Translations under genes and position numbers: made by a program
Assembly: GCA_016125275.1 (NCBI GenBank)
Contig: WGMB01000003.1
Span: 682,001-746,000, forward strand
Length of the DNA stretch: 64,000 nt
Direction: 5' to 3'
Source: Acidobacteriota bacterium
Lineage (GTDB): Bacteria > Acidobacteriota > Terriglobia > Bryobacterales > UBA6623
In this document: positions 1 to 64,000 of the stretch, one piece after another
How the letters are laid out: every line of letters begins with the position of its first letter
How positions within the stretch are numbered: position 1 is the stretch's first letter
The notes under the pieces: model-generated
Database searches by the model: none
What the model was told of the DNA's origin: nothing
The model's input: the letters and a program-made list of their open reading frames with translations, nothing else

Positions 1-658
1 GCGGCGTCCCCGGCGTATCGTCCTCCGCGGAGAACCAGCGGCCCAGCAATGGCTGTACGCCCAGCGCCGGCAGAACTCCCTGCGTCACCGTGACGGTATG
101 GACCTGGTCCGGGTCGCCCGCGCCGGTCAGCGTCGCGGCCCCCTGCCCCCAGACGCCGAACTCCTCGAAGGCCTCCGAGCTCTCCCTCCAAACCGCATAG
201 AGGCCAGGCCCAAAACCCATGTCGTTGGAACGCCGGCCGTGCAGCTCGCCGGAGTTGAACACGCCCACCAGCGCGTCGGCGTCCGGGTAAGGCAGCGGCC
301 GGATCAGCACCGCGTTCACCACGCTGAAGATGGCCGTGTTAGCCCCGATGCCCAGCGCCAGCGAAAGGATCGCTGCGGCGCTGAAACCGGGGTTCCGGCG
401 GATCATCCGAAGTGCATGGCGGGCGTCCCGCAGCAGCCCTTCCAAAAAGGTCCAAGTGTTCATCCTGTAGATCTCCTCGCGGATCAAAGTCGGGCTGCCG
501 AGCTTCCTGCGCGCGGCCTCGCGCGCCGCCTGGGGGTCCATGCCGCGCGCAATCAGCTCCTCGGTCGTCACGTCCAGGTAGAACTCCAGCTCCTCGCGCT
601 GCTCGGCGTCAGCCTCGTCGCGCCGCCGGAAGCGCCGCCAGCTCTCGAGCCAGCTCAT
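1..658 (-). CDS. ABC transporter permease, MacB/ADOP family (N-terminal part, cut by window edge)
   Basis: Integral inner-membrane permease of the acidobacterial 'ADOP' type. The reading frame opens with ATG at 658 ([10 protein letters not shown]) and stays open to the left edge, giving about 219 residues. A charged helical N-terminal region of about 60-70 residues ([19 protein letters not shown]) is typical of ADOP proteins. It is followed by [24 protein letters not shown], then a first membrane helix ([20 protein letters not shown]) and the start of the MacB periplasmic domain ([15 protein letters not shown]). The ATG overlaps the TGA stop of the upstream padR-like gene by 4 bp, so the two are translationally coupled. 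ADOP permeases usually carry two such modules and may work in efflux of peptides or lipids; the substrate cannot be read from the sequence. Confidence 0.85.
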
Positions 659-1014
659 GAGCGGCCCTCTTCGGCCGGGTTCAGAATGCGGCCGATCGCC
701 CGCACCAACTCCTCCCAGCGAGAGGTCTGCGCCGCCAGTTGCTTCCTGCCTTCGGGCGTCAGCCGGTAGTACTTGGCGCGGCGGTTGTTCTCCGAAGTCC
801 CCCAGAACGAGGCGAGCCAGCCGCGGTTCTCCAGGCGACGCAAGGCCGGGTAGAGCGAGCCGTGCTCGACCTGCAGCACCTCCTCGGACCCCTTCTCGAT
901 GGCATGGGCGATCGTCTGGCCATGCGCCGGCCCCAGGACCAGCGTCTTGAGGATCAGCATGTCGAGGGTCCCTTGGACCATCTCGGATTGCAGCGGCGAT
1001 TCGCGTCTTGGCAT
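655..1014 (-). CDS. PadR family transcriptional regulator
   Basis: 119-residue winged-helix repressor. The sequence shows the PadR pattern: [22 protein letters not shown] (helix 1 region), [20 protein letters not shown] (recognition helix with the characteristic GSLYPAL) and [19 protein letters not shown] (wing). It lies directly upstream of an ADOP permease with a 4-bp ATGA overlap. This padR-permease pair is a common acidobacterial arrangement in which the regulator is thought to control its own operon. Start at 1014 ([15 protein letters not shown]) gives the usual family length; an internal ATG at residue 12 is possible. Confidence 0.9.
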
Positions 1015-1156
1015 GTCTTCCTGTCGATGACCGACTAGAGCGTGAACCCGTATCTTAACCCCGTTTTCGCCGCGTTTACAGTGTTTTTACAGATCACCTG
1101 CAGGAACGCCGTCGCCTTCCGCGCCGCGCCGGGGAACATCGCCCCGCCGCCTGCCG

Positions 1157-1162
1157 TATACG
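1157..1162 (+). promoter_or_regulatory. Putative -10 element for a leaderless start
   Basis: TATACG at 1157-1162 ends 6 nt before the ATG at 1169, the spacing expected if transcription begins at the start codon. No Shine-Dalgarno sequence lies in between. No good -35 is visible. Confidence 0.35.
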
Positions 1163-1168
1163 CTGTCC

Positions 1169-1990
1169 ATGAGCTTGTTGCGGCCCTGCGCCGCCGTCTT
1201 CGCCCTGCTGGCGGCCGTGGCCCCGACGCTGCCGGCCCAAACCGCCGCCGTCCAGGACCTTCCGCTGACCGCCGAGCAGCGACAGCAGCTCGTGGGCGTC
1301 TACTCCGTCGCCCCGCCCGACGCACAGGCCCCCGCCGCGCGCGTCCGCGTCTTCGAGCAGGACGGCGCGCTGCTGGCCGCCTTCAACGACAACGCTCCCA
1401 CCCGCCTGCTCTCCCAGGGCGACAACGTCTTTCGCCCCGAAGCCGCCGCCGACTTCGAGGTCGCCTTCACGCTCGTCGACGGCCGCGCCCGCAAGGTCTC
1501 CATCACCTCGCCGGGCGGCGTCATGACCGGCGTCCTCGTCGAAACCGCGCCCGACGCGATTCCGCCCTTCGTCTCCCCCACCAGCGGCCCGCTGTATGAC
1601 GAGATCGCCCGCCTCGACGCCGCCCTGTTCGACGCCGCCTTCGTCGCCTGCGACGCCCAAAAGTGGGACGCCTTTCTGGCCGACGACGTCGAGTTCTACC
1701 ACGACCGCGGCGGCTTCACCCAAGGCCGCGCCGTCAAGGCCCCGGCCGACTGCCCGCGCGAGCAAGGGGTCGCTCGCCGCCTGGTCGAAGGCAGCCTCGA
1801 AGTCTTTCCCATCCAGGGTTACGGAGCCGTCGAGCGGGGGACGCACTGCTTCCTGCAACAAGGCGGCGCGACGCCCGGCATTGCCCAGTTCGTGCACCTG
1901 TGGGCCAAGGGCGACGACGGCTGGAAGGTCGCCCGCATCCTGAGCTTCGACCACCGCCCCGACAGCGCCGGCCTCTGCCCCAAGCCTTAG
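1169..1990 (+). CDS. Secreted protein with DUF3471-like and NTF2/DUF4440-like domains
   Basis: 273 residues. A signal peptide is clear (hydrophobic AAVFALLAAVAPTLPAQ, cleavage near residue 24). Residues of about 35-125 (LTAEQRQQLVGVYSVAPPD.., ..VFRPEAAADFEVAFTL) resemble the small beta-sandwich DUF3471 domain that often follows secreted hydrolase domains. Residues of about 140-270 (YDEIARLDAALFDAAFVACDAQKWDAFLADDVEFYHDRGG.., ..WKVARILSFDHRP) fit the SnoaL/NTF2-like fold of DUF4440 proteins. No catalytic role can be assigned. It converges on the neighbouring propeller lipoprotein gene, and the two stop codons overlap by 4 bp. Confidence 0.75.
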   Translation: MSLLRPCAAVFALLAAVAPTLPAQTAAVQDLPLTAEQRQQLVGVYSVAPPDAQAPAARVRVFEQDGALLAAFNDNAPTRLLSQGDNVFRPEAAADFEVAFTLVDGRARKVSITSPGGVMTGVLVETAPDAIPPFVSPTSGPLYDEIARLDAALFDAAFVACDAQKWDAFLADDVEFYHDRGGFTQGRAVKAPADCPREQGVARRLVEGSLEVFPIQGYGAVERGTHCFLQQGGATPGIAQFVHLWAKGDDGWKVARILSFDHRPDSAGLCPKP

Positions 1991-3120
1991 CGCTCCAGCG
2001 CCAGAAAGCGGTCCGCCCCCGCCTCGAGGTCCAGCGTCTGCCGCACGGCCTTCGAGCCCGTGCGGATCTGGAACAGCGCCGCGCTGGTCGTGGAATTCAC
2101 CAGCAAATCGCGTCCGTCGGCCGTGATCGCCATCTCCTTGATCGTGAACGCCGGCAGCGGAATCTCGCTCGTCAGCAAGAACGTGGCCGTGTCGACCACG
2201 GCCACCCCTCGCTCCTGGTTGCGCCCCACATACAGCGTCGAGCCGTTGGGGTGCAGCGCCAGCCCGCCGCTGGTCAGCGCGCCCAGGCTGAGCTGGGCGG
2301 AGACCGTCTGCGTCAGCACATCCACGGCAAACGCCCTCACGCCGGCGTCGGTGGCGTAGAGCATCGTCCCGTCCAGGCCCGCCGCGAGCTCGCGAAAGCG
2401 CGCCGAGGCGGTCGGATGGGCGACCCGGAAAACGATCGACCGCCTCGACAGGTCGTACCCCAGGATCTCGCCCGGCTGCCCGTCGAGGCTGTCGGTCGCC
2501 AGGTACAGCACGCTCCCATCCGGCGAGAACGCCGCGGGCCCGGCCCCGTCCGGCGACGGGCCGACGCCGTCGGGCAGGTCGATCCGGCCGGCCACCCGCA
2601 GCGGCCCGGGCAGGATCTCGACGATCGCGCCCGGCTGAGCCGGCCCCGTCGAGCCGTCGCGAGGCGGGTGCAGCACGTACAAGGCCCCGCTCGGCGCATC
2701 GGCCAAAAAGCGTGCGCTGCGCAGCGGCAGCGCCACCGCGTCGGTCGCCGCGCCGGTCTGCAGGTCGAGTTCCACCACGCGATCAGCGGCGGCGTCCAGC
2801 GCGTAGGCGACGGTCTGCTGGCGGAGGACCAAGCCCCGCAAGCTCAGCGGCTCGGTGATCGGAACCCGCCCGGAGACCTCCACGCGGCGGTCCGTCTTGC
2901 GCAGCGCCGCCAGGCTATCCACGCCCGCCCGCTTCCCCCCGGCGCCCTCGGCCCGGAGTCCCGGCGAGTCATCGAAGGCCTCGGCGAGGGTCCCGACGTA
3001 CTCCATCTCGTCTTCGGGGCTGTCGCGCTGGTCTTCGAGATCGGGGGGCGCGCAGCCCAGCAGCGCCAGGGCCGCCACGGCCGCCAGCCCAAACCGCCCC
3101 ACTGGGTCCTTCCGGGCCAT
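1987..3120 (-). CDS. Beta-propeller lipoprotein (YncE-like)
   Basis: 377 residues. The N-terminus is a lipoprotein signal with a lipobox (AALALLGCAPPD; Cys at about residue 23), so the protein is probably membrane anchored. The body is made of repeated blades of the YncE/WD40 type: FSPDGSVLYLATDSLDGQPGEILGYDLSR, LDGTMLYATDAGVRAFAVDV, LHPNGSTLYVGRNQERGVAVVDTA and ITADGRDLLVNSTTSAALFQI. It lies 4 nt downstream of the TIGR03437-type gene and is presumably co-transcribed with it. Propellers of this kind bind ligands or proteins; no enzyme motif is seen. Confidence 0.8.
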   Translation of the reverse strand: MARKDPVGRFGLAAVAALALLGCAPPDLEDQRDSPEDEMEYVGTLAEAFDDSPGLRAEGAGGKRAGVDSLAALRKTDRRVEVSGRVPITEPLSLRGLVLRQQTVAYALDAAADRVVELDLQTGAATDAVALPLRSARFLADAPSGALYVLHPPRDGSTGPAQPGAIVEILPGPLRVAGRIDLPDGVGPSPDGAGPAAFSPDGSVLYLATDSLDGQPGEILGYDLSRRSIVFRVAHPTASARFRELAAGLDGTMLYATDAGVRAFAVDVLTQTVSAQLSLGALTSGGLALHPNGSTLYVGRNQERGVAVVDTATFLLTSEIPLPAFTIKEMAITADGRDLLVNSTTSAALFQIRTGSKAVRQTLDLEAGADRFLALER

Positions 3121-3124
3121 CGCG

Positions 3125-4789
3125 TCAGTCCCTCACCGCCACGGTGTTCATCTGCCAAGCCCCAAAAATCGCCGCCGCGTCGTCGAGGCCGGCGGCGCTG
3201 GCCCGGGGCGGGCTCTTGGAGACCACCCCCAGGGCGATCCAGGCGTCGACCGCCCACTTGCGGTTCGCCGTGGCCGGCAGTTGCGCCGTGATGTAGTCCG
3301 GCACGATCAGCGCGCCGGCCGCCGCGGAGGTCACACAGACGAAGCGGCCGGAGGCGTCGTGCGCCACGCTGTACGCCTCGCCCCAAATCACGGCTTGGTC
3401 CTGCACATCGCCCGGCGTCCATTCCAGCGTCAACGGCCGCCCGCTCCGCACCTCCGTCAGCGCCGCCCGGTCGCCGATCCGCAGCGGAGCGCGCGCCGTC
3501 GCTTCGCCCTCCACATTGCCCACGTCCGCCCCGCCGGCGGCGGTCGTGCGAACCGCGTCGCCCTCCCGCACCACGGCCTCGCCGTCAGCGGTCGGCGCCG
3601 ACGAGAGGACCTCCAGAAACGACTGCGGAAACAGGCTGCGGCCCACCAGCAGGCTCCGGCCGCCCACGTTCAGGGTCAGCGCTTCGCCCGCATCCAGCGA
3701 AGGGTCCGGCACGGGATTCATGGCGCGCCCGCGCAACGTGTCGCCGCGGAACGCCAAGGTCTTGCAGCTCCCCTCCGGCGGCATCACGAGCTGGTTGAAG
3801 TAGAAGTCCGACATCGCCGGCTGGACGAAGTAGCCGCCGGCAAGCTCCGTGGTGAAGGGCTCGGCCGGCTCCGAATCGACCTCGCGCAGCACGTCGAACA
3901 CCGCCGTCAGCAGGCTCCCCACGCGTCCGCCGCCCGCCAGCGACGCCACCAGCGGGTTGAAGCCGTCCTCGCAGGCCGAGCCGTCAGCCGAGATCGCCAT
4001 GGACACCGAGTTGCTGACGACGGTCCCGTTGGTCCGCACCAGCACCGGCGCATAGCAGCCCAGCGGCGCGTCGGCGGGGATCTCGAAGACGATCTGGTCG
4101 ACGCCCGAGCAGCACGGCGTCCGGCCGGAGTACAGCTTGTTCGTCACGCGCGCCCCGCCCACGAAGATCTCCACCTCGACCGGCAGGTCCCCCGCGAACG
4201 GCGCGTCCCGGTCCGGGTTGAGGGCCGCCCCCAGGCCTGTGCCCCACAGCGTGACGATCTGGCCGGGCCTGGCGGCCACGCGGCGCGAGTTGATCGGCTG
4301 CTCGGTCTGGCTGACGAAGTTCTGCGTGACGCTCGGGCCGAACCCGGCGCTGTTGACCGCGAATAGGCCCACGCTCGACTCGACCACGGTGATCGGCGAC
4401 CAATTGCCGGCTTCGCCGTCGTAGCTCACGCGCACCGCCACGCGCCCCAGCGGCGCGTCTGACGGCAGGACGGCGTTGATCTGCCCGGCCGCCACGAACA
4501 GCGGCAGGGCGCTGCGGCAGTCCTCGCCCCGGCAGACCTCCACGGAGACCCCTGCGAGGCTCGCGCCCAGCGGAAACTCCGACACGATGGCCGGCTCGGC
4601 GGGCCCTAGGTCCCGGCCGAACAGCGAGAAGATCGAGCCCCTTGCGATCGCCCCGTTCGGCAACCCCTCCGGCGCGAAGCTGGCGGCGTTGAGAATCCCT
4701 CGGTAGTAGAGGAAGGGTCGCGCGGAGGCCGGCGCGACGAGCAGCGCCGTGAGAGCCAAGCCGGAGAGCAGGCGTGCGACAGGCGGCAT
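3125..4789 (-). CDS. Secreted TIGR03437-type protein (Solibacter C-terminal domain family)
   Basis: 554 residues with a signal peptide (LLSGLALTALLVAPASARP). The mature N-terminus carries the hallmark of the family: YYRGILNAASFAPEGLPNGAIARGSIFSLFGRDLGP, then QINAVLPSDAPLGRVAVRVS and GFGPSVTQNF..., and later a block with IVTLWGTGLGAALNPDRDAPFAGDLPVEVEIFVGGA and VDQIVFEIPADAPLGCYAPVLVRTNG. These are the Ig-like repeats usually found at the C-terminus of large secreted proteins in Solibacter relatives; here they form the first half. The remainder (about residues 270-554) is not recognised. It is probably extracellular and forms a two-gene unit with the downstream lipoprotein. Confidence 0.8.
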   Translation of the reverse strand: MPPVARLLSGLALTALLVAPASARPFLYYRGILNAASFAPEGLPNGAIARGSIFSLFGRDLGPAEPAIVSEFPLGASLAGVSVEVCRGEDCRSALPLFVAAGQINAVLPSDAPLGRVAVRVSYDGEAGNWSPITVVESSVGLFAVNSAGFGPSVTQNFVSQTEQPINSRRVAARPGQIVTLWGTGLGAALNPDRDAPFAGDLPVEVEIFVGGARVTNKLYSGRTPCCSGVDQIVFEIPADAPLGCYAPVLVRTNGTVVSNSVSMAISADGSACEDGFNPLVASLAGGGRVGSLLTAVFDVLREVDSEPAEPFTTELAGGYFVQPAMSDFYFNQLVMPPEGSCKTLAFRGDTLRGRAMNPVPDPSLDAGEALTLNVGGRSLLVGRSLFPQSFLEVLSSAPTADGEAVVREGDAVRTTAAGGADVGNVEGEATARAPLRIGDRAALTEVRSGRPLTLEWTPGDVQDQAVIWGEAYSVAHDASGRFVCVTSAAAGALIVPDYITAQLPATANRKWAVDAWIALGVVSKSPPRASAAGLDDAAAIFGAWQMNTVAVRD

Positions 4790-4813
4790 AGCGGCCTCGG
4801 TCCGGACCGCCCC

Positions 4814-4819
4814 AGTATA
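4814..4819 (-). promoter_or_regulatory. Putative -10 element (TATACT) for the TIGR03437 gene
   Basis: On the minus strand TATACT lies 24 nt upstream of the ATG at 4789, leaving a short leader. It is in the 61-nt gap between this gene and the antiporter gene, which ends at 4851. Confidence 0.35.
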
Positions 4820-4850
4820 CCCCGCCTCGGCGGCCTATCCGACCGCCTTT

Positions 4851-6839
4851 TCAGGAGGCGCTCACGCCCCCCGCCAGCAGCCGCCGGGCCTCGTCGCGCT
4901 CGTTCGGGGCCCCCAGCAGCGCCGCCAAGTCGCCGGGCAGCAAGGCGACCTCCGGCCCCGGATTCGGCAGCGCCACTCCGTCCCGCACCAGCGCCACAAT
5001 CGACGCGCCCGTCTCCCGCCGCAAGTCCAGCTCCCCGATCGTGCGGCCCACGCCCGGCGTCCCCACGCAGACCTCCGCCCAGCCGATCTCCAGCGCCGGA
5101 TGCGCCCGGCCGATTGTATCGAGCACGGTGGCGCAAGCCGGCGGCAACGCCTCCCCGCTCATGGGTGCGTACATCTCCTGCCGCACCGCTTCGCTGAAGG
5201 CGTAGATCCGCTCGGCGGGCGCGTTGTAGCGCGTCAAAACCTGCCGCACCATCGCCAGCCCGGCCTCGAACTCCGGTTGCACCGCCGACCACACGCCGAT
5301 CTCCCTTAGCTCCTGCATGTGCTCGGCATACAGCGCCCGCGCCACCACCTCGATTCCCGGCTGGGCCTCCCGCGCCTTCACCACCACCATCTTCATCGTC
5401 TCGGCATCCGGAATGGTCAAGAACAGCAGCCGAGCGCGGCCGACGCCGGCCGCCTCCAGCGTTTGCGGACGCGTCGCATCGCCCCAGATCGCCGGCAACC
5501 CGTTGCGCAGGCACTCGGCGATGTTCTCGTGGTCGAAGTCCACCACCAGGTAGGGCACGCCGATCCGCCCCATCACCTGCACCGCCGCCCGCCCTGTGCG
5601 CCCGTAGCCGGCAACGATCACATGATCAGCTAATCCCTGTTCGGGCAAGTGGAAGGTCTGCAGCGGCTCGTCCTGCGGGACCAGCCGCCGCCAACGCGCA
5701 TACAGCGGCCCTGACAGCCCGGCCAGCGCCGGCGACAGCACCATCGTCGCCAGCGTCGCGGTCAATGCCAGCGAGTAGACCTCCTGCGAAATCGACTGCG
5801 TCGAAACGCCCATCCGCGCCAGCACGAACGCGAACTCGCCGATCTGCGCCAACCCCAGCCCCACGATGAACGGCGCGCGGTTGCCGTACCCGAACCAGCG
5901 GGTTAGCAAGCCGAAGATGACCGCCTTGCCCACAATCACCAGCGCGACCGTCAGCGCCACCTCGCCGAAATTCTCGACCAGGAACATCGGGTCGAACAGC
6001 ATGCCCGCCGACGCGAAGAACAACAGCCCAAAGATGTCCCGCAGCGGCACGATGTCCGCCAGCGCCTGGTGGCTCAGCTCCGACTCCGACAGCACCATCC
6101 CCGCCACGAACGCCCCAAACGCAAACGACAGCCCGAACAGGTAGGTGCCGTACCCGACGCCGACCCCCAGCGCCAGCACCGCCACCAGAAACAGCTCATG
6201 GTCGCGCCAATGCACGATCTTCTTCAGAGCCCACGGAATCAACCGCGTGCCCACGAAGATCATCGCCGCCAAAAAGCCTACGGCCTGCAACGCCGCCAGC
6301 CCCAGCGCGGGCAGAGCCTTCTCCAGGTCGTTCAGCTTGGGCAGCACGATCAGCAGCGGCGCCACCGCCAAGTCCTGCACGATCAGCAGCCCGATCATCA
6401 CTCGGCTCGCCAGCGTGTTCGCCGTGCCCTGCGCCAGCAGAATCTTCAGCGTCACCATCGTGCTCGACAGCGCGATCATCGCCCCGAACCACACCGACTC
6501 GATCCCGCCCCAGCCCAACACCCCGCTGCCGATCGCGTAGCCCAGCAGGATGGAGAGCACGATCTGAATCGGCCCGCCGATCAGCGCGATCTTGCGCACC
6601 GGGGCCAGATCCTTGAACGACACCTCCATCCCCAGTGCGAACAGCAGCAAGGCGACGCCGATCTCCGCCAACAGCTCGATCTCGTGGATCTCCACCACCG
6701 TCGGCCCCGCCGTATTCGGCCCCACCAGCACGCCGGCCACGATGTAGCCCACCAGCAACGGCTGTCCCAGCCGCTGCGCGATCAGCCCGCCGATCAGCGC
6801 GGCGCACACGATCAAGACGATGTCGGCGGCGATTCCCAT
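4851..6839 (-). CDS. CPA2 family monovalent cation:proton antiporter (KefB/YbaL-like) with RCK domain
   Basis: 662 residues. About 380 N-terminal residues form a multi-helix Na+/H+ exchanger domain ([78 protein letters not shown]). A cytoplasmic TrkA-N/RCK domain follows at about 395-520 with the nucleotide-binding [14 protein letters not shown] and the acidic VVDFDHEN. A TrkA-C-like segment lies at about 575-655 ([25 protein letters not shown]). It should exchange K+ or Na+ for protons at the inner membrane, gated by nucleotide. It diverges from the sodium:solute symporter, and both promoters share the same AT-rich patch at 6849-6856. Confidence 0.92.
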
Positions 6840-6849
6840 CTCTCCACGA

Positions 6850-6855
6850 TATAAT
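6850..6855 (+). promoter_or_regulatory. Consensus -10 (TATAAT) in the divergent antiporter/symporter region
   Basis: TATAAT at 6850-6855 is a perfect consensus -10 for the plus-strand symporter, whose GTG at 6865 lies 9 nt further on. The same patch read on the other strand (TTATAT) sits just before the antiporter start at 6839, so the two divergent promoters appear to overlap. No convincing -35 was found. Confidence 0.4.
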
Positions 6856-6864
6856 CCGCTGCTC

Positions 6865-8334
6865 GTGGCCGTCGCTGATCAAATCGTCCTGCTGGGCTAT
6901 CTCGCGCTGATCGTTGGATTGGGTATCGCCTTCCGGGGCCAGAAGAATCTGAAGGAATTCTTCCTCGGCGGCAACCGCATTCCGTGGCAGGCCGCGGCCA
7001 TGTCCGGCATCGCCACCATGCTCAGCGCCGTCGGCTACGTCGGCGCGCCCGGGCAAGCCTACGGCGGCGACTGGACCTACTTGCAGCTCCGCGTGGCCTA
7101 CCCCGGCGCGCTGCTCATCGCCTGGTTCTTCTTCCTGCCGTTCTTCTTCCGGCTGCAGGTCTACTCGGCCTACGAGTACCTGGAGCTGCGCTTCGACCGC
7201 AAGACGCGCCTGCTGGCGGCCACGCTGTTCGTGTTCCTCAAGCTCTTCTACGCCGGCGTCGGCATCTACGCCCCGGCGCTGATCGTGGTGGAGATGACCG
7301 GTCTTCCCTTCTGGGCCGTCGTCACCGCCATCGGCCTGCTCACCACCGTCTACACCACCCTCGGCGGCATCCGGGCGGTCATCTGGACCGACGCCGCCCA
7401 GTTCTTCGTGCTCACCGGAGGCCTGTTCGCCGCGCTCTGGTTCGTGCTCGGCAAGGTCGACGGCGGTTTCCTCGGCGCGGTCCACGGAGCCTATGACGCC
7501 GACAAGCTCAAGTTCTGGAACTTCTCCGCCAGCCTCGACACCGAGTTCACCTTCTGGGGCGCCCTGTTCGGCGGAACCTTCCTGCTGCTGAGCCAGTACG
7601 CCGCCGACCAGTCCGAGGTGCAACGCTTCCTCACCACGCCGGACCTGCGCGGCAGCCGGCTGGCGCTGGGCTGGTCGCTGGGAATCAACGCCCTCTACGG
7701 CATGATCCTGTTCTTCATCGGGACGGCTCTGTGGGTCTACCACCAGCAGTCGCCGCCCGCCGGCGGCCTACCCGCGCCGGACCAAGCCTTCCCGCGCTTC
7801 ATCCTCGACGAGTTCCCGGCCGGCTGGCGCGGCCTGCTGATCGCGGGCGTCTTCGCCGCAGCCATGTCCACCATCAGCTCCGTGCTCAACTCGCTGGCGA
7901 CGGTCTTCCTGCGGGACTTCTACCAGCCGTTGAGCGGCCGCGAGGGCTCGGTCAAGCTGGCCCGCCAGATGACGCTGGTGTTCGGCCTCGCCGCCACCGG
8001 CATCTCGCTCTATACGGACTCGTTCGGAGACATCCTGGTGGCCGCCGGCAAGATCCGCAACTTCTTCGGCGGCAGCCTGGTCGGCGCCTTCCTGCTGGGC
8101 ATCTTCTTCCGCCGCGCCAACGGCTTCGGGGCGTTTTGGGGCATCGTGGCGGGCTTCGCGGCGGTGGCGGCGCTGGGCTACACCACGGGCATCTCGTGGC
8201 TCTGGTACAGCGTCATCTCCACGGTCGTGTCCGTCGGAGTCGGCCTGTGGCTGAGCAATTCCGCGCCCGAGCCGCCCCCCGAAAAGCTCCACGGCCTCAC
8301 CTGGACCGACCGCAAGGCCGTCCGCCCCTCGTAG
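6865..8334 (+). CDS. Sodium:solute symporter (SSS family)
   Basis: 489 residues from the GTG at 6865. An upstream in-frame ATG at 6820 would start inside the antiporter gene and upstream of the TATAAT, so GTG is preferred. The protein has about 13 hydrophobic helices and SSS signatures: [21 protein letters not shown], the [29 protein letters not shown] loop, [36 protein letters not shown] and [23 protein letters not shown]. It should import a sugar, sugar acid or similar solute with Na+. Which solute is unknown. Its TAG stop (8332-8334) is the GTAG end of a palindromic repeat. Confidence 0.9.
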
Positions 8335-8376
8335 CGCACGCCTCCCGGCGTGCCGCGGAGGCCGTCCCGGCCTCCG
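8331..8376 (+). repeat. REP-like palindromic repeat, copy 1 (left half)
   Basis: Left half of the repeat family: GTAGCGCACGCCTCC, an 18-nt hairpin of GCACGCC/GGCGTGC type, then GGAGGCC-GTCCC-GGCCTCC. The first four bases contain the symporter stop codon. Confidence 0.85.
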
Positions 8377-8387
8377 ATCCCCCGATG

Positions 8388-8397
8388 TGGTATACCA
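8388..8397 (+). promoter_or_regulatory. Palindrome TGGTATACCA overlapping a -10-like element
   Basis: A perfect 10-bp palindrome 6 nt upstream of the ATG at 8404. Its TATACC (8391-8396) is placed as the -10 of a leaderless transcript. A similar TGGTGTACCA occurs at 16701-16710 upstream of the Tat-exported SelA-like gene. Confidence 0.35.
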
Positions 8398-8403
8398 ACG
8401 CCG

Positions 8404-9366
8404 ATGCCTACCACGATCAACAGGCGGCGACTCCTGCAACTCGCCGCTGCGCTGTCCGCGACGCCGGCGCTGAGCGCGGCCGAAAAGCAATGGGAGGGGA
8501 TCTTCGTGATCATGCAGACTCCCTTCCTCGACGATCTGTCCATCGACGAGGACTGCCTGCGGAAGGAGACCGACTTTCTCTGCCGGGGCGGCGTTCACGG
8601 CGTGGTGTGGCCCGCGGGCGCGAGCGAAACCACCTCCATCTCGTTCAACGAGCGCATGCGCTATGCGCCGGCCGTGGTCAAGGAAGCCAAGGGCCGCACC
8701 ACCGTCCTGATCGGAGTTCACGGAGCGAACAAGTTCGAGGCGATGGAGTACGCCCGCTTCGCCGAGAAGATCGGCGCCGACGGCTTGCACGCCCTCGGAC
8801 CCACCGACGGCTACGGCGATAGCCAGTATCTCGAGGACTACTTCACCGCGATCGCGTCGGCGTCGAAGCTACCCCTGTGCATCCAGGTTTCGAACGGCGG
8901 GATGACGACCGATTTCCTGCTGCGCATGGCGGACAAGATTCCGTCGTTGCGAATTCTCAAACTCGAGGCCGGCAACGTTCCCCATGAGGTCACGCGAGTC
9001 GTCAAGGAGCGCAAGCGGACGCTGTTCCCCTCCACCGGCGGCGGCGCCATGAACCTCTACAGCGAGATGGAACGCGGCTCGGGCGGCACGATGGCGGGCG
9101 CCGGCTTCGCGGACATCCAGGCCCAAATCTGGGACTGGTATCACGAGGGCAAGAAGGAAGAGTCGCACGAGCTCTTCCAGAAATTCCTGCTGTCGGCCGT
9201 GCTCGAGCGGCGCACCACGTTCGTCCTGATGAAAGAGATTCTGCGGCGGCGGGGCGTCTTCAAGAACGTCATCATGCGCCGGACGAGCCGCTTCACCATG
9301 GACGCAGCGGACCTCCGAGAGCTCGATCAGATCATGGAGTTGCTCCAGCCCTACTTCAGGGTCTGA
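8404..9366 (+). CDS. Tat-exported dihydrodipicolinate synthase (DapA/NanA)-family protein
   Basis: 320 residues starting at ATG 8404. An upstream in-frame ATG at 8350 lies inside the repeat and is rejected. The N-terminus has a Tat-type leader (NRRRLLQLAAALSATPALSAAE). The rest follows the class I aldolase TIM-barrel of the DapA family: GIFVIMQTPFLDDLSID, CRGGVHGVVWPAGASE, VLIGVHGANKFEAMEYARFAEKIGADGLHAL, and LRILKLEAG, whose Lys would be the Schiff-base residue. The usual Tyr of YNxP is absent (CIQVSNGG). The family cleaves or condenses 2-keto acids; export to the periplasm is unusual. A homologue with the same leader type is at 54991-55950. Confidence 0.85.
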   Translation: MPTTINRRRLLQLAAALSATPALSAAEKQWEGIFVIMQTPFLDDLSIDEDCLRKETDFLCRGGVHGVVWPAGASETTSISFNERMRYAPAVVKEAKGRTTVLIGVHGANKFEAMEYARFAEKIGADGLHALGPTDGYGDSQYLEDYFTAIASASKLPLCIQVSNGGMTTDFLLRMADKIPSLRILKLEAGNVPHEVTRVVKERKRTLFPSTGGGAMNLYSEMERGSGGTMAGAGFADIQAQIWDWYHEGKKEESHELFQKFLLSAVLERRTTFVLMKEILRRRGVFKNVIMRRTSRFTMDAADLRELDQIMELLQPYFRV

Positions 9367-9425
9367 CCCAACAAACGACCGTCGCCGGGTCCTGACCGGC
9401 ACGCCCGCCGCCTTTAGCAAGCTCC

Positions 9426-9482
9426 GTAGCGCACGCCTCCAGGCGTGCAGCGGAGGCCGTCCCGGCCTCCGGCGTGCACTAC
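9426..9482 (+). repeat. REP-like palindromic repeat, copy 2 (internally deleted)
   Basis: Left half (9426-9471) identical in layout to the full copies, joined directly to a degraded right end (GGCGTGCACTAC). The middle GTCGTCGG/CCGACGAC hairpin is missing. It lies between the convergent DapA-like and esterase genes. Confidence 0.8.
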
Positions 9483-9496
9483 ACGCCGGCCCCTCT

Positions 9497-10378
9497 CTAG
9501 CGCCCGCTGCGCCCCGTCAACGGGTCCAAGAACCGAAACAGCTCCACCGTCGCCGGGTCCTCCGGCTTCCCCAAGTCGTCGTTCAGCCGCACGTGGTTCG
9601 TGTCCCCTTTGCCGAAGACTTTGACCGGCACGTCCGCCGCCTGCAGCACGCTCTCGAGCCGTTCGGCCTGCGCCCGGGTGTCCGCGTTGCCGGCAAAGTA
9701 CAGCAGCAGAAACGGCGGAACGCCCTTCCCTTTCGCCACATGCGTAACCGCCGAAAACTCCAGGTGCTTGTTCGGATCGTTGCCGAACTTCTGACGGTGG
9801 CCGAACGTCGGCAACGGCCGGCCGTACAGCGCCGTACGGAGCTCGGCCGTGATGATGATCTTCGGGATGTCGTAGGTATCCCCGTCCACCGGCACGCAGC
9901 CCTTCAGCGCCGCGAACGGCACGCCGACGCCGCGCGCCAGGCGATCGTCGGTGCACAGCAGCGCCGCCAGTTGCGCCCCCGCCGAGTGGCCGCCGATGAA
10001 GATGCGGTTCGGGTCGCCGCCATAGCGGGCGATGTTCTTGTAGACCCAGCCCAGCGACGCCGTCACGTCCGCCGTCAGCTCGTCCATCGTGGCCTGCGGC
10101 AGCAGCCGATAGTTGGATGAAACGAACACGAAGCCGCGCTCGGTGAGGACTTTGGGCTTGAGCGCCACATCGCTCTTGTCCCCAGCCTGCCAGCCGCCGC
10201 CGTGCAGCCAGAACATCACCGGCAGCCCCTGCGCGGCTTTCTGCGGCGCGTACACGTCGAGGACGTTGCGCTCATGCCCGTTCTCCACGTAGGGGATGTT
10301 CGCCGTGAGCTTCTGGCCCGCGGCAAATCCGGCCGACAGAGCCAACGAGACAACAAGCAGGACGGGCCGCAGCATCAT
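9497..10378 (-). CDS. Secreted alpha/beta hydrolase (BD-FAE/carboxylesterase-like)
   Basis: 293 residues with a signal peptide ([16 protein letters not shown]). The hydrolase shows the oxyanion-hole motif HGGGW (about 59-63) and the nucleophile elbow GHSAG (Ser132), preceded by [12 protein letters not shown], as in hormone-sensitive-lipase and BD-FAE type esterases. HVRLNDDLG near the C-terminus supplies the probable catalytic His. Likely substrates are small esters such as acetylated sugars; this is family inference. The gene is preceded by TATCAT exactly 6 nt before the ATG, so it may be leaderless. It converges with the DapA-like gene across repeat copy 2. Confidence 0.88.
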
Positions 10379-10384
10379 GGCGGA

Positions 10385-10390
10385 ATGATA
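10385..10390 (-). promoter_or_regulatory. Putative -10 (TATCAT) for leaderless esterase mRNA
   Basis: On the minus strand TATCAT is separated by exactly 6 nt (TCCGCC) from the ATG at 10378. No Shine-Dalgarno sequence fits in the gap. Confidence 0.4.
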
Positions 10391-10439
10391 CTACGGGGCG
10401 CGCGCCTCCGGGAGCGCCGCGGAGACCGTCCCCGCCTCC
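10391..10439 (-). repeat. REP-like palindromic repeat, copy 3 (diverged)
   Basis: Starts CTACGGGGCGCGCGCCTCC and continues with a recognisable but mutated GCGGAGACCGTCCCCGCCTCC. It keeps the order of the left half of the family but has lost most perfect pairing. It sits in the divergent region between the esterase and the uncharacterised Tat protein. Confidence 0.5.
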
Positions 10440-10467
10440 TTCTCCGGCGATGCGGGACAATCGACGG

Positions 10468-11757
10468 ATGGCTCCCACCAAGCTCTTCCGCCGGCGTGAC
10501 CTGCTGGGCGCTCTGGGGACGGCCGCTCTGGCCGCCCAATCCGGCCTCTTCGCCGCGGAGAAGCGGCCCCGCATCGCCTGCGTGGTCACCTACTGGGGCG
10601 GCACGAGCTCCCACGCGGACTGGATCCTCAGCAAGCTGCTCGACGGCTATTGGTTCCAAGGGGCTCACGTGCCTCCCCGCCTCGACATCGTCTCGGTCCA
10701 CATCGACAAGCTCGACGACAGCGTCCTCGGCCGCGCCGTCTGCGAACGCAAGAAGATTCCCCTGCTGCCCACGGTCCGCGAAGCCCTCACACTGGGGGGC
10801 GGCGAGCTGGCCGTGGACGGCGTGGCGCTGGTGGGAGAGCACGGCGACTACCACAGCAACCTGCTGGGCCAGAAATACTATCCCCGCTGGTGGCTCTACC
10901 AGCAGATCGTGGAGGTCTTCGAGCGGAGCCGGCGCTCCGTCCCGGTGTTCAATGACAAGCACCTGTCCACGAGCTGGGACGAAGCCAAGTGGATGTTCGA
11001 CAAGTCCCGTGAGCTGGACTTTCCGCTCTTCGGCGGCTCGTCTATCCCCTACTACTACCGTGAGCCGGCGATCGATCTCGAACCGGAAACGCCCATCCGC
11101 GCGTCGGTCCTGGCCGGGGGCTCCAGCGGCGAAGGGAGCCTCTTCCACTCCATCGACGTGGCGCAGAGCTTCGTAGAGCGCCGCAAGGGCGGCGAGACCG
11201 GCGTCGCCGCCGTGCAATGCATCCGCGGGCGGGAGGTGTGGAGTTGGACCGAGCGGAACCCCTGGGCCGGCGGGCTGCTCGACGCCGTTGGCAAGCGCTT
11301 CGACTTTCAGCCGGGGCATTTTCAGGAGACGGTCCGCGAGCCCAGCGTCACCCTGATCGACTATCGCGACGGGACGAAGACCGCGATCTACGACGCGCCG
11401 GACGTGGGCTGGACCTATGCCTGCGACATCGCGGGCCAAGCCGAGCCGACGCTCGTCTCGATGCTCGGCTGGCCGGGCCGCCAGTATGGCCACTACCGCG
11501 CCGGCAACGCCTTCGAGCACTGGATCACGCAGATGATGCTGACGCGCCAGGAGCCCTGCCCGGCGGAGCGGCTGCTGCTGTCGACGGGGCTGACAGCGTT
11601 CAACATGCAGTCGAACTGGCAGAACGGCCGCTACTCCGCCGTGGGCCGCCGCGTGGAGACGCCGTACCTGGACATGACCTACCGCCGGGAGCGAAGCGCC
11701 ATGTTCAACACCGGCCCGCGCCCGCCGGTCCTGCCGGATACACGCCATCTCGGGTAG
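10468..11757 (+). CDS. Uncharacterised Tat-exported protein
   Basis: 429 residues from ATG 10468. An ATG at 10450 in frame is possible, but GACAAT lies 6 nt before 10468. A Tat leader is clear (KLFRRRDLLGALGTAALAAQSGLFAAE). The mature protein begins RPRIACVVTYWGGTSSHADWILSKLLDGYW and has conserved-looking blocks VHIDKLDDSVLGRAVCERKKIPLLPTV, VGEHGDYHSNLLGQKYYPRWWLYQQIVEVF and PVFNDKHLSTSWDEAKWMFD. Similar Tat proteins occur in acidobacteria and planctomycetes, but I do not recognise an assigned function. The C-terminus has no membrane helix. The TAG stop (11755-11757) is contributed by the GTAG of repeat copy 4. Confidence 0.7.
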   Translation: MAPTKLFRRRDLLGALGTAALAAQSGLFAAEKRPRIACVVTYWGGTSSHADWILSKLLDGYWFQGAHVPPRLDIVSVHIDKLDDSVLGRAVCERKKIPLLPTVREALTLGGGELAVDGVALVGEHGDYHSNLLGQKYYPRWWLYQQIVEVFERSRRSVPVFNDKHLSTSWDEAKWMFDKSRELDFPLFGGSSIPYYYREPAIDLEPETPIRASVLAGGSSGEGSLFHSIDVAQSFVERRKGGETGVAAVQCIRGREVWSWTERNPWAGGLLDAVGKRFDFQPGHFQETVREPSVTLIDYRDGTKTAIYDAPDVGWTYACDIAGQAEPTLVSMLGWPGRQYGHYRAGNAFEHWITQMMLTRQEPCPAERLLLSTGLTAFNMQSNWQNGRYSAVGRRVETPYLDMTYRRERSAMFNTGPRPPVLPDTRHLG

Positions 11758-11851
11758 CGCACGCCTCCAGGCGTGCAGCGGAGGCCGTCCCGGCCTCCGT
11801 CCGGGAGGTCGTCGGGGACCGACGACCCGGCACGCCGGAGGCGTGCGCTAC
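11754..11851 (+). repeat. REP-like palindromic repeat, copy 4 (full length)
   Basis: 98-bp complete copy. The ends are inverted: GTAGCGCACGCCTCC at the left and GGAGGCGTGCGCTAC at the right. Inside are three compact hairpins: GGAGGCC/GGCCTCC around GTCCC, GTCGTCGG/CCGACGAC around GGA, and GCACGCC/GGCGTGC at each end. The outer arms can pair with each other or fold as separate hairpins. It lies immediately upstream of the transposase frame. Confidence 0.92.
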
Positions 11852-11928
11852 GAGCCCAGGCAAATCCCGAGCGGCCGACCGGAGGGCAGTGGTCGGAGGC
11901 GGGCGCCCCGTGCTACTCTTTCGAACGC

Positions 11929-12474
11929 TTGCAGTATCGGCGTCTTCCGCACATCTATCCGGAAGACCGGGCGTTGTTCTTCACCTGGACCCTTCACGGG
12001 AGCCTGCCTACCTCCCGCTTGCCGCCCCCGGGCTCCTGGAAATCCGGCAAAGCCTTCCTTTGGACCGACCGTTATCTCGATTCCGCGAGCAAGGGACCCC
12101 TGTGGCTCGGGAAGCCCGGGCCGGCCGAGATCGTCGAAGCGGCGATCCTTTTCGGCGACCGCGAGCTGAAGAGCTACGAGGTGGTCGCTTACGTAGTGAT
12201 GGCCAACCACGTCCACCTGCTGGTCTGGCCGCGGGCGCACCCCAGCCAGTTTCTGCGGCAGCTCAAGGGATTCACCGCGCGGGAATGCAACAAACTGTTG
12301 GGCTTGACCGGCCAACCTTTCTGGCAGCGGGAGAGCTATGACCGCTGGGTACGCGACGAACGGGAGCTGCAGCGCATCACCCACTACATCGAAGCCAACC
12401 CCGTCCGAGCAGGTCTGGCAAAGACCCCGGAAGAGTTCCGCTGGTCCAGCGCCTGGCGCCGAGCAAACCCGTAG
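11929..12474 (+). CDS. REP-associated tyrosine transposase (RAYT), IS200/Y1 family
   Basis: About 181 residues if TTG 11929 is the start (MQYRRLPHIYPEDRALFFTWTLHG). The frame is open back to an ATG at 11773, but those residues translate the repeat itself. Y1/HUH features are present: VMANHVHLLVWP with the metal-binding His-x-His, the conserved FLRQLKGFTARECNKLLG helix with FWQRESYDRWVRDERELQRITHYIEANPVRAGL (candidate catalytic Tyr in ESYDR or HYI), and the C-terminal WSSAW. Proteins of this type act at REP palindromes that start with GTAG. Here the gene is flanked on both sides by such palindromes, and its own stop is the GTAG of copy 5. It is not part of a classic IS with terminal ends. Confidence 0.88.
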   Translation: MQYRRLPHIYPEDRALFFTWTLHGSLPTSRLPPPGSWKSGKAFLWTDRYLDSASKGPLWLGKPGPAEIVEAAILFGDRELKSYEVVAYVVMANHVHLLVWPRAHPSQFLRQLKGFTARECNKLLGLTGQPFWQRESYDRWVRDERELQRITHYIEANPVRAGLAKTPEEFRWSSAWRRANP

Positions 12475-12568
12475 CGCACGCCTCCCGGCGTGCAGCGGAG
12501 GCCGTCCCGGCCTCCGTCCGGACGGTCGTCGGGGACCGACGACCCGGCACGCCGGAGGCGTGCGCCAC
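12471..12568 (+). repeat. REP-like palindromic repeat, copy 5 (full length)
   Basis: 98-bp complete copy starting with GTAGCGCACGCCTCC; the right end is GTGCGCCAC instead of GTGCGCTAC. It begins inside the stop codon of the RAYT gene. Confidence 0.92.
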
Positions 12569-12749
12569 GAACCCCAGGCAGATCCGGTGCGGTCGTCCCG
12601 GCCTCCGTCCAGGAGGTCGTCGGGGACCGACGACCCAGCACGCCGGAGGCGTGCGCTACGAGCCCAGGCAGACCCCGTGCGGCCGTCCCGGCCTCCGTCC
12701 GGACGGTCGTCGGGGACCGACGACCCGGCACGCCGGAGGCGTGCGCTAC
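12569..12749 (+). repeat. REP-like repeat, copies 6 and 7 (tandem right-half units)
   Basis: Two further units, ending at 12659 and 12749, follow copy 5 with a period of 91 and 90 bp. Each has a linker (CCCAGGCAGA-), a shortened GTCCCGGCCTCCGTCC segment, the GTCGTCGG/CCGACGAC hairpin and the right end CACGCCGGAGGCGTGCGCTAC. The CTA of the last unit is the stop codon of the enolase-superfamily gene on the minus strand. The linker also follows copy 4, so it belongs to the amplified unit. Confidence 0.88.
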
Positions 12750-13897
12750 ACCCCATACCGGGCTACGGCGTCGCGGTCCAACTCCACGCCCAGTCCCGGC
12801 CGGTCCGGCACGATCGCGTAGCTCTCCACGATCGGAATCGCCTCCACCAGCAGATCGTCCACGCGCCGGTAGCTCAGCGCGTCGCTGGCGAGGGTGCAGT
12901 TCTCCGCCGCCGCGCAGGAGTGGATGAACGCCGCGTCCTTGATCCCCAGCTCGTGGCCCGAGCCGTGCCACACCGGCATCCCCGCGCCGCCGGCCACGTA
13001 GGCGTTGCGCACGAAGCCGTGCATGCCCGGCGCCGGGCCGGTGTTGATGTAGGTGCAGGCGCCCGCCTTGGCCCCCTCCACGATCAAGCGCGCGTTCCCG
13101 GCCGTCAGCGTGATCGGCGTCCGCAACAGCTCCTCCAGCCGCGCGAACTGCGACAGGTCGTCCTTCTTCACCGGGTCTTCGATCGTCAGCATGTTGTCGA
13201 GCACGTCCAGCCCCTTGCCGATCGGCAGGAACTCCTCGGCGGTGGCGTAGTGGCTGTTGAAGTCGACCGTCACCTTCAAGTTCGGCGCGACCTCGCCCAC
13301 CGCCGCCACCGCTTCCACGATCGGATCGCCCGGACGGCCCTTCATCTTCAGGTTCGTGAAGCCGCCGTCGAGCGCGCGTTGCGCCACCCGCCGGGCGTCG
13401 ACCGGGTTCTTGCGGCCGCACCAGTACGTCACATAGACCTTGTCCTGCGCCTTGCCGCCCAGGAGCTGATAGACCGGCCAGCCGACGGCCTTGCCGAGCG
13501 CGTCGAACACGGCGATCTCAAAGGCGCTGTAGGTCCGTCGGTTGGGCAGCTCCAGGCGGGCCAGGTTCAAGTCGAACAGGTTCTTGCCCTCCAGGAATTG
13601 GGCGTTGGGCAGCACGTCGCTCTCTTCCACCGCGCGCGGAGTCTCGCCGACGCCGACGATGCCCGAATCGGTGTGCAGCTCCAGAATGAACTTGGGGATC
13701 GACGGGAACTCGGTCAGCGCGTCCGGGCCGAGCTCCGGGCTGCTGATGATGTCGTCCTGCATCGGCACAACCACCTTGTGCAGGTCGACCCGGGTGATCT
13801 TGACCTTTTCCGCGTGGCCGGCGGTGCAGGCGGGGAGCGCCGCCAGGCCGCAGGCCCCCAGAGTGGAGAAGAGATCGCGGCGAGAGAGGGCGCGCAT
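12746..13897 (-). CDS. Tat-exported enolase-superfamily protein (mandelate racemase/MLE type)
   Basis: 383 residues. The Tat leader LSRRDLFSTLGACGLAALPACTAGHA is followed by a capping domain (ITRVDLHKVVVPMQDD.., GVGETPRAVEE) and a TIM barrel. Catalytic features are the K-x-K of FTNLKMKGRPGDP, metal ligands in VTVDFNSHY (Asp) and LTIEDPVKKDD (Glu), and a C-terminal HGSGHELGI. The usual third metal ligand motif GE is GN here (LTAGNARL). The family abstracts a proton alpha to a carboxylate, for example in acid-sugar dehydration. The stop codon is formed by the end of repeat copy 7. Family is certain; substrate is unknown. Confidence 0.85.
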   Translation of the reverse strand: MRALSRRDLFSTLGACGLAALPACTAGHAEKVKITRVDLHKVVVPMQDDIISSPELGPDALTEFPSIPKFILELHTDSGIVGVGETPRAVEESDVLPNAQFLEGKNLFDLNLARLELPNRRTYSAFEIAVFDALGKAVGWPVYQLLGGKAQDKVYVTYWCGRKNPVDARRVAQRALDGGFTNLKMKGRPGDPIVEAVAAVGEVAPNLKVTVDFNSHYATAEEFLPIGKGLDVLDNMLTIEDPVKKDDLSQFARLEELLRTPITLTAGNARLIVEGAKAGACTYINTGPAPGMHGFVRNAYVAGGAGMPVWHGSGHELGIKDAAFIHSCAAAENCTLASDALSYRRVDDLLVEAIPIVESYAIVPDRPGLGVELDRDAVARYGV

Positions 13898-13963
13898 GGT
13901 GCAGACAGTTAAGCACCTTACACCCGCGCTGACAACGGCCCGCGCGGCATTTCCGCACGGCGG

Positions 13964-14968
13964 CTACGACCGGCCGTTGCGGCGCGCAAGCTCTTCAAAC
14001 ACGGCCTTGCGCTCCCAACATGCCTCGGGCGATGCAGCGCCCTCGTCGAGCACCCGCACGACGCCGAAGGAGGCCACGTCCAGATCGCGGCGGCCCTCCC
14101 CGGCGGGCCGGTTCCAGGAGGCGAAGGTGAACCAGAAGGCCGCCTCCAGCCCGCATTGCTCGTAGACCTCGGCCACCTCCCGCAGGTACCGTACCTGCTC
14201 GTCCTCGTCGCGAACCCAGTCGCCGTCGAGCCGCCGGTCCGCCCCCGCCCCCTCGACGATCATCCAGCCGGAGCCGCCGCGGGCCGCCGCGCCGCGGTAC
14301 GTGCAGCAGCCAAACTCGGTGGCCGCCACCGGCTTGCCGTGGCCGGCCAGCGCTTGGAGCGACGCGGCGAAAGTCTCCCGGTTGGCTTCGTCGCGATAGG
14401 CGTCGACGCCCACGATGTCGAACGGAGTCCAGTCCACCTGCTCCCAGGCGCCCGAGGCGTAGGTGACCGGCCCGGCGAACCGCGCTCGCACGGCGTCGGC
14501 GGCTTCGGCCAGGAAGGCGTTGAAGCGGGCCAGGATCTGGGGATACTCCGCAAACAGCTCGGGAGTCGGCGCGCTCAGCAGCCGCAGCCGGGCGTAGACG
14601 TCGTCGCCGGGCAGAAAGCCGCTCCCGAAGACGCTCGCCTCGCACCCCGCCACAAAGACCACGTTCGTCCCTGCCTGCCGGCGCAGTTCCTCGGCCGCCG
14701 CCGCGGACTCGGCCAAGAAGGCCGTCATCGCGGGGTCTTCCAGCTCGCAGGGGAAGGGTGAGAACCACACGTCCAAGCCGGCGTCGGCGGCGCACCGGCC
14801 GGCCCAGCGGAGCCGCTCCAAGTCGCCGCCGGTGATGCGCACGGCCGGGCACCCCAGCTCACGCGCAATCGCCTGCATGTCGAACCGGACCTGTTCGCGC
14901 CGAAACACCGCGCGGGAGGGACGGGCTCCGGGAAAGAAGCCCGTGTCGTAGGTAATTCCAATCTTCAT
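13964..14968 (-). CDS. TIM-barrel glycoside-hydrolase-like protein
   Basis: 334 residues, no signal peptide, start MKIGITYDTGFFPG. Sequence blocks such as RFDMQAIARELGCPAVRITGGDLERLRWAGRCAADAGLDVWFSPFPCELED, FDIVGVDAYRDEANRETF, GKPVAATEFGCCTYRGAA and LEAAFWFTFASWNRP read as successive beta strands of a glycosidase-type barrel. The Glu in ATEFGCC is a candidate nucleophile. Close relatives in actinobacteria are sometimes named 'abortive infection protein', but nothing in the sequence points to phage defence. It lies upstream of the Tat enolase gene on the same strand, 66 bp away. Confidence 0.65.
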   Translation of the reverse strand: MKIGITYDTGFFPGARPSRAVFRREQVRFDMQAIARELGCPAVRITGGDLERLRWAGRCAADAGLDVWFSPFPCELEDPAMTAFLAESAAAAEELRRQAGTNVVFVAGCEASVFGSGFLPGDDVYARLRLLSAPTPELFAEYPQILARFNAFLAEAADAVRARFAGPVTYASGAWEQVDWTPFDIVGVDAYRDEANRETFAASLQALAGHGKPVAATEFGCCTYRGAAARGGSGWMIVEGAGADRRLDGDWVRDEDEQVRYLREVAEVYEQCGLEAAFWFTFASWNRPAGEGRRDLDVASFGVVRVLDEGAASPEACWERKAVFEELARRNGRS

Positions 14969-15006
14969 CGGGAGTCGCCTCGCCGCTTCTTACCCTAGCA
15001 GCCCCC

Positions 15007-15105
15007 GTGGCGCACGCCTCCAGGCGTGCAGCGGAGGCCGTCCCGGTCTCCGTCCGGAGGGGTCGTCGGGGACCGGCGACCCGGCACGCCAGAGGCGTGC
15101 GCTAC
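15007..15105 (+). repeat. REP-like palindromic repeat, copy 8 (full length)
   Basis: 99-bp full copy, slightly diverged: the left end is GTGGCGCACGCCTCC, and the internal hairpins carry changes (GGTCTCC, CCGGCGAC). The right end GCGTGCGCTAC contains the stop codon of the SelA-like gene. Confidence 0.9.
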
Positions 15106-16685
15106 GCCCGCCGCGCCGACCACTTCGCCTGGCCGTACTCCCAGCCCAGCTCCACGATCCCGCCCAACTCGTTCTGCGTCGCCGCCCCCTCGAACTTGTA
15201 GTCGAAGTCCGTCGCCTCGTAGCGTCCGCGGATCTGGAACGCCACACGGTCGCCGTCCACGTGCCCGCGCAGCGTCCCGTGCGGAACCAGCGGGCTGCTG
15301 TAGGAGCCGGAGATCTCATTCCCGTCGGCGTCCAGGTATAGACGCATCTGCGTGCGGCTCGCCACGAACTCCAACTCGGCGACCCAGTGGCCGCTCACAT
15401 CCACGCCGGCCGGCCGCCGCTTCGGTTCGGGCTTCGGGCCCGGCGCATTCTTCAGCACCTCATACAGCCGCTCGGCCACGATCTTGTATTCGCCCGGATA
15501 CATCGCCGCCGGCCGCAGCACGAAGCGGTGGCCCTCCCCCTCGGCGTGCGTCATGATGCGCGGCGAACCGGCCAGCATCTCGCGGCCCAGCTCGGCGTTC
15601 GAGTAGCCGATCTTGGCGGGGTCCCACTCCACGAACAGCACCGGGTAATAGGCCGGGCGGTCCGGCGGCGTGATCTCGGCCTTCACGCCCGGAACCTGCT
15701 CGATGCGAGCCTTGATGTGCTCGAACCAGCTCGTCCATTCGCGGTCCTCGGCGTCCCGGTCGCGCTTCTGCACCAGGTACTCGACGGCCGTCACCAGCCC
15801 CACCACCTCTTCCTTGCTGACCTTGATGGTGCGGCCGAACGTGATGTGCGGCGAGCTGCCGGCGTAGGCCGCCGCGATCAGGTCCCGCCGGCCCATCAGG
15901 ATGCCGGATGTCTGCGGGCCCCGCAGGATCTTGCCTCCGCTGTAGGCCACCAGATCGACGCCGGCTTCCAGAAACGGGTTGGGACGCAGTGGCAGGTCGG
16001 CGGCGGCGTCGATCAGCACCGGCACGCCGTGCGCGTGGCAGGCCTGCACGTACTGCCGCAGCGAGAACGGGTTGCCGCTGTCCGCAACGTTCACCTGGGC
16101 GTGCGCCAGGGCGGTGCGCGGCGAGAAGGCGGCGGCGAGATCCTCGGCCGTTTCGACCTCGATCATCCGCACGCCGACGTTGCGCACGGCCTGGTCGTAG
16201 TAGCTGCGCGACCACTTCGGCACGATGCATTCGTTCTTCAAGCCGGCGGTGTTGGGCAACTGCTTCATCTTCTCGGGGTCGCCGCCGGCCACGCAGGCGA
16301 TGGTTCCGCAGGTCACTGAACCCGCCGCGCCCGAGCTCACCATGGCGCTCTCGGCCCCCAGCAGCTCGGCGATGCGCGCGCCGGCCTTGGCCATCAGCTC
16401 GTCGAGATTCACGTGGTAGTGGCCGGCTTGCTCGATCGCCTCGATCACCTCCGGCAGTTGCCGCGACCCGCCGTTGATGGTGTAGGTGGAGGTGCAGTTG
16501 ATGAACGGCTCCACCCCGAGCCGGGAGTAGACCTCCGGGCCGCCGCCTCGCACCGGCATGCCGGTGGTGGCGGCCGCGGCGGCGGGCGTCAGCCCCAGGA
16601 GCCCGGTCGCGGTCGCCGCGCCTCCGGCCTGAAGCATGCTGCGGCGAGTGAGGCGCTGGGCGGCGGGCGGTTTCTGCGATGCCAT
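15102..16685 (-). CDS. Tat-exported SelA-like PLP-dependent protein with C-terminal beta domain
   Basis: 527 residues from ATG 16685, preceded by AAGGAG at a good distance; longer upstream frames are rejected. The Tat leader is LTRRSMLQAGGAATATGLLGLTPAAAAA. The fold-type I domain resembles SelA/D-glucosaminate-6-phosphate ammonia-lyase: RLGVEPFINCTSTYTINGG, AKAGARIAELLGAESAMVSSGAAGSVTCGTIAC, VPVLIDAAADLPLRPN and VDLVAYSGGKILRGPQTSG (PLP Lys in SGGK). The last 110 residues (GVDVSGHWVAELEFVASRTQMRLYLDADGN..) form a separate beta-rich module common in secreted acidobacterial proteins. No selenocysteine machinery is nearby, so an ammonia-lyase or racemase role is more likely. An exported PLP enzyme is unusual. 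Confidence 0.82.
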   Translation of the reverse strand: MASQKPPAAQRLTRRSMLQAGGAATATGLLGLTPAAAAATTGMPVRGGGPEVYSRLGVEPFINCTSTYTINGGSRQLPEVIEAIEQAGHYHVNLDELMAKAGARIAELLGAESAMVSSGAAGSVTCGTIACVAGGDPEKMKQLPNTAGLKNECIVPKWSRSYYDQAVRNVGVRMIEVETAEDLAAAFSPRTALAHAQVNVADSGNPFSLRQYVQACHAHGVPVLIDAAADLPLRPNPFLEAGVDLVAYSGGKILRGPQTSGILMGRRDLIAAAYAGSSPHITFGRTIKVSKEEVVGLVTAVEYLVQKRDRDAEDREWTSWFEHIKARIEQVPGVKAEITPPDRPAYYPVLFVEWDPAKIGYSNAELGREMLAGSPRIMTHAEGEGHRFVLRPAAMYPGEYKIVAERLYEVLKNAPGPKPEPKRRPAGVDVSGHWVAELEFVASRTQMRLYLDADGNEISGSYSSPLVPHGTLRGHVDGDRVAFQIRGRYEATDFDYKFEGAATQNELGGIVELGWEYGQAKWSARRA

Positions 16686-16830
16686 CGGGAGACTCCTTGC
16701 TGGTGTACCAAGTCTACAGCGCGCCGTCGGGCCGCATGGTTCAGATTGCTCGCCGGCCCCGCTTCGGCTACTCTGACGGCGGCTCCGCGGCCCCCTGCGT
16801 CCAACCGGGCCGCGCGCCGAGGCTGTACAC

Positions 16831-17811
16831 ATGACGACCGATCCTTCCGCTCCCGGCCGCCGCGGTCTTCTCCGCCCCGGACCCTCGCTGGCGGTCCTGC
16901 TGCTGCTCTCCGGCTGGGCTTCGGCGCAAACCGCGCCGCACCCGCTGCCGCGAATGAAGCCCAGCGAGGCCGCCACGGCTTACAAAAAGGAGATCGGCCG
17001 CGAGCCCTCCACTTGGCGCTGGAACGTCCCGGTGGAGCTGCCGCACCTCACGCACGGCGTCGTCCACAGCCCGTCGATGGACCGCGACATCGGCTACAAC
17101 ATCTACCTGCCGCCGAGCTACGCCGACAATCCCTCGCTGCGCTACCCAGTGGTCTACTACTGCCACGGCGCCACCGGCAGCGAGAGCTCTGACACGCCGG
17201 TCGTCGAATATGTGATCGCCGAGCTCGCCGCCGGACGCATCGGCGACGTGATCTACGTGTTCGTCAACGCCGGGCACTTCAGCGGCTACCGCGACAACCC
17301 CGCCAGCGGCGTCCTGGCGGAAACCTACTTGATGCGGGAGTTGATCCCGGAGATCGACCGCCGCTACCGGACGCTGGCCTCCCGCCAAGGCCGCGCGCTG
17401 ATGGGCTTTTCCATGGGTGGAGGCGGCGCCACGCGGCTGGCGCTGGCCCACCCGGACGCGTTCTGCGCCGTGGCCTCCTTCGCCGGAGCCTTGGACGCGA
17501 ACCCCGACCTACCGGCCGGGGCGGACGAGCGCGCGCCGGTGGACCCCGCCAACAGCGTGTATCACTGGGCCAAGGTCCACGCCGACCAGATCAAACACAA
17601 CCTCGCGCTCTATTTCTTCGTGGGCGACCAGGACCGGCTCTACGGCCGAAACGCGGCCTTCGTGGACTTCCTCCACCAGCAAGGCATCGGCTTCGACTAT
17701 CGTGTGATGGCCGGCCTGGGCCACGACCTTTGGGGGTCCATGGCGCTGTGCGGCGCCGAAGCCGTTCGCTTCCTGGCCGCCCACTACGAGCCGGCCCGCG
17801 CCGCCGAATAG
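16831..17811 (+). CDS. Secreted esterase (Fes/esterase D-like alpha/beta hydrolase)
   Basis: 326 residues with an N-terminal signal (SLAVLLLLSGWASAQ). The hydrolase domain shows VVYYCHGATGSESSD (oxyanion region), the elbow GFSMGG (Ser194), FFVGDQDRLYGRN (Asp) and MAGLGHDLWG (His), a complete catalytic triad in esterase order. Family members cleave ferulate, acetyl or enterobactin-type esters outside the cytoplasm. It diverges from the SelA-like gene and converges with the outer-membrane barrel gene, 5 nt away. Confidence 0.85.
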   Translation: MTTDPSAPGRRGLLRPGPSLAVLLLLSGWASAQTAPHPLPRMKPSEAATAYKKEIGREPSTWRWNVPVELPHLTHGVVHSPSMDRDIGYNIYLPPSYADNPSLRYPVVYYCHGATGSESSDTPVVEYVIAELAAGRIGDVIYVFVNAGHFSGYRDNPASGVLAETYLMRELIPEIDRRYRTLASRQGRALMGFSMGGGGATRLALAHPDAFCAVASFAGALDANPDLPAGADERAPVDPANSVYHWAKVHADQIKHNLALYFFVGDQDRLYGRNAAFVDFLHQQGIGFDYRVMAGLGHDLWGSMALCGAEAVRFLAAHYEPARAAE

Positions 17812-17816
17812 CCGAA

Positions 17817-18950
17817 TCAGAACGTCACGCCCATCAGCAGATCGAGCTGATGGGGCCGCGCGCCGTCCGGGGCCGTCTCGCCGTTCAGGTACTTCGAAGA
17901 GCCCCAGTAGGTGTAGCGCAGGCCGGGATCGAAGCGCAGGGCGCGCCACTCGAACTGCAGGCCGAGCCCCGCGCTCGCCCCCACCGTGGACAGCTTCGCG
18001 CCGCCGATCGTCTGCGCCAACCGAAACGAAGGGCCCGCAGCCAGATAGGGCCGTATCGGCCCGTCGCCGAAGCTGCGGCGGACCAGCACCGGAAACTGCC
18101 ACGAGACGGCCGCCTTGTTGTGGAACTCGCCGCTGGTAGGAACGCCTAGTCCGCCCTCCGCCGCGAACAGGGTCGTCTGGCGAAAGCGGATCTGGCGGTA
18201 ATTCGCCTCCGCCGTTACGCTCCAACGGTCCGTCAGGCGAACGTCGATCCGCGGGCCCGCCAACCAACTGCGCGAATACGTGCGCGACCGGGCAGCGACG
18301 ATGCCGTCCGGAAAGTCCGGCGTGGTGAAGGTCTCCACGCTGGAGCTTCTCGGCAGCGGGCGGACCAGCATCGACCCCACCACGGCTCCCAAGCTCACTC
18401 GCTCGCCCAACGGCTTGCGGTCGCTGAACGCCGCATGGCTCACGCCCACCAGCAGCTCCACCTGGTCCGGTTTGGAGGGCTGCGTCCACCACACGTCGTC
18501 CCGCCAACGGGTGTAGCGCACCGTCGGCGACACCGTCAGCCCATGCCAAAGCAGGTCCACGCCCGCGCCGGCCGTCACGCCGAAGTGGGACGGATGCGTA
18601 TTGCGATTGCCCGTGGCGCGGAATGACACGCCGCCCTCCACGAACGGGTTCACACGGCCTGTTGTAAAGCGATACTTCGCCAGCACGGGGAACTCCCAGG
18701 TGACAGTCGGCCCGCCTTGCTCGCGCTGCAAACGCCGGTAGATGGCGTTCGACTCGACGGAAAAATGTTCGGTGAACCGCCACTCCAAGGATGGTCCGCC
18801 GATGGGCGAGCGCGATCCGCTGCCGTTGTCGTCGGAACGAATGTAGTCCCGGGTCGCCGCCGCGCCGCCGATCACGCCGAACTGCAGGCGCTGCGCCGCC
18901 GCGGAACCGCCAAGAACAAGGGGAAGGGAGAGGATCAATAGTAGTCGCAC
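17817..18950 (-). CDS. Outer-membrane beta-barrel protein with internal duplication
   Basis: 377 residues, GTG start, signal peptide LLLILSLPLVLGGSAAAQ. Two homologous halves of about 180 residues are visible. Both follow the order G-x-I/V-G-x3, a GPxL/I-x-x-R-T/L-T-D/E turn, SVxxxANYRxI/AIYRRL, a TVTWEFPVLAKYRF / AVSWQFPVLVRRSF strand, NPFVEGGVSFR / RPYLAAGPSFR, a GAGVDLLW / GLGLQFEW strand, TVRYTRW / GLRYTYW, and a final QVELLVGVSH / QLDLLMGVTF. Each half looks like an OmpA-type 8-strand barrel, and the protein ends in Phe as outer-membrane proteins do. Function is unknown. Confidence 0.78.
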   Translation of the reverse strand: MRLLLILSLPLVLGGSAAAQRLQFGVIGGAAATRDYIRSDDNGSGSRSPIGGPSLEWRFTEHFSVESNAIYRRLQREQGGPTVTWEFPVLAKYRFTTGRVNPFVEGGVSFRATGNRNTHPSHFGVTAGAGVDLLWHGLTVSPTVRYTRWRDDVWWTQPSKPDQVELLVGVSHAAFSDRKPLGERVSLGAVVGSMLVRPLPRSSSVETFTTPDFPDGIVAARSRTYSRSWLAGPRIDVRLTDRWSVTAEANYRQIRFRQTTLFAAEGGLGVPTSGEFHNKAAVSWQFPVLVRRSFGDGPIRPYLAAGPSFRLAQTIGGAKLSTVGASAGLGLQFEWRALRFDPGLRYTYWGSSKYLNGETAPDGARPHQLDLLMGVTF

Positions 18951-19044
18951 GGAGGTCTACTACGAGACTCCGCGCGACCCGGGGTTCAGACGCCCCCCGG
19001 CGACCGTGAGGTTGCTACCACCCCGGCGCCCAGCCTTCCGTGGT

Positions 19045-19062
19045 CGCGGCCTCACGGCCGCG
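19045..19062 (-). terminator. GC-rich hairpin downstream of the fadN-like gene
   Basis: CGCGGCC-TCAC-GGCCGCG forms a perfect 7-bp stem with a 4-nt loop, 24 nt after the stop of the gene at 19087. No T-tract follows, so it may only stabilise the mRNA end. Confidence 0.35.
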
Positions 19063-19086
19063 GCTCGGTTGCGCTTGGTTTTGGCC

Positions 19087-21450
19087 TTAGTTGCGCAGGG
19101 GTTTGCCCGTCTTGAGGATGTGCTCGATGCGCGCCTGGGTCTTCTGTTCGCCGCACAGCGACAGGAACGCTTCGCGCTCCAGCCCCAGCAGGTATTCCTC
19201 GGAGACGAACGCCGGTTCAGTCAGGTCGCCGCCGGCGAGCACGTTCGCCAGCTTCTTGCCCACGTGTACGTCGTAGTCGCCGGCCCATTCGGCCTGCCGC
19301 ATCATCCACAGGCGCAGCTCGAGCGCCGCCCGTACGCCGCGTCCGCCCACCAGAATCGGCGTCTCTTCGGGAGGCTCGTAGCCCGCCGTCGCCAGCCCCT
19401 GGGCCGCCTTCTTCGCTTCGGCCAGCAGGCGGTCGCGGTTCATCGTCACGCCGTCGGAAGCCCTTAGCAGGCGCATCTCGCGGGCCTCGGCGGCGCTGTT
19501 GCTCACCTTCGCCGTGCCGATCATCTCGAAGGCGGACAGCATGTGCGCCGTCACGTCGTCCTTGGCGTCCAGGCCCGCCGTGTAGCGCCGGGTCACCTCC
19601 GCGCAGCCGCCCGCCGCCGGCACCAGGCCGACGCCGACCTCGACCAAGCCCATGTAGGTTTCCGCCGCCGCCTGCACGCGATCCGCGCGCAGGGCGATCT
19701 CGCAGCCGCCCGCCAGGGTTTGGCTGAAGATCGCCGCCACCACCGGCTTGGGCATCCGCCGCACGCCGGTGATCAATCGCTGCACCAGGCGTAGCTGTTG
19801 GTCCAGCTCCTCCCAGCGGCTTTGCAGGCTCAGTCCCAGGATCATCTGGAGATTCGCGCCGACCGAGAAGTTCTCACCCTCGTTGCCGATGACCAGCGCG
19901 TCGAAGTCGCGCACCGTGCGGGCCATGGCGGCGTCAAACAGCGCAAAGAACGCCTCGTCGAGCGCATTGGCCTTGGAGTGCAGCTCGAGCAGAGCCACCC
20001 CGTCGCCCAGATCCCACACGCTGGCGCTGCCGTTGTGCTCCACCGGTTGCGAGGCCAGGCGGACACGGCGCAGCTCCAGCGAGCCGGGAGCCGGCGGAAT
20101 GGGCCGCTGCTCGCCGGAGGCCAAGTCAAAGTAGGTGGGGGCGGTCCCCTGCACGCCGTAGAAGCTCTTGGAGGGCGAAGCCAGCACGCGCTGCACCAGC
20201 TCCGGCAGGGGCTTGCCGTCGGCCTCGATGCGGCGGGCCGTCTCCTCGACGCCGATGTCGTTCCACAGCTCGAAGATGCCTCGCTGCCAGTTGAAGCCGG
20301 ACTTCATTACGGCGTCCAGCGCCACGATGTCGTCGCAAACCTCCGGCACGCGCGAGGCGGCGTAGAGGAACAGCTCGCTCAGCGTGGCCCACACAAAGCG
20401 GCCGGCGCGGCTGTCGGAAGCCAGCACGGCCTTCACGCGCTCTCCCGGCGTGGGCAGGCGCTTGGCGTCGGAAATCTCGGGGAAATCCGGCTCGATCCGT
20501 TCGCGGTACTGCAGCGTCTCCAGGTCCAGCACCAGCCGTCCGCCGGCTGCCTTGGAGTCCTTCTTGTTGAAGCCTCGGCCGGCCTTGTCGCCGACGATGC
20601 CTTTCTCCACCATCTGCACCAGGAAGTCCGGCGGCTGATAGACTTCGCGCCGCTCATCCTCGGGCACCAGCTCATAGAGCGTGCGCGCCACGTACAGACA
20701 CACGTCGATGCCGGTAAAGTCGGCCAGCCGGAACGTCGCCATGCGCGGGCGGCCGACCAACGGGCCGGTCAGGGCGTCGACTTCTTCGATCGTCAGCCCC
20801 TGCTCGGTCATCGTGTGCAGGGTCTGCATCACGGCGAACAGGAAGATGCGGTTGGCGATGAAGTTGGGCCGGTCGTTGGCCCGCACCACGACCTTGCCGA
20901 GGCGGCGGTCGCAGAACTCCGTGACGAAGTCGACGACCTCGGGCTTGGTCGCCGGCGTCGGGATCAGCTCCAGCAGCCGCATGTGGCGCGGCGGGTTGAA
21001 GAAGTGCGTCCCCAGCCAATGCGCCTGAAAGTCCGCGGAAAGGCCCTCCGCCAGCTTGGCGATGGGCAGGCCGGAGGTGTTGGAGCTGACCAGCGAGCCG
21101 GGCTGGCGAAAGCGGTCCACCTGCTCGAGCAGCTTGCGCTTGACGTCGAACTTCTCGATGACCGCCTCGATCACCCACTCGGCGTCGGCCACGCGTTCCA
21201 GGTCGTCCTCGAAATTGCCCACCCGCAAGTGCTCGGCGGCTTTGGCGGTGAAAAAGGCCGGCGGACGCGCCTTCGCCAGCGCCTTCAGCGCTTTGGCCGC
21301 GACGGCGCTGCGTTCAGCAGGGGTGGACGCGCCCGGCGTGGGGAGGTCCAACAGGAGGCAGTCGACGCCGGCGTTGGCGAGGTGGGCCGCGATGCGCGAC
21401 CCCATCGTTCCGGCGCCCAGCACCACCGCTTTCTTCAGTTCTGTCTGCAT
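19087..21450 (-). CDS. fadN: 3-hydroxyacyl-CoA dehydrogenase/enoyl-CoA hydratase (FadN type)
   Basis: 787 residues. The dehydrogenase comes first: a Rossmann motif at the N-terminus (VVLGAGTMGSRIAAHLANAG), WVIEAVIEKFDVKRKL, SLVSSNTSGLPIAKLAEGL, HFFNPPRHMRLLELIPT and the 3HCDH C-terminal helical part. The crotonase domain follows at about 490-680 (ALVIGNEGENFSVGANLQM, MPKPVVAAIFSQTLAGGCEIALRADRV, VEVGVGLVPAAGG). This domain order and length match FadN of Firmicutes, not FadB, which has the hydratase first. It catalyses hydration of 2-enoyl-CoA and NAD-dependent oxidation in fatty-acid breakdown. The usual thiolase and acyl-CoA dehydrogenase partners are not adjacent here. Confidence 0.9.
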   Translation of the reverse strand: MQTELKKAVVLGAGTMGSRIAAHLANAGVDCLLLDLPTPGASTPAERSAVAAKALKALAKARPPAFFTAKAAEHLRVGNFEDDLERVADAEWVIEAVIEKFDVKRKLLEQVDRFRQPGSLVSSNTSGLPIAKLAEGLSADFQAHWLGTHFFNPPRHMRLLELIPTPATKPEVVDFVTEFCDRRLGKVVVRANDRPNFIANRIFLFAVMQTLHTMTEQGLTIEEVDALTGPLVGRPRMATFRLADFTGIDVCLYVARTLYELVPEDERREVYQPPDFLVQMVEKGIVGDKAGRGFNKKDSKAAGGRLVLDLETLQYRERIEPDFPEISDAKRLPTPGERVKAVLASDSRAGRFVWATLSELFLYAASRVPEVCDDIVALDAVMKSGFNWQRGIFELWNDIGVEETARRIEADGKPLPELVQRVLASPSKSFYGVQGTAPTYFDLASGEQRPIPPAPGSLELRRVRLASQPVEHNGSASVWDLGDGVALLELHSKANALDEAFFALFDAAMARTVRDFDALVIGNEGENFSVGANLQMILGLSLQSRWEELDQQLRLVQRLITGVRRMPKPVVAAIFSQTLAGGCEIALRADRVQAAAETYMGLVEVGVGLVPAAGGCAEVTRRYTAGLDAKDDVTAHMLSAFEMIGTAKVSNSAAEAREMRLLRASDGVTMNRDRLLAEAKKAAQGLATAGYEPPEETPILVGGRGVRAALELRLWMMRQAEWAGDYDVHVGKKLANVLAGGDLTEPAFVSEEYLLGLEREAFLSLCGEQKTQARIEHILKTGKPLRN

Positions 21451-21540
21451 GTTCTTCCGGCCAACAGCGAAGACGATATCATACCGTCCGCCGTCGGTTG
21501 GACGCCCGGAAGGGGCGCGGTGTTTCCCCGCGGGCGACGC

Positions 21541-21753
21541 TCACGCGTCGATGCAGATGTGGCGTCCGGACGAGCTGGGGCGCGGGTCGGAGCCGCTGTC
21601 GTCGGGCTCGTCCTCCGGCCGCCCGGGCTTGCGCCGGGAGCGCCGTTCGGGGGCGCCTCGCCGCTCGGAGTCCGCGCCCAGGCGGTCGATGCGGCGCGGC
21701 TGCTCGGTGCGCTCGACGATGGGGCCGGACGGGAACGCTGCAATGGGTTCCAC
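21541..21753 (-). CDS. Small basic hypothetical protein with a perfect ribosome binding site
   Basis: 70 residues from GTG 21753 (MEPIAAFPSGPIVERTEQPRRIDR). An AAGGAGGTGA, fully complementary to the 16S rRNA tail, begins 15 nt upstream and leaves 5-8 nt to this GTG, which decides the start. The middle is Arg/Pro/Asp-rich and probably disordered (RRGAPERRSRRKPGRPEDEPDD), and the protein ends GRHICIDA. No homologous family is recognised. The strong RBS and codon use like its neighbours argue for a real gene. Confidence 0.5.
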   Translation of the reverse strand: MEPIAAFPSGPIVERTEQPRRIDRLGADSERRGAPERRSRRKPGRPEDEPDDSGSDPRPSSSGRHICIDA

Positions 21754-21758
21754 GGTCG

Positions 21759-21768
21759 TCACCTCCTT
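21759..21768 (-). promoter_or_regulatory. Perfect Shine-Dalgarno sequence
   Basis: AAGGAGGTGA on the minus strand, the exact complement of the anti-SD tail, ahead of the small gene starting at 21753. It is the strongest RBS noticed in the window. Confidence 0.6.
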
Positions 21769-21819
21769 GTCGCCTAGTCTATCGGCGGCTGAGAGAATCG
21801 CTTGAGGGCGCGGGGTCCA

Positions 21820-21849
21820 TTGACAGGGCGGCGGCCGGCGACGCATCAT
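21820..21849 (+). promoter_or_regulatory. Promoter of the tRNA-His gene
   Basis: A perfect -35 TTGACA (21820-21825), an 18-bp spacer and a -10 CATCAT (21844-21849). Transcription would start about 12 nt before the mature tRNA 5' end. Confidence 0.5.
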
Positions 21850-21868
21850 GAAGGTTAACCCCTGCCAA

Positions 21869-21945
21869 GCCGGCGTAGCTCAGTTGGTTAGAGCGCTTGA
21901 TTGTGGATCAAGAGGTCCGGGGTTCGAATCCCTGCGCCGGTACCA
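21869..21945 (+). tRNA. tRNA-His (GTG anticodon), CCA encoded, A73
   Basis: Full cloverleaf: acceptor GCCGGCG pairs with CGCCGGT (first pair G-U), TA, D arm GCTC..GAGC, anticodon stem CTTGA/TCAAG with loop TTGTGGA and anticodon GTG, T arm CGGGG-TTCGAAT-CCCTG, discriminator A at 21942 and encoded CCA 21943-21945. Bacterial tRNA-His normally has an extra G-1 paired with C73. Here the base before the stem is A and position 73 is A, so that identity pair is missing. Confidence 0.95.
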
Positions 21946-22277
21946 TTTCCCCTCCGATTTCCCAGCCTGCGGTTCGCTTCCATTTCCAGCCACACTGGCG
22001 GCCCTCGCGGAACCCTCTGTTCGTCTCTGAATTCCGACCGATTTTCCGGCGCCCCCCGCGCTAACGTGTGGAACCGGACTTTCCAGTTTTCGCCATGCGT
22101 TTTCGGCCACTTCGCGGCGGCTTTGTTTTCGAAATGCCGTGCTAGCCTGACTGCGAATCCCAAGCTTGGAGGGTGGCCGGCCGGCCAATTTCCGGCGCGA
22201 AACCGGCGCCGGGCTGACTGCATCGAACACTCCAGGCTGGAGGGGCTCCGACCAACGCCGTCGGTTGGATATGAAAT
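21946..22277 (+). other. Gene-free interval downstream of tRNA-His
   Basis: 332 nt with no supportable gene. It is visibly less GC-rich than its surroundings in the first 200 nt. Around 22180-22220 it contains self-complementary GGCCGGCCGGCC and GCGCGAAACCGGCGCC runs. No second copy of the tRNA 3' end and no integrase remnant were seen. Confidence 0.5.
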
Positions 22278-22670
22278 GTGACAGTTGGACCGGATGCAAT
22301 TCATAGCGTTCTGCGCGTGGGACTGGCGATGGGACTGCTGGGCGGCGCCCTCGGCGTCTGGGCCGGTCTGGACCAGATGAGCGCCTGGAAGACCGAGCGG
22401 GCCACCGCCGGGGCGCGCGCCTCGGCCCTCGAGGAGTACGCGCAGCAGATCCACGAATCCGGCCGCAAGGGCGCGCACTACGACCGCGCCAAACGTGAAG
22501 CGCAACGGCTGCGGCTGCAAGCCGAGCGCGAGCGTCCGCCCCAGGGCGATACGGCGGGCTTCTTGGCCGAGTACGGGGCCTTCGGCGCGGCGCTGTTCGG
22601 CGGCATCGGCGTGGTCTTCGGCTCGGCCGGCGTGTGGATGTGGCGCGGCCCTCAGAGCGATCTGGACTGA
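22278..22670 (+). CDS. Small membrane protein with TM - charged helix - TM layout
   Basis: 130 residues from GTG 22278; GTG 22317 and ATG 22329 are alternative starts. One membrane helix lies near the N-terminus (VLRVGLAMGLLGGALGVWAGL) and one near the C-terminus (FGAALFGGIGVVFGSAGVWMW). They are separated by about 60 highly charged residues predicted to be helical (KTERATAGARASALEEYAQQ, AKREAQRLRLQAERERP). No known family is recognised. It precedes the lactate permease gene by about 100 nt on the same strand, but no link is evident. Confidence 0.55.
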   Translation: MTVGPDAIHSVLRVGLAMGLLGGALGVWAGLDQMSAWKTERATAGARASALEEYAQQIHESGRKGAHYDRAKREAQRLRLQAERERPPQGDTAGFLAEYGAFGAALFGGIGVVFGSAGVWMWRGPQSDLD

Positions 22671-22767
22671 TCGCCGCCGGCCCTGCGAAAACCCCTGCGT
22701 TTTTCCACCCCTCCGGCCGCCGGAGCCGCTTCCGAGCGTGCTACAGTCCTGCAGGTCGCGAACCCTG

Positions 22768-24405
22768 ATGTGGGAACAAAACTACCTGCCCGTCGCCGAC
22801 AGCCTGGCCTACTCCACAATCGCCGCTTCCCTGCCTCTGCTGATCCTGTTCTTCCTGCTGGGCGTTCAGCGTAGGCCCAGTTGGGTCGCCGGGCTCAGCG
22901 CCTTGGCGGTCGCGCTGGCCCTGGCTGTGGGCGTGTACCACATGCCTCTGCCGCAAGCCGCGGGTTCCATGGTCTATGGCGCGGCCTTCGGCTTGTTCCC
23001 CATCGGCTGGATCGTGGTGGCCTCGCTGATCCTGTATCGGGTGACGGTGGAGACCGGCAAGTTCGAGGTCATCAAGGATTCGATCGGCTCGCTCAGCGAC
23101 GACCGGCGGCTGCAGGCGGTGCTGATCGGCTTCGCCTTCGGAGCCTTCATCGAGGGCGCGGCCGGGTTCGGAACGCCCGTCGCCGTGGCGGCCGCCATGC
23201 TGACCGGGCTGGGCTTTTCGCCCTTCTACGCGGCGTTCATCTGCCTGGTCGCCAACACCGCTCCGGTCGCCTTCGGCTCGCTGGGCATTCCCGTGGTCAC
23301 CCTGGCCGGCATCACCGGGCTGCCGCTGGCGACGCTCAGCGCCATGACGGGCCGTCTGTGCGCTCTGATCGGCCTGCTCATCCCGGCCTACATGGTGGTC
23401 ATCATGTCCGGCTTCCGCGGCGCCCTGGGGGCTCTGCCGCCGATCCTGGCCTGCTCGGCGACCTTTGCCTTGGTGCTCTTCGGCGCCACCAACTTCATCG
23501 GGCCGGAGCTTGCCGCGATTCTGGCCTCCATCGCCGCGATGCTGGCGATGGTCATTGCCATGAAGCTCTGGAAGCCCGCCGTGATCTTCCGGCTGGAGGG
23601 CGACATCGAGCCCACCTTCGGCGCCCACCGGCACAGCCGCCGCGAGATCCTGGCCGCCTGGAGCCCCTATACGCTGCTGGTGATCTTCGTACTGGCTTGG
23701 CGCTTCCCGCCGCTCCAGGCGTTCCTCAACTCGTGGAGCGTGTCGATCCCCGTGCCGGGCCTGCACGAGACCATCCTGCGGGTGCCGCCGCTCACGGCCG
23801 AACCCTCGCCATATCCGGCCCTGTACAGCTTCCAGTGGCTTTCGGCGGCGGGCACGTCGTGCTTTCTGGCCGCCTTCGTCGCGGCCTCCTTGTTGGGTCT
23901 TTCGCCGGTCCAGTTCGGAGGGGTTTGCGGGCGCGTCCTGCGGCAGCTCTCCAAGCCGCTGCTGACGATCGCGTCCGTGCTGGCGCTGGCCTTTCTGATG
24001 AACTACGCCGGCATGACCTCGACGCTCGGACTGGCTTTCGCCGCCACCGGCCCCCTGTTCCCGGCCTTCAGCGCGATGCTGGGCTGGACGGGCGTCTTTC
24101 TGACCGGCAGCGACACCTCCTCCAACGCCCTGTTCGGCAATCTGCAGGTGGTGACGGCCAATGCCCTGGGGCTGAACCCCATCCTGACGGCCTCCACCAA
24201 CGCCGCCACCGGCGTGATGGGCAAGATGATCTCGTTGCAGAGCATCGCCGTGGCGGTGGCCGCGACCGGCATGGCCTCGTCGGAAGAAGGGCGCCTGTTC
24301 CGCGTCACCTTGAAGCACAGCATCATCCTGGCCGTGTTTCTGGCGGCCGTGACGATGCTCTTCGCCTACGCGCTCCCGCAGTTGGTTCCGCAGGTCGGGC
24401 CCTGA
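22768..24405 (+). CDS. lctP: L-lactate permease (LctP family)
   Basis: 545 residues from ATG 22768 (MWEQNYLPVADSLAYSTIAA), which matches the family N-terminus; the longer upstream frame is rejected. About 13 hydrophobic helices are seen, with LctP signatures: GFAFGAFIEGAAGFGTPVAVAAAML, NTAPVAFGSLGIPVVTLAGITGL, FLMNYAGMTSTLGLAFA, GWTGVFLTGSDTSSNALFGNLQ and the C-terminal TNAATGVMGKMISLQSIAVA. It should take up lactate or glycolate with protons across the inner membrane. A TACAGT element (22742-22747) is a possible -10 with a short leader. No lactate dehydrogenase gene is adjacent. Confidence 0.93.
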   Translation: MWEQNYLPVADSLAYSTIAASLPLLILFFLLGVQRRPSWVAGLSALAVALALAVGVYHMPLPQAAGSMVYGAAFGLFPIGWIVVASLILYRVTVETGKFEVIKDSIGSLSDDRRLQAVLIGFAFGAFIEGAAGFGTPVAVAAAMLTGLGFSPFYAAFICLVANTAPVAFGSLGIPVVTLAGITGLPLATLSAMTGRLCALIGLLIPAYMVVIMSGFRGALGALPPILACSATFALVLFGATNFIGPELAAILASIAAMLAMVIAMKLWKPAVIFRLEGDIEPTFGAHRHSRREILAAWSPYTLLVIFVLAWRFPPLQAFLNSWSVSIPVPGLHETILRVPPLTAEPSPYPALYSFQWLSAAGTSCFLAAFVAASLLGLSPVQFGGVCGRVLRQLSKPLLTIASVLALAFLMNYAGMTSTLGLAFAATGPLFPAFSAMLGWTGVFLTGSDTSSNALFGNLQVVTANALGLNPILTASTNAATGVMGKMISLQSIAVAVAATGMASSEEGRLFRVTLKHSIILAVFLAAVTMLFAYALPQLVPQVGP

Positions 24406-24437
24406 GGCGGTGGACCCGGAAGCAGGCAGGCGCTGAG

Positions 24438-25133
24438 TCAGCCCCGGGCCGCCTGCAGGTAGGCGCTGGTCTGGTGGACCCTGGCGAAGCCCGCTCCCAG
24501 CAACTCCTCCACGATTCTCCGCATCTCCGGCTCGCGGATGGTCTCGGTCCCCGGCGTGCCGGTCGCGTCCGCCAGAAAGTCCACGAAGTAGTCTCGATCG
24601 TGAGCGTCTCGGGCGGCAGACTCGCAGCAGAAGTTGGTCATGAAGCCGCAGATCGCCACGGTCCGAACGGCCTGGGCGCTCAACGACTCCTCGAGAGTCG
24701 TCCCGACGAAGCTGGAGTAGCGCGTCTTGAGGATCTCCGGCGCGGACGCCGGCCGGCGGAGCCGCGAATCGTACTCCACCGCCTCCGAGCCTTGCTTGAA
24801 GTCGAAGTCGGCGGCCGGCGCTCCCAGGTAGTCGAACATCCGCCCCAGGTCCGAGCCGTCGGCCCGGTGCAGGTGGCGAATATACAGAACGGGGCGCGAC
24901 CTCGCCTCGAAGAGCTCGATCAATTCGTTGATGCGCGCGATGGTGGGGCCGCAGTCCTCGCAGTACAGCGGCGAGGATTCCATGGTGTAGGCACGCTGGA
25001 CGTCGATCACCAGCAAGGCCGCATCCGCCGGCAGGTCCGGACCCGTCGTCTGCGGCCGAGCCGGTCCGGGCAGCGCTAAACTGCCGGCGGCCGCCAAGGC
25101 TCGTGCCGCCTCGCGTCGGGTCATGCCTGCCAT
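24438..25133 (-). CDS. Tat-leader isochorismatase-family cysteine hydrolase
   Basis: 231 residues from ATG 25133, with GGGAG just upstream. The leader MTRREAARALAAAGSLALPGPARPQ looks Tat-like, although RREAA is a weaker match than others in this window. The hydrolase triad is visible: Asp44 in LLVIDVQRAYT, Lys136 in ILKTRYSSF and Cys169 in GFMTNFCCESAARDA. The family hydrolyses isochorismate, nicotinamide or N-carbamoyl compounds; the substrate cannot be told. It sits 11 nt downstream of the TolC-like gene and is probably the last gene of the exporter operon. Confidence 0.85.
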   Translation of the reverse strand: MAGMTRREAARALAAAGSLALPGPARPQTTGPDLPADAALLVIDVQRAYTMESSPLYCEDCGPTIARINELIELFEARSRPVLYIRHLHRADGSDLGRMFDYLGAPAADFDFKQGSEAVEYDSRLRRPASAPEILKTRYSSFVGTTLEESLSAQAVRTVAICGFMTNFCCESAARDAHDRDYFVDFLADATGTPGTETIREPEMRRIVEELLGAGFARVHQTSAYLQAARG

Positions 25134-25144
25134 GCTCCCACAGA

Positions 25145-26557
25145 TCAGTACAGCGCCGCGGCCGCCCTGTAGACCGCCTCGGCCTTGTGGCAATCCGCCA
25201 GCGCGCCGATCACCTTCAGCCGAGCCCCGGCCGCCGACAGCTCCCTCAGGTTCACCACGAACAGCGTGGAGTCGCCCAGCTCGAAGCGTTCCCGCTCGGC
25301 CTCGGCCAGACGCTGGGAAACATCGAGCTCCGCCCGCGCCAGCTCCAGCCGCTGCAGGGCGGCGTCCAGAGCCGAAACCGAATCGCGCACCTCGACCTCC
25401 ACGCGGTTGCGCGCGAAGGTCAGCTTCTGATCGAGCTGCTCCAGCTTGGCTTCCTGGACGGCCACCGCGCCCTTGGCCTTGCGGCGCTGGAAGGGCGACT
25501 TCAAGGTGACGCCCGCGATGAACTCGCTGCCGCGCTTGGTGATCGAGCCGTCGCCGGCGTCGCGTCCGTACTGGGCCGTAAAGTCGAGCTCCGGCAGCAA
25601 CTGGTTGCGCGCCAGCCCGAGCTCCGCCTGGCTCTGGCGCACCTCCACCAGCGTGCCGGCGATCTCCGGTCGGCGCTCCAGCGCGATCCGCAAGTCCTCC
25701 TCGACCTGCTCCGGAGGGGTCGCCGCCGGCTCGGGGAACTCCGGCAGCCGCTCGCGGCCCACGACCTGCGGTTTGCCCTGCGCGTCGCGGTAGAGCATCG
25801 ACAGCTCGAAGCCGGCGTTCTGCAGCTCCCGCGTGGCCGCGACCACAGCCGCCTGGCGCTCCAGCAGGGCGCGCTGGTTGTCGACGATTTCGATGGCCGC
25901 CACCTCGCCGGCCGCCACGGCCTCCTCCACCTGGCGGATGCGCGCCTGCGCCAACTCCAGCAGAGCCTCGGCGACCTCGAGCTTGCGTCCCGCCGAGACC
26001 CAATCCCAGTAGGACTTCGCGGCGGTCTCTAGCAGCTTCAGCCGCTGCTTCTCGATCGAGGCGTCTGCCAGCTCCACCGAGAGGCGGGCCAGCAGCAAGT
26101 CCGTGCGCCGCTCATCGGTCTCCCGGTTGCGCAGCAAGGGCAGCCGCACGCCGCCGCTCCACTCGCCGCGCGAGAGCGTGAGAATGTCCTGCTCCCAGGG
26201 GCCGAAGTTGCCCTGGCCGCGCTTGTAGCCGCCAAAAACCTCGCCGCCCCAGTCCGCCAACGGCTGCTCGACGCGCGCCCCGTTGGCGCGGTTCTTGTAG
26301 TAGCCGAACTGGTTCTGCTCGGACTTCAGCGAGAGCTTCGTATCGAAGGCGCCCTCGGCGCTCAGCGCCTTGCCCTGCGCCATCTCACGCTCTTGCAGGG
26401 CGGCCAACAGCAGGGGATAAGAGATCTCCGCCGTCGCCAGCACCTCTTCGAGCAGCAACGGATCGAGCGAGCCCTCCTGCTTCGACGCATTGTTGGCGCT
26501 CGCCGCGGCCGCGAACAGCGTAAGTCCCAACGGCAGCGCCCAGTAGAAATGGATCAA
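25145..26557 (-). CDS. TolC-family outer-membrane efflux protein
   Basis: 470 residues if TTG 26557 is the start (leader IHFYWALPLGLTLFAAAASAN). That TTG overlaps the TGA stop of the HlyD-like gene (TTGA) and is preceded by GGAGGGCAAGAG, which serves as RBS. The mature protein has two TolC repeats with long coiled-coil helices: LLLARLSVELADASIEKQRLKLLETAAKSYWDW, VAEALLELAQARIRQVEEAV and LEQLDQKLTFARNRVEVEVRDSVSALDAALQRLELARAEL. It should form the outer-membrane exit duct for the ABC/HlyD pair encoded directly upstream. Confidence 0.88.
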   Translation of the reverse strand: MIHFYWALPLGLTLFAAAASANNASKQEGSLDPLLLEEVLATAEISYPLLLAALQEREMAQGKALSAEGAFDTKLSLKSEQNQFGYYKNRANGARVEQPLADWGGEVFGGYKRGQGNFGPWEQDILTLSRGEWSGGVRLPLLRNRETDERRTDLLLARLSVELADASIEKQRLKLLETAAKSYWDWVSAGRKLEVAEALLELAQARIRQVEEAVAAGEVAAIEIVDNQRALLERQAAVVAATRELQNAGFELSMLYRDAQGKPQVVGRERLPEFPEPAATPPEQVEEDLRIALERRPEIAGTLVEVRQSQAELGLARNQLLPELDFTAQYGRDAGDGSITKRGSEFIAGVTLKSPFQRRKAKGAVAVQEAKLEQLDQKLTFARNRVEVEVRDSVSALDAALQRLELARAELDVSQRLAEAERERFELGDSTLFVVNLRELSAAGARLKVIGALADCHKAEAVYRAAAALY

Positions 26558-27876
26558 CTCTTGCCCTCCTTGGCTTCCAGATGCGGCGCGGTGGTGGCGG
26601 GCGGGAAGCCGTTGAACTGGCGCCAGAGCTCGAAGCCCAGCGAAACCTTGTCCAACAGGATCCAGCCGTTCGCCCGTACGCCCTGCCGCAAATAGCGCTG
26701 CTCGGGCCATTCCGCATCCTCGGGGTCCGCCTGCACCAGGGCTCGAAACTTCCCCATGCCGTTATCGGAAGCGTCCACCAGCAAGACCTCGCCGCCGAAG
26801 GTGCCCACGGCAATCGACGGCCATCCGGCGAATTGCAGCGCCGGCCAACCCTCGAACTGGAGCCGCACCTTGCGGCCGGGCGACACCAGCGGCGCGTCGT
26901 TGCCGTCCACCCAAAGCTCTACCACGTTGTGCGTGGAGATCGGCACCAGCTCCATGAGCATGTCGCCGGCCTTCACCATCTCCGCGCCCTGCCGCGCCGT
27001 CACGCGCAGCACCACGCCGTCGGCCGGAGCGGTGACCACCTGGGTCGCCTGGCGCGCCAGCCGTACATCCACCTTGGTCAGCTCCGCGATGCCTTTTTGG
27101 GCGTCCGACAGCGCCGATTCGAGAGACGCCCGCGCGTCTTCGACCTTGGCTTGGTTCTCCGCGTCGATCTTTTCGCGCTCGGCCAGCAAGGCCACTCGGC
27201 TGTTGCGCTCGGCGTTGAGGTCTGCGCGAGCTTTGTTGGCAGAGGCCACGGTTTGGTTGAACTGCAGCTCCGAGAGCTCGTAGTTGCGCCTCGAGGCCAA
27301 GCCCTTGTCGTTCAGGCGCAACTGACGGTCGAAGTTGAGGCGGGCCGTTTTCTCGGCCGCTTCGGCCGCCTCCAGACCGCGCTCGGCCGCCTTGATCTTG
27401 TCGTCGGCCACGTGGATCTTCGAGTCCGCCGCGGCGATCGCCCGGTCGCGCGTGTACTGCAGCCGATCGATCTTCTCGCGAATCGACTGGGCCTTGCGCA
27501 GCGCCGCCTCGCGGACCCCGTCGGTGGCCGTCCGCTCCAGCTCCATGCGCTCCACCAGGGCGGGGTCGTTGTCGCGGATCTCGAGCAGGACGTCGCCGCG
27601 GGAGACCCGCGCGCCCTCCACCACCTCCCACCGGATGATCCGGCCGTCGACGGGCGCTTCGATGAACTGGCGCCGCTCGACCGGATCGAACGCCACCACC
27701 TGCCCGGAGGCCACCACGTTCTGCTGCCAGGGAGTGACCGTGAGAGCCAGCCCCGTGGCGATCAGCAGCAACGCCAACACCCACGACAGCACGCGCGCGT
27801 TGCGCAGCGACCCGACGTGCTCCAGGGCTTCGAAATGCCCGTCTAGAACCGGCGCCCTCATCTCAAGCGGCCTCAC
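26554..27876 (-). CDS. HlyD-family periplasmic adaptor
   Basis: 440 residues. A single membrane helix (VLSWVLALLLIATGLALTV) is followed by a barrel-sandwich segment (VVASGQVVAFDPVERRQFIEAPVDGRIIRWEVVEGARVSRGDVLLEI). A long coiled-coil hairpin spans about 100-280, and the lipoyl half returns at VTAPADGVVLRVTARQGAEMVKAGDMLMELVP. The start at 27876 overlaps the upstream ABC gene by 14 nt; ATG 27861 is an alternative. Its stop overlaps the TTG start of the TolC gene. It bridges the inner-membrane ABC protein and TolC. Confidence 0.9.
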   Translation of the reverse strand: MRPLEMRAPVLDGHFEALEHVGSLRNARVLSWVLALLLIATGLALTVTPWQQNVVASGQVVAFDPVERRQFIEAPVDGRIIRWEVVEGARVSRGDVLLEIRDNDPALVERMELERTATDGVREAALRKAQSIREKIDRLQYTRDRAIAAADSKIHVADDKIKAAERGLEAAEAAEKTARLNFDRQLRLNDKGLASRRNYELSELQFNQTVASANKARADLNAERNSRVALLAEREKIDAENQAKVEDARASLESALSDAQKGIAELTKVDVRLARQATQVVTAPADGVVLRVTARQGAEMVKAGDMLMELVPISTHNVVELWVDGNDAPLVSPGRKVRLQFEGWPALQFAGWPSIAVGTFGGEVLLVDASDNGMGKFRALVQADPEDAEWPEQRYLRQGVRANGWILLDKVSLGFELWRQFNGFPPATTAPHLEAKEGKS

Positions 27877-29641
27877 TGAGTCGTCCCCTCTCCAGCCTTA
27901 CGACGCGGTCGCAGAGGGCCAGCAAATCCGGGCGGTTGGTGATGCAGACCAGCGTCCACGGGGCGGAGCGGTCAAACAGCATGCGCGCAATCGAATCCCG
28001 CAGGACGCGATCGCCGATTCCGTCGAGAACGGCATCGAGGATCAGCAGCCGCGGCTTGCCCGCGATCGCTCGCGCCAGAGCCAGCCGCACGGCCTGCACA
28101 GTGGTCAGCGGAGCGCCGTCGCCGCTCAGCGTCGTCTGCAACCCGTCGGGCAGAGTCAGCACCTCGTCCAGCAGCCCCACGGCCGCCAGCGCCTGGTGCG
28201 CTTCCTCGATCCCGACGTTCGGGCGCCCCATGGAGATGTTGCGCTCGATGGTGTCCCAGATGATGTCGGAATCGCCGACCAGGGCGGCCTCCTCGCGCAG
28301 ATCCATCCAGGAGAGGTCGCGGGCGTCGAGGCCGTCGGCCAGGGCGATGCCCGATTCCGGCCGCCGCAGCCCGAACAAGGCGCCGGCCAGAGCCGACTTG
28401 CCCGAGCCGCTGGGCCCGGTGACGCCCACGCGTTCACCGGCTTCGATGCGCAGCTTCACGTTGTCGAGCGCAGGCTGGCCGCGCGAAGCCTTGACGCAGA
28501 CGTCGATGAGCTGGAGCGTCGCCGGCCCGGGCTTGGGCGTCGTGTGAGCAGTGCCCTCGCGCTCGAGCGGCAGGTCGATCAGCTCTCCCAGCTTGTCGAG
28601 CGCGGCCAGCAGGTCGTAGTAGGTTTCGAGCTTCTTGCCGACTTTGGAGAAGCCGCTGACGACGGTGGTCACGATCAGCTCGGCGGCGACGAGCTGCCCC
28701 AGCGTGAGCTGCCCTTGCATCACCAGAAAGCCGCCAATGCCCAGCAGCGACGCGCTTGCCATGGCCTGGAGCGCCAGCGACCCGATGACCTGCCGCATCA
28801 CCACGCGAAAGTGAGCTTTGCGCTTCTCCAGGTAATCCTTGGCCATCTTGTCGATGCGGCCCAGCGCGTAGGTGGCGCCGGACGACGATTTGAAGGCCGT
28901 AGCGTGCCCGGCGATCTCCTCGAGCCAGGCCGCGATGGCGTACTTCGCCTTGGACTCTTTGATCGCCGTCGGCACCGCACCGCGCCCCAGCACGAAGATG
29001 ATCGTGGCCATAGCCATCACCAGAAAGGTGTCGAAGGCCAGCAGCAGAGGATGGTAGACGGCCAGCAGCAGCATCCCCAGCGTGGTCTGCATCACCAGCG
29101 TCAGCCCGTCCATCAGCAGCGAGGCCGCGCTCTTCTGCACCGTCACCACGTCAAAAAAGCGGTTGACCAGCTCCGGGCCGTAGAGCCGGTCGAAGGCTTC
29201 GGATTTCGCCCGCACCAGCCGCTGCGCAAAGTCCGTGGTCACCCGCACGAACACCCTGCGCTGGATGATCTCCACCGTAAAGACCCGGAAGGCGTTCATC
29301 ACCGCCGAAAAGCCCAGCGCCACCAGCACGAACATCGTGAGGATGACCAGCGGCTGCAACAGCGACCCGAAGGCGATGAAGTTGACCACCGACTGCACGG
29401 CCACAGGCACTACCAGCGACAGCAGGCCGATGCCGATCGAGTAGATCACCACCACCCATAGCTCGGAGCGCTCCAGTTGCAGCAGGGCCATCAACCGGGG
29501 CAGCGGGTTGCCGCTGTACGAGACCCCCTTTTCGGTGGGGGACCGCAGGGCGTCCAACGGGGCGTGAATTGTTGTGGATGTCTCTTGGGCCATCGCAGGC
29601 GTGGGAGCAGACTCCCACTCTTCAAGATAAGGATCGTTCAA
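27863..29641 (-). CDS. ABC transporter of type I secretion/exporter type with atypical nucleotide-binding domain
   Basis: 592 residues, TTG start at 29641 (ATG 29593 is an alternative). The N-terminal half is an ABC exporter membrane domain (LWVVVIYSIGIGLLSLVVPVAVQSVVNFIAFG, LLLAVYHPLLLAFDTFLVMAMATII). The C-terminal ATPase has an intact Walker A (GPSGSGKS, about residue 405), but other motifs are degraded. The signature region reads LSGDGAPLTTVQAVRL, Walker B is LLILDAVLD with no Glu after the Asp, and the H-loop position is CITNRPD with no His. This may be a subfamily trait. With the HlyD and TolC genes it forms a tripartite exporter; the cargo is unknown. Confidence 0.88.
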   Translation of the reverse strand: MNDPYLEEWESAPTPAMAQETSTTIHAPLDALRSPTEKGVSYSGNPLPRLMALLQLERSELWVVVIYSIGIGLLSLVVPVAVQSVVNFIAFGSLLQPLVILTMFVLVALGFSAVMNAFRVFTVEIIQRRVFVRVTTDFAQRLVRAKSEAFDRLYGPELVNRFFDVVTVQKSAASLLMDGLTLVMQTTLGMLLLAVYHPLLLAFDTFLVMAMATIIFVLGRGAVPTAIKESKAKYAIAAWLEEIAGHATAFKSSSGATYALGRIDKMAKDYLEKRKAHFRVVMRQVIGSLALQAMASASLLGIGGFLVMQGQLTLGQLVAAELIVTTVVSGFSKVGKKLETYYDLLAALDKLGELIDLPLEREGTAHTTPKPGPATLQLIDVCVKASRGQPALDNVKLRIEAGERVGVTGPSGSGKSALAGALFGLRRPESGIALADGLDARDLSWMDLREEAALVGDSDIIWDTIERNISMGRPNVGIEEAHQALAAVGLLDEVLTLPDGLQTTLSGDGAPLTTVQAVRLALARAIAGKPRLLILDAVLDGIGDRVLRDSIARMLFDRSAPWTLVCITNRPDLLALCDRVVRLERGRLSEAA

Positions 29642-29646
29642 CTATT
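29636..29646 (+). promoter_or_regulatory. GTTCAACTATT motif ahead of the ABC exporter gene
   Basis: An 11-mer shared exactly with 30609-30619 upstream of the LysR-type gene. Here it overlaps the TTG start of the ABC gene. A candidate binding site for the NhaR-like regulator. Confidence 0.4.
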
Positions 29647-29686
29647 CGGTCAAACTGATAAACATTGGGGTATCGATTGATTTTCC

Positions 29687-30589
29687 CTAGGATCGAAAGA
29701 TCCGGCCGTGTGCGATTTCCAACAGTTTTGCCACGGCTGGATTCCGCACTTTTCGCTCGAGAGAAATCGCAAAGAAACGCTCGCGCACGCCCTCCAGCAC
29801 TCCCGCCTCGGCCGCCCCGTAGAGCTCTGAAATCGACTCTTTCACTAAAGACGGCGCGGCGAAGACTGCGTCGGTACTTTGTGCAAAGGCCTTCAGCAGG
29901 GCGCTGTCCTCCAGCTCGGCGAGAATGTGCGGCCGGATGTGATGCTTGGTCAGCCAGTAGTCGAGCATCCGCCGCAGAGACGTATTTTCGGTCGGAACCA
30001 GGAACGGCGCTCCCTCCAATGATTGTGGAAAATCGGCCTGGTAGCGCTCCACCTCTCGTTTGGGTACGAATACCGAAACGCCGGATTCGCCCAGCTCGTG
30101 GTTAAAAGCGCGCGTGGTGGATTCGGCGCCGATCGGGGCGTCCGACAGCACCAGGTCGAGCGCGTGCGACGACAGCCGCGCCAGCAGCTCGGTTGGTTTG
30201 CCGTCGAAGCAGATCAGGCGTACCTCGTCATTGCCGCTCATCAGGGGCTTGAGCACCCGGGTCACCACCATCTTCGGCAAGGCGTCGGCCACGCCCACCC
30301 GCAGCTTGTCACGGCGATCGGCGGACCCGCCGCCCAGCGCCTCCTGCAGCTCGCGTCCCAGCGAGAAGATGTCGTGGGCGTAGCGATAGACCGTGCGGCC
30401 GGTGTCCGTAAGCTCCAGCCGGCGGCCGATCCGGTCGAACAGGCGCTGCCCCAGGGACTCCTCGAGACTGCGGATCTGCGCCGAGATGGTCGGCTGCGCC
30501 AGACCCAATTCATCGCTCGCCGCCGTCACGCCGCCTGTTCGCGCGACCGTCCAGAAGTAGAACAGGTGGTGATAGTTGAGCCACTGCAT
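29687..30589 (-). CDS. nhaR: LysR-family activator, NhaR-like
   Basis: 300 residues. The first 60 residues are the winged helix with the NhaR-like start MQWLNYHHLFYFWTVARTGGVTAASDELGLAQPTISAQIRSLEESLGQRLFDR. The effector domain (LRVGVADALPKMVVTRVLKPLM.., LSDAPIG, FLVPTENTSLRRMLDYWL) also follows NhaR, including the short HHI loop. NhaR of E. coli responds to Na+, but relatives control other genes. This one lies 45 nt upstream of the ABC-HlyD-TolC operon in the same direction and shares a promoter motif with it. TATAGT lies 7 nt before the ATG. Confidence 0.88.
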   Translation of the reverse strand: MQWLNYHHLFYFWTVARTGGVTAASDELGLAQPTISAQIRSLEESLGQRLFDRIGRRLELTDTGRTVYRYAHDIFSLGRELQEALGGGSADRRDKLRVGVADALPKMVVTRVLKPLMSGNDEVRLICFDGKPTELLARLSSHALDLVLSDAPIGAESTTRAFNHELGESGVSVFVPKREVERYQADFPQSLEGAPFLVPTENTSLRRMLDYWLTKHHIRPHILAELEDSALLKAFAQSTDAVFAAPSLVKESISELYGAAEAGVLEGVRERFFAISLERKVRNPAVAKLLEIAHGRIFRS

Positions 30590-30596
30590 GGCTTTA

Positions 30597-30602
30597 ACTA
30601 TA
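30597..30602 (-). promoter_or_regulatory. Putative -10 (TATAGT) for a leaderless nhaR-like mRNA
   Basis: TATAGT on the minus strand ends 7 nt before the ATG at 30589. No ribosome binding site is present. Confidence 0.4.
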
Positions 30603-30608
30603 GAAACT

Positions 30609-30634
30609 GTTCAACTATTGACGCGATCAATATG
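30609..30634 (-). promoter_or_regulatory. Candidate LysR-type operator
   Basis: On the minus strand an inverted repeat ATTGA-TCGCG-TCAAT is followed directly by AGTTGAAC. It overlaps the -35 region of the nhaR-like promoter and includes the 11-mer shared with the exporter promoter. The dyad has a T-N11-A arrangement typical of LysR sites. Confidence 0.4.
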
Positions 30635-30667
30635 TGAAGGGTTGCGCCCGGGCGGCGCCGGGAGGGC

Positions 30668-31891
30668 TCAGAAATGGAACCACTCGTCGGGCGCGGCCCC
30701 GCTGGGGTTCATCAGGTCGGCCTCTTCGCGGGTAATCGTCGTGCCGGACTTGAGGCCGCCCTTCTCCTCGGCGGCAAAGTACATCAGGTCGCCCGGGCTC
30801 CGGCTATGCTGCTCGCTCGAGGGCTTCTTGCCGCTCAGCAGCCAGTGGCCCACCTCATGCGCCAGAACCTTGCCCAGGTCGCCCCGGCCCGGCAGGTCGA
30901 GGTCCTGGACCGCGACCATCCCCGTGCTGCCGCCCCTGGGATACGACAAGTGGACGCCCAAGACCTCGTCGCCGTGGGGGTCCTTGAGCTCCTTGCGTTC
31001 GAGGTTCCAGACGAGCACGACGGTGAGCTGGGCCGCCGGATGGAGCTCCGAGAGCACGTTCTCGACGAGTTCGGCGTAGGTCACATGAAATCCCAGGTCG
31101 CCGGCGATTCCGATCTCCCGAAAGTCGAAGTCCAGCAAACGTACGTTGGTCTGGGGCTGCAGAATCTCTTCGGCCGCGCGGATCACGTCGCGCATCCCCT
31201 GGAGGGTTCGCTTGGGTTCACGGAGCGGCGGGTCGCCCGAACCGGCGTGTTCCATGTCTCTGTAGCAAATCAGGCGGATCACCCCGAGGCGAACGGGGCG
31301 CTGTTCCTTCACCGACACCACCAAGTCTCCCACCATGCGGCCCCGCCGGTTCATCGCCGTGAGCACGGTGTAGCCCGGAGCGGCTCCCTGGATGATCACC
31401 TGGCGGCCTCTCATCTGCCAGTGGATCACCTTGGAGCCCTGGCGCCGCTCGAAGACCCAGTAGCCGTCTCGGCCGAGCTCCACGGTCCGCGTTTCGTCCA
31501 GGGGAACTGTCTGGGAGGCGATGAACTGATCGTCAAAACCCCGCTCCGAGCCCACCCGCCGCCAAGCCTTGAAGGCGCGCCAACGTGGAACTCCGACACG
31601 GGGCGGCAAGGGGATGGGATAGAGCTGGTTGCCGAACGGAAACGTCAGATACAGCATGTCCGGCGTTTCCGAGCCGTCCTCGGCGAGGCGGCCCAGCGGG
31701 TAGGGCCGAAAGGAATCGCCCATCCCAGAGGGGACGGCGTCGACCAGGTCGCTCTGGTCGTCCAACAAGCCCTCCACGCGCCGTTCGACCGCAGCGGGAT
31801 CGGTCACGATGGGATCGTGTCTCGAGGGTTCACGCCCCCTGCGCCACCCGTTGAGGCGGCCAGGAGGCCCAAGCTGCCGGGGTCCCGGCAT
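30668..31891 (-). CDS. HExxH putative metallopeptidase
   Basis: 407 residues from ATG 31891. This start is supported by TAGAAT 6 nt upstream and TTGGAG 17 bp before that. A GTG at 31807 would give 379 residues. No export signal is visible. The N-terminal 200 residues are unlike any family I know. The second half has HVTYAELVENVLSELHPAAQLTVVLVWNLERKE and a zinc-binding LAHEVGHWLLSG (His345, Glu346, His349). A later His362 and the DLMYF turn recall metzincins, but the spacing is not the canonical HExxHxxGxxH. It is followed by the nhaR-like gene 78 nt downstream. Confidence 0.6.
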   Translation of the reverse strand: MPGPRQLGPPGRLNGWRRGREPSRHDPIVTDPAAVERRVEGLLDDQSDLVDAVPSGMGDSFRPYPLGRLAEDGSETPDMLYLTFPFGNQLYPIPLPPRVGVPRWRAFKAWRRVGSERGFDDQFIASQTVPLDETRTVELGRDGYWVFERRQGSKVIHWQMRGRQVIIQGAAPGYTVLTAMNRRGRMVGDLVVSVKEQRPVRLGVIRLICYRDMEHAGSGDPPLREPKRTLQGMRDVIRAAEEILQPQTNVRLLDFDFREIGIAGDLGFHVTYAELVENVLSELHPAAQLTVVLVWNLERKELKDPHGDEVLGVHLSYPRGGSTGMVAVQDLDLPGRGDLGKVLAHEVGHWLLSGKKPSSEQHSRSPGDLMYFAAEEKGGLKSGTTITREEADLMNPSGAAPDEWFHF

Positions 31892-31897
31892 TTGCCC

Positions 31898-31926
31898 ATT
31901 CTAAGCGCAAAAGCCGAGACCTCCAA
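31898..31926 (-). promoter_or_regulatory. Promoter of the HExxH gene, leaderless type
   Basis: Minus-strand -35 TTGGAG (31926-31921), 17-bp spacer, -10 TAGAAT (31903-31898), then 6 nt (GGGCAA) to the ATG at 31891. Transcription would begin at the start codon. Confidence 0.45.
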
Positions 31927-31970
31927 GCATTTCGTACTACGAGTACCGGAACGAGCCGTCTTTTCTTGTT

Positions 31971-33158
31971 CTAGACCGCGACGGGGATCTTGTCGGCCAG
32001 CACGTCGGCGCCGAGGCCCGGGCCCTTGGGCAGCCTGTATCCGGCTCCGTCGAGCTCGATCGGCGTCGCCAGGTACTGGTTGGCGACCGAGAACACCTTG
32101 GGGTTGTACTCCACCAAGTTGCAGTTGGGGACCGCAGCCGCAAAGTGCAGCGCCGCGGCGATCTGTGGTCCCATGGCGATGCTCACGTGCGGCACCACGG
32201 CGATCCCGAGGCCCGCCGCCCGCACGGCCAAGCGCATGCCCTCGGTCAAGCCCACCCGGCCCAGGTCGGGCTGGAGGAACCGTAGGCACTCCTCACGGAA
32301 GAACGGCGCCAGCTCGTAGCGGGTACGGTAGCTCTCGCCCAGCGCCAGCGGCGTGCGGATGGACCGCGCCAGAACGCCGTGGGCGGCCGGGTCTTCGGGC
32401 AGCAGCGGGCATTCGAGCCACATGGCCCGCCGCCGGTCGAGCTGACGACCGAAGTCACCCGCGTCCTCCCGCAGCCGCCAAAGGGCGTCGACGGCGATCT
32501 CAGTGTCGTCGCCCAGCTCTGCGCGGAGGGCGTCCATCAGGCCCAGCAGGTCTTCCTTGGTGCGATCGAAGAAGAGCTTGAACTTGGAGAAGCCCTGCTC
32601 GCGGTAGCCGCGCGCCTGCTCCACACGCTCGGCGTTGGTCTCGCCGGCGAGGCCGGAGACGTAGGCCGGCAGGCGGTCCAGCGGCGGCCGGTCGCCCAGC
32701 AGCTCCGCCACCGGGGCGTCGTGGATCTTGCCTGCCAAGTCCCACAAAGCGATGTCCACGCCGCTGATGGCGTCGAGCATGAAGCCGCCGGTTTGGCCGC
32801 GGACCCGCATGGTCGAGTACATGCGGTCCCAAAGCCGGCTGATCTCGGCGGGATTGCCCCCGAACGGCTCGCCTTCCACCGCCGGCCGCAGCAGGCGCTC
32901 GACGATGGCCGCGGAGACCTCCGGCGCCAGCGGCGCCTGCGCCTCGCCCCAGCCGACGGCGCCGTTGCTGGCCGTCAGCCGTACCAGGGTCGTTTCAAAG
33001 TGAATCGGGTAGAGAACCTCGTAGGTCTCCGACCAGCGGTAGTCGTATGGGTTGGACTTGAGCGTAGTCGGCGTGCCGGCGGTGCCCGTGGCGGCCGTGA
33101 GGTCGCGCGGAATGCGAACGGGAATCGCCTCGAGGCGTTCGAGCTTGACTGCTGCCAT
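31971..33158 (-). CDS. Enolase-superfamily dehydratase (mandelate racemase type)
   Basis: 395 residues, no export signal. All catalytic positions of the mandelate racemase group are visible: K-x-K in FSKFKLFFD, metal ligands in IAVDALW (Asp), MWLECPLLPEDP (Glu) and LALGES (Glu), and the general base His in VVPHVSIAMG. The capping domain is LERLEAIPVRIPRD.. to GAVGWGEAQAP. It probably dehydrates a sugar acid. It is the last gene of the long minus-strand operon, 8 nt after the DapA-family gene, and the pairing suggests that one enzyme makes the 2-keto-3-deoxy acid that the other cleaves. Confidence 0.88.
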   Translation of the reverse strand: MAAVKLERLEAIPVRIPRDLTAATGTAGTPTTLKSNPYDYRWSETYEVLYPIHFETTLVRLTASNGAVGWGEAQAPLAPEVSAAIVERLLRPAVEGEPFGGNPAEISRLWDRMYSTMRVRGQTGGFMLDAISGVDIALWDLAGKIHDAPVAELLGDRPPLDRLPAYVSGLAGETNAERVEQARGYREQGFSKFKLFFDRTKEDLLGLMDALRAELGDDTEIAVDALWRLREDAGDFGRQLDRRRAMWLECPLLPEDPAAHGVLARSIRTPLALGESYRTRYELAPFFREECLRFLQPDLGRVGLTEGMRLAVRAAGLGIAVVPHVSIAMGPQIAAALHFAAAVPNCNLVEYNPKVFSVANQYLATPIELDGAGYRLPKGPGLGADVLADKIPVAV

Positions 33159-33166
33159 GGCCGCTC

Positions 33167-34054
33167 CTAGGTCTCCAAGACCCTTCGGCGCAGGACGGCC
33201 AGCTCAGCCAGGGCCGCCGCGTCGAGCGAGTGGGTGGGATGGCGGACTCGCGCGCTCTCGATGACGCCGCGCGCCACGAGGTTGTGCTTGACGGCGGAGA
33301 CGCCGAGGCCCGGCTGGAGCTCGAAGCGCACCAGCGGCAGCATCTTGGTGAAGACGTCCCAAGCGCGTTCGTCGTCGCCGGCTTCCAGGGCGTCCCAGAC
33401 GGCGACGTAGAGCGCGGTCATGTCGGCGGCCGGCATCTGGCCGCGGGCGCCGCGGCGGATCTCTTCGATCATGAACTGGCCGTTGAGGCCGCCGAGCACC
33501 GTCAAGCTGTCGCCGGCGGCGGCGCAGACCTTGCTGACCTTGGGCGCGGTGGGCGGCTGCTCGACCTTGACCGAGTCAACGTGCTCGATCTCGCGGCCCA
33601 TGCGGGCGATCAACGGCGGCGGCATGGGCACGCCGGTGAGCAGAGGCGCGTCCTGGATCATCACGTGGATGCCGGCCGCCTTGGCCACGGTTTCGAAGAA
33701 GAACACGACGCCGTCGGCGTCGGGCTTGAGGTAGTAGGGCGGCAGCACCATCAAGGCGTCGGCGCCTTGCCCGGCCGCTTCGCGAGCGGCTTCGGCGGCC
33801 TGTTCGGTTCCGGTGACGCCCACGCCCACGACCACCGGCGCGCGGCCGGCGACTCGCTTGACGATGGCGTCGAGCAGTTGACGCTTTTCCGAGGCCAGCA
33901 GGGTGTAGCCCTCGCCGGCGTTGCCAAAGGCGGCGAGCCCGTGGGCCCCTTGTTCGAGCAGATGATCCACGACGCGCAATTGGCCGTCGTAGTCGATCGA
34001 GCCGTCCTCGTGGAACGGCGTAGCGAGAATCGGGATGATACCCTGCAAATTCAT
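33167..34054 (-). CDS. DapA/NanA-family aldolase (cytoplasmic)
   Basis: 295 residues, usual family length, no leader. N-terminus GIIPILATPFHEDGSIDYDGQLRVVDHLLEQGAHGLAAFGNAGEGYTL and VVVGVGVTGTEQAAEAAREAAGQGADALMVLPPYYLK are typical. The Schiff-base Lys is in VDSVKVEQPP. The YNxP Tyr motif is replaced by IQDAPLLTG, as in 2-keto-3-deoxy sugar-acid aldolase or dehydratase branches. The ATG overlaps the stop of nothing upstream but its own upstream partner, the GntR gene, whose TGA it shares (ATGA). It should cleave the product of the flanking enolase-superfamily dehydratases. Confidence 0.88.
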   Translation of the reverse strand: MNLQGIIPILATPFHEDGSIDYDGQLRVVDHLLEQGAHGLAAFGNAGEGYTLLASEKRQLLDAIVKRVAGRAPVVVGVGVTGTEQAAEAAREAAGQGADALMVLPPYYLKPDADGVVFFFETVAKAAGIHVMIQDAPLLTGVPMPPPLIARMGREIEHVDSVKVEQPPTAPKVSKVCAAAGDSLTVLGGLNGQFMIEEIRRGARGQMPAADMTALYVAVWDALEAGDDERAWDVFTKMLPLVRFELQPGLGVSAVKHNLVARGVIESARVRHPTHSLDAAALAELAVLRRRVLET

Positions 34055-34749
34055 GAAGACTTCCTGATGTCAGCCAATAGAACGTCTTTCGAGCGTTCAA
34101 TATGAGTAGTAAGTGCGGCGGCCAGCTCCGGCGCCGAACGATGCCGCAGCGCCGTTAATATGGCGCGGTGCTCGGCCGATTCGAGGTCGGTACGATAGGA
34201 CCAATCCCGATTCTCGAGGTGGATGCGCGCGATCTTGATGTGCGCGTTGAGCTCCTCGTAGACCTGGACGAGCTTGGGATTGCCGGAGAGCTTGATGAGG
34301 CGGTCGTGCAGCTCGCTGTTGAGCTCGTCGTGGCGCTCAGCGTCGTTGGCGGCGACGGCCTGCGCCAGTCCGCTCAGAATTCCTTCGAGCAGCGCCAGGT
34401 CCTTGTCGGTCACATTGCGGACGGCGGACTCGGCCGCCAGCCGTTCCAGGGCGCAACGGACGTCGAAAGTGTCCGAAATCTCTTTGGCGTCGAGCGTGGC
34501 GACGTAGGTGCCGCTGCGCGGCTTGACCTCCACCAGCCCGGCGTCCGCCAGACGGCCCACGGCCTGGCGCACCGGCATCTGGCTGACGCCGAACGATTCC
34601 GCCAACGCCGGGATGTCCAGGCGCTCGCCGGGCTTGTAGGTCCGGGCCAGAATGTCGGCGCGCAGGCGCTGATGCACCTGGTCGGCGAGCTTGCGGACGG
34701 CCGAGGCGGGTCGCCGCGCCCGCACAGGCCGCTGCGGCGAAGGCGTCAT
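34051..34749 (-). CDS. GntR-family regulator with FCD domain
   Basis: 232 residues. The winged helix lies at about 15-85 (YKPGERLDIPALAESFGVSQMPVRQAVGRLADAGLVEVKPRSGTYVA) and is followed by an all-helical FCD ligand domain. The domain includes ALERLAAESAVRNVT, the ELNSELHDRLIKLSGNPKLVQVYEEL block with a metal-binding His, and SAEHRAILTALRHRSAPELAAALTTHIE. FCD regulators bind organic acids and repress sugar-acid operons. It overlaps both neighbours by 4 bp (MFS gene and DapA gene), so it is encoded inside the operon it probably controls. The palindrome at 51274-51297 is a candidate operator. Confidence 0.9.
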   Translation of the reverse strand: MTPSPQRPVRARRPASAVRKLADQVHQRLRADILARTYKPGERLDIPALAESFGVSQMPVRQAVGRLADAGLVEVKPRSGTYVATLDAKEISDTFDVRCALERLAAESAVRNVTDKDLALLEGILSGLAQAVAANDAERHDELNSELHDRLIKLSGNPKLVQVYEELNAHIKIARIHLENRDWSYRTDLESAEHRAILTALRHRSAPELAAALTTHIERSKDVLLADIRKSS

Positions 34750-36038
34750 GCCGCGCGGGCCTCCGGCTCGATCTGTACGGCCGGCGCGCTGTCGTCGTCG
34801 ATCGGCCCTCGAATCAGGGCGTTAACGAGCAAGAGAGCGGCGGGATGCAGGAACGCCATCACGATGAAGATCAGGGTATAGGAATAGTTCTCCACGACGA
34901 TACCCGTGATGCGCGTGAAGATAATGCCGCCCAGTGAGCTTCCCAACCCGACCAGGCCGGCCACCGAACCCACGATGGAGGTCGGATATAAGTCGTTGGT
35001 CATGGTCATCAGGTTCGTCTTCCAGGCCATATGGGAGAACGTAATGACGCAGATCACCGCCAAGGCCACGAAGGGCGAGTCGGTCCAGGGGATGATCAAG
35101 CCCAACGGCATTAGCGCCGCACAGACGACCATCACGCGCTTGCGCGCCGGAACCACCGCAACGCCGCGCTGGATGAACCAGCCGGAGACGTAGCCGCCGA
35201 CGATGGAGCCGATGTCAGCCGTGAGATACGGCATCCAGACGTACAAGCCGATGTCGGTGATCGTGAAGCCGCGCTCTTCCTGCAGATACTTGGGCAGCCA
35301 GAACAGGTAGAACCACCAGACCGGGTCGGCGACCACGCGCGACAGGAACAGTCCCCAGCTCTGCTTGAAGCGGAACAGCTCCACCCAGCGCACCTTCTTG
35401 TGCCGCACCACGCCGGGCGAGGCGGCGAGCATCTCGCGCTCTTCCACGGTCACCCGGGGGTGCGCCGCCGGAATCCAGTACCATGTGAGCCAGAAGAACA
35501 GCCAGACGAAGCCCATGCAGCCGGTGATGACGAAGGCCATGCGCCAGCCGAACTGGGTGTAGATCCAGACGATCAGCGGCGGCGCCAGGATCGCGCCGGT
35601 CGCCGCGGCGGCGTTCACCAAGCCGTTGGCGAAGGCCCTCTCCTTGGGCGGAAACCACTCCGAGATGGCCTTCTCGGCGGCCAGGAAGTTGCCCGACTCG
35701 CCCAAGCCCAGCAGGGCCCGAAAGATGCCCAGTCCCATCGCCCCGCGCGCGCCGGCGTGGAGCGTGTTGGCCAGCGACCACCAGACCATCGAGACGGCCA
35801 GCGCCGTCCGAGTGCCCCAGCGGTCGATCAACACGCCCCACACGATGTACATGGAGGCGTAGCAGACCAGGAAGGCCTGCACGATGTTGGAGTAGTCGAT
35901 GTTCGACAGGTTCAGGTCGGCGCTGATCTGCGCGGCCAGCACCGATAGGGCCTGCCGGTCGACGTAATTGATGACGGTCGCTAGAAACAGCAGCGCGGCG
36001 ATAGTCCAACGCAGGTTCTTGATGGGCCGCGCCGGCAT
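34746..36038 (-). CDS. MFS transporter, anion:cation symporter (sugar-acid) type
   Basis: 430 residues from ATG 36038, 2 nt after the stop of the enolase gene; the longer frame to 36131 overlaps that gene and is rejected. Twelve membrane segments are seen with ACS-family marks: RWTIAALLFLATVINYVDRQALSVLAAQI, DRWGTRTALAVSMVWWSLANTLHAGARG, GESGNFLAAEKAISEWFPPKERAFANGLVNAAAATGAILAPPLIVW and SIVGSVAGLVGLGSSLGGI. The pattern resembles hexuronate and galactonate permeases (ExuT/DgoT). It should import the operon's substrate across the inner membrane. Confidence 0.92.
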   Translation of the reverse strand: MPARPIKNLRWTIAALLFLATVINYVDRQALSVLAAQISADLNLSNIDYSNIVQAFLVCYASMYIVWGVLIDRWGTRTALAVSMVWWSLANTLHAGARGAMGLGIFRALLGLGESGNFLAAEKAISEWFPPKERAFANGLVNAAAATGAILAPPLIVWIYTQFGWRMAFVITGCMGFVWLFFWLTWYWIPAAHPRVTVEEREMLAASPGVVRHKKVRWVELFRFKQSWGLFLSRVVADPVWWFYLFWLPKYLQEERGFTITDIGLYVWMPYLTADIGSIVGGYVSGWFIQRGVAVVPARKRVMVVCAALMPLGLIIPWTDSPFVALAVICVITFSHMAWKTNLMTMTNDLYPTSIVGSVAGLVGLGSSLGGIIFTRITGIVVENYSYTLIFIVMAFLHPAALLLVNALIRGPIDDDSAPAVQIEPEARAA

Positions 36039-36040
36039 GA

Positions 36041-37327
36041 TCAGCTCACCCGGACCTTGGCGAGTTGCGCCTCGTCGAACTCGACGCCGATGCCCGGCCG
36101 TTCCGGAACCTGCGCCTCGCCCACCTTCCACGGCAACGGCTCTTTGAGCAGCACATTGCCGAAGGCGCGCTCGAGCAACTGGCCGCCCTCAATAATGACC
36201 GCGTTGGGCGTATGCGCAGCCAGATGCGTGGAGGCGGCCAGGTACAGGGCCGTGCCGGTGGAGACGTGCGGCGACCACAGCACGCCGTAGACGTCAGCCA
36301 GAATGGCGATGCGGCGGCACTCGCTCACGCCGCCGGCGCGGCAGACGTCGGGGTTGATGATGTCGACCGCACGCGCCTCGAACAGGTCGCGGAACTGGAA
36401 GCGGTTGGAGATCTCCTCGCCGGCGCAGACGGGCGTCTTGAGCGCGGCGCTGAGCTCGGCGAAGCCGCCGACGTCCTCGGGTAGCAAGGCGTCTTCCCAC
36501 CAGCCGATGTTGGGCAGCTTGTCGATCTCCGCGCCGACCATGCGGGCCTCGTGGATCTTGTAGGCGCCGAGGGAGTCGATGAGGAGTTGGCCGCGGTCGC
36601 CGATAGCCTCGGAGGCGGCGATGACGCGGTCGACGTTGGAGGTTCCCGAGCCCTTGCTCAGGCTCATCTTGACGGCCGAGAAGCCGCGGTCGAGCAGCGC
36701 CCGGCAGTTGTCCTGGAGCTGTTCGGTCGTGCCGCCGCCGACGCCGGTGTAGGCCGGGATGCGGTCGCGGTACTTGCCGCCGAGCACGCGGTACAGCGGC
36801 GCGTCGAGGTACTTCGCCAGCAGATCCCACAGCGCCAGGTCGATGCCGGCGATGGATTCGGTGAAGAAGCCGGTGGCGTAGCCGCGGGTGCGCTGGGAGG
36901 AGTACAACTTCTCCCACAGCGTTTCGACGTTGCGGGCGTCCTGGCCCAGCAGAATGGGCGCGAACAGGTCCGAGATGACCGTCTGATGAACGCGCGGCGC
37001 GGCCGGCGCGTGGCTCTCTCCCCAGCCGACCAAGCCCTGGTCGGTGGTGATCTTCACCAGGGTCGCCTGAGTGGCGCCGCGAAAACGGGTCGGCGAGGCG
37101 TGGTCGAGCCGGTTCCACAGGCCCATGCCGCCGGTTTCGCGGCCGACCTCGGTCATCTCCAGAAAGTAGTCCGGCGGATGGTCATCCTTGGGTGTGCGGA
37201 TGACCATCGGCTCGACTTTGGTGATCTTCAGCGGAGCGTTGCCGGCGGCAAAGAGTTGGTCGGCGAGCGAACCCGCCAAGCCGCCGGTCAAACCGCCGGC
37301 GAGAGTCAAGAAATTACGGCGCGTCAC
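36041..37327 (-). CDS. Tat-exported enolase-superfamily enzyme (mandelate racemase/MLE type)
   Basis: 428 residues; GTG start overlaps the upstream SUMF1 gene stop (GTGA). A Tat leader is evident (MTRRNFLTLAGGLTGGLAGSLADQLFAAG). Catalytic landmarks are FSAVKMSLSKGSG (K-x-S in place of K-x-K), LLIDSLGAY (Asp), IGWWEDALLPEDV (Glu), PVCAGEEISNR (Glu) and LWSPHVSTGT (His). The longer cap and HPPDYFLEMTEVG insertion distinguish it from the cytosolic paralogue at 31971. A periplasmic dehydratase or epimerase acting before uptake by the adjacent MFS protein is plausible, but the export of this family is unusual. Confidence 0.87.
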   Translation of the reverse strand: MTRRNFLTLAGGLTGGLAGSLADQLFAAGNAPLKITKVEPMVIRTPKDDHPPDYFLEMTEVGRETGGMGLWNRLDHASPTRFRGATQATLVKITTDQGLVGWGESHAPAAPRVHQTVISDLFAPILLGQDARNVETLWEKLYSSQRTRGYATGFFTESIAGIDLALWDLLAKYLDAPLYRVLGGKYRDRIPAYTGVGGGTTEQLQDNCRALLDRGFSAVKMSLSKGSGTSNVDRVIAASEAIGDRGQLLIDSLGAYKIHEARMVGAEIDKLPNIGWWEDALLPEDVGGFAELSAALKTPVCAGEEISNRFQFRDLFEARAVDIINPDVCRAGGVSECRRIAILADVYGVLWSPHVSTGTALYLAASTHLAAHTPNAVIIEGGQLLERAFGNVLLKEPLPWKVGEAQVPERPGIGVEFDEAQLAKVRVS

Positions 37328-38121
37328 TGGGCGTCGTCCTCGGTAGGGGCTTCCTTTACGCAGCGGAAGCCGATGTTAGGGGTCTTCTGATCGGGTCGGA
37401 CCCAGTTGCGGAAGTGGGCCTTGAGGCGCGCCGGACTGTCGGACCAGGCGCCGCCCCGTATGATTTTGTAGAGCCCTTCGGCGGGCCCTTGCGGGTTCTC
37501 GGCCGGGCTGTGGGCGTAGTAGTCGCGCTCGAACCAGTCCGAGCACCACTCGCTGACGCCGCCGGCCATGTCGAACAGGCCGAAGCCGTTCTTGCCGAGC
37601 TTGCCCGTCGGGCCGGGCCCGAGCGGGGTGTTGTAGCGAGCTTTTTCGGGGCTGACGCCTTCGTCGCCCCAGGGATAGTCCTTGCCGTCGAGGCCGCCGC
37701 GCGCGGCGCGCTCCCATTCGGCTTCAGTCGGCAGACGCTTGCCGGCCCACTCGCAATAGGCCTTGGCGTCGTTCCAATCCACGTTGTAGACCGGCTGGTC
37801 GGAGCGCATCGCCGGCGCCTTGCCGTCGGGCCAGTGGCGCGGCGCCGGATGGCCGGTCGCCGCGACGAACTTGGCGTAGGCGGCGTGCGTGACCTCGGTG
37901 GCGTCCATCCAATAGCCGTCGAGGCGCACGGAATGCACCGGCCGGTCATCGCGCAGAATCAGCGGCCGCATGCCCTTCTCGTCATCGACGGTCGTCTTCG
38001 CCCGGCCCATCTGGAACTCGCCCGCCGGGATGAGAACCATCCCGGGAGCAGGCGGAGGGGGGGCGGGCTCCTCCGCCGCCGCAGGCAGGAGAAGCGCGAA
38101 AATCGCGATGGCCAGCCTCAA
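37324..38121 (-). CDS. Secreted SUMF1/FGE-sulfatase-domain protein
   Basis: 265 residues from TTG 38121, whose TTGA overlaps the DUF1501 gene stop. The leader is RLAIAIFALLLPAAAEE. The body is a SUMF1 fold: GMVLIPAGEFQMGRA, VRLDGYWMDATEVTHAAYAKFVAATG, QPVYNVDWNDAKAYCEWAGKRLPTEAEWERAARGG, FGLFDMAGGVSEWCSDWF, IIRGGAWSDSPARLKAHFRNW and NIGFRCVK. The region that holds the two redox Cys of true formylglycine-generating enzymes has none here, and no sulfatase is nearby, so it is probably not a sulfatase activator. A binding or oxygenase-like role is possible. Confidence 0.82.
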   Translation of the reverse strand: MRLAIAIFALLLPAAAEEPAPPPPAPGMVLIPAGEFQMGRAKTTVDDEKGMRPLILRDDRPVHSVRLDGYWMDATEVTHAAYAKFVAATGHPAPRHWPDGKAPAMRSDQPVYNVDWNDAKAYCEWAGKRLPTEAEWERAARGGLDGKDYPWGDEGVSPEKARYNTPLGPGPTGKLGKNGFGLFDMAGGVSEWCSDWFERDYYAHSPAENPQGPAEGLYKIIRGGAWSDSPARLKAHFRNWVRPDQKTPNIGFRCVKEAPTEDDAQ

Positions 38122-39503
38122 ACGAAGAGCTCCTTGATCTCGTCGTCGATGCAAGGTTCGGTGGCGCCGAGCGGATCCACGTAGCGGTACACGCGACGGG
38201 AGGGGGTGTCCTTGATCTCTTTGCGCCAGTCGATGCCCAGGGCGGAATAGACCGAGGCGTAGATATTCTCGGTCTTGATCTGCATGCCGTACTTCCAGCC
38301 GGTCTCGACGCAGTGCTCGCCGGTGGCGTCGGTCTTGCCGATGATGCGACCGCCTTGGACGCCGCCGCCTGCGAACAGGCCGACGTAGGTCTGGTTGTAG
38401 TGGTGGCGTCCGGCGACGCCGTTGAGCGGGCCGGGGACGCGGCCGAACTCGGTCGCCACCACCACCATCGTTTCGTCCAGCAGCGTCCCCACTCCTTCGC
38501 GCGGCGACGGCGTGGCGGCCAAGTCGCGCAGCAGGTTGGCGACGCCGCGGTCCAGGTCGTTGCAGTGCTGGTAGTGGCCGCCATCGGGCTTGGTGAAGAT
38601 GTTCTTGTGGTGGTCCCAGCCGGCGTGCTTCACGTGGATGAAGCGCGTGCCGGCGTCGGCCTGGACCAAGTTGCGGGCCAGCAGGCAGCCGAGCCCGACG
38701 GAGCTGTCTCCGTAGCGCTCCTTGTCGGCGTCGGCCATCGTCAGGGCGGTGGGCCAGCGGGTGTCGCCGAGGATGCGGTAGGCGTCCTCTTGGAAGTCGT
38801 GGAAGGACTCGATGTTGCGGCCGCGGCCCTTGCGCCCTTCGCTCATCACCTCGTCGAGCTCCTTGAGCAGCCGGAAGCGCTCCTCGAGCGCCGCCAGAGC
38901 GTCGCCCTCGGCCGAGACCGAGCCGGCGCCGGCCTTGGCGTTGATGTCCAGGCCGGAGAAGCGCGGGTGCAGGAAGCCCGTCGGCAGCGCCGAGGAGCCC
39001 AGGTTGCAACTGATGTAGGTCGGGAAGGTGTCGGACTCGCGGCGGGCCGATTCGAGCTCGGAGGCGATGATCGAGCCCACCGGCGGAATCTCGGCGGCCT
39101 GGGCCGGGTTCAGCGGTCGGCCCGCGCGAGTGTAGTATTCGCCGCGGAAGTGTACCACCTCGTGGCTCTTGAAGGTGCGCACGACGTCGACCTTGTCCAT
39201 CTCGGTCGACAGCTCGGGAAAGAGCCGGTGCGAGAGGTAGAGCTCGTTGTTGATCTGGCGGACGTCGATGTCGTCGGGCGTGCCTTCGTTCTCCTTGAAG
39301 TCGAAGGTGTCCACATGACTGATGGCGCCGGCGGCTTCGACAACGATGGCGAAGCGAGCCGTGCCGCGCGGGTTGGAGCGCCCGGCGGCGCGCAGCTTGG
39401 GAGGCCACAGAGCCGTGTCGGCGAATGCGCCGAGCAGGCTCAGGGAACCGAGCTTGAGAACGTCTCGCCTCGCGGGAATCAGGTCTCGAACTCGCTTGAT
39501 CAT
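38118..39503 (-). CDS. Tat-exported DUF1501 protein
   Basis: 461 residues from ATG 39503, with GGAGGA upstream. The leader IPARRDVLKLGSLSLLGAFADTAL is Tat-like. DUF1501 members are sulfatase/alkaline-phosphatase-fold proteins. Seen here are FAIVVEAAGAISHVDTFDFKEN, VVRTFKSHEVVHFRGEYYT, GTRFIHVKHAGWDHHKNIF, LDETMVVVATEFGRVPGPLNG and GRHHYNQTYVGLFAGGGVQGGRIIGKTDATG. DUF1501 genes nearly always follow a DUF1549/DUF1553 gene, as here (29 nt gap); the pair's function is still unknown but is linked to polysaccharide use in planctomycetes. Confidence 0.88.
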   Translation of the reverse strand: MIKRVRDLIPARRDVLKLGSLSLLGAFADTALWPPKLRAAGRSNPRGTARFAIVVEAAGAISHVDTFDFKENEGTPDDIDVRQINNELYLSHRLFPELSTEMDKVDVVRTFKSHEVVHFRGEYYTRAGRPLNPAQAAEIPPVGSIIASELESARRESDTFPTYISCNLGSSALPTGFLHPRFSGLDINAKAGAGSVSAEGDALAALEERFRLLKELDEVMSEGRKGRGRNIESFHDFQEDAYRILGDTRWPTALTMADADKERYGDSSVGLGCLLARNLVQADAGTRFIHVKHAGWDHHKNIFTKPDGGHYQHCNDLDRGVANLLRDLAATPSPREGVGTLLDETMVVVATEFGRVPGPLNGVAGRHHYNQTYVGLFAGGGVQGGRIIGKTDATGEHCVETGWKYGMQIKTENIYASVYSALGIDWRKEIKDTPSRRVYRYVDPLGATEPCIDDEIKELFV

Positions 39504-39532
39504 CACGTCCTCCGCTGTCCTTTCACGTTTGC

Positions 39533-41437
39533 CTAATAGTTGAAAATGAACTCGGGGCTGTTCAGCAGCGCCCATTGCAGGTTTTCGAGGCCACGGTCTC
39601 CGTGGCGTTCGAGCTCACCCAGCGCGACGGCCATCTCCTTTTCGAGGGGCCGGCGGGAGAGGGTGGCGCGGTAGATCTTCTCGACCAGCGAGCGCTCGAC
39701 AGCGATCTGGATCTCCGCCTCTTCGGCGTCCCGGCCGGTGGCGGCGCGGATGGCCTGGGCGGCGGTGATGCGCTCCTGCTCGCGGCCGTCGAGCAACTGC
39801 TCCACGCGGCTTGCGCCCTGCGCCTTCACGCGGTCGAGCACGACGTCGGAGTTCATCATCAGCATCGCCTGCATCGACGAAGAGGGCACGCGGGTCGGCA
39901 TTTCGTCGCGGATCTGCTGGCCGAAGGCGCGCATGAACTCGGCGACCTCGCCGGGGGCCTCGGCCGGGTCGAGCATGTCGCGCGCCATGCCGACCTCCAC
40001 CACGCCGGCTTCGTACTCGCCGGGCTTGGCGGTGGCCGTCACGATGGCGTCGTGGAGCTGCGTCGGGCCGAGCAGCCGCACGTACTTGCGAGCGAAGTAG
40101 TCGCCGTACTCGGGCTTCCACTCGCCGTCGAACTTCGACGAGAGCTGGTAGGCGCTCGAATTCATGATGCGCCGCACCAAGCGCTTGAAGCTGAAGCCTC
40201 CAGCCTGGAAGTCCTTGGCCAGGTCATCGAGCAGCGCCGGGTCCTTCGGCTGGACCGTCCAGCCCTCGGGCAGATCGTCGCTGGGGTAGTAGCGCTTGAG
40301 GTCGAAGTCGTCGACCGGCTCCACGATGCCCACGCCCATCAGCTCCGCCCAGATGCGGTTGGTGAGGGCCCGCGAGAACTGGATGTCGGCGGTCAGGATG
40401 CGCGCCAAGGCTTCGCGAGGGTTCTCGCCGGGCCGCGGCGACTCGTCGCTCAGGATGAACTTGGGCGTGTTGGAGCCCCCGGTCCGCGGCACCCGCACGA
40501 TGCTCTCCGCCGTGGTCGGATAGCCTTCGGCGATGTCGTCCACGGTGTACTCGGTGGGCACCTGGAAGCCGTTCTCCCAGTTCATGACCATGCGGGTGTT
40601 GCCGAAGAAGGCGGCCTGCTGGAAGAACTCCTCGCGGGTCTTGGAGGTCGAGAAGAGGTTGACCTGCTCGAGGTGGTGCGCGCCGTCGTGGCAGGAGAAG
40701 CAGCCGATATTGAGCCCCAGCAGCACTTTCGAGGACGTGATGGCGAACTCGTCGAGCGCGTCGGGCCGGTTGACGATGTCCTCGGCGTCGGGCGTGTCCG
40801 GATCGTCCTTGGCCTTGACGAAGTCCCGCGCGAAGTAGAGCGCGCCGGGGGCGGAATGGCTCGTCTTGGCGCTCTGGGTCAGCAGGTCGCGGACGACGTC
40901 GGCGTAGGAGCGGTCCAGCCGCAGCCACTCTTCGACCCAGAAGTGGAAGAGGTTCTTGCCCGACGCCATGCGGTTGCCGGCGCGGAACAGGTCCTCGAAG
41001 TAATAGGACCAGCGATGCACGAAGTCTTCGCTGTCGACGAGTTGGTCGATGAGCTTCTCGCGCTTGGCCGGATCAGCGTCCTGCACGAAGGCCAGCGACT
41101 CCTCGATGGTGGGGATGCGGCCCACGGCGTCGAGATAGGCGCGGCGGACGAACTCTTCGTCGTTGGACAGCGGAGCGTGCGGGATGCCGTCGCGCTCGAT
41201 GCGGCCGAAGACGCGCTCGTCGATGAAGTTGCGGCGAGCCACCGGGGCGGGCGAGGCTTCGCCGGGCCGCAACGAAGCCGCCTCGGCGGTGATCTGCTCG
41301 GCGATCTCCGACGGCGTGGGGCCGGTCTGCTCGATGGCGCGATGGGCGCGCTCGGTTCGCTCACGAGCCTCCGGAGTCAGCTCCTGGGCGAAGCCGGAAA
41401 CTCCCACAACGAGCGACAAGACCAGCAACTTACGCAT
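39533..41437 (-). CDS. Secreted DUF1549/DUF1553 protein with CxxCH motif
   Basis: 634 residues with signal peptide KLLVLSLVVGVSGFAQ. DUF1549 occupies about 70-290: IDERVFGRIERDGIPHAPLSNDEEFVRRAYLDAVGRIPTIEE, EKLIDQLVDSEDFVHRWSYYFEDLF and a CFSCH motif that could bind haem c. DUF1553 follows (REALARILTADIQFSRALTNRIWAELMGVGIVEPVDDF, SFKRLVRRIMNSSAYQLSS, RKYVRLLGPTQLHDAI). Such proteins are abundant in planctomycetes as cytochrome-like partners of DUF1501. The start overlaps the end of the FAD oxidoreductase gene by 8 bp. An electron acceptor role for the adjacent oxidoreductase is a possible link. Confidence 0.87.
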   Translation of the reverse strand: MRKLLVLSLVVGVSGFAQELTPEARERTERAHRAIEQTGPTPSEIAEQITAEAASLRPGEASPAPVARRNFIDERVFGRIERDGIPHAPLSNDEEFVRRAYLDAVGRIPTIEESLAFVQDADPAKREKLIDQLVDSEDFVHRWSYYFEDLFRAGNRMASGKNLFHFWVEEWLRLDRSYADVVRDLLTQSAKTSHSAPGALYFARDFVKAKDDPDTPDAEDIVNRPDALDEFAITSSKVLLGLNIGCFSCHDGAHHLEQVNLFSTSKTREEFFQQAAFFGNTRMVMNWENGFQVPTEYTVDDIAEGYPTTAESIVRVPRTGGSNTPKFILSDESPRPGENPREALARILTADIQFSRALTNRIWAELMGVGIVEPVDDFDLKRYYPSDDLPEGWTVQPKDPALLDDLAKDFQAGGFSFKRLVRRIMNSSAYQLSSKFDGEWKPEYGDYFARKYVRLLGPTQLHDAIVTATAKPGEYEAGVVEVGMARDMLDPAEAPGEVAEFMRAFGQQIRDEMPTRVPSSSMQAMLMMNSDVVLDRVKAQGASRVEQLLDGREQERITAAQAIRAATGRDAEEAEIQIAVERSLVEKIYRATLSRRPLEKEMAVALGELERHGDRGLENLQWALLNSPEFIFNY

Positions 41438-43400
41438 AGCAACGCACCTCGAAGACTCGCGCCTGGGCGCCGCGGTTGGCGGCTTGCACGTGAATTCGGA
41501 TGGCCCGGGCTTGGACCGGTTCGAAGCGATGACGGCGCAGCCGTTGGTGGTTGCCCGTGACGCGTTCCAGCTCGATCAGCTCGGCGTCCGGCGCTGTCTT
41601 GTAGGAGACAGTATAGTCCTTCGCCGTCTCCGGCTGAGGACCGCGAATCATGTTGTCCTGCACCGAGTCGGCGGCCGAAAGGGTCAGCTCGCGCTGGAAG
41701 CCGGAGTCGAAGGTCAACTGCACCTCGCTGATCGCCTGGGGCTCGTCCCAGCTCAGCTCGATCCAGGCGCCCTGGTCGCCCTGCAACCGCTCGGTCCAGC
41801 GGTGGACCTCGACGTTTCCGCGGGAGATGATGTCGCGCGTGACGCCGTCGAGCACCAGCTCGGGCTTGGCGTCGCGCTCATAGCCGGAGGCGGAGACCTT
41901 CGCCCGCCGGGCGATGTCCTTAGGGTCGCGGTTAACGGTGTTCTTGATGGTGGCGTCGTCGCGCAGCAGGGTCTGCTGCAGCTCACTCAGCAACGCCTTG
42001 TTCTCGTAGACGGCGCGCGGCTCGACGCCCTCGCGGACGCAGATGGCCGCCGCCGCGCCCACCGCCTGCCCGATGACGGCGCAAGTCGCCATCACGCGGG
42101 TAGAGGTGAAGGCCACGTGCGAGGCCGAGATGTTGCGGCCCGCCATGAACAGGTTGGAGACGTTCTTCGAGTACATCGAGCGCAACGGCAGGTTGAAGAC
42201 CTCGTCGGTGCGGATGGCGGTGTTCGGCGGCAGGTCGGAACGATCGAAGCCGCCGGGCGGGTGGTCGTCCATCGGCCAGCCGCCGTAGGCCACCGCGTCT
42301 TCCCACTGGCCGTTCTCGAGGTCCTGCTGAGTGACGATGACGTCGCCGACCATGCGGCGGCTGCCGCGTTTTCCTGGCATCATGCCCACCCAGTCCAGGC
42401 CCCAGTTGGCCGAGGTCGGGTGGTCGCCGGAGTTCTTGATGTAGTCCCAGACGCCCATCGTGATCGACAGCAGCTCGAAGCGAATGAGCTCGTTGTCGCG
42501 GATGGTGTCCTTGTCGCCGCCCCACTCGATCCACCAGTAGCCGTACTCCCAGGAGCGGATCTTGCGCTTGGCCAAGTGCTCGGCGGTCACCTTGCGGGCC
42601 CACTTGGGCGGCGTGAAGGGGATCTCGCGGCCGTAGTCGCGGGCGGTGAACAGGACGCTCGAGCCCAGCGTCTCCTCGTCGGCCTTCACCGGGGCGAGAG
42701 TCTCGCCGAACTCGGCGCGCTCCTCTCGGCCGGTGCGGAACTCGGCGCCGGCTTCCAGCCCCAGGCGCGAGTCGCCGGTCGAGTCGACGAACAGCTTCGC
42801 CCGCACGCGGTAGACGTGCTCGCTCTTGTCACAGCGCGCCAGCACTTCGGTGATGCGGTCGCCATCCTTCTGCGCAGCGTAGAGCTGGGTTTCGAGCAGC
42901 AGCGTGATGTTGGGCTCGGAGATGACCTTGTCGTAGAGCAGCAGATCCCACAGCTCGAAGGTCCGCTGCGGGTTGTTGACCGCGTCGTCGAGCCGGATCT
43001 CCTCGAGCAGGCCGCTCTCGCGCCAGCCGGGCCGCCCTTTGTGGCAGTTGGCGCCGACGACGTGCATCTTCACTTCCGACGACGAGTTGCCGCCCAGCCG
43101 CGAACGATCCTGAACCAGCACGACCTTGGCGCCGTTGCGCGCCGCCTGCAGGGCGGCGCAGACTCCGGCCAGGCCGCCGCCGGCGATCAGGATGTCGGTG
43201 TCGAGATCCACCAGCGTCAGGTGCGGCTCGCCATCGAGCCGCTTGCTCAGCGGAACGTCCGGCACGATGCGGTCAAACGATTGCCGGATGCGGTCGGTTT
43301 GCGGGACCGCCGGCAGGAAAGCCGCGGCCGGAATTCGGTCGGCGAAGATCGTAAGGGAGTACCCTGCGAAGCCGGCTCCTAGAAAGTCGCGTCGTTTCAT
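41430..43400 (-). CDS. Tat-exported FAD-dependent oxidoreductase with C-terminal discoidin-like domain
   Basis: 656 residues from ATG 43400, which overlaps the stop of the NHL gene (ATGA). The Tat leader is MKRRDFLGAGFAGYSLTIFADRIPAAA. The dinucleotide-binding motif TDILIAGGGLAGVCAALQAARNGAKVVLVQDRSRLGGNSSSEVKMH starts near residue 68, and VDSTGDSRLGLEAGAEF and NLFMAGRNISASHVAFTSTRVMATCAVIGQAVGAAAA complete the FAD_oxidored family. The last 150 residues (IELSWDEPQAISEVQLTFDSGFQREL.., ..QARAIRIHVQAANRGAQARVFEVRCY) look like an F5/8-type carbohydrate-binding domain. It probably oxidises a sugar-like substrate in the periplasm. Confidence 0.88.
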   Translation of the reverse strand: MKRRDFLGAGFAGYSLTIFADRIPAAAFLPAVPQTDRIRQSFDRIVPDVPLSKRLDGEPHLTLVDLDTDILIAGGGLAGVCAALQAARNGAKVVLVQDRSRLGGNSSSEVKMHVVGANCHKGRPGWRESGLLEEIRLDDAVNNPQRTFELWDLLLYDKVISEPNITLLLETQLYAAQKDGDRITEVLARCDKSEHVYRVRAKLFVDSTGDSRLGLEAGAEFRTGREERAEFGETLAPVKADEETLGSSVLFTARDYGREIPFTPPKWARKVTAEHLAKRKIRSWEYGYWWIEWGGDKDTIRDNELIRFELLSITMGVWDYIKNSGDHPTSANWGLDWVGMMPGKRGSRRMVGDVIVTQQDLENGQWEDAVAYGGWPMDDHPPGGFDRSDLPPNTAIRTDEVFNLPLRSMYSKNVSNLFMAGRNISASHVAFTSTRVMATCAVIGQAVGAAAAICVREGVEPRAVYENKALLSELQQTLLRDDATIKNTVNRDPKDIARRAKVSASGYERDAKPELVLDGVTRDIISRGNVEVHRWTERLQGDQGAWIELSWDEPQAISEVQLTFDSGFQRELTLSAADSVQDNMIRGPQPETAKDYTVSYKTAPDAELIELERVTGNHQRLRRHRFEPVQARAIRIHVQAANRGAQARVFEVRCYA

Positions 43401-44296
43401 GGTTTTGAGCCTCCTGCGGGTCGAAAGATCTGGACACGGGCTCCGTTCACCTCGGCAACGTAGAGCCGGCCGTCGGGGCCGGTCGCCATCAGGTGCGGCA
43501 GCTTCAGCATGTCCGCATTGCCCCACTGCTTGACGAGCTTGCCGTCGGTGAGGCGTAAGTGAGAGATCGTGTTGGCGTCGCCGTCGGAGACGAGCAGCTC
43601 GTCGCCCACGACGAGCACGCCGAAGGGGTTGCCGAAGCCTCCCCAGGCCGCGATGAACTGGCCATCGGGCGAAAAAACTTGAATGCGGTTGTTGCCGCGG
43701 TCGGCGACGTAGATGCGGTCGCGCGAATCGATGGCAATGTCGTGCGCGGCGGCGAACTGCCCTTCGCCCTTGCCCTTCGAGCCCCATTGCTGCTTGAAGG
43801 TTCCGTCAGCGGCGCGGCGCACGATACGGCCGTTGCCGGCGTCGGCGATATAAACGTCGCCGTTGGTGGCGAACACGAGGTCGTCGGGCGAGCGAAACAC
43901 ATCCGGGCCGTCGCCCGGGGTCGCTACCAAGCCCCAGTAGCCGAGCAACTCGCCTTGCGGCGTGAAGCGGTAGACGCAGTGACCGGCGTTGTCGGTCGCC
44001 CAGACGTTGCCGTCGGGGCCCAGGCGCAGGCCGTGCGCGGTGCGGAACATCTCGTCGCCGAAGGCGTTCTCGAGGCGGCCATCCTTGCCGAAGACCAGCA
44101 AGGGCGGCTCTCCGCGGTGCAGGACGTAGACCCGGCCCTGGGCGTCCACTTGGACCGAGGACATCGCGCCGAGCCGGATGGAGGAGGGAATTTCGACGAA
44201 GCCCTCCGAAATGTAGGGATCCGCCGCCTGGAGGCTGACGGCGACAAGCGCCGCCAGCCCCCAGAAGCGAAGTTGGGTTGGAACTATGCGATCCAC
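43397..44296 (-). CDS. Secreted NHL-repeat beta-propeller protein
   Basis: 299 residues with a signal peptide (FWGLAALVAVSLQA). Six NHL-type blades can be read, such as VQVDAQGRVYVLHRGEPPLLVFGKDG, LRLGPDGNVWATDNAGHCVYRFTPQGE, FATNGDVYIADAGNGRIVRRAADG, IAIDSRDRIYVADRGNNRIQVFSPDG and MATGPDGRLYVAEVNGARVQIFRP. It could be a sugar lactonase-like enzyme or a binding protein; no catalytic residues are certain. The gene starts 1 nt after the TonB receptor stop and shares ATGA with the FAD oxidoreductase gene. Confidence 0.88.
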   Translation of the reverse strand: MDRIVPTQLRFWGLAALVAVSLQAADPYISEGFVEIPSSIRLGAMSSVQVDAQGRVYVLHRGEPPLLVFGKDGRLENAFGDEMFRTAHGLRLGPDGNVWATDNAGHCVYRFTPQGELLGYWGLVATPGDGPDVFRSPDDLVFATNGDVYIADAGNGRIVRRAADGTFKQQWGSKGKGEGQFAAAHDIAIDSRDRIYVADRGNNRIQVFSPDGQFIAAWGGFGNPFGVLVVGDELLVSDGDANTISHLRLTDGKLVKQWGNADMLKLPHLMATGPDGRLYVAEVNGARVQIFRPAGGSKP

Positions 44297-44297
44297 G

Positions 44298-47200
44298 TTA
44301 GAAGATCAACTTCAATCCGAACTGAATGACCCGAGCGTCCCGCGACGCCGTAATCGTGCCGAAGCTGCCGCTGGAGTTCTTGCCATCGGGGCCGGCCACG
44401 AAGCTGTCGTTCACCAAGTCGTAGTTGGTGTGATTGAGGAAGTTGAACGCCTCGGCGCGGAACTGCACCGTCAGGCGCTCGCTGACGCGAGTGTTCTTGA
44501 TCATCGACAGATCCCAGTTGATGACGCCGGGGTGGCGGACATCGGGCAGGGAGCGGCCGACATTGCCGAAGGTGAACGGCGCCGGGTTGACGAACTGCGA
44601 AGTGTCGAACCACTGGGCGGCCGTGCGTTGGCCGCTCGGCAGCGCCGCGCTGACGCCGGTCGAGTCGGGACGATCCGCGGCGAAGTTGCTGGCGCCCCGC
44701 ACCGTGATCGGCAAACCGGACTGCATGGTGCCGATGGTGTTGAGCTGCCAACCGCCGATGATCTTGTTCACAACGGCGTTGCCGCCGTCAAAGCGCTGCC
44801 CCTTGCCGAAAGGCAACTGGTAGACGCCGCTGATGACCAAGCGCCGCGACACGTCGGTCGGATCGATGCCGCGCTGCGACTGCCGATTGTAGAGGCCGTT
44901 CTGGAAGGAGTTCTCGTTGACCTGCTCGACGGGACCGAAATTGACCGGGTTGGCGAGCGAGTCGGAGATCTTCTTGCCGCCGGTGAAGGCGACGTTGAGC
45001 AGAAGCCCCTGAGTCAGGCGCTTCTTGACGTTGATCTGCACCTGGTGCGAGATGTAATTGCCCATCAGCGGGTTGCTGACATTCACGCTGTTGTAGCCGG
45101 GGAAGGCCTTCAGCGTCTGTTCGCGCTGGATGGTCGCCGCACCGAGACCGCCCGGCACTTGGCCGGCCAGCGGGTTGGGGACCAGATCGTTGAGAGACTG
45201 GCCCAGCTGCAGACGCAGCGCCGGGTCGAGCTGATTGAGGTTGTAACCGCCCGAGATGAAGTTGTTGCCCTTGTTGCCGGCGTAGGTGACGTCGAACATC
45301 CAGTCGCCGATCTGGTGCTGCACGCCCAAGCTCCACTGCTGGGTCATCGGCGTGGTGCCCTTGGACTCGGTCATGTTGACGCTCTGTCCGAGGCGGCCGT
45401 CAGGACCGGCGGTACGGCCCGGCGACTCCGACGGAGCGAACGGGAAGCCTTCCGCGAACTGGAACGCCTTCTGGTTCGTCGGCGCCGAGTAGGTCGTGCG
45501 GGTCGACGAGAACAGGTTCACGTCGCCCAGGAAGTTCCGCCAGAAGATTGACGGGTAGAAGATGCCGTAGCCGCCGCGAAGCACGGTCTTGCCCCGGCCG
45601 GTCAGGTCGTAGGCAAAGCCGAACCGCGGAGCGAAGTCGTTGTGATCCTCGTTGCGGAACGAGCGCGGCTGTCCTTCGTAGCCGGCGTACACCGTGCAGC
45701 CCTGAATCCCGCTGGGCAGCGTGCAGGTCGGGTCGAAGTTGATGTGGCCGTCGTAACGCTCCACGGGCTTGGACTGGAAATCGTAGCGCCAACCCAGGTT
45801 CAGGGTCAGGCGCTGGGAAACCTTCCAGTCGTCCTGCACGAAGAAGCTGATGGTGTGGCCTTGCCAGGAATTGCCCAGGATGCGGTCGATGTAGGCGCTG
45901 CTGACATCGCCCAGCAGGAACTGAGCCATCGTGGAGCCGGTCCCGCCGGGCGACTGCGGGTTGGTGGTCAGACCGCCGAAGCTGTAGTTGCCCGAGAGCG
46001 CCGCACCCTGGCGGTTGCCGCCATAGAGGTCGCGGTAGTTGGCCCCAATCTTGATCGTGTGATTGCCGGCGACTTTCGTCACCATGTCCTGAATGTCCCA
46101 GTTCAGCGAGCTGCGCGCGCCGGCCGCGCCGCCGCCGATGGCTCCGAAGCCGAAGTTGATGTTCGGCATCTGGTCTTGCGGAACGATCGAGGGCAGGCCC
46201 AGCTTGCTCGGCCAGTCCTGACCGTAATTGACGGCCGTGAAATTGAACAACTGACGGCTCACGCCGACGCGAAGGTTGTTGATCAACGTCGGAGAGAACG
46301 TGTGCGTATCCGATACCACCGCGTTGCGGTTCGTCTGATCGTCCGAACGGTTGCTGCCGACGGTCGGGTCGGTAAACAGGCTGTTCGAGCTCGGCGAGTG
46401 CTCGGCCTGGGTGTAGCGGAAGAAGATCGAGTTCTTCGAGCTGATCGTGTGATCGATCTTGCCGTTCCACTGCGTCCAGTTGGTCGAGGACAGCGACGAG
46501 TACTGATAGTTCTGCGTGTAGGTGTTCGGGTTGTTCGGCGCCCGGTTGGGAAGCGGCCAGAAGTCGACGATCTGCGGCGACACAGGGTCGAAACGGCTCT
46601 GCGGCACGATGTTGTTCGCGAACGGATCGCGAATCACACCGCCGCCATTGGGGTTGGGACGCGTGGTGGTCGGGTCGTAGACCGGCACGAAGGCGCCCGC
46701 CGAGGTCTTCAGCTCACCGAAGTCGCCGCTACGAAACGGGGCGATCGGCACCGAGTTGATGCTCGGCGTGCTCTTGCGCAGGCGATACTCCTCCCAGTTG
46801 AAGAAGGCGAACGTCCGGTTCTTGATGATCGGGCCGCCCAGGGAGACGCCGTACTGGTTGTAGCGCAGCGGCAGCTTCCGGGTGGCGAACGCGTTGCGCG
46901 CGTCGAAAGCATTGTTGCGCAGGAACTCGTAGGCGGTGCCGTGAATCTCGTTCGTTCCGGAGCGTGTGACGAGGTTGACGGTGCCGCCTGCGGTGAACCC
47001 AAACTCGGCCGACATGGGACCGGACTGCACCTTGAACTCCTCGACCGCGTCGACGGCCGGCGGGATGCCGACTTCGCCCACGTAGCTCAACGTGTTGTTG
47101 TTGCCGTCGAGCATCTGCTGGTTCATGGAGTTCGGGCTGCCGTTGATCGAAATCGACGAAAGCTGAATGCCGCGGTCGCCGAACCCGGAGTTCGTGGGAC

Positions 47201-47693
47201 CGGCGTTGGAGACGACGCCCGGGTTGAGCATCGTGAGAGCAAGGGCCGAACGGCCGTTGATCGGCAGATCCGAGACGCGCTTGCGCTCGATGACGGCGCC
47301 GAGAGACGCGCTGGATGTATCGACCAGCGCCGCGTCGGCGCGCACCTCGACGACTTCGGCGACTTGGCCGATCTCGAGGGTTAAGTTGACTTGTGCGTTC
47401 TGATTGACCAGAAGCGTCACGCCGCTGCGCAACGCCCGCTTGAAGCCCGAGCTCTGGGCGGAGATCTCATAGGATCCCACCGCCAGACCGGGCGCCGTAT
47501 AGAAGCCGGATTCGTTGGTTGAGGTCTTGAAGGTCGCGTTCGTGTCGACGTTCTTGACTTCGATCTCCGCTCCTGGGATGGAGGCCCCTTGCGGGTCCAA
47601 TACCGTCCCTGAGATTGTTCCTCCGCCTTGCTGTGCGAACGCACCGGCGGTTGCGAACAAAAGTAGCGCCACGTGGCGCACCCCACCATTCAT
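44298..47693 (-). CDS. TonB-dependent receptor, Oar-like (copy 1)
   Basis: 1131 residues from ATG 47693, after the RBS AGGAGG; a longer frame to 47852 is rejected. Signal peptide VALLLFATAGAFAQ; a carboxypeptidase-regulatory-like domain at about 24-110 (GTISGTVLDPQGASIPGAEIEVKNVDTN); a plug (VVEVRADAALVDT, IERKRVSDLPINGRSALALTMLNPGVV, VEEFKVQSGPMSAEFG); and a long barrel ending IQFGLKLIF. It should bind and import a large substrate across the outer membrane using TonB energy. It heads the sugar-acid operon, with 1 nt to the next gene. It is nearly identical along its whole length to the next upstream gene. Confidence 0.92.
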   Translation of the reverse strand: MNGGVRHVALLLFATAGAFAQQGGGTISGTVLDPQGASIPGAEIEVKNVDTNATFKTSTNESGFYTAPGLAVGSYEISAQSSGFKRALRSGVTLLVNQNAQVNLTLEIGQVAEVVEVRADAALVDTSSASLGAVIERKRVSDLPINGRSALALTMLNPGVVSNAGPTNSGFGDRGIQLSSISINGSPNSMNQQMLDGNNNTLSYVGEVGIPPAVDAVEEFKVQSGPMSAEFGFTAGGTVNLVTRSGTNEIHGTAYEFLRNNAFDARNAFATRKLPLRYNQYGVSLGGPIIKNRTFAFFNWEEYRLRKSTPSINSVPIAPFRSGDFGELKTSAGAFVPVYDPTTTRPNPNGGGVIRDPFANNIVPQSRFDPVSPQIVDFWPLPNRAPNNPNTYTQNYQYSSLSSTNWTQWNGKIDHTISSKNSIFFRYTQAEHSPSSNSLFTDPTVGSNRSDDQTNRNAVVSDTHTFSPTLINNLRVGVSRQLFNFTAVNYGQDWPSKLGLPSIVPQDQMPNINFGFGAIGGGAAGARSSLNWDIQDMVTKVAGNHTIKIGANYRDLYGGNRQGAALSGNYSFGGLTTNPQSPGGTGSTMAQFLLGDVSSAYIDRILGNSWQGHTISFFVQDDWKVSQRLTLNLGWRYDFQSKPVERYDGHINFDPTCTLPSGIQGCTVYAGYEGQPRSFRNEDHNDFAPRFGFAYDLTGRGKTVLRGGYGIFYPSIFWRNFLGDVNLFSSTRTTYSAPTNQKAFQFAEGFPFAPSESPGRTAGPDGRLGQSVNMTESKGTTPMTQQWSLGVQHQIGDWMFDVTYAGNKGNNFISGGYNLNQLDPALRLQLGQSLNDLVPNPLAGQVPGGLGAATIQREQTLKAFPGYNSVNVSNPLMGNYISHQVQINVKKRLTQGLLLNVAFTGGKKISDSLANPVNFGPVEQVNENSFQNGLYNRQSQRGIDPTDVSRRLVISGVYQLPFGKGQRFDGGNAVVNKIIGGWQLNTIGTMQSGLPITVRGASNFAADRPDSTGVSAALPSGQRTAAQWFDTSQFVNPAPFTFGNVGRSLPDVRHPGVINWDLSMIKNTRVSERLTVQFRAEAFNFLNHTNYDLVNDSFVAGPDGKNSSGSFGTITASRDARVIQFGLKLIF

Positions 47694-47726
47694 CTCGAAA
47701 TCCTCCTGTACTCCGGAAGCGCCGCT

Positions 47727-47737
47727 ATTATAACAGA
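47727..47737 (-). promoter_or_regulatory. -10-like TATAAT and operator half-site upstream of TonB receptor copy 1
   Basis: Minus-strand TATAAT (47732-47727) 33 nt before the ATG at 47693. The surrounding ATCTGTTATAA is identical to one half of the 24-bp palindrome upstream of copy 2, but the second half is lost here. No -35 was seen. Confidence 0.35.
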
Positions 47738-47764
47738 TGGATCGGAGGTCCACCTGCCGCTTCG

Positions 47765-47814
47765 GGGTGCAGGAGCACCCACCCGGTAGGCGGCGGGCTT
47801 TTGGGCCCGCCGCC
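47765..47814 (-). terminator. Two hairpins between TonB receptor copies 1 and 2
   Basis: A perfect 10-bp stem GGCGGCGGGC/GCCCGCCGCC with a 6-nt loop (47789-47814) and a second hairpin GGGTGC-AGGA-GCACCC (47765-47780) lie after the stop of copy 2. There is no long T-tract. They could terminate or attenuate transcription into copy 1. Confidence 0.5.
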
Positions 47815-47853
47815 CCCGAAGTGGGGAGCTTCGATGGGATCGGTTGATCCACG

Positions 47854-50800
47854 TTAGAAGATCAACTTCAAACCGAGCTGGATCACGCGGGCGTCCCGCG
47901 AGCTGGTAATCGTGCCGAAGCTGCCGCTGGAGTTCTTGCCATCGGGGCCCGCCACGAACGTGTCGTTCACCAAGCCGTAGTTGGTGTGGTTGAGGAAGTT
48001 GAACGCCTCGGCGCGGAACTGGATGTTGAGCCGTTCCGAGACCTGGGTGTTCTTGATCATCGACAGATCCCAGTTGATGACGCCGGGGTGGCGGACATCC
48101 GGGAGGGAGCGGCCGACATTGCCGAAGGTGAACGGCGCCGGGTTGACGAACTGCGTAGTGTCAAACCACCGGGCGGCCGTGCGTTGGTCGCCGGGCAGCG
48201 CCGCGCTGACGCCGGTGGAGTCCGGACGATCCGCGGCGAAGTTGTTGGCGCCGCGCACCGTGATCGGAATACCGGACTGCATGGTGCCGATGGTGTTGAG
48301 CTGCCAACCGCCGACGATCTTGTTCACGACGGCGTTGCCTGCGTCAAAGCGTTGGCCTTGGCCGAAGGGCAACTGGTAGACGCCGCTGACGACCAAGCGC
48401 CGCGACACGTCGGTCGGATCGACGCCGCGCTGCGCTTGGCGGTCGTAAAGGCCGTTCTGGAAGCCGTTCTCGTTGGTTTGCTCGACCGGGCCGAAGTCGA
48501 CCGGGTTCGCCAGCGAGTCCGAGATCTTCTTGCCGCCGGTGAAGGCGACGTTGAGCAGCAGCCCTTGGGTCAGGCGCTTCTTGACGTTGATCTGCACCTG
48601 GTGCGAGATGTAGTTGCCCATCAGCGGGTTGCTGACGTTGACGGCGTTGTAGCCAGGGAAGGCCTTCAGCGTCTGTTCGCGTTGGATCGTCGCCGCGCCG
48701 AGGCCGCCCGGCACTTGGCCGGCCAGCGGATTGGGGATCAGGTCATTCAAGGACTGGCCCAACTGCAGCCGCAGAGCGGGGTCGACCTGGTTGAGGTTGT
48801 AGCCGCCCGAGATGAAGTTGTTGCCCTTGTTGCCGGCGTAGGTGACATCGAACATCCAGTCGCCGATCTGGTGCTGGACGCCCAGGCTCCACTGCTGGGT
48901 CATCGGGGTCGTCCCCTTGGACTCGGTCATGTTGACGCTCTGTCCGAGACGGCCCTCCGGACCGGCGGTGCGGCCCGGCGACTCCGACGGAGCGAACGGG
49001 AAGCCCTGGGCGAACTGGAACGCCTTCTGGTTCGTCGGCGCCGAGTAGGTCGTGCGGGTGGACGAGAACAGGTTCACGTCGCCCAGGAAGTTCCGCCAGA
49101 AGATCGACGGATAGAAGATCCCGTAGCCGCCGCGCACGACCGTCTTACCCTTCCCGGTGACGTCGTAGGCGAAGCCGAACCGCGGGGCGAAGTCGTTGTG
49201 ATCCTCGTCGCGGAACGAGCGGGGTTGGCCATCGTAGTTGGCGAATACGGTGCAGCCCTGGATGCCGCTGGGCAGCTTGCAGGTCGGGTCGAAGTTGATC
49301 TGGCCGTCGTAGCGTTCGATAGGCTTGGACTGGAAGTCGTAACGCCAACCCAGGTTCAGGGTCAGGCGTTGGGAGACCTTCCAGTCGTCTTGCACGAAGA
49401 AGCTTACGGTGTGGCCCTGCCAGGAGTTGCCCAGAATGCGGTCAATGAAAGCGCTGCTGACATCGCCCAACAGGAACTGAGCCATGTTCGAGCCGGTGCC
49501 GCCCGGCGACTGCGGGTTGGTGGTCAGGCCGCCGAAGCTGAAGTTGCCCGACAGCGCCGAACCCTGGCGGTTACCGCCATAGAGATCGCGGTAGTTGGCG
49601 CCAACCTTGACGGTATGGTTGCCCGCCACCTTGGTCACCATCTCCTGGATGTCCCAGTTGAGCGAGCTGCGCGCGCCGGCTGCGCCGCCGCCGATGGCTC
49701 CGAAGCCGAAGTCGATGTTCGGCATCTGGTCCTGCGGAACGATCGAGGGCAGGCCCAACTTGCTCGGCCAGTCCTGACCGTAGTTGACCGCCGTGAAGAT
49801 GAACAACTGACGGCTCACGCCGACGCGCAGATTGTTGAGCAGCGTCGGAGAGAACGTGTGCGTGTCCGAGACCACCGCGTTGCGGTTGGTCTGATCGTCG
49901 GCGCGGTTGCCGCCCACGGTCGGGTCGGTGAACAGGCTGTTCGAGCTCGGCGAGTGCTCGGCCTGGGTATAGCGGAAGAAGATCGAGTTCTTCGAGCTGA
50001 TCGTGTGATCGATCTTTCCGTTCCACTGCGTCCAATCCGTCGCCGCCACCGACGAGTACTGATAGTTCTGCGTGTAGGTGTTCGGGTTGTTCGGCGTCTT
50101 GTTGGGAAGCGGCCAGAAGTTGACGATCTGCGGCGAGATCGGATCGAAGCGGCTCGACGGCACGATGTTGTTCGCGAACGCATCGCGAATCACGCCGCTG
50201 CCGTTGGGGTTGGCGCGCGTCGTTGTCGGGTCATAGACCGGCACGAAGGCGCCCGCCGAGGTCTTCAGCTCGCCGAAGTCGCCGGTGCGGAACGGGGCGA
50301 TCGGCACCGAGTTGATGCTCGGCGTGCTCTGCCGCAGACGATACTCCTCCCAGTTGAAGAAGGCGAACGTGCGGTTCTTGATGATCGGGCCGCCCAGGGA
50401 GACGCCGTATTGGTTGTAGCGCAGCGGCAGCTTCTTGGCCGCGAACGCGTTGCGAGCGTCAAAAGCGTTGTTGCGCAGGAACTCGTAGGCCGTACCGTGA
50501 ATGTCGTTGGTGCCCGAGCGCGTCACCAGGTTGACGGTGCCGCCCGCCGTGAAGCCGAACTCGGCCGACATGGGGCCGGACTGAACCTTGAACTCCTCGA
50601 CCGCGTCGACGGCCGGCGGGATGCCGACTTCGCCCACGTAGCTCAACGTATTGTTGTTGCCGTCGAGCATCTGCTGGTTCATGGAGTTCGGGCTGCCGTT
50701 GATCGAGATCGACGAAAGCTGAATGCCGCGGTCGCCGAACCCGGAGTTCGTGGGACCGGCGTTGGAGACGACGCCCGGATTGAGCATCGTGAGCGCGAGG

Positions 50801-51249
50801 GCCGAACGGCCGTTGATCGGCAAGTCCGAAACCCGCTTGCGCTCGATGACCGTACCGAGGGCGGCGCCGGAAGTGTCGACCATCGCCGCGTCCGCACGCA
50901 CCTCGACGACCTCGGCCACTTGGCCGATCTCGAGCGTCAAATCCACTTGTGCGTTTTGATTGACCAAGAGCGTCACGCCGCTGCGCAACGCCCGCTTGAA
51001 ACCGTCACTCTGCGCCGAGATCTCGTAGGCGCCTACCGGCAGACCCGGAGCCGTGTAGAAACCTGACTCGTTCGTGGAAGTCTCGAAGGTCGCGTTCGTG
51101 TCGACGTTCTTGACTTCGATCTCAGCCCCGGGGATGGCGGCCCCTTGCGGGTCCAACACTGTCCCTGAGATCGTTCCTCCGCCCTGCTGAGCGAACATGC
51201 CCGCAGTCGTGAGCAACAGTAGCGCCACGAGGCGCACCCCACCTTTCAT
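47854..51249 (-). CDS. TonB-dependent receptor, Oar-like (copy 2)
   Basis: 1131 residues, start MKGGVRLVALLLLTTAGMFAQ after AGGAGG. Domain order is the same as in copy 1, with the same total length and only scattered substitutions (for example RKLPLRYNQYG against KKLPLRYNQYG). DNA identity continues to the last codon and a few bases past it. It is the product of a recent tandem duplication or is kept alike by gene conversion. It has its own good promoter (TTGACA-N18-TAGGAT) with a palindrome at the predicted start of transcription, so it may be the regulated first gene, with copy 1 and the operon following. Confidence 0.92.
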   Translation of the reverse strand: MKGGVRLVALLLLTTAGMFAQQGGGTISGTVLDPQGAAIPGAEIEVKNVDTNATFETSTNESGFYTAPGLPVGAYEISAQSDGFKRALRSGVTLLVNQNAQVDLTLEIGQVAEVVEVRADAAMVDTSGAALGTVIERKRVSDLPINGRSALALTMLNPGVVSNAGPTNSGFGDRGIQLSSISINGSPNSMNQQMLDGNNNTLSYVGEVGIPPAVDAVEEFKVQSGPMSAEFGFTAGGTVNLVTRSGTNDIHGTAYEFLRNNAFDARNAFAAKKLPLRYNQYGVSLGGPIIKNRTFAFFNWEEYRLRQSTPSINSVPIAPFRTGDFGELKTSAGAFVPVYDPTTTRANPNGSGVIRDAFANNIVPSSRFDPISPQIVNFWPLPNKTPNNPNTYTQNYQYSSVAATDWTQWNGKIDHTISSKNSIFFRYTQAEHSPSSNSLFTDPTVGGNRADDQTNRNAVVSDTHTFSPTLLNNLRVGVSRQLFIFTAVNYGQDWPSKLGLPSIVPQDQMPNIDFGFGAIGGGAAGARSSLNWDIQEMVTKVAGNHTVKVGANYRDLYGGNRQGSALSGNFSFGGLTTNPQSPGGTGSNMAQFLLGDVSSAFIDRILGNSWQGHTVSFFVQDDWKVSQRLTLNLGWRYDFQSKPIERYDGQINFDPTCKLPSGIQGCTVFANYDGQPRSFRDEDHNDFAPRFGFAYDVTGKGKTVVRGGYGIFYPSIFWRNFLGDVNLFSSTRTTYSAPTNQKAFQFAQGFPFAPSESPGRTAGPEGRLGQSVNMTESKGTTPMTQQWSLGVQHQIGDWMFDVTYAGNKGNNFISGGYNLNQVDPALRLQLGQSLNDLIPNPLAGQVPGGLGAATIQREQTLKAFPGYNAVNVSNPLMGNYISHQVQINVKKRLTQGLLLNVAFTGGKKISDSLANPVDFGPVEQTNENGFQNGLYDRQAQRGVDPTDVSRRLVVSGVYQLPFGQGQRFDAGNAVVNKIVGGWQLNTIGTMQSGIPITVRGANNFAADRPDSTGVSAALPGDQRTAARWFDTTQFVNPAPFTFGNVGRSLPDVRHPGVINWDLSMIKNTQVSERLNIQFRAEAFNFLNHTNYGLVNDTFVAGPDGKNSSGSFGTITSSRDARVIQLGLKLIF

Positions 51250-51273
51250 ATACGTTCCTCCTGAACATGGGAA

Positions 51274-51297
51274 GACGATCTGTTATAACAGATCGTC
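51274..51297 (-). promoter_or_regulatory. Perfect 24-bp palindromic operator
   Basis: Half-site GACGATCTGTTA and its exact inverse meet without a gap. It spans the predicted transcription start of TonB receptor copy 2. The core TGTTATAACA resembles sites of FCD-type GntR regulators, and such a regulator is encoded in the operon downstream (34051-34749). Half of it survives upstream of copy 1. Confidence 0.6.
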
Positions 51298-51301
51298 GTG
51301 T

Positions 51302-51331
51302 ATCCTATCGGCGGCGGAGGGACGCTGTCAA
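51302..51331 (-). promoter_or_regulatory. Promoter of TonB receptor copy 2
   Basis: Minus-strand -35 TTGACA (51331-51326), 18-bp spacer, -10 TAGGAT (51307-51302). The start would fall near 51295, inside the palindrome, leaving a leader of about 46 nt with AGGAGG before the ATG. Confidence 0.55.
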
Positions 51332-51388
51332 TGTCCAGACCCCCTGGATAATCCCCCCGATTCTCCGATCGTGGCTTCATCATGACAC

Positions 51389-51429
51389 CGAAGCGTCTCG
51401 GAGGCTGAGAAAACCCCCGAGACGCTTCG
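51389..51429 (-). terminator. Hairpin downstream of TonB receptor copy 3
   Basis: CGAAGCGTCTCGG (51389-51401) pairs perfectly over 13 bp with 51417-51429 around a 15-nt loop containing a T4 run on the minus strand. It lies 32 nt past the stop of the gene at 51462. Confidence 0.55.
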
Positions 51430-51461
51430 AGCCCCCTGTTTTTAGGGTGTTCGAACCACTC

Positions 51462-54400
51462 CTAGAAGAGTAGTTTGAGGCCGAGCTGCAAGACTCGGGC
51501 GTCCCTTGCGGACGTAATTGTTCCGAAGTTGGAGCTGGAATTCGAGCCGTCGGCGCCGGGAACGAACAGGCTGTTCACCATCCCGTAATTCACGTGATTA
51601 AAGGCATTGAAAGCCTCCACACGGAACTGTAGGTTGACGGTCTCGGCGAGGGGGGTGTCCTTGATGAGGGACAGATCCCAGTTGGTGACGCCAGGGTTGC
51701 GAACATCCGGCAGGGCTCTCCCGGTATTGCCGAATGCAAACAGCGCGGGACCCATGAACTGTGCGGTATCAAACCAGTGTTCGGGCGTCCGCTGGTCGCT
51801 GGGGAGGGCCGCGCTGACCCCCGTGGAATCGGGGCGGGTAGCCGCGAAGTTTGTCGCCGGGTTCTGGCTCACCACCACCGGGACGCCGTTCTGCATCACG
51901 CCGATGGCATTGAGCTGCCAGCCTCCGATGAGCCGGTTGAGCCCGTTGTCGGCGTCGAAGCGCTTGCCCGCCCCGAACGGCAGTTGGTAGAGCCCGCTGA
52001 GGACCAGCCGCCGCGAGATGTCGGTCGGGTCGACGCTCTTCTCCGCCCGTCGGTCGTAGAGACCGTTCTGATAGGAGATCGCCGTGACCTGTTCGACGCT
52101 GCCAAAGTTTACCGGCGAATCGAGCGAGTCGGAGATCTTCTTCCCGCCGGTGAAGGCAACGCTGAGCAGAGACCCTTCCGAGAAGCGCTTCTGGACGTTC
52201 ACCTGCACCTGGTGCGAGGCGTAGTTCCCCAGCAAGGGGTCGTTGACCGCCACGGACTGGTAGCCGGGATAGGCAACCAGCGTCTGGGCGCGGATGATCT
52301 GGGCCGTACCGAGCGCGCCGGGGACCAGACCGGCCAAGGGGTTGGGCACCGGGTCGAACAGCGACAGACCCATCTGTTGCATCAGCTGCGGATCGAGCTG
52401 GTTGAGGTCGTAGTTGCCGGAGACGAAGTGGTTGCCCTTGTTGCCCACGTAGGCTACGTCGAGCAGCCAGTCTCCCAACTGGTGCTGCACTCCCACGTTC
52501 CACTGCTGCGACATCGGCGTCGTGCCGACCGGTTCGGTCAGGCTGACGGCCTGCCCCAGGAGTCCGTCGGGCCCGGCCGAACGGCCGATCGCGCCCAGGG
52601 GCTCGAACGGAAGCCCGTCCGAGAAGCGGAAGGCGCTTTGGTTGGTGGGCGCAGTGTAGGTGGTGCGGGTTTGCGTGAACAGGTTGGTGTCGCCGAAGAA
52701 ACTGCGCCAGAAGATCGACGGGTAGTAGATGCCGTAGCCGCCCCGCAGAACTGTCTTGCCCTGTCCGGTGAGGTCGTAGGCAAAGCCGAAGCGCGGTCCG
52801 AAGTCGTTGTAGTCCGCGTCACGGAAAGAGCGCGGCTGGCCCTCGTAGCCGGCGTAGACGGTGCAGCCCTGCACGCCGTTGGGCAGCGTGCAGCCGGGGT
52901 CGAAGTTGATGTGGCCGTCATAACGTTCCACCGGCTTGGACTGGTAGTCGTAGCGCAAGCCGAGGTTGAGCGTCAGCCGGCGCGACAGCTTCCAGTCATC
53001 CTGCAGGAAGAAGCTCAGAGTCTCGCCGCTCCAGGAGTTGCCCAGGGTGCGGTCGAGCGTAGCCGAGGTGACGTCGCCGAGCAGGAACTGCGCCATGTCC
53101 GCGCCGGTTCCGCTGGGGGAACGGGGGTTGCGGGTCAGCCCGGAGAAGCTGTAGACGCCGGCCCGTGCGGGGCCCTGGTTGTTACCGCCATAGAGATGGC
53201 GGTAGTTCGCTCCGATCTTGAGCGTGTGGCTTCGGACGACCCAGGTGGTCATGTTCTGGACGTCCCAGTTGAGCGAGCCGCGGATGCCCGCCTGGCCGCC
53301 GCCCATGATGCCGTAGCCGAAGTTGACCTGCGGCATCTGGTCGCGCGGAATGCTGACCGGCAGGCCCAGCTGGTCCGGCCAGCCCTGGCCGTAGTTGGCC
53401 GGCGTGAAGTCGAACGCTTGGCGGCTCAGGCCGACACGCAGGTTGTTGAGCAGCGTAGGCGTGAAGACGTGAGTGTCCGACAGGACGACGTTCTTGTTTG
53501 TCTGGTCGTCGAGCCGGTTCGACCCCACGGTCGGGTCGGGGAAGATCGCGCTGGTTCCGGTGAAGTGCGACACCTGCGTGTAGCGGAAGAAGATCGTGTT
53601 CTTCTGCGTGAAGCTGTGGTCGAGCCGGCCGTTCCACTGCGTCCAGTCCGTATTCGTCACGGCGGCGTCCTGGTAGTTCTGCGAGAACGTGTAGGGATTC
53701 GACGGCGTCCGGTTGGGGGAGGGCCAAAGGTCGACCATCTGCGGCGAGACCGGATCGAAGCGGCTCTGCGGCACGACGTTGTTCTCGAACGGGTCGCGAA
53801 TGACGCCGCTGCCCGCCGGATTCGGCCGCGTGGTGGCGGGGTCATAGATCGGGATGGGCGTCCCGTTGGCCGTGCGCAGCTCGCCGAAGTCGCCGCGCCG
53901 GAAGGGTTCGATGGGAACCGAAGAGATCCGCGGGGTGCTGCGCCGCAGGCGGTACTCCTCCCAATTAAAGAAGGCGAAGGTCTTGTTCTTGATCAGCGGA
54001 CCGCCGGCGGAGACGCCGTACTGGTTGTAGCGCAGCGGCAGCTTGCCGGGATCGAAGGTGTTGCGGGCGTCGAGGGCGTCGTTGCGCAGAAACTCGTAGG
54101 CGCTGCCGTGCAGCTTGTTCGAACCCGAGCGGGTGACGAGGTTGACGGCGCCGCCGGCGGTGAAGCCGAACTCGGCCGACATGGCGCCGGACTGCACCTT
54201 GAACTCTTCCACCGAGTCCACGGCCGGGGGCACGCCGATCTCGCCCGCATACGACAAGGTGTTGTTGTTGCCGTCGAGCATCTGGGCGTTCATCGAGTTC
54301 GGGCCGCCGTTGATGGACAGGGCCGAGAGCTGCGTGCCGCGGTCGCCGAAGCCGGACGCGGTGGGTCCGGCGTTCGAGATGACGCCGGAGGTCAACAGCG

Positions 54401-54860
54401 TTAGCGCCAGGGCGGAGCGGCCGTTGAGTGGCAGATCTGTAACACGCTTGCGCTCGATGACGGCGCCGACTGTCGCCCCGCCGGCGTCCACCAAGGCTGC
54501 ATCGGCGCGAACCTCGACGACCTCGGCCAACTGCCCCACCTCGAGCGTCAGGTCCACCAAGGCGTTCTGGTTGACTTGCAACACGACGCCGCTGCGCAGC
54601 GCGCGTTTGAACCCTTGCGATTGCGCCGCGACTTCATACGGGCCCACGGACAGCCCCGGCGCCGTGTAGAGGCCGGTCTCGTTGGTCAGCGTCTCAAAGG
54701 TCGCGTTCGTATCCAGGTTGCGGACCTCGACCCGCGCGCTGGGGACGACCGCCCCTTGGGGATCGAGTACCGTGCCCTGGATGGTTCCCGAGCCTTGTTG
54801 AGCGAAAATCGACGGCGACGCCGCCAAGAGCAGCGCAACCAAGTGCACTCCATGTTTCAT
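51462..54860 (-). CDS. TonB-dependent receptor, Oar-like (copy 3, diverged)
   Basis: 1132 residues from ATG 54860 (MKHGVHLVALLLAASPSIFAQ); ATG 54878 is an alternative. It has the same three-part architecture as copies 1 and 2, with clear homology throughout (GTIQGTVLDPQGAVVPSARVEVRNLDTN; IERKRVTDLPLNGRSALALTLL; VLQLGLKLLF at the end) but many substitutions. The barrel loops differ most. It lies 130 nt downstream of the Tat DapA-like gene and may be co-transcribed with it. It probably imports a related but different substrate. Confidence 0.92.
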   Translation of the reverse strand: MKHGVHLVALLLAASPSIFAQQGSGTIQGTVLDPQGAVVPSARVEVRNLDTNATFETLTNETGLYTAPGLSVGPYEVAAQSQGFKRALRSGVVLQVNQNALVDLTLEVGQLAEVVEVRADAALVDAGGATVGAVIERKRVTDLPLNGRSALALTLLTSGVISNAGPTASGFGDRGTQLSALSINGGPNSMNAQMLDGNNNTLSYAGEIGVPPAVDSVEEFKVQSGAMSAEFGFTAGGAVNLVTRSGSNKLHGSAYEFLRNDALDARNTFDPGKLPLRYNQYGVSAGGPLIKNKTFAFFNWEEYRLRRSTPRISSVPIEPFRRGDFGELRTANGTPIPIYDPATTRPNPAGSGVIRDPFENNVVPQSRFDPVSPQMVDLWPSPNRTPSNPYTFSQNYQDAAVTNTDWTQWNGRLDHSFTQKNTIFFRYTQVSHFTGTSAIFPDPTVGSNRLDDQTNKNVVLSDTHVFTPTLLNNLRVGLSRQAFDFTPANYGQGWPDQLGLPVSIPRDQMPQVNFGYGIMGGGQAGIRGSLNWDVQNMTTWVVRSHTLKIGANYRHLYGGNNQGPARAGVYSFSGLTRNPRSPSGTGADMAQFLLGDVTSATLDRTLGNSWSGETLSFFLQDDWKLSRRLTLNLGLRYDYQSKPVERYDGHINFDPGCTLPNGVQGCTVYAGYEGQPRSFRDADYNDFGPRFGFAYDLTGQGKTVLRGGYGIYYPSIFWRSFFGDTNLFTQTRTTYTAPTNQSAFRFSDGLPFEPLGAIGRSAGPDGLLGQAVSLTEPVGTTPMSQQWNVGVQHQLGDWLLDVAYVGNKGNHFVSGNYDLNQLDPQLMQQMGLSLFDPVPNPLAGLVPGALGTAQIIRAQTLVAYPGYQSVAVNDPLLGNYASHQVQVNVQKRFSEGSLLSVAFTGGKKISDSLDSPVNFGSVEQVTAISYQNGLYDRRAEKSVDPTDISRRLVLSGLYQLPFGAGKRFDADNGLNRLIGGWQLNAIGVMQNGVPVVVSQNPATNFAATRPDSTGVSAALPSDQRTPEHWFDTAQFMGPALFAFGNTGRALPDVRNPGVTNWDLSLIKDTPLAETVNLQFRVEAFNAFNHVNYGMVNSLFVPGADGSNSSSNFGTITSARDARVLQLGLKLLF

Positions 54861-54990
54861 CGCAATTCTCCTGCGCACCGCTAGGACGGCTGGGGGCAGG
54901 CGCCGTCTGGGGCGCCAGTCGCCGTACCGTCGCCATCGAACGATTCGGGCGCCCCGGGGATGTCAGCCCGGCTAGGACCGGAAGGGCCGC

Positions 54991-55950
54991 TCAGGCGGTC
55001 AGTTCCGGTCGAACGAACTCATAGGTCGTTCGCAAGGATTCGAGGGCTTTCCCGTCCAGCGGCGGCAGATTGCCGCGCGTGTGATGGTTATGGAAGACCC
55101 CTCGAAGCTGCAAAACATACGAAAGGGTCGGAAATCCGTAGGCCCCCGCCTGCTCCACGAACAATAGAAGTTTACTAAACACCGCGAGCGCCCGATCTGG
55201 TTCATCCGCCTGAAAAAAGTCCCAGACTTTCACGTAGAGATCCACCCATCCTGTGGCCGGCATATTGCCGGCAACGTCGCGCATCATCTCGTCGATCAGG
55301 TTGCGGCCGTGGTTGCCGGAGAAGACTTCGGGGCGGCCTCCGCGCCTGGCCTGATTGAACTCCACGAGGCGGGAGACGGGGTTGCCCGCCTCGTCTTTCA
55401 CAAAGCGCAATGTAGGGATTCGCCGCGCCATCCCCAGTACGAATTCGACGGTCATATTACCGGTCGTCTGCACGAACATCGGCAGGTCGCACTCGTGAGC
55501 GATAGCGGCATAGTAGCGCTCGACCTCGGCCAAGTCGAACTCGCCCTGGTCGCGCGTGGGCAAGGCGATGATGGCGTCGGGACGCAGCTTCTGGGCATGC
55601 CGGGCATAGCGCACGGCCGTTTCGAGGTCGGGCCCTTGGACGCCGATGACGAGCTTGGGCGCCAACCCTTGGGAGGCCTTCTTGAGGGCTTCGGCGCCGG
55701 CGAGGCGCTCATCCACGCTCAGGTATTGATACTGGCTGGCGCGCTGCGGCCAGACCATGCCGTGCACCCCGCAGCGCGCCGCAAAACGCGCCTCCTCGGC
55801 CAGAGTCTCCAGGTCGACCGCGTCGTCCTCTGTGTAAGGCGTTTGCAGGATGGGATAGACGCCTCGAAACTGGGCGTCGGAGGCGTGGAGCGAGTCGAGC
55901 AGCAGGGCGCTCGAGCCCAAGGCTCCGGCGAAGAACTGGCGGCGGGTCAT
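54991..55950 (-). CDS. Tat-exported DapA/NanA-family protein
   Basis: 319 residues from ATG 55950 with GGGAGG upstream. The Tat leader is MTRRQFFAGALGSSALLLDSLHASDA. The barrel follows the exported homologue at 8404-9366: FRGVYPILQTPYTEDDAVDLETLAEEARFAARCGVHGMVWPQRASQY, LVIGVQGPDLETAVRYARHAQKLRPDAIIALP, the Schiff-base Lys in LRFVKDEAGNP, and VQTTGNMT where the Tyr motif would be. These two exported proteins are more like each other than like the cytosolic DapA paralogue at 33167. The neighbouring TonB receptor suggests a role in periplasmic handling of an imported acid or sugar. Confidence 0.86.
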   Translation of the reverse strand: MTRRQFFAGALGSSALLLDSLHASDAQFRGVYPILQTPYTEDDAVDLETLAEEARFAARCGVHGMVWPQRASQYQYLSVDERLAGAEALKKASQGLAPKLVIGVQGPDLETAVRYARHAQKLRPDAIIALPTRDQGEFDLAEVERYYAAIAHECDLPMFVQTTGNMTVEFVLGMARRIPTLRFVKDEAGNPVSRLVEFNQARRGGRPEVFSGNHGRNLIDEMMRDVAGNMPATGWVDLYVKVWDFFQADEPDRALAVFSKLLLFVEQAGAYGFPTLSYVLQLRGVFHNHHTRGNLPPLDGKALESLRTTYEFVRPELTA

Positions 55951-56050
55951 CGGGGACCTCCCTGAGAGTGTACGGCGGCGCCCGGCAAAGGCGCGGGGCA
56001 ATCGGGATTCGCGATCCCGGGGGTTGATTGTAACGCTCCGGCCGTAGGTC

Positions 56051-57829
56051 CTACTGCGGCTTCTTCTTGTTGAACAACCCTTCCAGGTTGAAAGGCAGGC
56101 GGGGCTTCTCGGCAGGCGCCTGCTCGGCTCCGGCCTCTCCCTCCTCGGCCTTCTTCTTACCGCCGAGCAGACCGCCCAGTATCCGCGTGGCCTGGTCCAC
56201 GGCCTGCTTCTTCGCCAAGCTCTTCACATCCACGTAGACCAGCGGCGCCGCCGCAGCGCCTTTGACGCGAATGGGAACGGCCAACTGCGCCACGCCGTCG
56301 GCGTTCTTGGGGCCGCCGAGCTTGTCGGCCAGCACGCCCGTGATGAGGCTCGAGATGTCGTAGTCCAGCTTCAGATCGTCGCCGCCGAATCCGATCGAGC
56401 CCTTGCCGCCGATCCGGGCCGCATCGTTCTCGAGCAGCAGATCCGGGGTATTGATGCGCTCGTCGGCAATCGTGAAGTCCGTGCCGAAGCGCACGAAGCT
56501 GGTGAAGCCGCTGGCCTGCTGCTCGCCCGTCCAGGCTAGCGAGACGAACTTCTCCACGGTCTGCAAGACGTCGAACACGGCGAGCTTGCCGTCGCTGAGC
56601 TCCAGCCGCCCCGAACCTTTCAGGGTCTTCTTGATCTGCTCGGAGGTCGAGCCGGCGAACGACAGGTCGTAGCGCTCCAGCCGCATTTGCCCGAAGACGA
56701 CATCCTTGGCGTCGGAGAACGCGGTGAGCATCTGGTTCACGTCCACGCCGGTGACCGAGCCGGTGGATTTGCCTTCCATGCGGCCGCCGGCGACCTGCAC
56801 CTCCACCCCGCCCTGCCACTTGCCGGCCCCGAGGCTCAGCTCGGCGTCGGGCATGATCACGTGATAGCTGGGGTTCGAAAGAGGATTCATCAACGTCAGC
56901 AGAATGTCCGCATCGCCGTTCAGCGGCAGGCGCTCCTCGTCAGGCTTGCCGAGCTCCAGGTTCTCGAACCGCAAGGAGCCTTTGCCGGTGAGGACCCCCA
57001 GCAGGTCGCCGGCCAGGTCGGCCGTCACGGCCAAGCGGCTGCCGGCGCCGGGGGCCAGCAGGAAGTTGCCCAGATACTGCTCCCGGAACCGCGCGGGCAG
57101 CTTCTCCGGAAAGCCTTCGATGGTCAGCGTCCCGTTGGTCGGCGAGCTCTTGGGTGTGAACGGTCCGGTGCGGCCGTCGAAGCCGAGCTTGAGCGCGGCG
57201 TCCTCGAACACGTCGAGCGCCGCCTGTAGGCCGAACTCCGATTCCGGGTCGAAGTCCGTGATCTGAACGCGGATGTTGCGAACCGTCAGCGGCTCCTCGT
57301 TCGGCGCGGTGTAGAGAATGACGCCGTCATCGAGCAGGAAGCTGCCGACCGAGACGCTGGCCTCCTCGCCGGCGGGATCGGCCGGCGGAGCCGACGATTC
57401 CTTGTCCTTGTGGCTCAAAGCCTGCAGCAGCGCGTCGATGTTCGTGCGGCCCTTGGCGTCGGCCTCCACCCGCAGATGCGGCGCGAGGATCTCGATGGAC
57501 TGGATGGAGACGGCGTTGTCGAGCAGCGACGACAGGTCCGCCCGGGCGGCGATGCGGTCGGCCACGAGCAGCGGCTCGTCGCTGTAGCCGGGAGGATTCG
57601 CCACCCGCAACTGGTCGAAGCCGATCGCCGGGCGGAAGAAGAACCACTCCTTCAAGTCGAAGTCGCCGCCCTCGATCGACACCTCCACCGGCAACAGGCT
57701 CTGCGCCTTGGCGCGCAGCTTCTGCCCCACGCCGCCGGACAGCATCGCCTGGATCGCCAGACCGCTCCCGCCCATCAGCAGCAGGTACAACAAGATCAGA
57801 CCGCCGACGAGCTTGAGGAGCTTGCTCAT
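56051..57829 (-). CDS. AsmA-family envelope protein
   Basis: 592 residues. One N-terminal membrane anchor (LLKLVGGLILLYLLLMGGSGLAIQAML) precedes a large periplasmic beta-rich domain. It reads EVSIEGGDFDLKEWFFFRPAIGFDQLRVANPPGYSDEPLLVADRIAARADLSSLL, the AsmA/DUF748 pattern, and the C-terminal AsmA segment runs IKKTLKGSGRLELSDGKLAVFDVLQTV to LKLDYDISSL. It ends in a Lys/Glu-rich tail. AsmA proteins form bridges for lipid transport between membranes. It is the last gene of a three-gene unit, 4 nt after the FG-GAP gene. Confidence 0.85.
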   Translation of the reverse strand: MSKLLKLVGGLILLYLLLMGGSGLAIQAMLSGGVGQKLRAKAQSLLPVEVSIEGGDFDLKEWFFFRPAIGFDQLRVANPPGYSDEPLLVADRIAARADLSSLLDNAVSIQSIEILAPHLRVEADAKGRTNIDALLQALSHKDKESSAPPADPAGEEASVSVGSFLLDDGVILYTAPNEEPLTVRNIRVQITDFDPESEFGLQAALDVFEDAALKLGFDGRTGPFTPKSSPTNGTLTIEGFPEKLPARFREQYLGNFLLAPGAGSRLAVTADLAGDLLGVLTGKGSLRFENLELGKPDEERLPLNGDADILLTLMNPLSNPSYHVIMPDAELSLGAGKWQGGVEVQVAGGRMEGKSTGSVTGVDVNQMLTAFSDAKDVVFGQMRLERYDLSFAGSTSEQIKKTLKGSGRLELSDGKLAVFDVLQTVEKFVSLAWTGEQQASGFTSFVRFGTDFTIADERINTPDLLLENDAARIGGKGSIGFGGDDLKLDYDISSLITGVLADKLGGPKNADGVAQLAVPIRVKGAAAAPLVYVDVKSLAKKQAVDQATRILGGLLGGKKKAEEGEAGAEQAPAEKPRLPFNLEGLFNKKKPQ

Positions 57830-57833
57830 GGCG

Positions 57834-59477
57834 TCATTCTACAGGCGGTTGGACGACCCGGTGGTAACGGTTCGGCGCCGGAGCGTCGAGCGTCTGCTTG
57901 CGGCCGCCGGGCCAAACGATCTCCACGCGCTCCGCCGCCGCCCTTCCGAGGCCGAAGTGCGCCCGCGGGTCGCCGGCCGAGAGGTAGCCGCCCGCGCGCT
58001 GGAGGGAGCGCAGCCGCCGCTTGCCCTCCGAATCGATCAGCGTCACGCGAGCCCCGATGGAGTCACAGTTGGAAGCGTCGCCCACCAACTCGAAGCCGAT
58101 CCAAGCGTTGCCGTCGGGCGCTCGATTGCGCAACAGCAGGGCGGGCCCGTCGTTGACCTGCACCGCCAGATCCAGCCGCCCGTCATTATCGAGATCTCCG
58201 ATCGCCGCTCCGCGAGCGGCGCGGGCCTGCCCGAACGCCTCGCCGGCCTTGGCGGACACGTCATAGAACCGGCCGAACAGGTTGCGCAATAGCAGCAAGG
58301 GCTCGCGGTAGCGCAGCCCCGGCTGGCTGCGCTCGATGTCGTCCATCACATGGCCCTGTGCCACGAACAGGTCGCTCCAGCCGTCGTTGTCGAAGTCTCC
58401 GAAGCCCGCGCCCCAGCCGGAGTTGCGCTCAGTGGCGGCGAGCAGGCCGCTGCCGGCGGCGACGGCGTCGAACTCGGCGGGCTCGGTCTGGCGGTAGAGC
58501 GAGTAGCCCTCGAGCGCCAGCGCGTTGACGAACAGGTCGAGGTCGCCGTCCTGGTCGTAGTCGGCCAGTGCCGTCCCCATGCCGGAGTAGGTGCGGCCGT
58601 CGGCGTCGTAGGCCACTCCGGACGGCACGCCGGACTCGACCAGCCGCCCGCCACGCTGGAGGAAGAGCTGTTGCGGCACGGAGTCGTTGGCGACGAAGAC
58701 GTCCATCGCGCCATCGCCGTCGATGTCCGCGACGGTCACGCCCAGGCCCTTGCCGGGCGCCTGGGTCAGGCGCACGCGCTCAGAGACGTCCTCGAAGCGG
58801 TCGTCCTCCAGGTTGCGGTAGAGCCGATGGGAGACCGCGCCGAACAGCCGCGGGTGGCAGTAGGAAGCGTCCTGCTCGCCGCACGGCCGACTGACGGCGA
58901 AGCTCCAGTCGAGGTAGCGCGCCACGAACAGGTCGAGCCGCCCGTCGCCGTCATAGTCCAGAAAGGCAGCCCCGGCCGACCAGCCGGGCGTGGCTGGGCC
59001 GGGGACCTCTGTGAAGCGCCCGCCGTCGTTGCGGTAAAGGATGTCGGGCCCGTAGTTGGTCACGTACAGGTCCGGGTCGCCGTCGTTGTCATAGTCGCCG
59101 ACGGCGGCGCCCATGCCGTAACCCCGGCCCGCCAGGCCGGCGGCGGCGGTCACGTCCTCGAAGCGCCAGTCGCCGCGGTTGCGGTAGAGGCGGTTCCAGA
59201 AGGCCGGCTCGGACTTGTCGGGCTCCGCGTCGTCGGCCATCTGCGGGTGGAGGCGTGCGCCGTTGACGAAGAACAGGTCCAGCAGGCCGTCTCCGTCATA
59301 GTCGAGCAGGGCCACGCCCGCGCCCATGGTCTCGATCAGGTGCTTGGCGGATGTTTTCGATGCTTGGTGGCGAAAGCCGATCTCCACCGGCTCGAAGGGC
59401 TGCGCCCGCCCCGCCGCCGCGGCGAGCAGGTAGGCTGCCGCCATCGTCGCTATCCAGAGCGCCCCGCGAGCCGTCAT
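57834..59477 (-). CDS. Secreted FG-GAP/VCBS repeat protein with ASPIC/UnbV domain (CRTAC1-like)
   Basis: 547 residues with a signal peptide (ATMAAAYLLAAAAGRAQ). Integrin-like calcium-binding repeats are many: LLDYDGDGLLDLFFVNG, VGDYDNDGDPDLYVTNYG, FLDYDGDGRLDLFVARY, VADIDGDGAMDVFVAND, LADYDQDGDLDLFVNAL, FGDFDNDGWSDLFVAQG and IGDLDNDGRLDLAVQVN. The C-terminal 90 residues are an ASPIC/UnbV domain (WIGFELVGDASNCDSIGARVTLIDSEGKRRLRSLQRAGGYLSAGDPRAHFGLG). A propeller for binding is expected. It lies 21 nt downstream of the VWFA gene. Confidence 0.9.
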   Translation of the reverse strand: MTARGALWIATMAAAYLLAAAAGRAQPFEPVEIGFRHQASKTSAKHLIETMGAGVALLDYDGDGLLDLFFVNGARLHPQMADDAEPDKSEPAFWNRLYRNRGDWRFEDVTAAAGLAGRGYGMGAAVGDYDNDGDPDLYVTNYGPDILYRNDGGRFTEVPGPATPGWSAGAAFLDYDGDGRLDLFVARYLDWSFAVSRPCGEQDASYCHPRLFGAVSHRLYRNLEDDRFEDVSERVRLTQAPGKGLGVTVADIDGDGAMDVFVANDSVPQQLFLQRGGRLVESGVPSGVAYDADGRTYSGMGTALADYDQDGDLDLFVNALALEGYSLYRQTEPAEFDAVAAGSGLLAATERNSGWGAGFGDFDNDGWSDLFVAQGHVMDDIERSQPGLRYREPLLLLRNLFGRFYDVSAKAGEAFGQARAARGAAIGDLDNDGRLDLAVQVNDGPALLLRNRAPDGNAWIGFELVGDASNCDSIGARVTLIDSEGKRRLRSLQRAGGYLSAGDPRAHFGLGRAAAERVEIVWPGGRKQTLDAPAPNRYHRVVQPPVE

Positions 59478-59498
59478 CGGACTCTGAGGGTAGCGGTC

Positions 59499-60653
59499 TC
59501 AGCCCAGCTTCGGGTAGTAGCCGGCGCGGGTGAAGACGTCGTACTTGCCCTTGGCTTTGAGCTTGATCTCGCGAAAGCCGTCGCGGGCGCCCTCGGAGGG
59601 CCTGTAGCCGAGGCTGTACTGGCTGCGCAGCTCCTCGTCGATCTGATCGAAGATCTGGTTGAGCGAGAGGTGCTTGGAGACTTTCTCCATGCGGCCGCCG
59701 GTCTGCTCGGAGAGCCGCTTGAGGGCCCCGTCGCCGTCGCGGCCGGCGCCCATGCCGAAGCCTCCGAAGCGGCCGTAGAGCGCCTCGTCGGCGTAGTAAA
59801 TGCTGTAGACGACCACGTCGGCGCGCTGGGCCGCTTCGACCGCTTGGTCGAGCGTCATCTTGCTGCCCATGTCCACGCCGTCGGAGATCAGCACCACGGC
59901 CTTGCGTCCGGACTGCTCCTGCAAAACGTCGTTGGCGGCCAGGTACACCGAGTCATACAGAGCGGTGCCGATGCCGCGACCGCCGGCGCCTCCTCCGGAC
60001 CCGCCTCGGCCGCCGCCCGGGTACGGCCCTCCGCCGCCGGGATACGGACCGCCGCGCCCTCGCCGGCCGCCTGGGAACGGGCCGCCGCCCCCGGGGAATG
60101 GACTGCCCCCGCCGGGAAACGGGCCGCCGGGAAACTGGTGATTGGCGACGATGCGCCGGGGACGCATCTCGCCCGGCGTGTGCAACCCGTCGAGCGCGGA
60201 GCTCAGGGCCTTGCGCGACGAGGTCAGATCCTGGACGAGGGTCACGTCGTAGTCGAAGTTGATCAGGAACGCCTGGTCCTTGCTCTCATCGATCACGCGT
60301 TCGAAGAAGCGGCCTCCGGCGGTGCGTTCCTCCTCCAGAATGCGCTCCTGGCTGCGGCTGGTGTCGACCAGCAGTCCCACGGTCAGCGGCAGGTCGGTGA
60401 GGGTGGCGAAGTACTCGATGGTCTGCGGACGACCGTCCTCGTGGAGCTCGAAATCGTCCTTGGTCAAGGTGGTGATGAGGGCCCCTTTCTTGTCGCGCAC
60501 GGTGGCGAAGACGTTCACCACGTCGACGCCGGCCTGGAAGACTGCTCCGGGACCGTCGTCCTGCGCCTGGGCCAGCAGGCGCGGCGCGGCGACCGCTCCC
60601 AGGGAGAGAGCCGCGAGGGCGCGGCGGCGGGTCCAACCTGCAGGGGAGTCCAT
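59499..60653 (-). CDS. Tat-leader VWFA-related acidobacterial protein with Pro/Gly tract
   Basis: 384 residues. The leader WTRRRALAALSLGAVAAPRLLAQ is Tat-like. The VWFA-related domain (TIGR03436 type) has VDVVNVFATVRDKKGALITTLTKDDFELHEDGRPQTIEYF, the MIDAS start VGLLVDTSRSQ, and KAVVLISDGVDMGSKMTLDQAVEAAQRADVVVYSIYY. It is interrupted by about 50 residues of FPGG/YPGG repeats between the strands (nucleotides 59985-60140). The protein ends EIKLKAKGKYDVFTRAGYYPKLG, as in relatives. It is first in a unit with the FG-GAP and AsmA genes. Confidence 0.87.
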   Translation of the reverse strand: MDSPAGWTRRRALAALSLGAVAAPRLLAQAQDDGPGAVFQAGVDVVNVFATVRDKKGALITTLTKDDFELHEDGRPQTIEYFATLTDLPLTVGLLVDTSRSQERILEEERTAGGRFFERVIDESKDQAFLINFDYDVTLVQDLTSSRKALSSALDGLHTPGEMRPRRIVANHQFPGGPFPGGGSPFPGGGGPFPGGRRGRGGPYPGGGGPYPGGGRGGSGGGAGGRGIGTALYDSVYLAANDVLQEQSGRKAVVLISDGVDMGSKMTLDQAVEAAQRADVVVYSIYYADEALYGRFGGFGMGAGRDGDGALKRLSEQTGGRMEKVSKHLSLNQIFDQIDEELRSQYSLGYRPSEGARDGFREIKLKAKGKYDVFTRAGYYPKLG

Positions 60654-60746
60654 GGTCTCGCCCTGTCAGACGCGGCGCGGCGCCACAGGGATTCAGCGCG
60701 AGCCGCGAGAAATGATAAAGCTTTGTAAAGAAAGGAACGTTGCCCA

Positions 60747-60779
60747 GCGTTAGGAGGGACGCAGGATCCCTCCTAACGC
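60747..60779 (-). terminator. Strong hairpin downstream of the SulP operon
   Basis: A perfect 13-bp stem (GCGTTAGGAGGGA and its inverse) with a 7-nt loop, 28 nt after the stop of the SulP gene. There is no immediate T-tract, but it sits exactly where the operon should end. Confidence 0.6.
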
Positions 60780-60807
60780 AGAGAGAGCTCGCCGAACAGC
60801 GATCTCC

Positions 60808-62364
60808 CTACTGCCCCATCGAGGCCATCGTCGCTTCCCTCGACGAGACCCCGTCGGAGCTGGTCCCAGATGCAGAGCGGTGGTAGCGGTCCACCAGCGC
60901 CTGCCACTCCACACGCAGCGTGCCTCCGTTGGCGGCGTGCTGCTTCTCCCATGAGGACAGCATGTCCAGGCAGGCGTGGTCAATATAGTCTAGGTTCCCG
61001 ATATGGATATGAAGCTCAGCTCCCCGGGGTACGGAGTCGAGCGCCATGGCCAGGTGCGGCAGGCCCAGGAAGGTCGCCGACCCGCGCAGTGTCAGGTCCA
61101 CTCGGTTGGCGCTCTGGTCGCGCACGGTCTCCACCCGCAGGTAGGCGAAGGTGTAAACCAGCTTGGCCACGGCGAGCCCCACGCCCAGTAACACTCCGGC
61201 GAGCAGATTGGTGGCGACGATGCCGGCCAGCGTGACGAAGTAGATCGCCACCTCAGCCTTGCCATAGCCGGCGATCGACTTGATCTTGGCGATGTTGAGC
61301 AGCTTGTAGCCGGTGTAAACCAGAATCGCCGCCAGCGACGCCGTCGGAATGTGGTTGAGCAGCCAAGGGAAGACCGCCACGGTCGAGAGTAGCCAGACGC
61401 CGTGCAGGATCGTCGAGTAGCGGGAAGTCGCTCCGGCCTGCACGTTCGCTCCCGAGCGCACGATCACGCCCGTCATCGGCAGCGCTCCCATCACGCCGCA
61501 GATCAGGTTGCCTACGCCCTGCGCCGCCAGCTCCCGGTCGTAGTTGGTGCGCTCGCCGTTGTGCATCTGGTCGACGGCGGCGGCGCACAGCAGGGTCTCG
61601 GCGCTGGCTACGAACGCGACGACAAAGCCCAGCAGCAGGATCTCCGGCTCCAAAATCCTCGACAAGTCGAGCAGTCCAGGCGGGTTGGCCGCGTCGACCA
61701 GGTTGTGCGGCACCTCGATCTTCTTGATCGGCAGCCCCATGTAGCCGGCCGTCGCCGAGGCCACGACCACCGCCACCAGGGCCGAAGGAATCATTCGGAG
61801 GAACTGCGGCTTGTAGCGGTTCCAGCTCAGCAGCGTGAGAATGGTCAGCAGCCCGATGAAGGCGGCCAGATGGTGGGTGGAACCGTCGATCGGAAACACC
61901 CCCTTGTAGAGCGCCTCGGGGATCGACAGCAGGTTCTCGAGCCCTCCGCCGCGCGGGCTGTCGTCCACCATCACGTGGAACTGCGAGCCCAGAATCAACA
62001 TGCCGATGCCGGCCAGCATCCCGTGGATGACCGACGGCGAGATGGCTCGGAACCACTGGCCCCACTTGAGCAGCCCGGCCGCCAACTGGATTGTCCCGGC
62101 AATCAGCAGCACCACGCCCAGCATCTCGAGCCCGTGCTCTCGCACCAGGTCGTAGACCAGCACGGCCAACCCGGCCGCGGGCCCGCTGACTTGCAGCGGC
62201 GAGCCGGCCAGCAGCCCAACCACCAAGCCGCCCACGATGCCGGTGAGCAAGCCCAAGGCGGGCGGAACACCCGAGGCGATCGCGATGCCCATGCACAGCG
62301 GCAACGCGACGAGGAAGACGACCACCGAAGCCAACAAGTCCTTCGATAGATCAGGCGATGTCAT
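60808..62364 (-). CDS. SulP-family anion transporter (probable bicarbonate uptake) with STAS domain
   Basis: 518 residues from ATG 62364; the longer frame overlaps the carbonic anhydrase gene and is rejected. About 11 membrane helices with SulP marks: LASVVVFLVALPLCMGIAIASGVPPALGLLTGIVGGLVVG, SGPAAGLAVLVYDLV, FVASAETLLCAAAVDQMHNGERTNYDRELAAQGVGNLICGVMGALPMTGVIVRSGANVQAGATSR. A short STAS domain ends the protein (ELHIHIGNLDYIDHACLDMLSSWEKQHA). Adjacent carbonic anhydrase suggests HCO3- as substrate, as in the BicA branch; sulfate cannot be excluded. Confidence 0.9.
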   Translation of the reverse strand: MTSPDLSKDLLASVVVFLVALPLCMGIAIASGVPPALGLLTGIVGGLVVGLLAGSPLQVSGPAAGLAVLVYDLVREHGLEMLGVVLLIAGTIQLAAGLLKWGQWFRAISPSVIHGMLAGIGMLILGSQFHVMVDDSPRGGGLENLLSIPEALYKGVFPIDGSTHHLAAFIGLLTILTLLSWNRYKPQFLRMIPSALVAVVVASATAGYMGLPIKKIEVPHNLVDAANPPGLLDLSRILEPEILLLGFVVAFVASAETLLCAAAVDQMHNGERTNYDRELAAQGVGNLICGVMGALPMTGVIVRSGANVQAGATSRYSTILHGVWLLSTVAVFPWLLNHIPTASLAAILVYTGYKLLNIAKIKSIAGYGKAEVAIYFVTLAGIVATNLLAGVLLGVGLAVAKLVYTFAYLRVETVRDQSANRVDLTLRGSATFLGLPHLAMALDSVPRGAELHIHIGNLDYIDHACLDMLSSWEKQHAANGGTLRVEWQALVDRYHRSASGTSSDGVSSREATMASMGQ

Positions 62365-62401
62365 AGGGGTGGCAGCAGTGCGTCTCGGCGCCTGCCGGCT
62401 G

Positions 62402-63079
62402 TCAGATGGTCGGCAAGTTGCGCAGGTCCGACGTCGGGGTGGTCTCGCCGGTCTCGTCCGACCATTCGGCTCCGACCGGAAGGAAGGCTCGCTCGACTTC
62501 GTCGTAGGCCAGGACCTGGCCGGACTCGATCCGGTAGACCCAGCCGTGAATTTCCAGCCGCCCCGCGGCCAAAGCGGCGGCAACGTAGGGGTGCGTGCGC
62601 AGATGCGTCAACTGCATCAGCACGTTCTGCTCGATCAGGGCCTGCAGGCGCTTTTCTTCGCTGAGGTTCTGGGCCTCTTCCACGATGCGAACCGCGGCCA
62701 GCGAATGCGTGAGCCAGTTCTTCACGTGGGGAAACCGCTCGAGCTTGCGCGGGTCCATGGCGGCCGTCATGGCTCCGCAATAGCTGTGCCCGCAGACGAT
62801 TACGTGCCGCACGCCCAGAGCGCCCACGGCATACTCGATCGAAGCGGTGACGCCGCCGGTCTGCCCGGTGTGCGGCGGCACGATGTTGCCCGCATTGCGG
62901 CAGATGAACAGCTCGCCGGGCTCGCTCTGCGTTATCAAGCTCGGATCAATGCGGGAGTCCGCGCAGGTAATGAACAGCGCCTCGGGCTGCTGTCCGTGGG
63001 AGAGTCGCTGAAAGAGCTCGCGCCGCTGCGGAAACACGCTCGACTGAAAGCGACGTACGCCGGCCAGGATCTTCTTCAT
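62402..63079 (-). CDS. Beta-carbonic anhydrase
   Basis: 225 residues from ATG 63079, which overlaps the arsR-like gene stop (ATGA). All zinc and active-site residues of the beta class are present: Cys39-Ala-Asp41-Ser-Arg43 and His98-Ser-Tyr-Cys101. Supporting blocks are GELFICRNAGNIVPPH, GVTASIEYAVGALGVRHVIVCGHSYCGAM and LEIHGWVYRIESGQVLAY. It interconverts CO2 and bicarbonate in the cytoplasm. Its position between the regulator and the SulP transporter indicates a joint inorganic carbon function. Confidence 0.95.
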   Translation of the reverse strand: MKKILAGVRRFQSSVFPQRRELFQRLSHGQQPEALFITCADSRIDPSLITQSEPGELFICRNAGNIVPPHTGQTGGVTASIEYAVGALGVRHVIVCGHSYCGAMTAAMDPRKLERFPHVKNWLTHSLAAVRIVEEAQNLSEEKRLQALIEQNVLMQLTHLRTHPYVAAALAAGRLEIHGWVYRIESGQVLAYDEVERAFLPVGAEWSDETGETTPTSDLRNLPTI

Positions 63080-63471
63080 GCCTTGTGCCTCTTCTCGCTT
63101 TCCTCTTCCGTCTCGATCTCCGCGGCCCGAGGCTCTTCGAACTGAGACTGCCTCACGTTCGGAGCGGATTCGCCCAGGGCCACGCCGCCCAGCAGGAGCC
63201 AAGCGGCTAGCGCCGGCGTGGCCAGCCGATAGAGCACGTGGCGGCCTTCCTTGCGGTCTTCCACCACGTGGTTGGCGCGCAGCACCGCCAGGTGTTGGGA
63301 AATCCGGGCCTGACGCACGCCCAAGCTCTCGCAGAGCGTGTTGACGTCCTTCTCACTGTCGGAAAGCTCCTCTACCAAGCGTACCCGGTCCGGATGACCG
63401 AGAGCCTTGAAGAGCTCGGCCATGGCCTTGGTCGGCCTGTCGCCCCTCGCCGTAGAGCTGGACTCCCTCAT
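63076..63471 (-). CDS. ArsR-family transcriptional regulator
   Basis: 131 residues from ATG 63471 (MRESSSTARGDRPTKAMAELFKALGHPDRVRLVEEL); a frame to 63594 is open, but this start lies within the operator-promoter layout. The winged helix reads LSDSEKDVNTLCESLGVRQARISQHLAVLRANHVVEDRKEGRHVLYRLATPAL. No Cys pair of the ArsR/SmtB metal sites is seen apart from one Cys in TLCESL. The C-terminal 45 residues are an acidic tail. It should repress its own operon, possibly in response to redox or a carbon signal and not to metal. Confidence 0.88.
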   Translation of the reverse strand: MRESSSTARGDRPTKAMAELFKALGHPDRVRLVEELSDSEKDVNTLCESLGVRQARISQHLAVLRANHVVEDRKEGRHVLYRLATPALAAWLLLGGVALGESAPNVRQSQFEEPRAAEIETEEESEKRHKA

Positions 63472-63489
63472 ATTCACGATCGCGAATAT
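63470..63489 (-). promoter_or_regulatory. Palindromic operator over the arsR-like start codon
   Basis: Arms ATATTC and GAATAT flank CGATCG with one mismatched pair, giving a 20-bp near-perfect palindrome that includes the first base of the ATG at 63471. A TATACT -10 (63496-63491) lies directly upstream, so the palindrome covers the transcription start and the start codon. Confidence 0.55.
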
Positions 63490-63618
63490 AAGTATATCGT
63501 TCCACGCAGGCCTCGCGAGCCCTATGGTGCGATATCGAACGATCCCATCGAGGCTCCGCTCGGTCCGCCCACGTATGCAGGTGTTGGCGTACATGAAGCG
63601 CCGGACCGCGGCAACAAG

Positions 63619-63651
63619 AAGGTCCCCGGCGCAGCAGGCGGCGGGGACCTT
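63619..63651 (-). terminator. Hairpin terminator of the right-edge TonB receptor gene
   Basis: AAGGTCCCC pairs with GGGGACCTT over 9 bp around a 15-nt GC-rich loop, 30 nt after the stop at 63682. It is followed by a weakly T-rich CTTGTTGC on the minus strand. Confidence 0.5.
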
Positions 63652-63681
63652 TGGGTGGCACGGAGCGTCAATGCAGGCTGG

Positions 63682-64000
63682 TCAGAAGATGACTTTCATC
63701 CCGAACTGCATGTTGCGAGGCGTCCCCGCGCTCGTGATGCGGCCGAAGTTGGCCGTGCCGAAGGTGCCTCCGGCTTGTCCGAAGCGCGGCGTATTGGTGA
63801 AGTGGAACGACTCGAAGCGGAACTGCAGCCGCACCCTCTCGGTGATGTCGAACATCTTGAGAGCCGAGAAGTCCCAGTTGAAGGCCGACCGCTGCTGCAT
63901 CGTGTTGCGGCCCAAATTGCCGATCGTGTAGTCGGCTTGGCGGGAGAAGACGCTGGTATCGAAATCCTCCTCGATGGTCCGCTCGTCGCTACTGAGGATC
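63682..64000 (-). CDS. TonB-dependent receptor, Oar-like, C-terminal part (cut by window edge)
   Basis: The frame is open from the right edge and ends at 63682; about 105 residues are visible. They match the final strands of the other receptors: ADYTIGNLGRNTMQQRSAFNWDFSALKMFDITERVRLQFRFESFHFTNTPRFGQ, then GTFGTANFGRITSAGTPRNMQFGMKVIF with the terminal Phe of outer-membrane proteins. Compare the NWDLSMIKNT..RAEAFNFLNHTNY and GSFGTITSSRDARVIQLGLKLIF of copies 1 and 2. The rest lies outside the window. Confidence 0.85.
   Translation of the reverse strand, partial: ILSSDERTIEEDFDTSVFSRQADYTIGNLGRNTMQQRSAFNWDFSALKMFDITERVRLQFRFESFHFTNTPRFGQAGGTFGTANFGRITSAGTPRNMQFGMKVIF

Follow-up and report, generated by a model that had tools for sequence, protein, structure and literature searches.

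A REP-RAYT locus of a Bryobacterales bacterium with a two-hairpin REP architecture

In a stretch of 64,000 nucleotides from an acidobacterial genome (the window), we found a REPtron of known type with a new REP architecture, for which mobility and DNA binding are predicted. Very probably, the REP of this RAYT clade is a 45-46-nt unit of the form GT[AG]G-N-hairpin 1-hairpin 2, whose second hairpin directly repeats the recognition hairpin but lacks the GTAG. The basis of this reading is the anatomy of the locus, the clustering and genome-restricted distribution of the repeats, their covarying stems and matched loops, and a single phylogenetic origin. Few non-coding repeats of bacteria are as common as REPs, whose recognition and spread by REP-associated tyrosine transposases (RAYTs) is still unsettled. 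A classical REP has one hairpin, is 20-40 nt long and usually occurs in more than 100 copies.

Results

A RAYT gene surrounded by its repeats

The host, described as a soil bacterium, has a genome of 7.55 Mb that falls within the Bryobacterales, as expected from the original prediction of an acidobacterial REP-RAYT system. Sequence comparison within the window recovered the eight predicted copies of one repeat between positions 8331 and 15105, with full copies bordering the RAYT gene on both sides (Table 1). Allowing up to 3 mismatches, the 15-bp end of the repeat has 17 matches in the window, against 6.2 expected, a count reached in none of 100 shuffles. Other details needed revision: inverted GTAG...CTAC ends hold only for the upstream copy, since GTGG replaces GTAG at the right end of the downstream copy and at the left end of the copy at 15007; the length of 98 bp applies to two full copies, the third having 99 bp; and where three or four hairpins had been proposed per full copy, all have four, and the halves are also found alone.

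Table 1. The RAYT gene and the repeat copies around it (window coordinates).
Feature	Position	Strand	Details
REP unit, type A, singlet	8331-8376	+	TAG ends SSF symporter gene 6820-8334
REP unit, type A, singlet	9426-9471	+	73.7 bits
Degenerate type A unit	10395-10440	+	GGGG foot in place of GTAG; 33 bits
Full REPIN-like element	11754-11851	+	Upstream of RAYT; A 11754-11799 (+), inverted B 11807-11851 (-); TAG ends gene 10450-11757
RAYT gene	11929-12474	+	181 aa; TTG start; intact
Full element	12471-12568	+	Downstream of RAYT; A 12471-12516 (+), inverted B 12524-12568 (-), GTGG foot on B; TAG is the RAYT stop codon
Left-truncated tandem copy	12569-12659	-	B unit 12615-12659 (-); A hairpin 2 remnant and flanking DNA; period ~90 bp
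Left-truncated tandem copy	12660-12749	-	B unit 12705-12749 (-); TAG ends enolase-like gene 12746-13897 (-)
Full element	15007-15105	+	99 bp; A 15007-15052 (+), GTGG foot; inverted B 15061-15105 (-); TAG of B ends aminotransferase-like gene 15102-16976 (-)

The gene itself is a domesticated transposase, present in the genome as one intact copy; apart from it, the only close trace is a decayed remnant (L114), which belongs to a different repeat family. Its product scores 35.4 bits against Pfam Y1_Tnp (PF01797; cut-off 23) and 75 bits against NCBIfam NF047646 (REP_Tyr_transpos), under the curated cut-off of 80, which serves naming and does not define RAYTs; the 13 relatives in the alignment all match the same model at E <= 1e-3. 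The HUH motif reads NHVH (H94, H96) and the tyrosine, Tyr153, lies in YIEANP, with H94, H96 and Y153 invariant in the alignment of the 13 relatives. An AF2 model (pLDDT 92.6) has as its best PDB match 4er8_A, the E. coli TnpAREP-REP complex (Foldseek E 1.9e-8, Z 14.7, rmsd 3.1 over 140 residues). In the GTAG-contact region (W132, Q133, D138, R139 and R142), sequence alignment to 4er8 makes W132, Q133, D138 and R142 the counterparts of E. coli W94, Q95, E/D100 and R104, the GTAG-recognition residues of TnpAREP (PMC6006769). Together with the GT[AG]G palindromes at the gene and elsewhere in the genome, the domain, motifs and fold bear out the REP-RAYT assignment. Near-identical copies and tandem arrays are no more than compatible with the further suggestion that the system is active or recently active. 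Enrichment of CTC ahead of the unit foot (9/27, against 37/436) is likewise compatible with the known C|T cleavage near the foot, a fit rather than a proof.

The REP unit carries two hairpins

The 98-bp element is a dimer of a unit A and an inverted unit B, arranged head-to-head with GTAG outside, so that the predicted pairing of inverted REPs was right as to the arrangement; the partners, however, are not ordinary REPs but two different two-hairpin units that mostly occur singly. A and B each span 45-46 nt and consist of GT[AG]G followed by hairpin 1 and hairpin 2. They share with classical REPs the GT[AG]G 5' of a palindrome and the dispersal between genes, and depart from them in their length and in having two hairpins, both backed by covariation, making the unit a REP variant rather than a classical REP. 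Because an alignment of all units with MAFFT puts hairpin 2 out of register, we limited pair counts to 15 units of equal layout from the genome itself. Over both hairpins, 95.4% of pair cells were paired, against 32-47% in slid controls, and 7 of the 16 stem pairs had changed on both sides, 5 of these in hairpin 2. A generic hairpin scan with stems of at least 8 bp had overlooked the 7-bp hairpin 1 and was redone.

Hairpin geometry is kept, with linkers mostly of 0-2 and stems mostly of 7-9, and while the stems of hairpin 2 are swapped between A and B, loop and geometry remain fixed. At 23/23 loci the two loops of a unit resemble each other when read on the same strand, with a mean edit distance of 1.09 compared to 2.33 for shuffled loops (related loci being treated as independent). 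Since the loops match in the same sense, hairpin 2 looks like a direct second recognition hairpin without GTAG.

Census in the genome and its relatives

The original prediction had proposed counting the repeats genome-wide, and we built a unit model (R2) for this census; an earlier model (R1), derived from units of six relatives, misses the family of this genome. At a threshold of 38 bits, R2 finds 34 units, of which 10 lie in the 6.8 kb around the RAYT gene (binomial ~4e-23), and the remainder are dispersed through the 7.55 Mb. This count is low for a REP family, below the usual >100 of classical REPs. Most units are singlets of A or B, and only 4 full A/inverted-B elements exist. Equal abundance in related genomes that lack a RAYT, which would have spoken against the prediction, was not seen, the family being absent from 60/60 relatives. 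The exact 15-bp end has 0-1 matches in each of them, and the 7 single matches were rejected as repeats, being coding coincidences.

The two-hairpin architecture, by contrast with the family, extends beyond this genome. Among the flanks of ~90 related RAYTs, two-hairpin REPs map to one Bryobacterales RAYT clade (support 100/96), with 18/18 inside and 0/49 scored outside, and the sister clade has one-hairpin REPs. These labels were assigned by a scripted rule that left 8 clade members unlabelled; earlier labels, assigned visually with the tree still unseen, also gave one origin, and the sole exception added by the scripted rule is a clade member (L137) scored as "one" that looks two-hairpin by eye. 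The two-hairpin REP and its RAYT thus appear to share a single origin. The pattern of GT[AG]G followed by two hairpins occurs 56 times in 42 kb near RAYTs versus 4 times in 166 kb far away, and dispersed two-hairpin REPs are also found in G025 (81), G018, G060 and G026, all of which have RAYTs of the clade. The link is not absolute: two-hairpin-like units occur without a close clade RAYT in G007 (8 matches) and G019 (3 matches), exceptions that could reflect RAYT loss or incomplete assembly. On the protein side, the clade and its sister differ in only two columns, which reveal no obvious second DNA-binding site. No empty insertion site was found, the nearest genomes being from other genera.

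Discussion

Hairpin 2 might instead be a mere structured spacer left from head-to-head dimers, the REP proper being GTAG plus hairpin 1 and hairpin 2 having no role in recognition. Structured stem-loop spacers have been described for REP dimers, and in Pseudomonas putida and P. fluorescens unrelated stem-loops are attached to degenerate GTAG-1 units (PMC3733652). When the paired flanks of a RAYT are compared, stems differ more in hairpin 2 (mean 1.6 differences) than in hairpin 1 (0.7). Yet hairpin 2 is kept in singlets, with compensatory pairing changes and constant geometry, and an inverted partner would have left behind a reverse-complement loop rather than the same-sense match seen at every locus, so we consider a spacer unlikely.

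Two further explanations concern the elements as a whole. Were they bidirectional 3'-end signals kept by the host, as transcription terminators or mRNA stabilizers, with the RAYT incidental, one would understand why GTAG units supply a stop codon to a coding frame in 11/28 cases versus 21/420 control GTAG sites (p = 4e-7), why two convergent genes take their stops from one element (C14:906050-906147), and why full elements fold stably (z -6.6 to -10.5). Stop-codon supply is, however, a known property of GTAG REPs (PMC3733652), no T-run terminator was found at the repeats, and a family that is absent from all relatives and clustered at the RAYT, with an architecture that tracks the RAYT tree, makes this very improbable. 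We give equally little credence to an IS200-like insertion sequence in which RAYT and flanking repeats move as a unit and the dispersed repeats are remnants. Inverted copies do border the gene, and in G026 a 745-bp block of RAYT and both REPs occurs in two different contexts (L103 and L104; 92% identity, dN/dS ~0.12), but the genome studied here has one intact copy instead of the multiple near-identical whole elements of IS200/IS605, many dispersed repeats carry no gene, and coexisting RAYT copies in the other genomes compared are strongly diverged.

For the REPtron with a two-hairpin REP that we favour, the studied TnpAREP proteins suggest how it might work. The RAYT would recognize the GTAG foot and hairpin 1 of a single-stranded unit, for instance in the lagging-strand template, nick close by through Tyr153 and join the ends, and singlets and A/inverted-B pairs would spread in trans as a result. 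Least certain is that the same RAYT may also hold hairpin 2 by its matching loop, in the simplest case with a second protomer, and so place or stabilize the complex. Insertions would be tolerated where they adjoin the end of a gene whose stop codon lies in GTAG, which would explain the stop codons supplied by repeats. We tentatively raise the possibility, which we consider less likely than not, that in one Acidobacteriota RAYT clade a one-hairpin substrate was remodelled a single time into two loop-matched hairpins of the same orientation, because the enzyme came to work as two protomers per unit, one on GTAG and hairpin 1 and one on hairpin 2. If so, it would mark a step between monomeric TnpAREP and the dimeric IS200/IS605 transposases, with both loops coevolving with the protein. 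Sister RAYT clades within one order, with one-hairpin and two-hairpin substrates, plus swapped hairpin 2 stems, provide a clean natural comparison in which the features that a RAYT reads (loop, stem, foot, stoichiometry) can be tested directly.

In the openly readable literature, we found no description of two-hairpin REPs in Acidobacteriota and no earlier listing of GTAG REPs for the Bryobacterales, to which GTAG REP systems are here extended. The locus resembles the REPtrons of E. coli, Stenotrophomonas and Marinomonas (PMC2817692, PMC8266576) in its HUH-Y1 protein with the TnpAREP fold, in the inverted GT[AG]G palindromes flanking the gene, in repeats both dispersed and clustered at the gene, and in the use of the TAG of GTAG as a stop codon, while differing from them in its two adjacent loop-matched hairpins per unit, its 34 copies and an activity that is predicted. 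The pairing of A with inverted B, GTAG outside, is that of a REPIN, BIME or head-to-head REP heterodimer, and heterodimers as well as tandem clusters that include flanking DNA are already known (PMC3116915, PMC3733652); here, however, there are only 4 full pairs, with four hairpins rather than two, and singlets are the main form. A possible placement of the protein is in TnpAY1 subclass 2.4 (Bertels group 4), proteins of about 180-194 aa from many phyla with GT[AG]G REPs (PMC6006769): of the subclass motifs NH[IFV]H, WQ and YIxNNP, its NHVH and WQ fit and its YIEANP fits loosely, most clade members having YIExNP. Unlike in that subclass, double-foot REPs are absent here and the gene contains no REP, and a two-hairpin REP is not among the four REP types described (PMC6006769).

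Side-by-side palindromes also flank Y1 transposase genes in the double palindromic repeats at Pseudomonas RAYTs and the double palindromic TIRs of TIRYT genes (PMC3733652, Figs 8B and 9), but the former join a degenerate GTAG-1 to an unrelated stem-loop and the latter lack GTAG, whereas here the loops match and the form is clade-wide. Assignment to the TIRYTs of Acidobacteria, whose TIRs are unrelated to GTAG repeats (PMC3733652), was rejected, as the flanks here start with GT[AG]G. The class 3 TnpAY1 of Solibacter usitatus is likewise an acidobacterial Y1 protein with dispersed palindromes, but has a foot of the form CnGA and a Y motif with a final Q (PMC6006769), in contrast to the GTAG foot and YIEANP of the present system.

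Clustered repeats surround an intact transposase gene

The original prediction of eight copies of a GTAG-ended repeat around a transposase gene was borne out: three are full elements (98, 98 and 99 bp), two are singlets, two are tandem truncated copies and one is degenerate. These repeats are real and well above chance, with 17 matches to the 15-bp end (at most 3 mismatches) across the 64 kb of the window, where 6.2 would be expected; every exact copy of this end in the window lies within 8331-12749. Clustering near the REP-associated tyrosine transposase (RAYT) gene also held for the whole 7.55-Mb genome, where a covariance model of the repeat unit found 34 units scoring 38 bits or more, 10 of them inside the 6.8 kb around the RAYT (binomial chance ~4e-23).

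The transposase gene is intact. Because its relatives open with M-x-x-R-R-L-P-H in the alignment, we took the TTG at 11929 as its start, giving a protein of 181 aa. This protein matches Y1_Tnp and scores 75 bits against the NCBIfam RAYT model, slightly under the naming cut-off of 80. Among structural matches to its AlphaFold model (pLDDT 92.6), 4er8, in which E. coli TnpAREP is bound to a REP, comes out best, with Z 14.7 across 140 residues; IS608 and ISDra2 reach Z 12 at most. Residues W132, Q133, D138 and R142 align to the GTAG-contacting residues of E. coli TnpAREP.

Each REP carries two hairpins

The reading of a 98-bp element as paired inverted REPs stood as regards the head-to-head arrangement (unit A followed by an inverted unit B) and needed amending in that each unit itself holds two hairpins and not all elements measure 98 bp. 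Units A and B have GTAGC and hairpin 1 (GCACGCC-TCC[A]-GGCGTGC) in common and differ in hairpin 2, which is CGGAGGCCG-TCC-CGGCCTCCG in unit A and GGTCGTCGG-TCC-CCGACGACC in unit B; in a subtype, GCGCGCC-TCCA-GGCGAGC, hairpin 1 regularly contains a G/A mismatch. Only four full elements exist in the genome, three of them in the window, and the remaining copies are single units, either A or B. Pairing holds for 95.4% of the pair cells in 15 units from the own genome, against only 32-47% when the partner is slid by 1-3 columns as a control, and both sides have changed in 7 of 16 pairs, 5 of these in hairpin 2. In predicted folds, each single-stranded unit forms exactly two hairpins, and the full element a long stem bearing both hairpins 2.

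Coordinates of the RAYT gene and of related loci in its genome (G000) and in a relative (G026)
Feature	Coordinates	Description
RAYT gene	window 11929-12474 (+)	
Full element (L036)	G000:C14:906050-906147	Full A/B element where two genes converge, giving both their TAG stop
Tandem array (L212)	G000:C13:170761-171478	Four B-type units, spacing 216-228 bp including flanking DNA
Decayed RAYT fragment (L114 / L210)	G000:C14:1234669-1234935	62% identity, internal stop; flanked by two-hairpin repeats of other sequence (GTGGAGCAGGCCTCCCGGCCTGC CAGCTCGGCCTCCCGGCCGAGCT)
Y1_Tnp genes (L031, L032)	G000:C2:52136-54227	Two more, adjacent, with long open frames (289, 330 aa); distant from the window RAYT
REPtron block	G026 L103:1343-2087 (C223)	745 bp, RAYT and both REPs
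REPtron block (L104)	G026 C296	Same block in a different context

Two-hairpin REPs belong to one RAYT clade

The flanks of relatives' RAYTs follow the same plan with different sequences, and stretches near RAYTs (42 kb) hold 56 cases of GT[AG]G followed by two hairpins, versus 4 in 166 kb farther off. With one- and two-hairpin labels assigned to the tree by script, all 18 two-hairpin RAYTs fall in one clade of 27 (support 100/96), all from Bryobacterales, the order of the genome studied here, or other Acidobacteriota; none of the 49 RAYTs scored outside the clade has two-hairpin REPs. One clade member (L137) was labeled one-hairpin by the script, and by eye its next 20 bases make a second hairpin; three members without a label (L107, L118, L120) later yielded two-hairpin units with the covariance model. 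Hairpins are ordinary (8-9 bp) in the sister clade from the same order, and ordinary too in deeper relatives (Planctomycetota, Chloroflexota, Verrucomicrobiota, Bacteroidota). The own genome also holds a second REPtron (a RAYT gene with the REPs it acts on) of this kind, a dead one, represented by the decayed fragment L114 / L210.

At 23 of 23 loci, the loop of hairpin 2 is nearer that of hairpin 1 when both are read on the same strand than when it is reverse-complemented, so hairpin 2 looks like a direct copy of hairpin 1 and not what is left of an inverted partner. The loop edit distance between the hairpins averages 1.09, versus 2.33 with loops shuffled among loci (P-values of this test are optimistic, as the loci are related), with the same outcome when flanking pairs are added; the matched pairs vary by locus (GCCT/GCCT, TTCA/TTCA, TCCC/TCCC, GGC/GGC). 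The stem of hairpin 2 varies more freely than that of hairpin 1, with means of 1.6 and 0.7 differences when a RAYT's two flanks are compared. Drift of the stem with loop and geometry kept, as seen here, is the trace that would be expected from a protein reading loop and shape.

Distribution among relatives

Equally common repeats in related genomes lacking a RAYT would have spoken against the system, and we found the exact 15-bp end 15 times in the own genome and at most once in any of 60 relatives. The seven single matches in relatives were ruled out as repeats, all being coding sequence without a palindrome. Among the relatives examined, a close RAYT is absent from genomes of the same family; the nearest RAYTs, with 49-58% identity, come from different families within the order. 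The own-genome model detects two-hairpin units in five genomes with RAYTs of the same group as the window's (G025 81, G018 14, G060 11, G026 6, G036 2), and in two without a close RAYT (8 in G007, e.g., locus L202; 3 in G019, e.g., L200), where they are possibly relics left after loss of the RAYT gene. The Bryobacterales genome G025 holds at least 81 dispersed two-hairpin REPs (e.g., L198, L206) along with ~12 diverged RAYT matches, which makes it better suited than the window as a model of activity. The protein of one of its RAYT loci (L105) is identical to that of L124 from Bryobacterales bacterium palsa_129, which is the basis for naming the order as Bryobacterales.

Comparison with known systems and proposed action

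Earlier work already covers REPtrons, heterodimers, clusters that include flanking DNA and the supply of stop codons. Double palindromes adjoining Y1 transposase genes are also on record, both in Pseudomonas and as TIRs; unlike the loop-matched units described here, these double palindromes combine a degenerate GTAG-1 with an unrelated stem-loop or are without GTAG. The 2018 classification (PMC6006769) has four REP types, none of them two-hairpin as far as its text shows. What is new relative to the literature compared is the loop-matched two-hairpin REP, its apparent one-time origin within a single RAYT clade and the presence of GTAG REPs in Bryobacterales.

Studied TnpAREP proteins bind single-stranded REPs via the GTAG foot and hairpin, and cleave near the REP at C|T or C|A (PMC8266576). 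By analogy, the RAYT would most likely act in trans on the dispersed units. CTC directly before the foot is enriched (9/27 vs 37/436), which fits a candidate cleavage site but is no proof of one. A coding frame ends on the stop codon within GTAG at 11 of 28 units, compared with 21 of 420 control sites, as is already known for GTAG REPs (PMC3733652); in the window, the RAYT and four further genes end in this way. The two REPtron blocks in G026 share 92% identity, with a dN/dS of ~0.12, and seem to stem from duplication or movement of the REPtron as one piece, which is not usual according to the literature.

Follow-up and report, generated by a model that had tools for sequence, protein, structure and literature searches.

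A palindrome at a receptor promoter as the probable autoregulatory operator of a GntR/FCD regulator in an Acidobacteriota genome

We propose that a gap-free palindrome in a 64-kb stretch of an Acidobacteriota genome (the window) is very probably an autoregulatory operator, bound by the FCD-GntR regulator that is encoded downstream in the same operon (34051-34749) and probably working as a repressor road-block that a sugar acid would release. Sequence comparison supports this proposal in that the site and its position are conserved, the site is co-distributed with the regulator, related sites lie beside the regulator in the rearranged clusters of a sister family, and site and recognition helix differ together.

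Because a regulator dimer bound directly to the 16-bp core, with one subunit on each ATCTGTTA half, would cover the transcription start of a TTGACA/TAGGAT promoter, the simplest reading is that it represses by blocking initiation. Release of the regulator from the DNA by a sugar acid or by a breakdown product would then result in joint induction of the outer-membrane receptors, the inner-membrane transporter, the dehydratases, the aldolase and the regulator, which, lying in the operon, would repress its own synthesis. An aldonate or a breakdown product is the probable inducer, given the similarity, in all cases below the curated cut-offs, of the dehydratases to galactonate dehydratase and of the MFS transporter to the galactonate transporter family.

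The palindrome and its promoter

The 24-bp palindrome GACGATCTGTTATAACAGATCGTC occupies 51274-51297, has no strand of its own and contains the core ATCTGTTATAACAGAT at 51278-51293. On the minus strand, it is preceded at a distance of 4 nt by a -10 box TAGGAT (51307-51302), which an 18-nt spacer separates from a -35 box TTGACA (51331-51326). A sequence-only reading of this stretch had described a perfect 24-bp palindrome following a TTGACA-N18-TAGGAT promoter. That description was accurate: the palindrome is real and without a gap, and the promoter reads into the receptor gene 47854-51249, whose ATG (51249) lies 24 bp beyond the end of the palindrome. The placement of the palindrome at +1 is deduced from the distance to the -10 box, so that the start position is a predicted one.

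Although the palindrome is the sole perfect one of at least 18 bp in the window, and 24-bp palindromes are expected only 0.014 (base composition) to 0.017 (first-order Markov) times per 64 kb, the expectation for the 7.55-Mb genome is approximately 1.7, and length by itself is therefore no proof of function. A sigma-70 scan of 43000-55200 returned TTGACA/TAGGAT as the sole minus-strand match; because the scan total of 2 compares with 1.1 expected by chance, this match also proves little alone. Between receptor copies 3 and 2, the window additionally holds a strong inverted repeat (51382-51431; CGAAGCGTCTCGG / CCGAGACGCTTCG) that is not followed by a T run on the gene strand.

The 18-mer GATCTGTTATAACAGATC occurs once in the 7.55-Mb source genome, even if 3 mismatches are allowed. 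The core 10-mer TGTTATAACA is found at 3 exact places and at 4 with one mismatch. We dropped genome-wide over-representation of TGTTATAACA as proof, as these 7 places (at most 1 mismatch) compare with 9 for the reversed pattern, and the significance of the site rests on its position and conservation instead.

The proposed operon and the receptor copies

The palindrome heads a row of minus-strand genes. Receptor copy 2 (47854-51249), the first gene of the controlled operon, combines a CarboxypepD_reg domain with an OMP_b-brl_4 barrel and is followed 160 bp downstream by receptor copy 1 (44298-47693), which is 93% identical to it. Next come a 299-aa ORF that begins at the copy 1 stop and looks, by eye, beta-propeller/NHL-like (43397-44296), an FAD-dependent oxidoreductase (41430-43400, with its ATG placed by eye at 43400), a PSCyt2/PSD1 (DUF1549/DUF1553) protein (39533-41437) and an FGE-sulfatase-domain protein (37324-39408). 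The row continues with an enolase-superfamily dehydratase (36041-37327) and an MFS transporter (34746-36131), for which the nearest NCBIfam models are galactonate dehydratase and D-galactonate transporter, respectively, both below cut-off. It ends with the GntR/FCD regulator that we propose as the binder of the palindrome (34051-34749), a DHDPS-family aldolase/dehydratase (33167-34054) and a second enolase-superfamily dehydratase (31971-33158). The regulator matches PF00392 with 79 bits (cut-off 27) and PF07729 with 78.3 bits (cut-off 24.3), as is expected of an FCD-GntR protein, and carries the recognition segment SQMPVRQ at residues 56-62.

Because the gaps along this row do not exceed 160 bp, a single operon fits, in which transcription would read through all genes. 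A search of the 160-bp gap between copies 2 and 1 listed no terminator; the first codons of copy 1 hold two overlapping 5-pair stems.

Copy 1 is preceded by a degenerate operator, ATCTGTTATAATAGCG (47723-47738, minus strand), that matches 13 of 16 positions, with a complete left half and 5/8 positions in the right half. One of the changes (C to T) recurs in the operator of genome G017, and the TGTTATAAT within the degenerate operator could be an accidental extended -10. It had been suggested that loss of a half-site would uncouple copy 1 from control, and this is not borne out. Because no -35 or -10 boxes are present at the matching place, 13/16 operator positions are kept, and the gene lies 160 bp downstream on the same strand, copy 1 is most simply the second gene of the same operon, within which it should remain coupled. 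Separate control is more likely for copy 3 (51462-54860, minus strand; 70% identical to copy 2), upstream of which we looked for an operator and found none. The three receptors lie in tandem at 44298-54860, a product of duplications; relatives have one receptor at that level of identity.

Conservation of the site and co-occurrence with the regulator

We searched the whole genomes of an 18-genome family set with ATCTGTTATAACAGAT at up to 2 mismatches. This gave 18 places, spread over all 12 genomes in which the FCD-GntR regulator has an ortholog, whereas the 6 that lack one have no such place; the odds of such a 12-6 split arising at random are 1/18564 if relatedness is ignored, and several of the 12 regulator genomes are close relatives. 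The reversed control matched 5 places, spread over 3 genomes that include one regulator genome. The exact CTGTTATAACAG occurs at 11 places in 9 of the 18 genomes (9/12 with the regulator, 0/6 without; reversed control, 2 genomes).

Twelve of the 18 ATCTGTTATAACAGAT places are the orthologous receptor promoter. At this promoter, TTGACA (11) or TTGACC (1) is found 36-38 bp upstream of the 16-mer in all 12 genomes, a -10 box matching 4/6 at a spacer of 17-18 is present in 9, and the 16-mer starts 7-8 nt past the best -10 in 11 (10 nt in G016). The boxes thus lie at a fixed distance upstream, as in a sigma-70 promoter with an operator at its start site. The weaker promoters are those of G017 (-10 of 3/6), G002 (3/6, spacer 19) and G016 (5/6, spacer 15). 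Nine of the 11 exact CTGTTATAACAG places are at the orthologous receptor, each after TTGACA, with the 16-mer approximately 14-28 bp upstream of the receptor start.

The mean frequency of the majority base is 0.95 within the 16-mer versus 0.62 and 0.58 in the two flanking 16-bp stretches, and the consensus of the 12 sites is.TCTGtTATAACAGAT, that is, GT-N4-AC with C before TGT. The receptor-promoter sites are exact or one mismatch away from the 16-mer in 9 genomes, and three genomes have operators that deviate at two positions: ATCTGAAATAACAGAT in G002, which is a hybrid ATCTGAAA+TAACAGAT, ATCTGGTATCACAGAT in G014 and TTCTGTTATAATAGAT in G017.

The 12 regulator orthologs were found at E 6.2e-56 or better, and the remaining 6 genomes, two of which are incomplete (G006, 74%; G011, 87%), have distant paralogs at best (no better than E 4.5e-15, or no match at 1e-10). 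Regulator and site share a gene cluster in 11 of the 12 regulator genomes; in G008 they are on different contigs, with the receptor and the regulator each close to a contig end. The order receptor-PSD1-FGE-dehydratase-MFS-GntR-DHDPS-dehydratase is preserved in most family genomes, and the first dehydratase was not seen in the clusters of G016 and G002. In G014, the regulator lies directly before the receptor, and the MFS, DHDPS and dehydratase genes were not observed in the 19.9 kb analysed of its 21.1-kb contig. G015 keeps the receptor (66%), PSD1 and FGE genes and has no regulator ortholog; no site was found within 3 mismatches in the 19.9 kb around its receptor nor within 2 mismatches genome-wide. 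Of the other five regulator-less genomes, four lack a receptor match at E 1e-200, and in G011 only a 45% paralog was found.

This comparison backs the choice of the FCD-GntR protein as the best candidate binder, as had been put forward from the window alone. It also supports the accompanying suggestion that the regulator would control uptake and catabolism jointly, given that one site-headed cluster holds all of these genes in most relatives.

Sites at other genes

Exact CTGTTATAACAG places away from the orthologous receptor number 2 of 11. One, the second in the source genome (L006 6817-6832; G000:C9), follows a TTGACA-N17-TACGAT promoter and heads a HXXSHH / PSCyt3-PSD / sulfatase gene row, which is a candidate for a further target of the FCD-GntR regulator; none of the five scanned proteins near this site is a regulator. 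At L056 7230-7400 (G010:C76), a PSCyt1/PSCyt2/PSD1 protein is preceded in frame by the promoter, operator and first codons of the receptor, as though another gene had captured the complete control unit. As far as we looked, the palindrome was not found at unrelated genes together with another conserved regulator, an arrangement that the sequence-only reading had named as evidence against its assignment.

Five of the 18 two-mismatch places (G000:C10, two in G003 and one each in G005 and G016) were left as chance. Two of these extra places are approximately 155 and 270 bp upstream of distant receptors and the others are at unrelated reading frames; at G000:C10, TTGACA lies approximately 35 bp downstream of the 16-mer, and inspection by eye of those in G003, G005 and G016 revealed no well-placed TTGACA promoter. 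One loose match in G003 (L231 3267) is approximately 30 bp before the start of a ParA-like ATPase, among further inverted repeats, and one in G016 (L234 3373) is in an A/T-rich stretch; both may be due to chance or to another system.

Half-sites of the sister family

In the wider order, the regulator is present (E 1e-40 or better) in 75 of 257 genomes. Outside the family, just 3 of 239 genomes contain the exact CTGTTATAACAG, and all three of the corresponding 3-kb loci lack a match to a cluster gene. Because CTGTTATAACAG is therefore useless as an order-wide marker, we studied the sister family with its own motif, using 40 of 65 regulator loci from 39 genomes. None of these 40 loci has the 16-mer within 3 mismatches near the regulator. 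The sister-family half-site, ATCTGAAAT, which has ATCTG..A in common with the family site, is concentrated upstream of the regulator, receptor and DHDPS genes.

Across the 40 loci, matches to TCTGAAAT numbered 42 in the 150 bp before cluster genes and 12 elsewhere (1.74 vs 0.018 per kb). This count is exploratory, as the loci that served for counting had also served for choosing the motif. A listed cluster gene has an upstream match in 30 of the loci and none in the other 10. The matches within 150 bp precede the regulator (14/40), DHDPS (12/31), rec1-type receptor (8/11) and rec2-type receptor (3/6) genes; the six remaining gene kinds have none. With six shuffled versions of ATCTGAAA, between 0 and 2 upstream matches were obtained. 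The reversed control of TCTGAAAT gave 3 matches upstream and 3 elsewhere (0.12 vs 0.004 per kb); because it is also richer upstream, such A/T-rich words appear to be commoner there anyway. The half-sites occur in inverted, direct and spaced arrangements, often, as judged by eye, before a -35-like box.

Alternative explanations of the site

Several of these sister-family sites are, by eye, just upstream of the -35-like box, as might be expected if the regulator binds but chiefly activates, or changes sign with its ligand. We consider this unlikely for the family site, which overlaps the inferred start, where a bound dimer should block.

The palindrome might also act as RNA, forming a 5′-terminal hairpin that stabilises the mRNA or shields the ribosome site. 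The leader in the window indeed folds at -19.6 kcal/mol (z -4.4), and that of G014 has a z of -3.7, but the remaining two of the four folded leaders, from G007 and G002, fold no more stably than shuffled sequences (z -0.5 for each). What is conserved is a constant sequence rather than a variable paired stem, and the sister-family half-sites are direct and spaced as well as inverted, all of which makes a role as RNA very improbable.

Zur, the zinc regulator of the Fur family, has boxes that contain TGTTATA...TATAACA, and zinc-uptake TonB receptors are among its targets. The present site has TGTTATAACA in common with Zur boxes, Zur papers are, as far as their excerpts go, among the listed matches for papers containing TGTTATAACA, and the controlled gene encodes a TonB-type receptor. 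However, neither gene content nor distribution fits: the site heads a sugar-acid-type cluster, a FUR-family protein (Zur and Fur undistinguished) is found in 18/18 family genomes whereas the site is confined to the 12 with the FCD regulator, and in the sister family the half-site ATCTGAAAT accompanies the FCD gene and its neighbours. We therefore give binding by Zur very little credence. Our search of the open literature gave no paper on a Zur consensus with a GTTATA palindrome.

Least credible is that TGTTATAAC is itself an extended -10 and the palindrome a by-product of promoter sequence, as the resemblance to TGnTATAAT and the TGTTATAAT kept at copy 1 might suggest, given that this element is broken in G002 (TGAAATAAC) and G014 (TGGTATCAC) and that TTGACA or TTGACC stands 36-38 bp upstream of the 16-mer in 12/12 promoters.

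Recognition helix and change of specificity

Returning to the regulator as the binder of the site, we compared its helix between the two families. Residues 57, 58 and 62 are Q, M and Q in 11, 12 and 10 of the 12 family orthologs, respectively (residue 57 is E in 1), and L, T and H in 36, 39 and 23 of 40 sister-family proteins. Residue 47 is P in 10/12 of the family and D or E in 33/40 of the sister family. Both G002 and G014 combine Arg47 with a different residue 62, and both have altered inner operator bases; the helix of G002 is mixed (R47, E57, M58, H62). With three deviant operators (G002, G014 and G017) and two deviant helices, the helix of G017 being unchanged, the odds of the overlap are 3/66, a relation seen post hoc and calculated with relatedness ignored.

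Aligning the regulator by hand to FadR, we take residues 57, 58, 62 and 47 to be helix-turn-helix (HTH) positions 38, 39, 43 and 28. In a study of the FadR subfamily, positions 28, 38 and 39 of FadR are described as making specific base contacts, and positions 28 and 39 as correlating with operator bases across the subfamily (PMC4494728). The co-change of site and helix, with few events behind it, points to direct contact by this regulator.

We tentatively suggest, at somewhat less than even confidence, that within one orthologous, probably Bryobacterales, FCD-GntR lineage the half-site may have shifted between ATCTGAAA and ATCTGTTA together with residues 47/57/58/62, with living intermediates such as G002, whose operator combines a half-site of either kind, and that new genes (G000:C9 and G010:C76) may have joined the regulon via the whole promoter-operator unit. 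If true, this would provide a natural series in which repressor and operator change specificity stepwise. Two families that differ in parallel in half-site and helix, together with a hybrid, are good material for studying the evolution of regulator specificity.

Comparison with known systems

DgoR, ExuR and UxuR are named as FadR-subfamily (FCD) GntR regulators of sugar acids (PMC4494728). As with such sugar-acid regulators, the protein described here combines GntR and FCD domains, would locally control dehydratase, aldolase and transporter genes and has a palindromic A/T-rich operator at the promoter, with autoregulation implied. Unlike in their operons, TonB-type receptors and a PSCyt2/PSD1 protein are included.

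Two further differences from the same source (PMC4494728) concern specificity. The usual operator of the FadR subfamily is TKGT-N2/3-ACMA, whereas in the family studied here it reads CTGT-N4-ACAG and in the sister family ATCTGAAAT; and the position of the base-contacting Arg45 of FadR, mapped by hand to residue 57, is occupied by Gln or Glu in the former and mostly by Leu in the latter. Both the operator pattern and the recognition-helix Arg are typical, not obligatory, features of the subfamily. NanR and BioR are named there as exceptions to the operator pattern, and unusual sites are given for NanR (direct repeats TGGTATAW), BioR (TTATMKATAA), FarR and NagQ of the FadR and HutC subfamilies (PMC4494728). 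Our sites share with these four the departure from the family operator, and the sister family also has direct repeats; by eye, ATCTGTTATAACAGAT and ATCTGAAAT nevertheless read differently from their motifs.

Our searches of the open literature returned no paper joining GntR/FCD, TonB-dependent receptor and palindromic operator and none on a Bryobacter GntR operator site; a search for an Acidobacteria GntR/TonB-dependent receptor regulon gave only an unrelated match. Searches with the sequence letters gave no GntR operator paper among the matches listed. Systems of this kind are well known; the novelty lies in the specificity of the operator and in its change along with the helix. To our knowledge, little regulatory work exists for Acidobacteriota-type bacteria, for which the present analysis supplies a checkable operator, regulator and operon. 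It also connects TonB-type receptors, and a PSCyt/PSD protein that is poorly understood, with genes for sugar-acid-type breakdown.

Other repeats and palindromes

Several other repeats were seen along the way. In the source genome, the third exact TGTTATAACA (on C20) has other repeats around it: TTCTGAAATCGGAAC occurs twice near it (L065 7738-7852; G000:C20), once within a larger palindrome, and these repeats are perhaps the site of another regulator or the end of a mobile element. At loci L131 and L133, an inverted repeat CATAC...GTATG is located approximately 100-150 bp upstream of position 10001, before a relative of the receptor, in stretches analysed that have no FCD ortholog. In three relatives, paralogous receptors (44-46% identical) at L228 8975, L229 10277 and L230 11116 have another palindrome, TGATATATCA, which follows a TTGACA promoter. 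An FCD paralog (28%) is encoded approximately 4 kb from the receptor at L228, and it possibly forms with TGATATATCA a sister regulator-operator pair.
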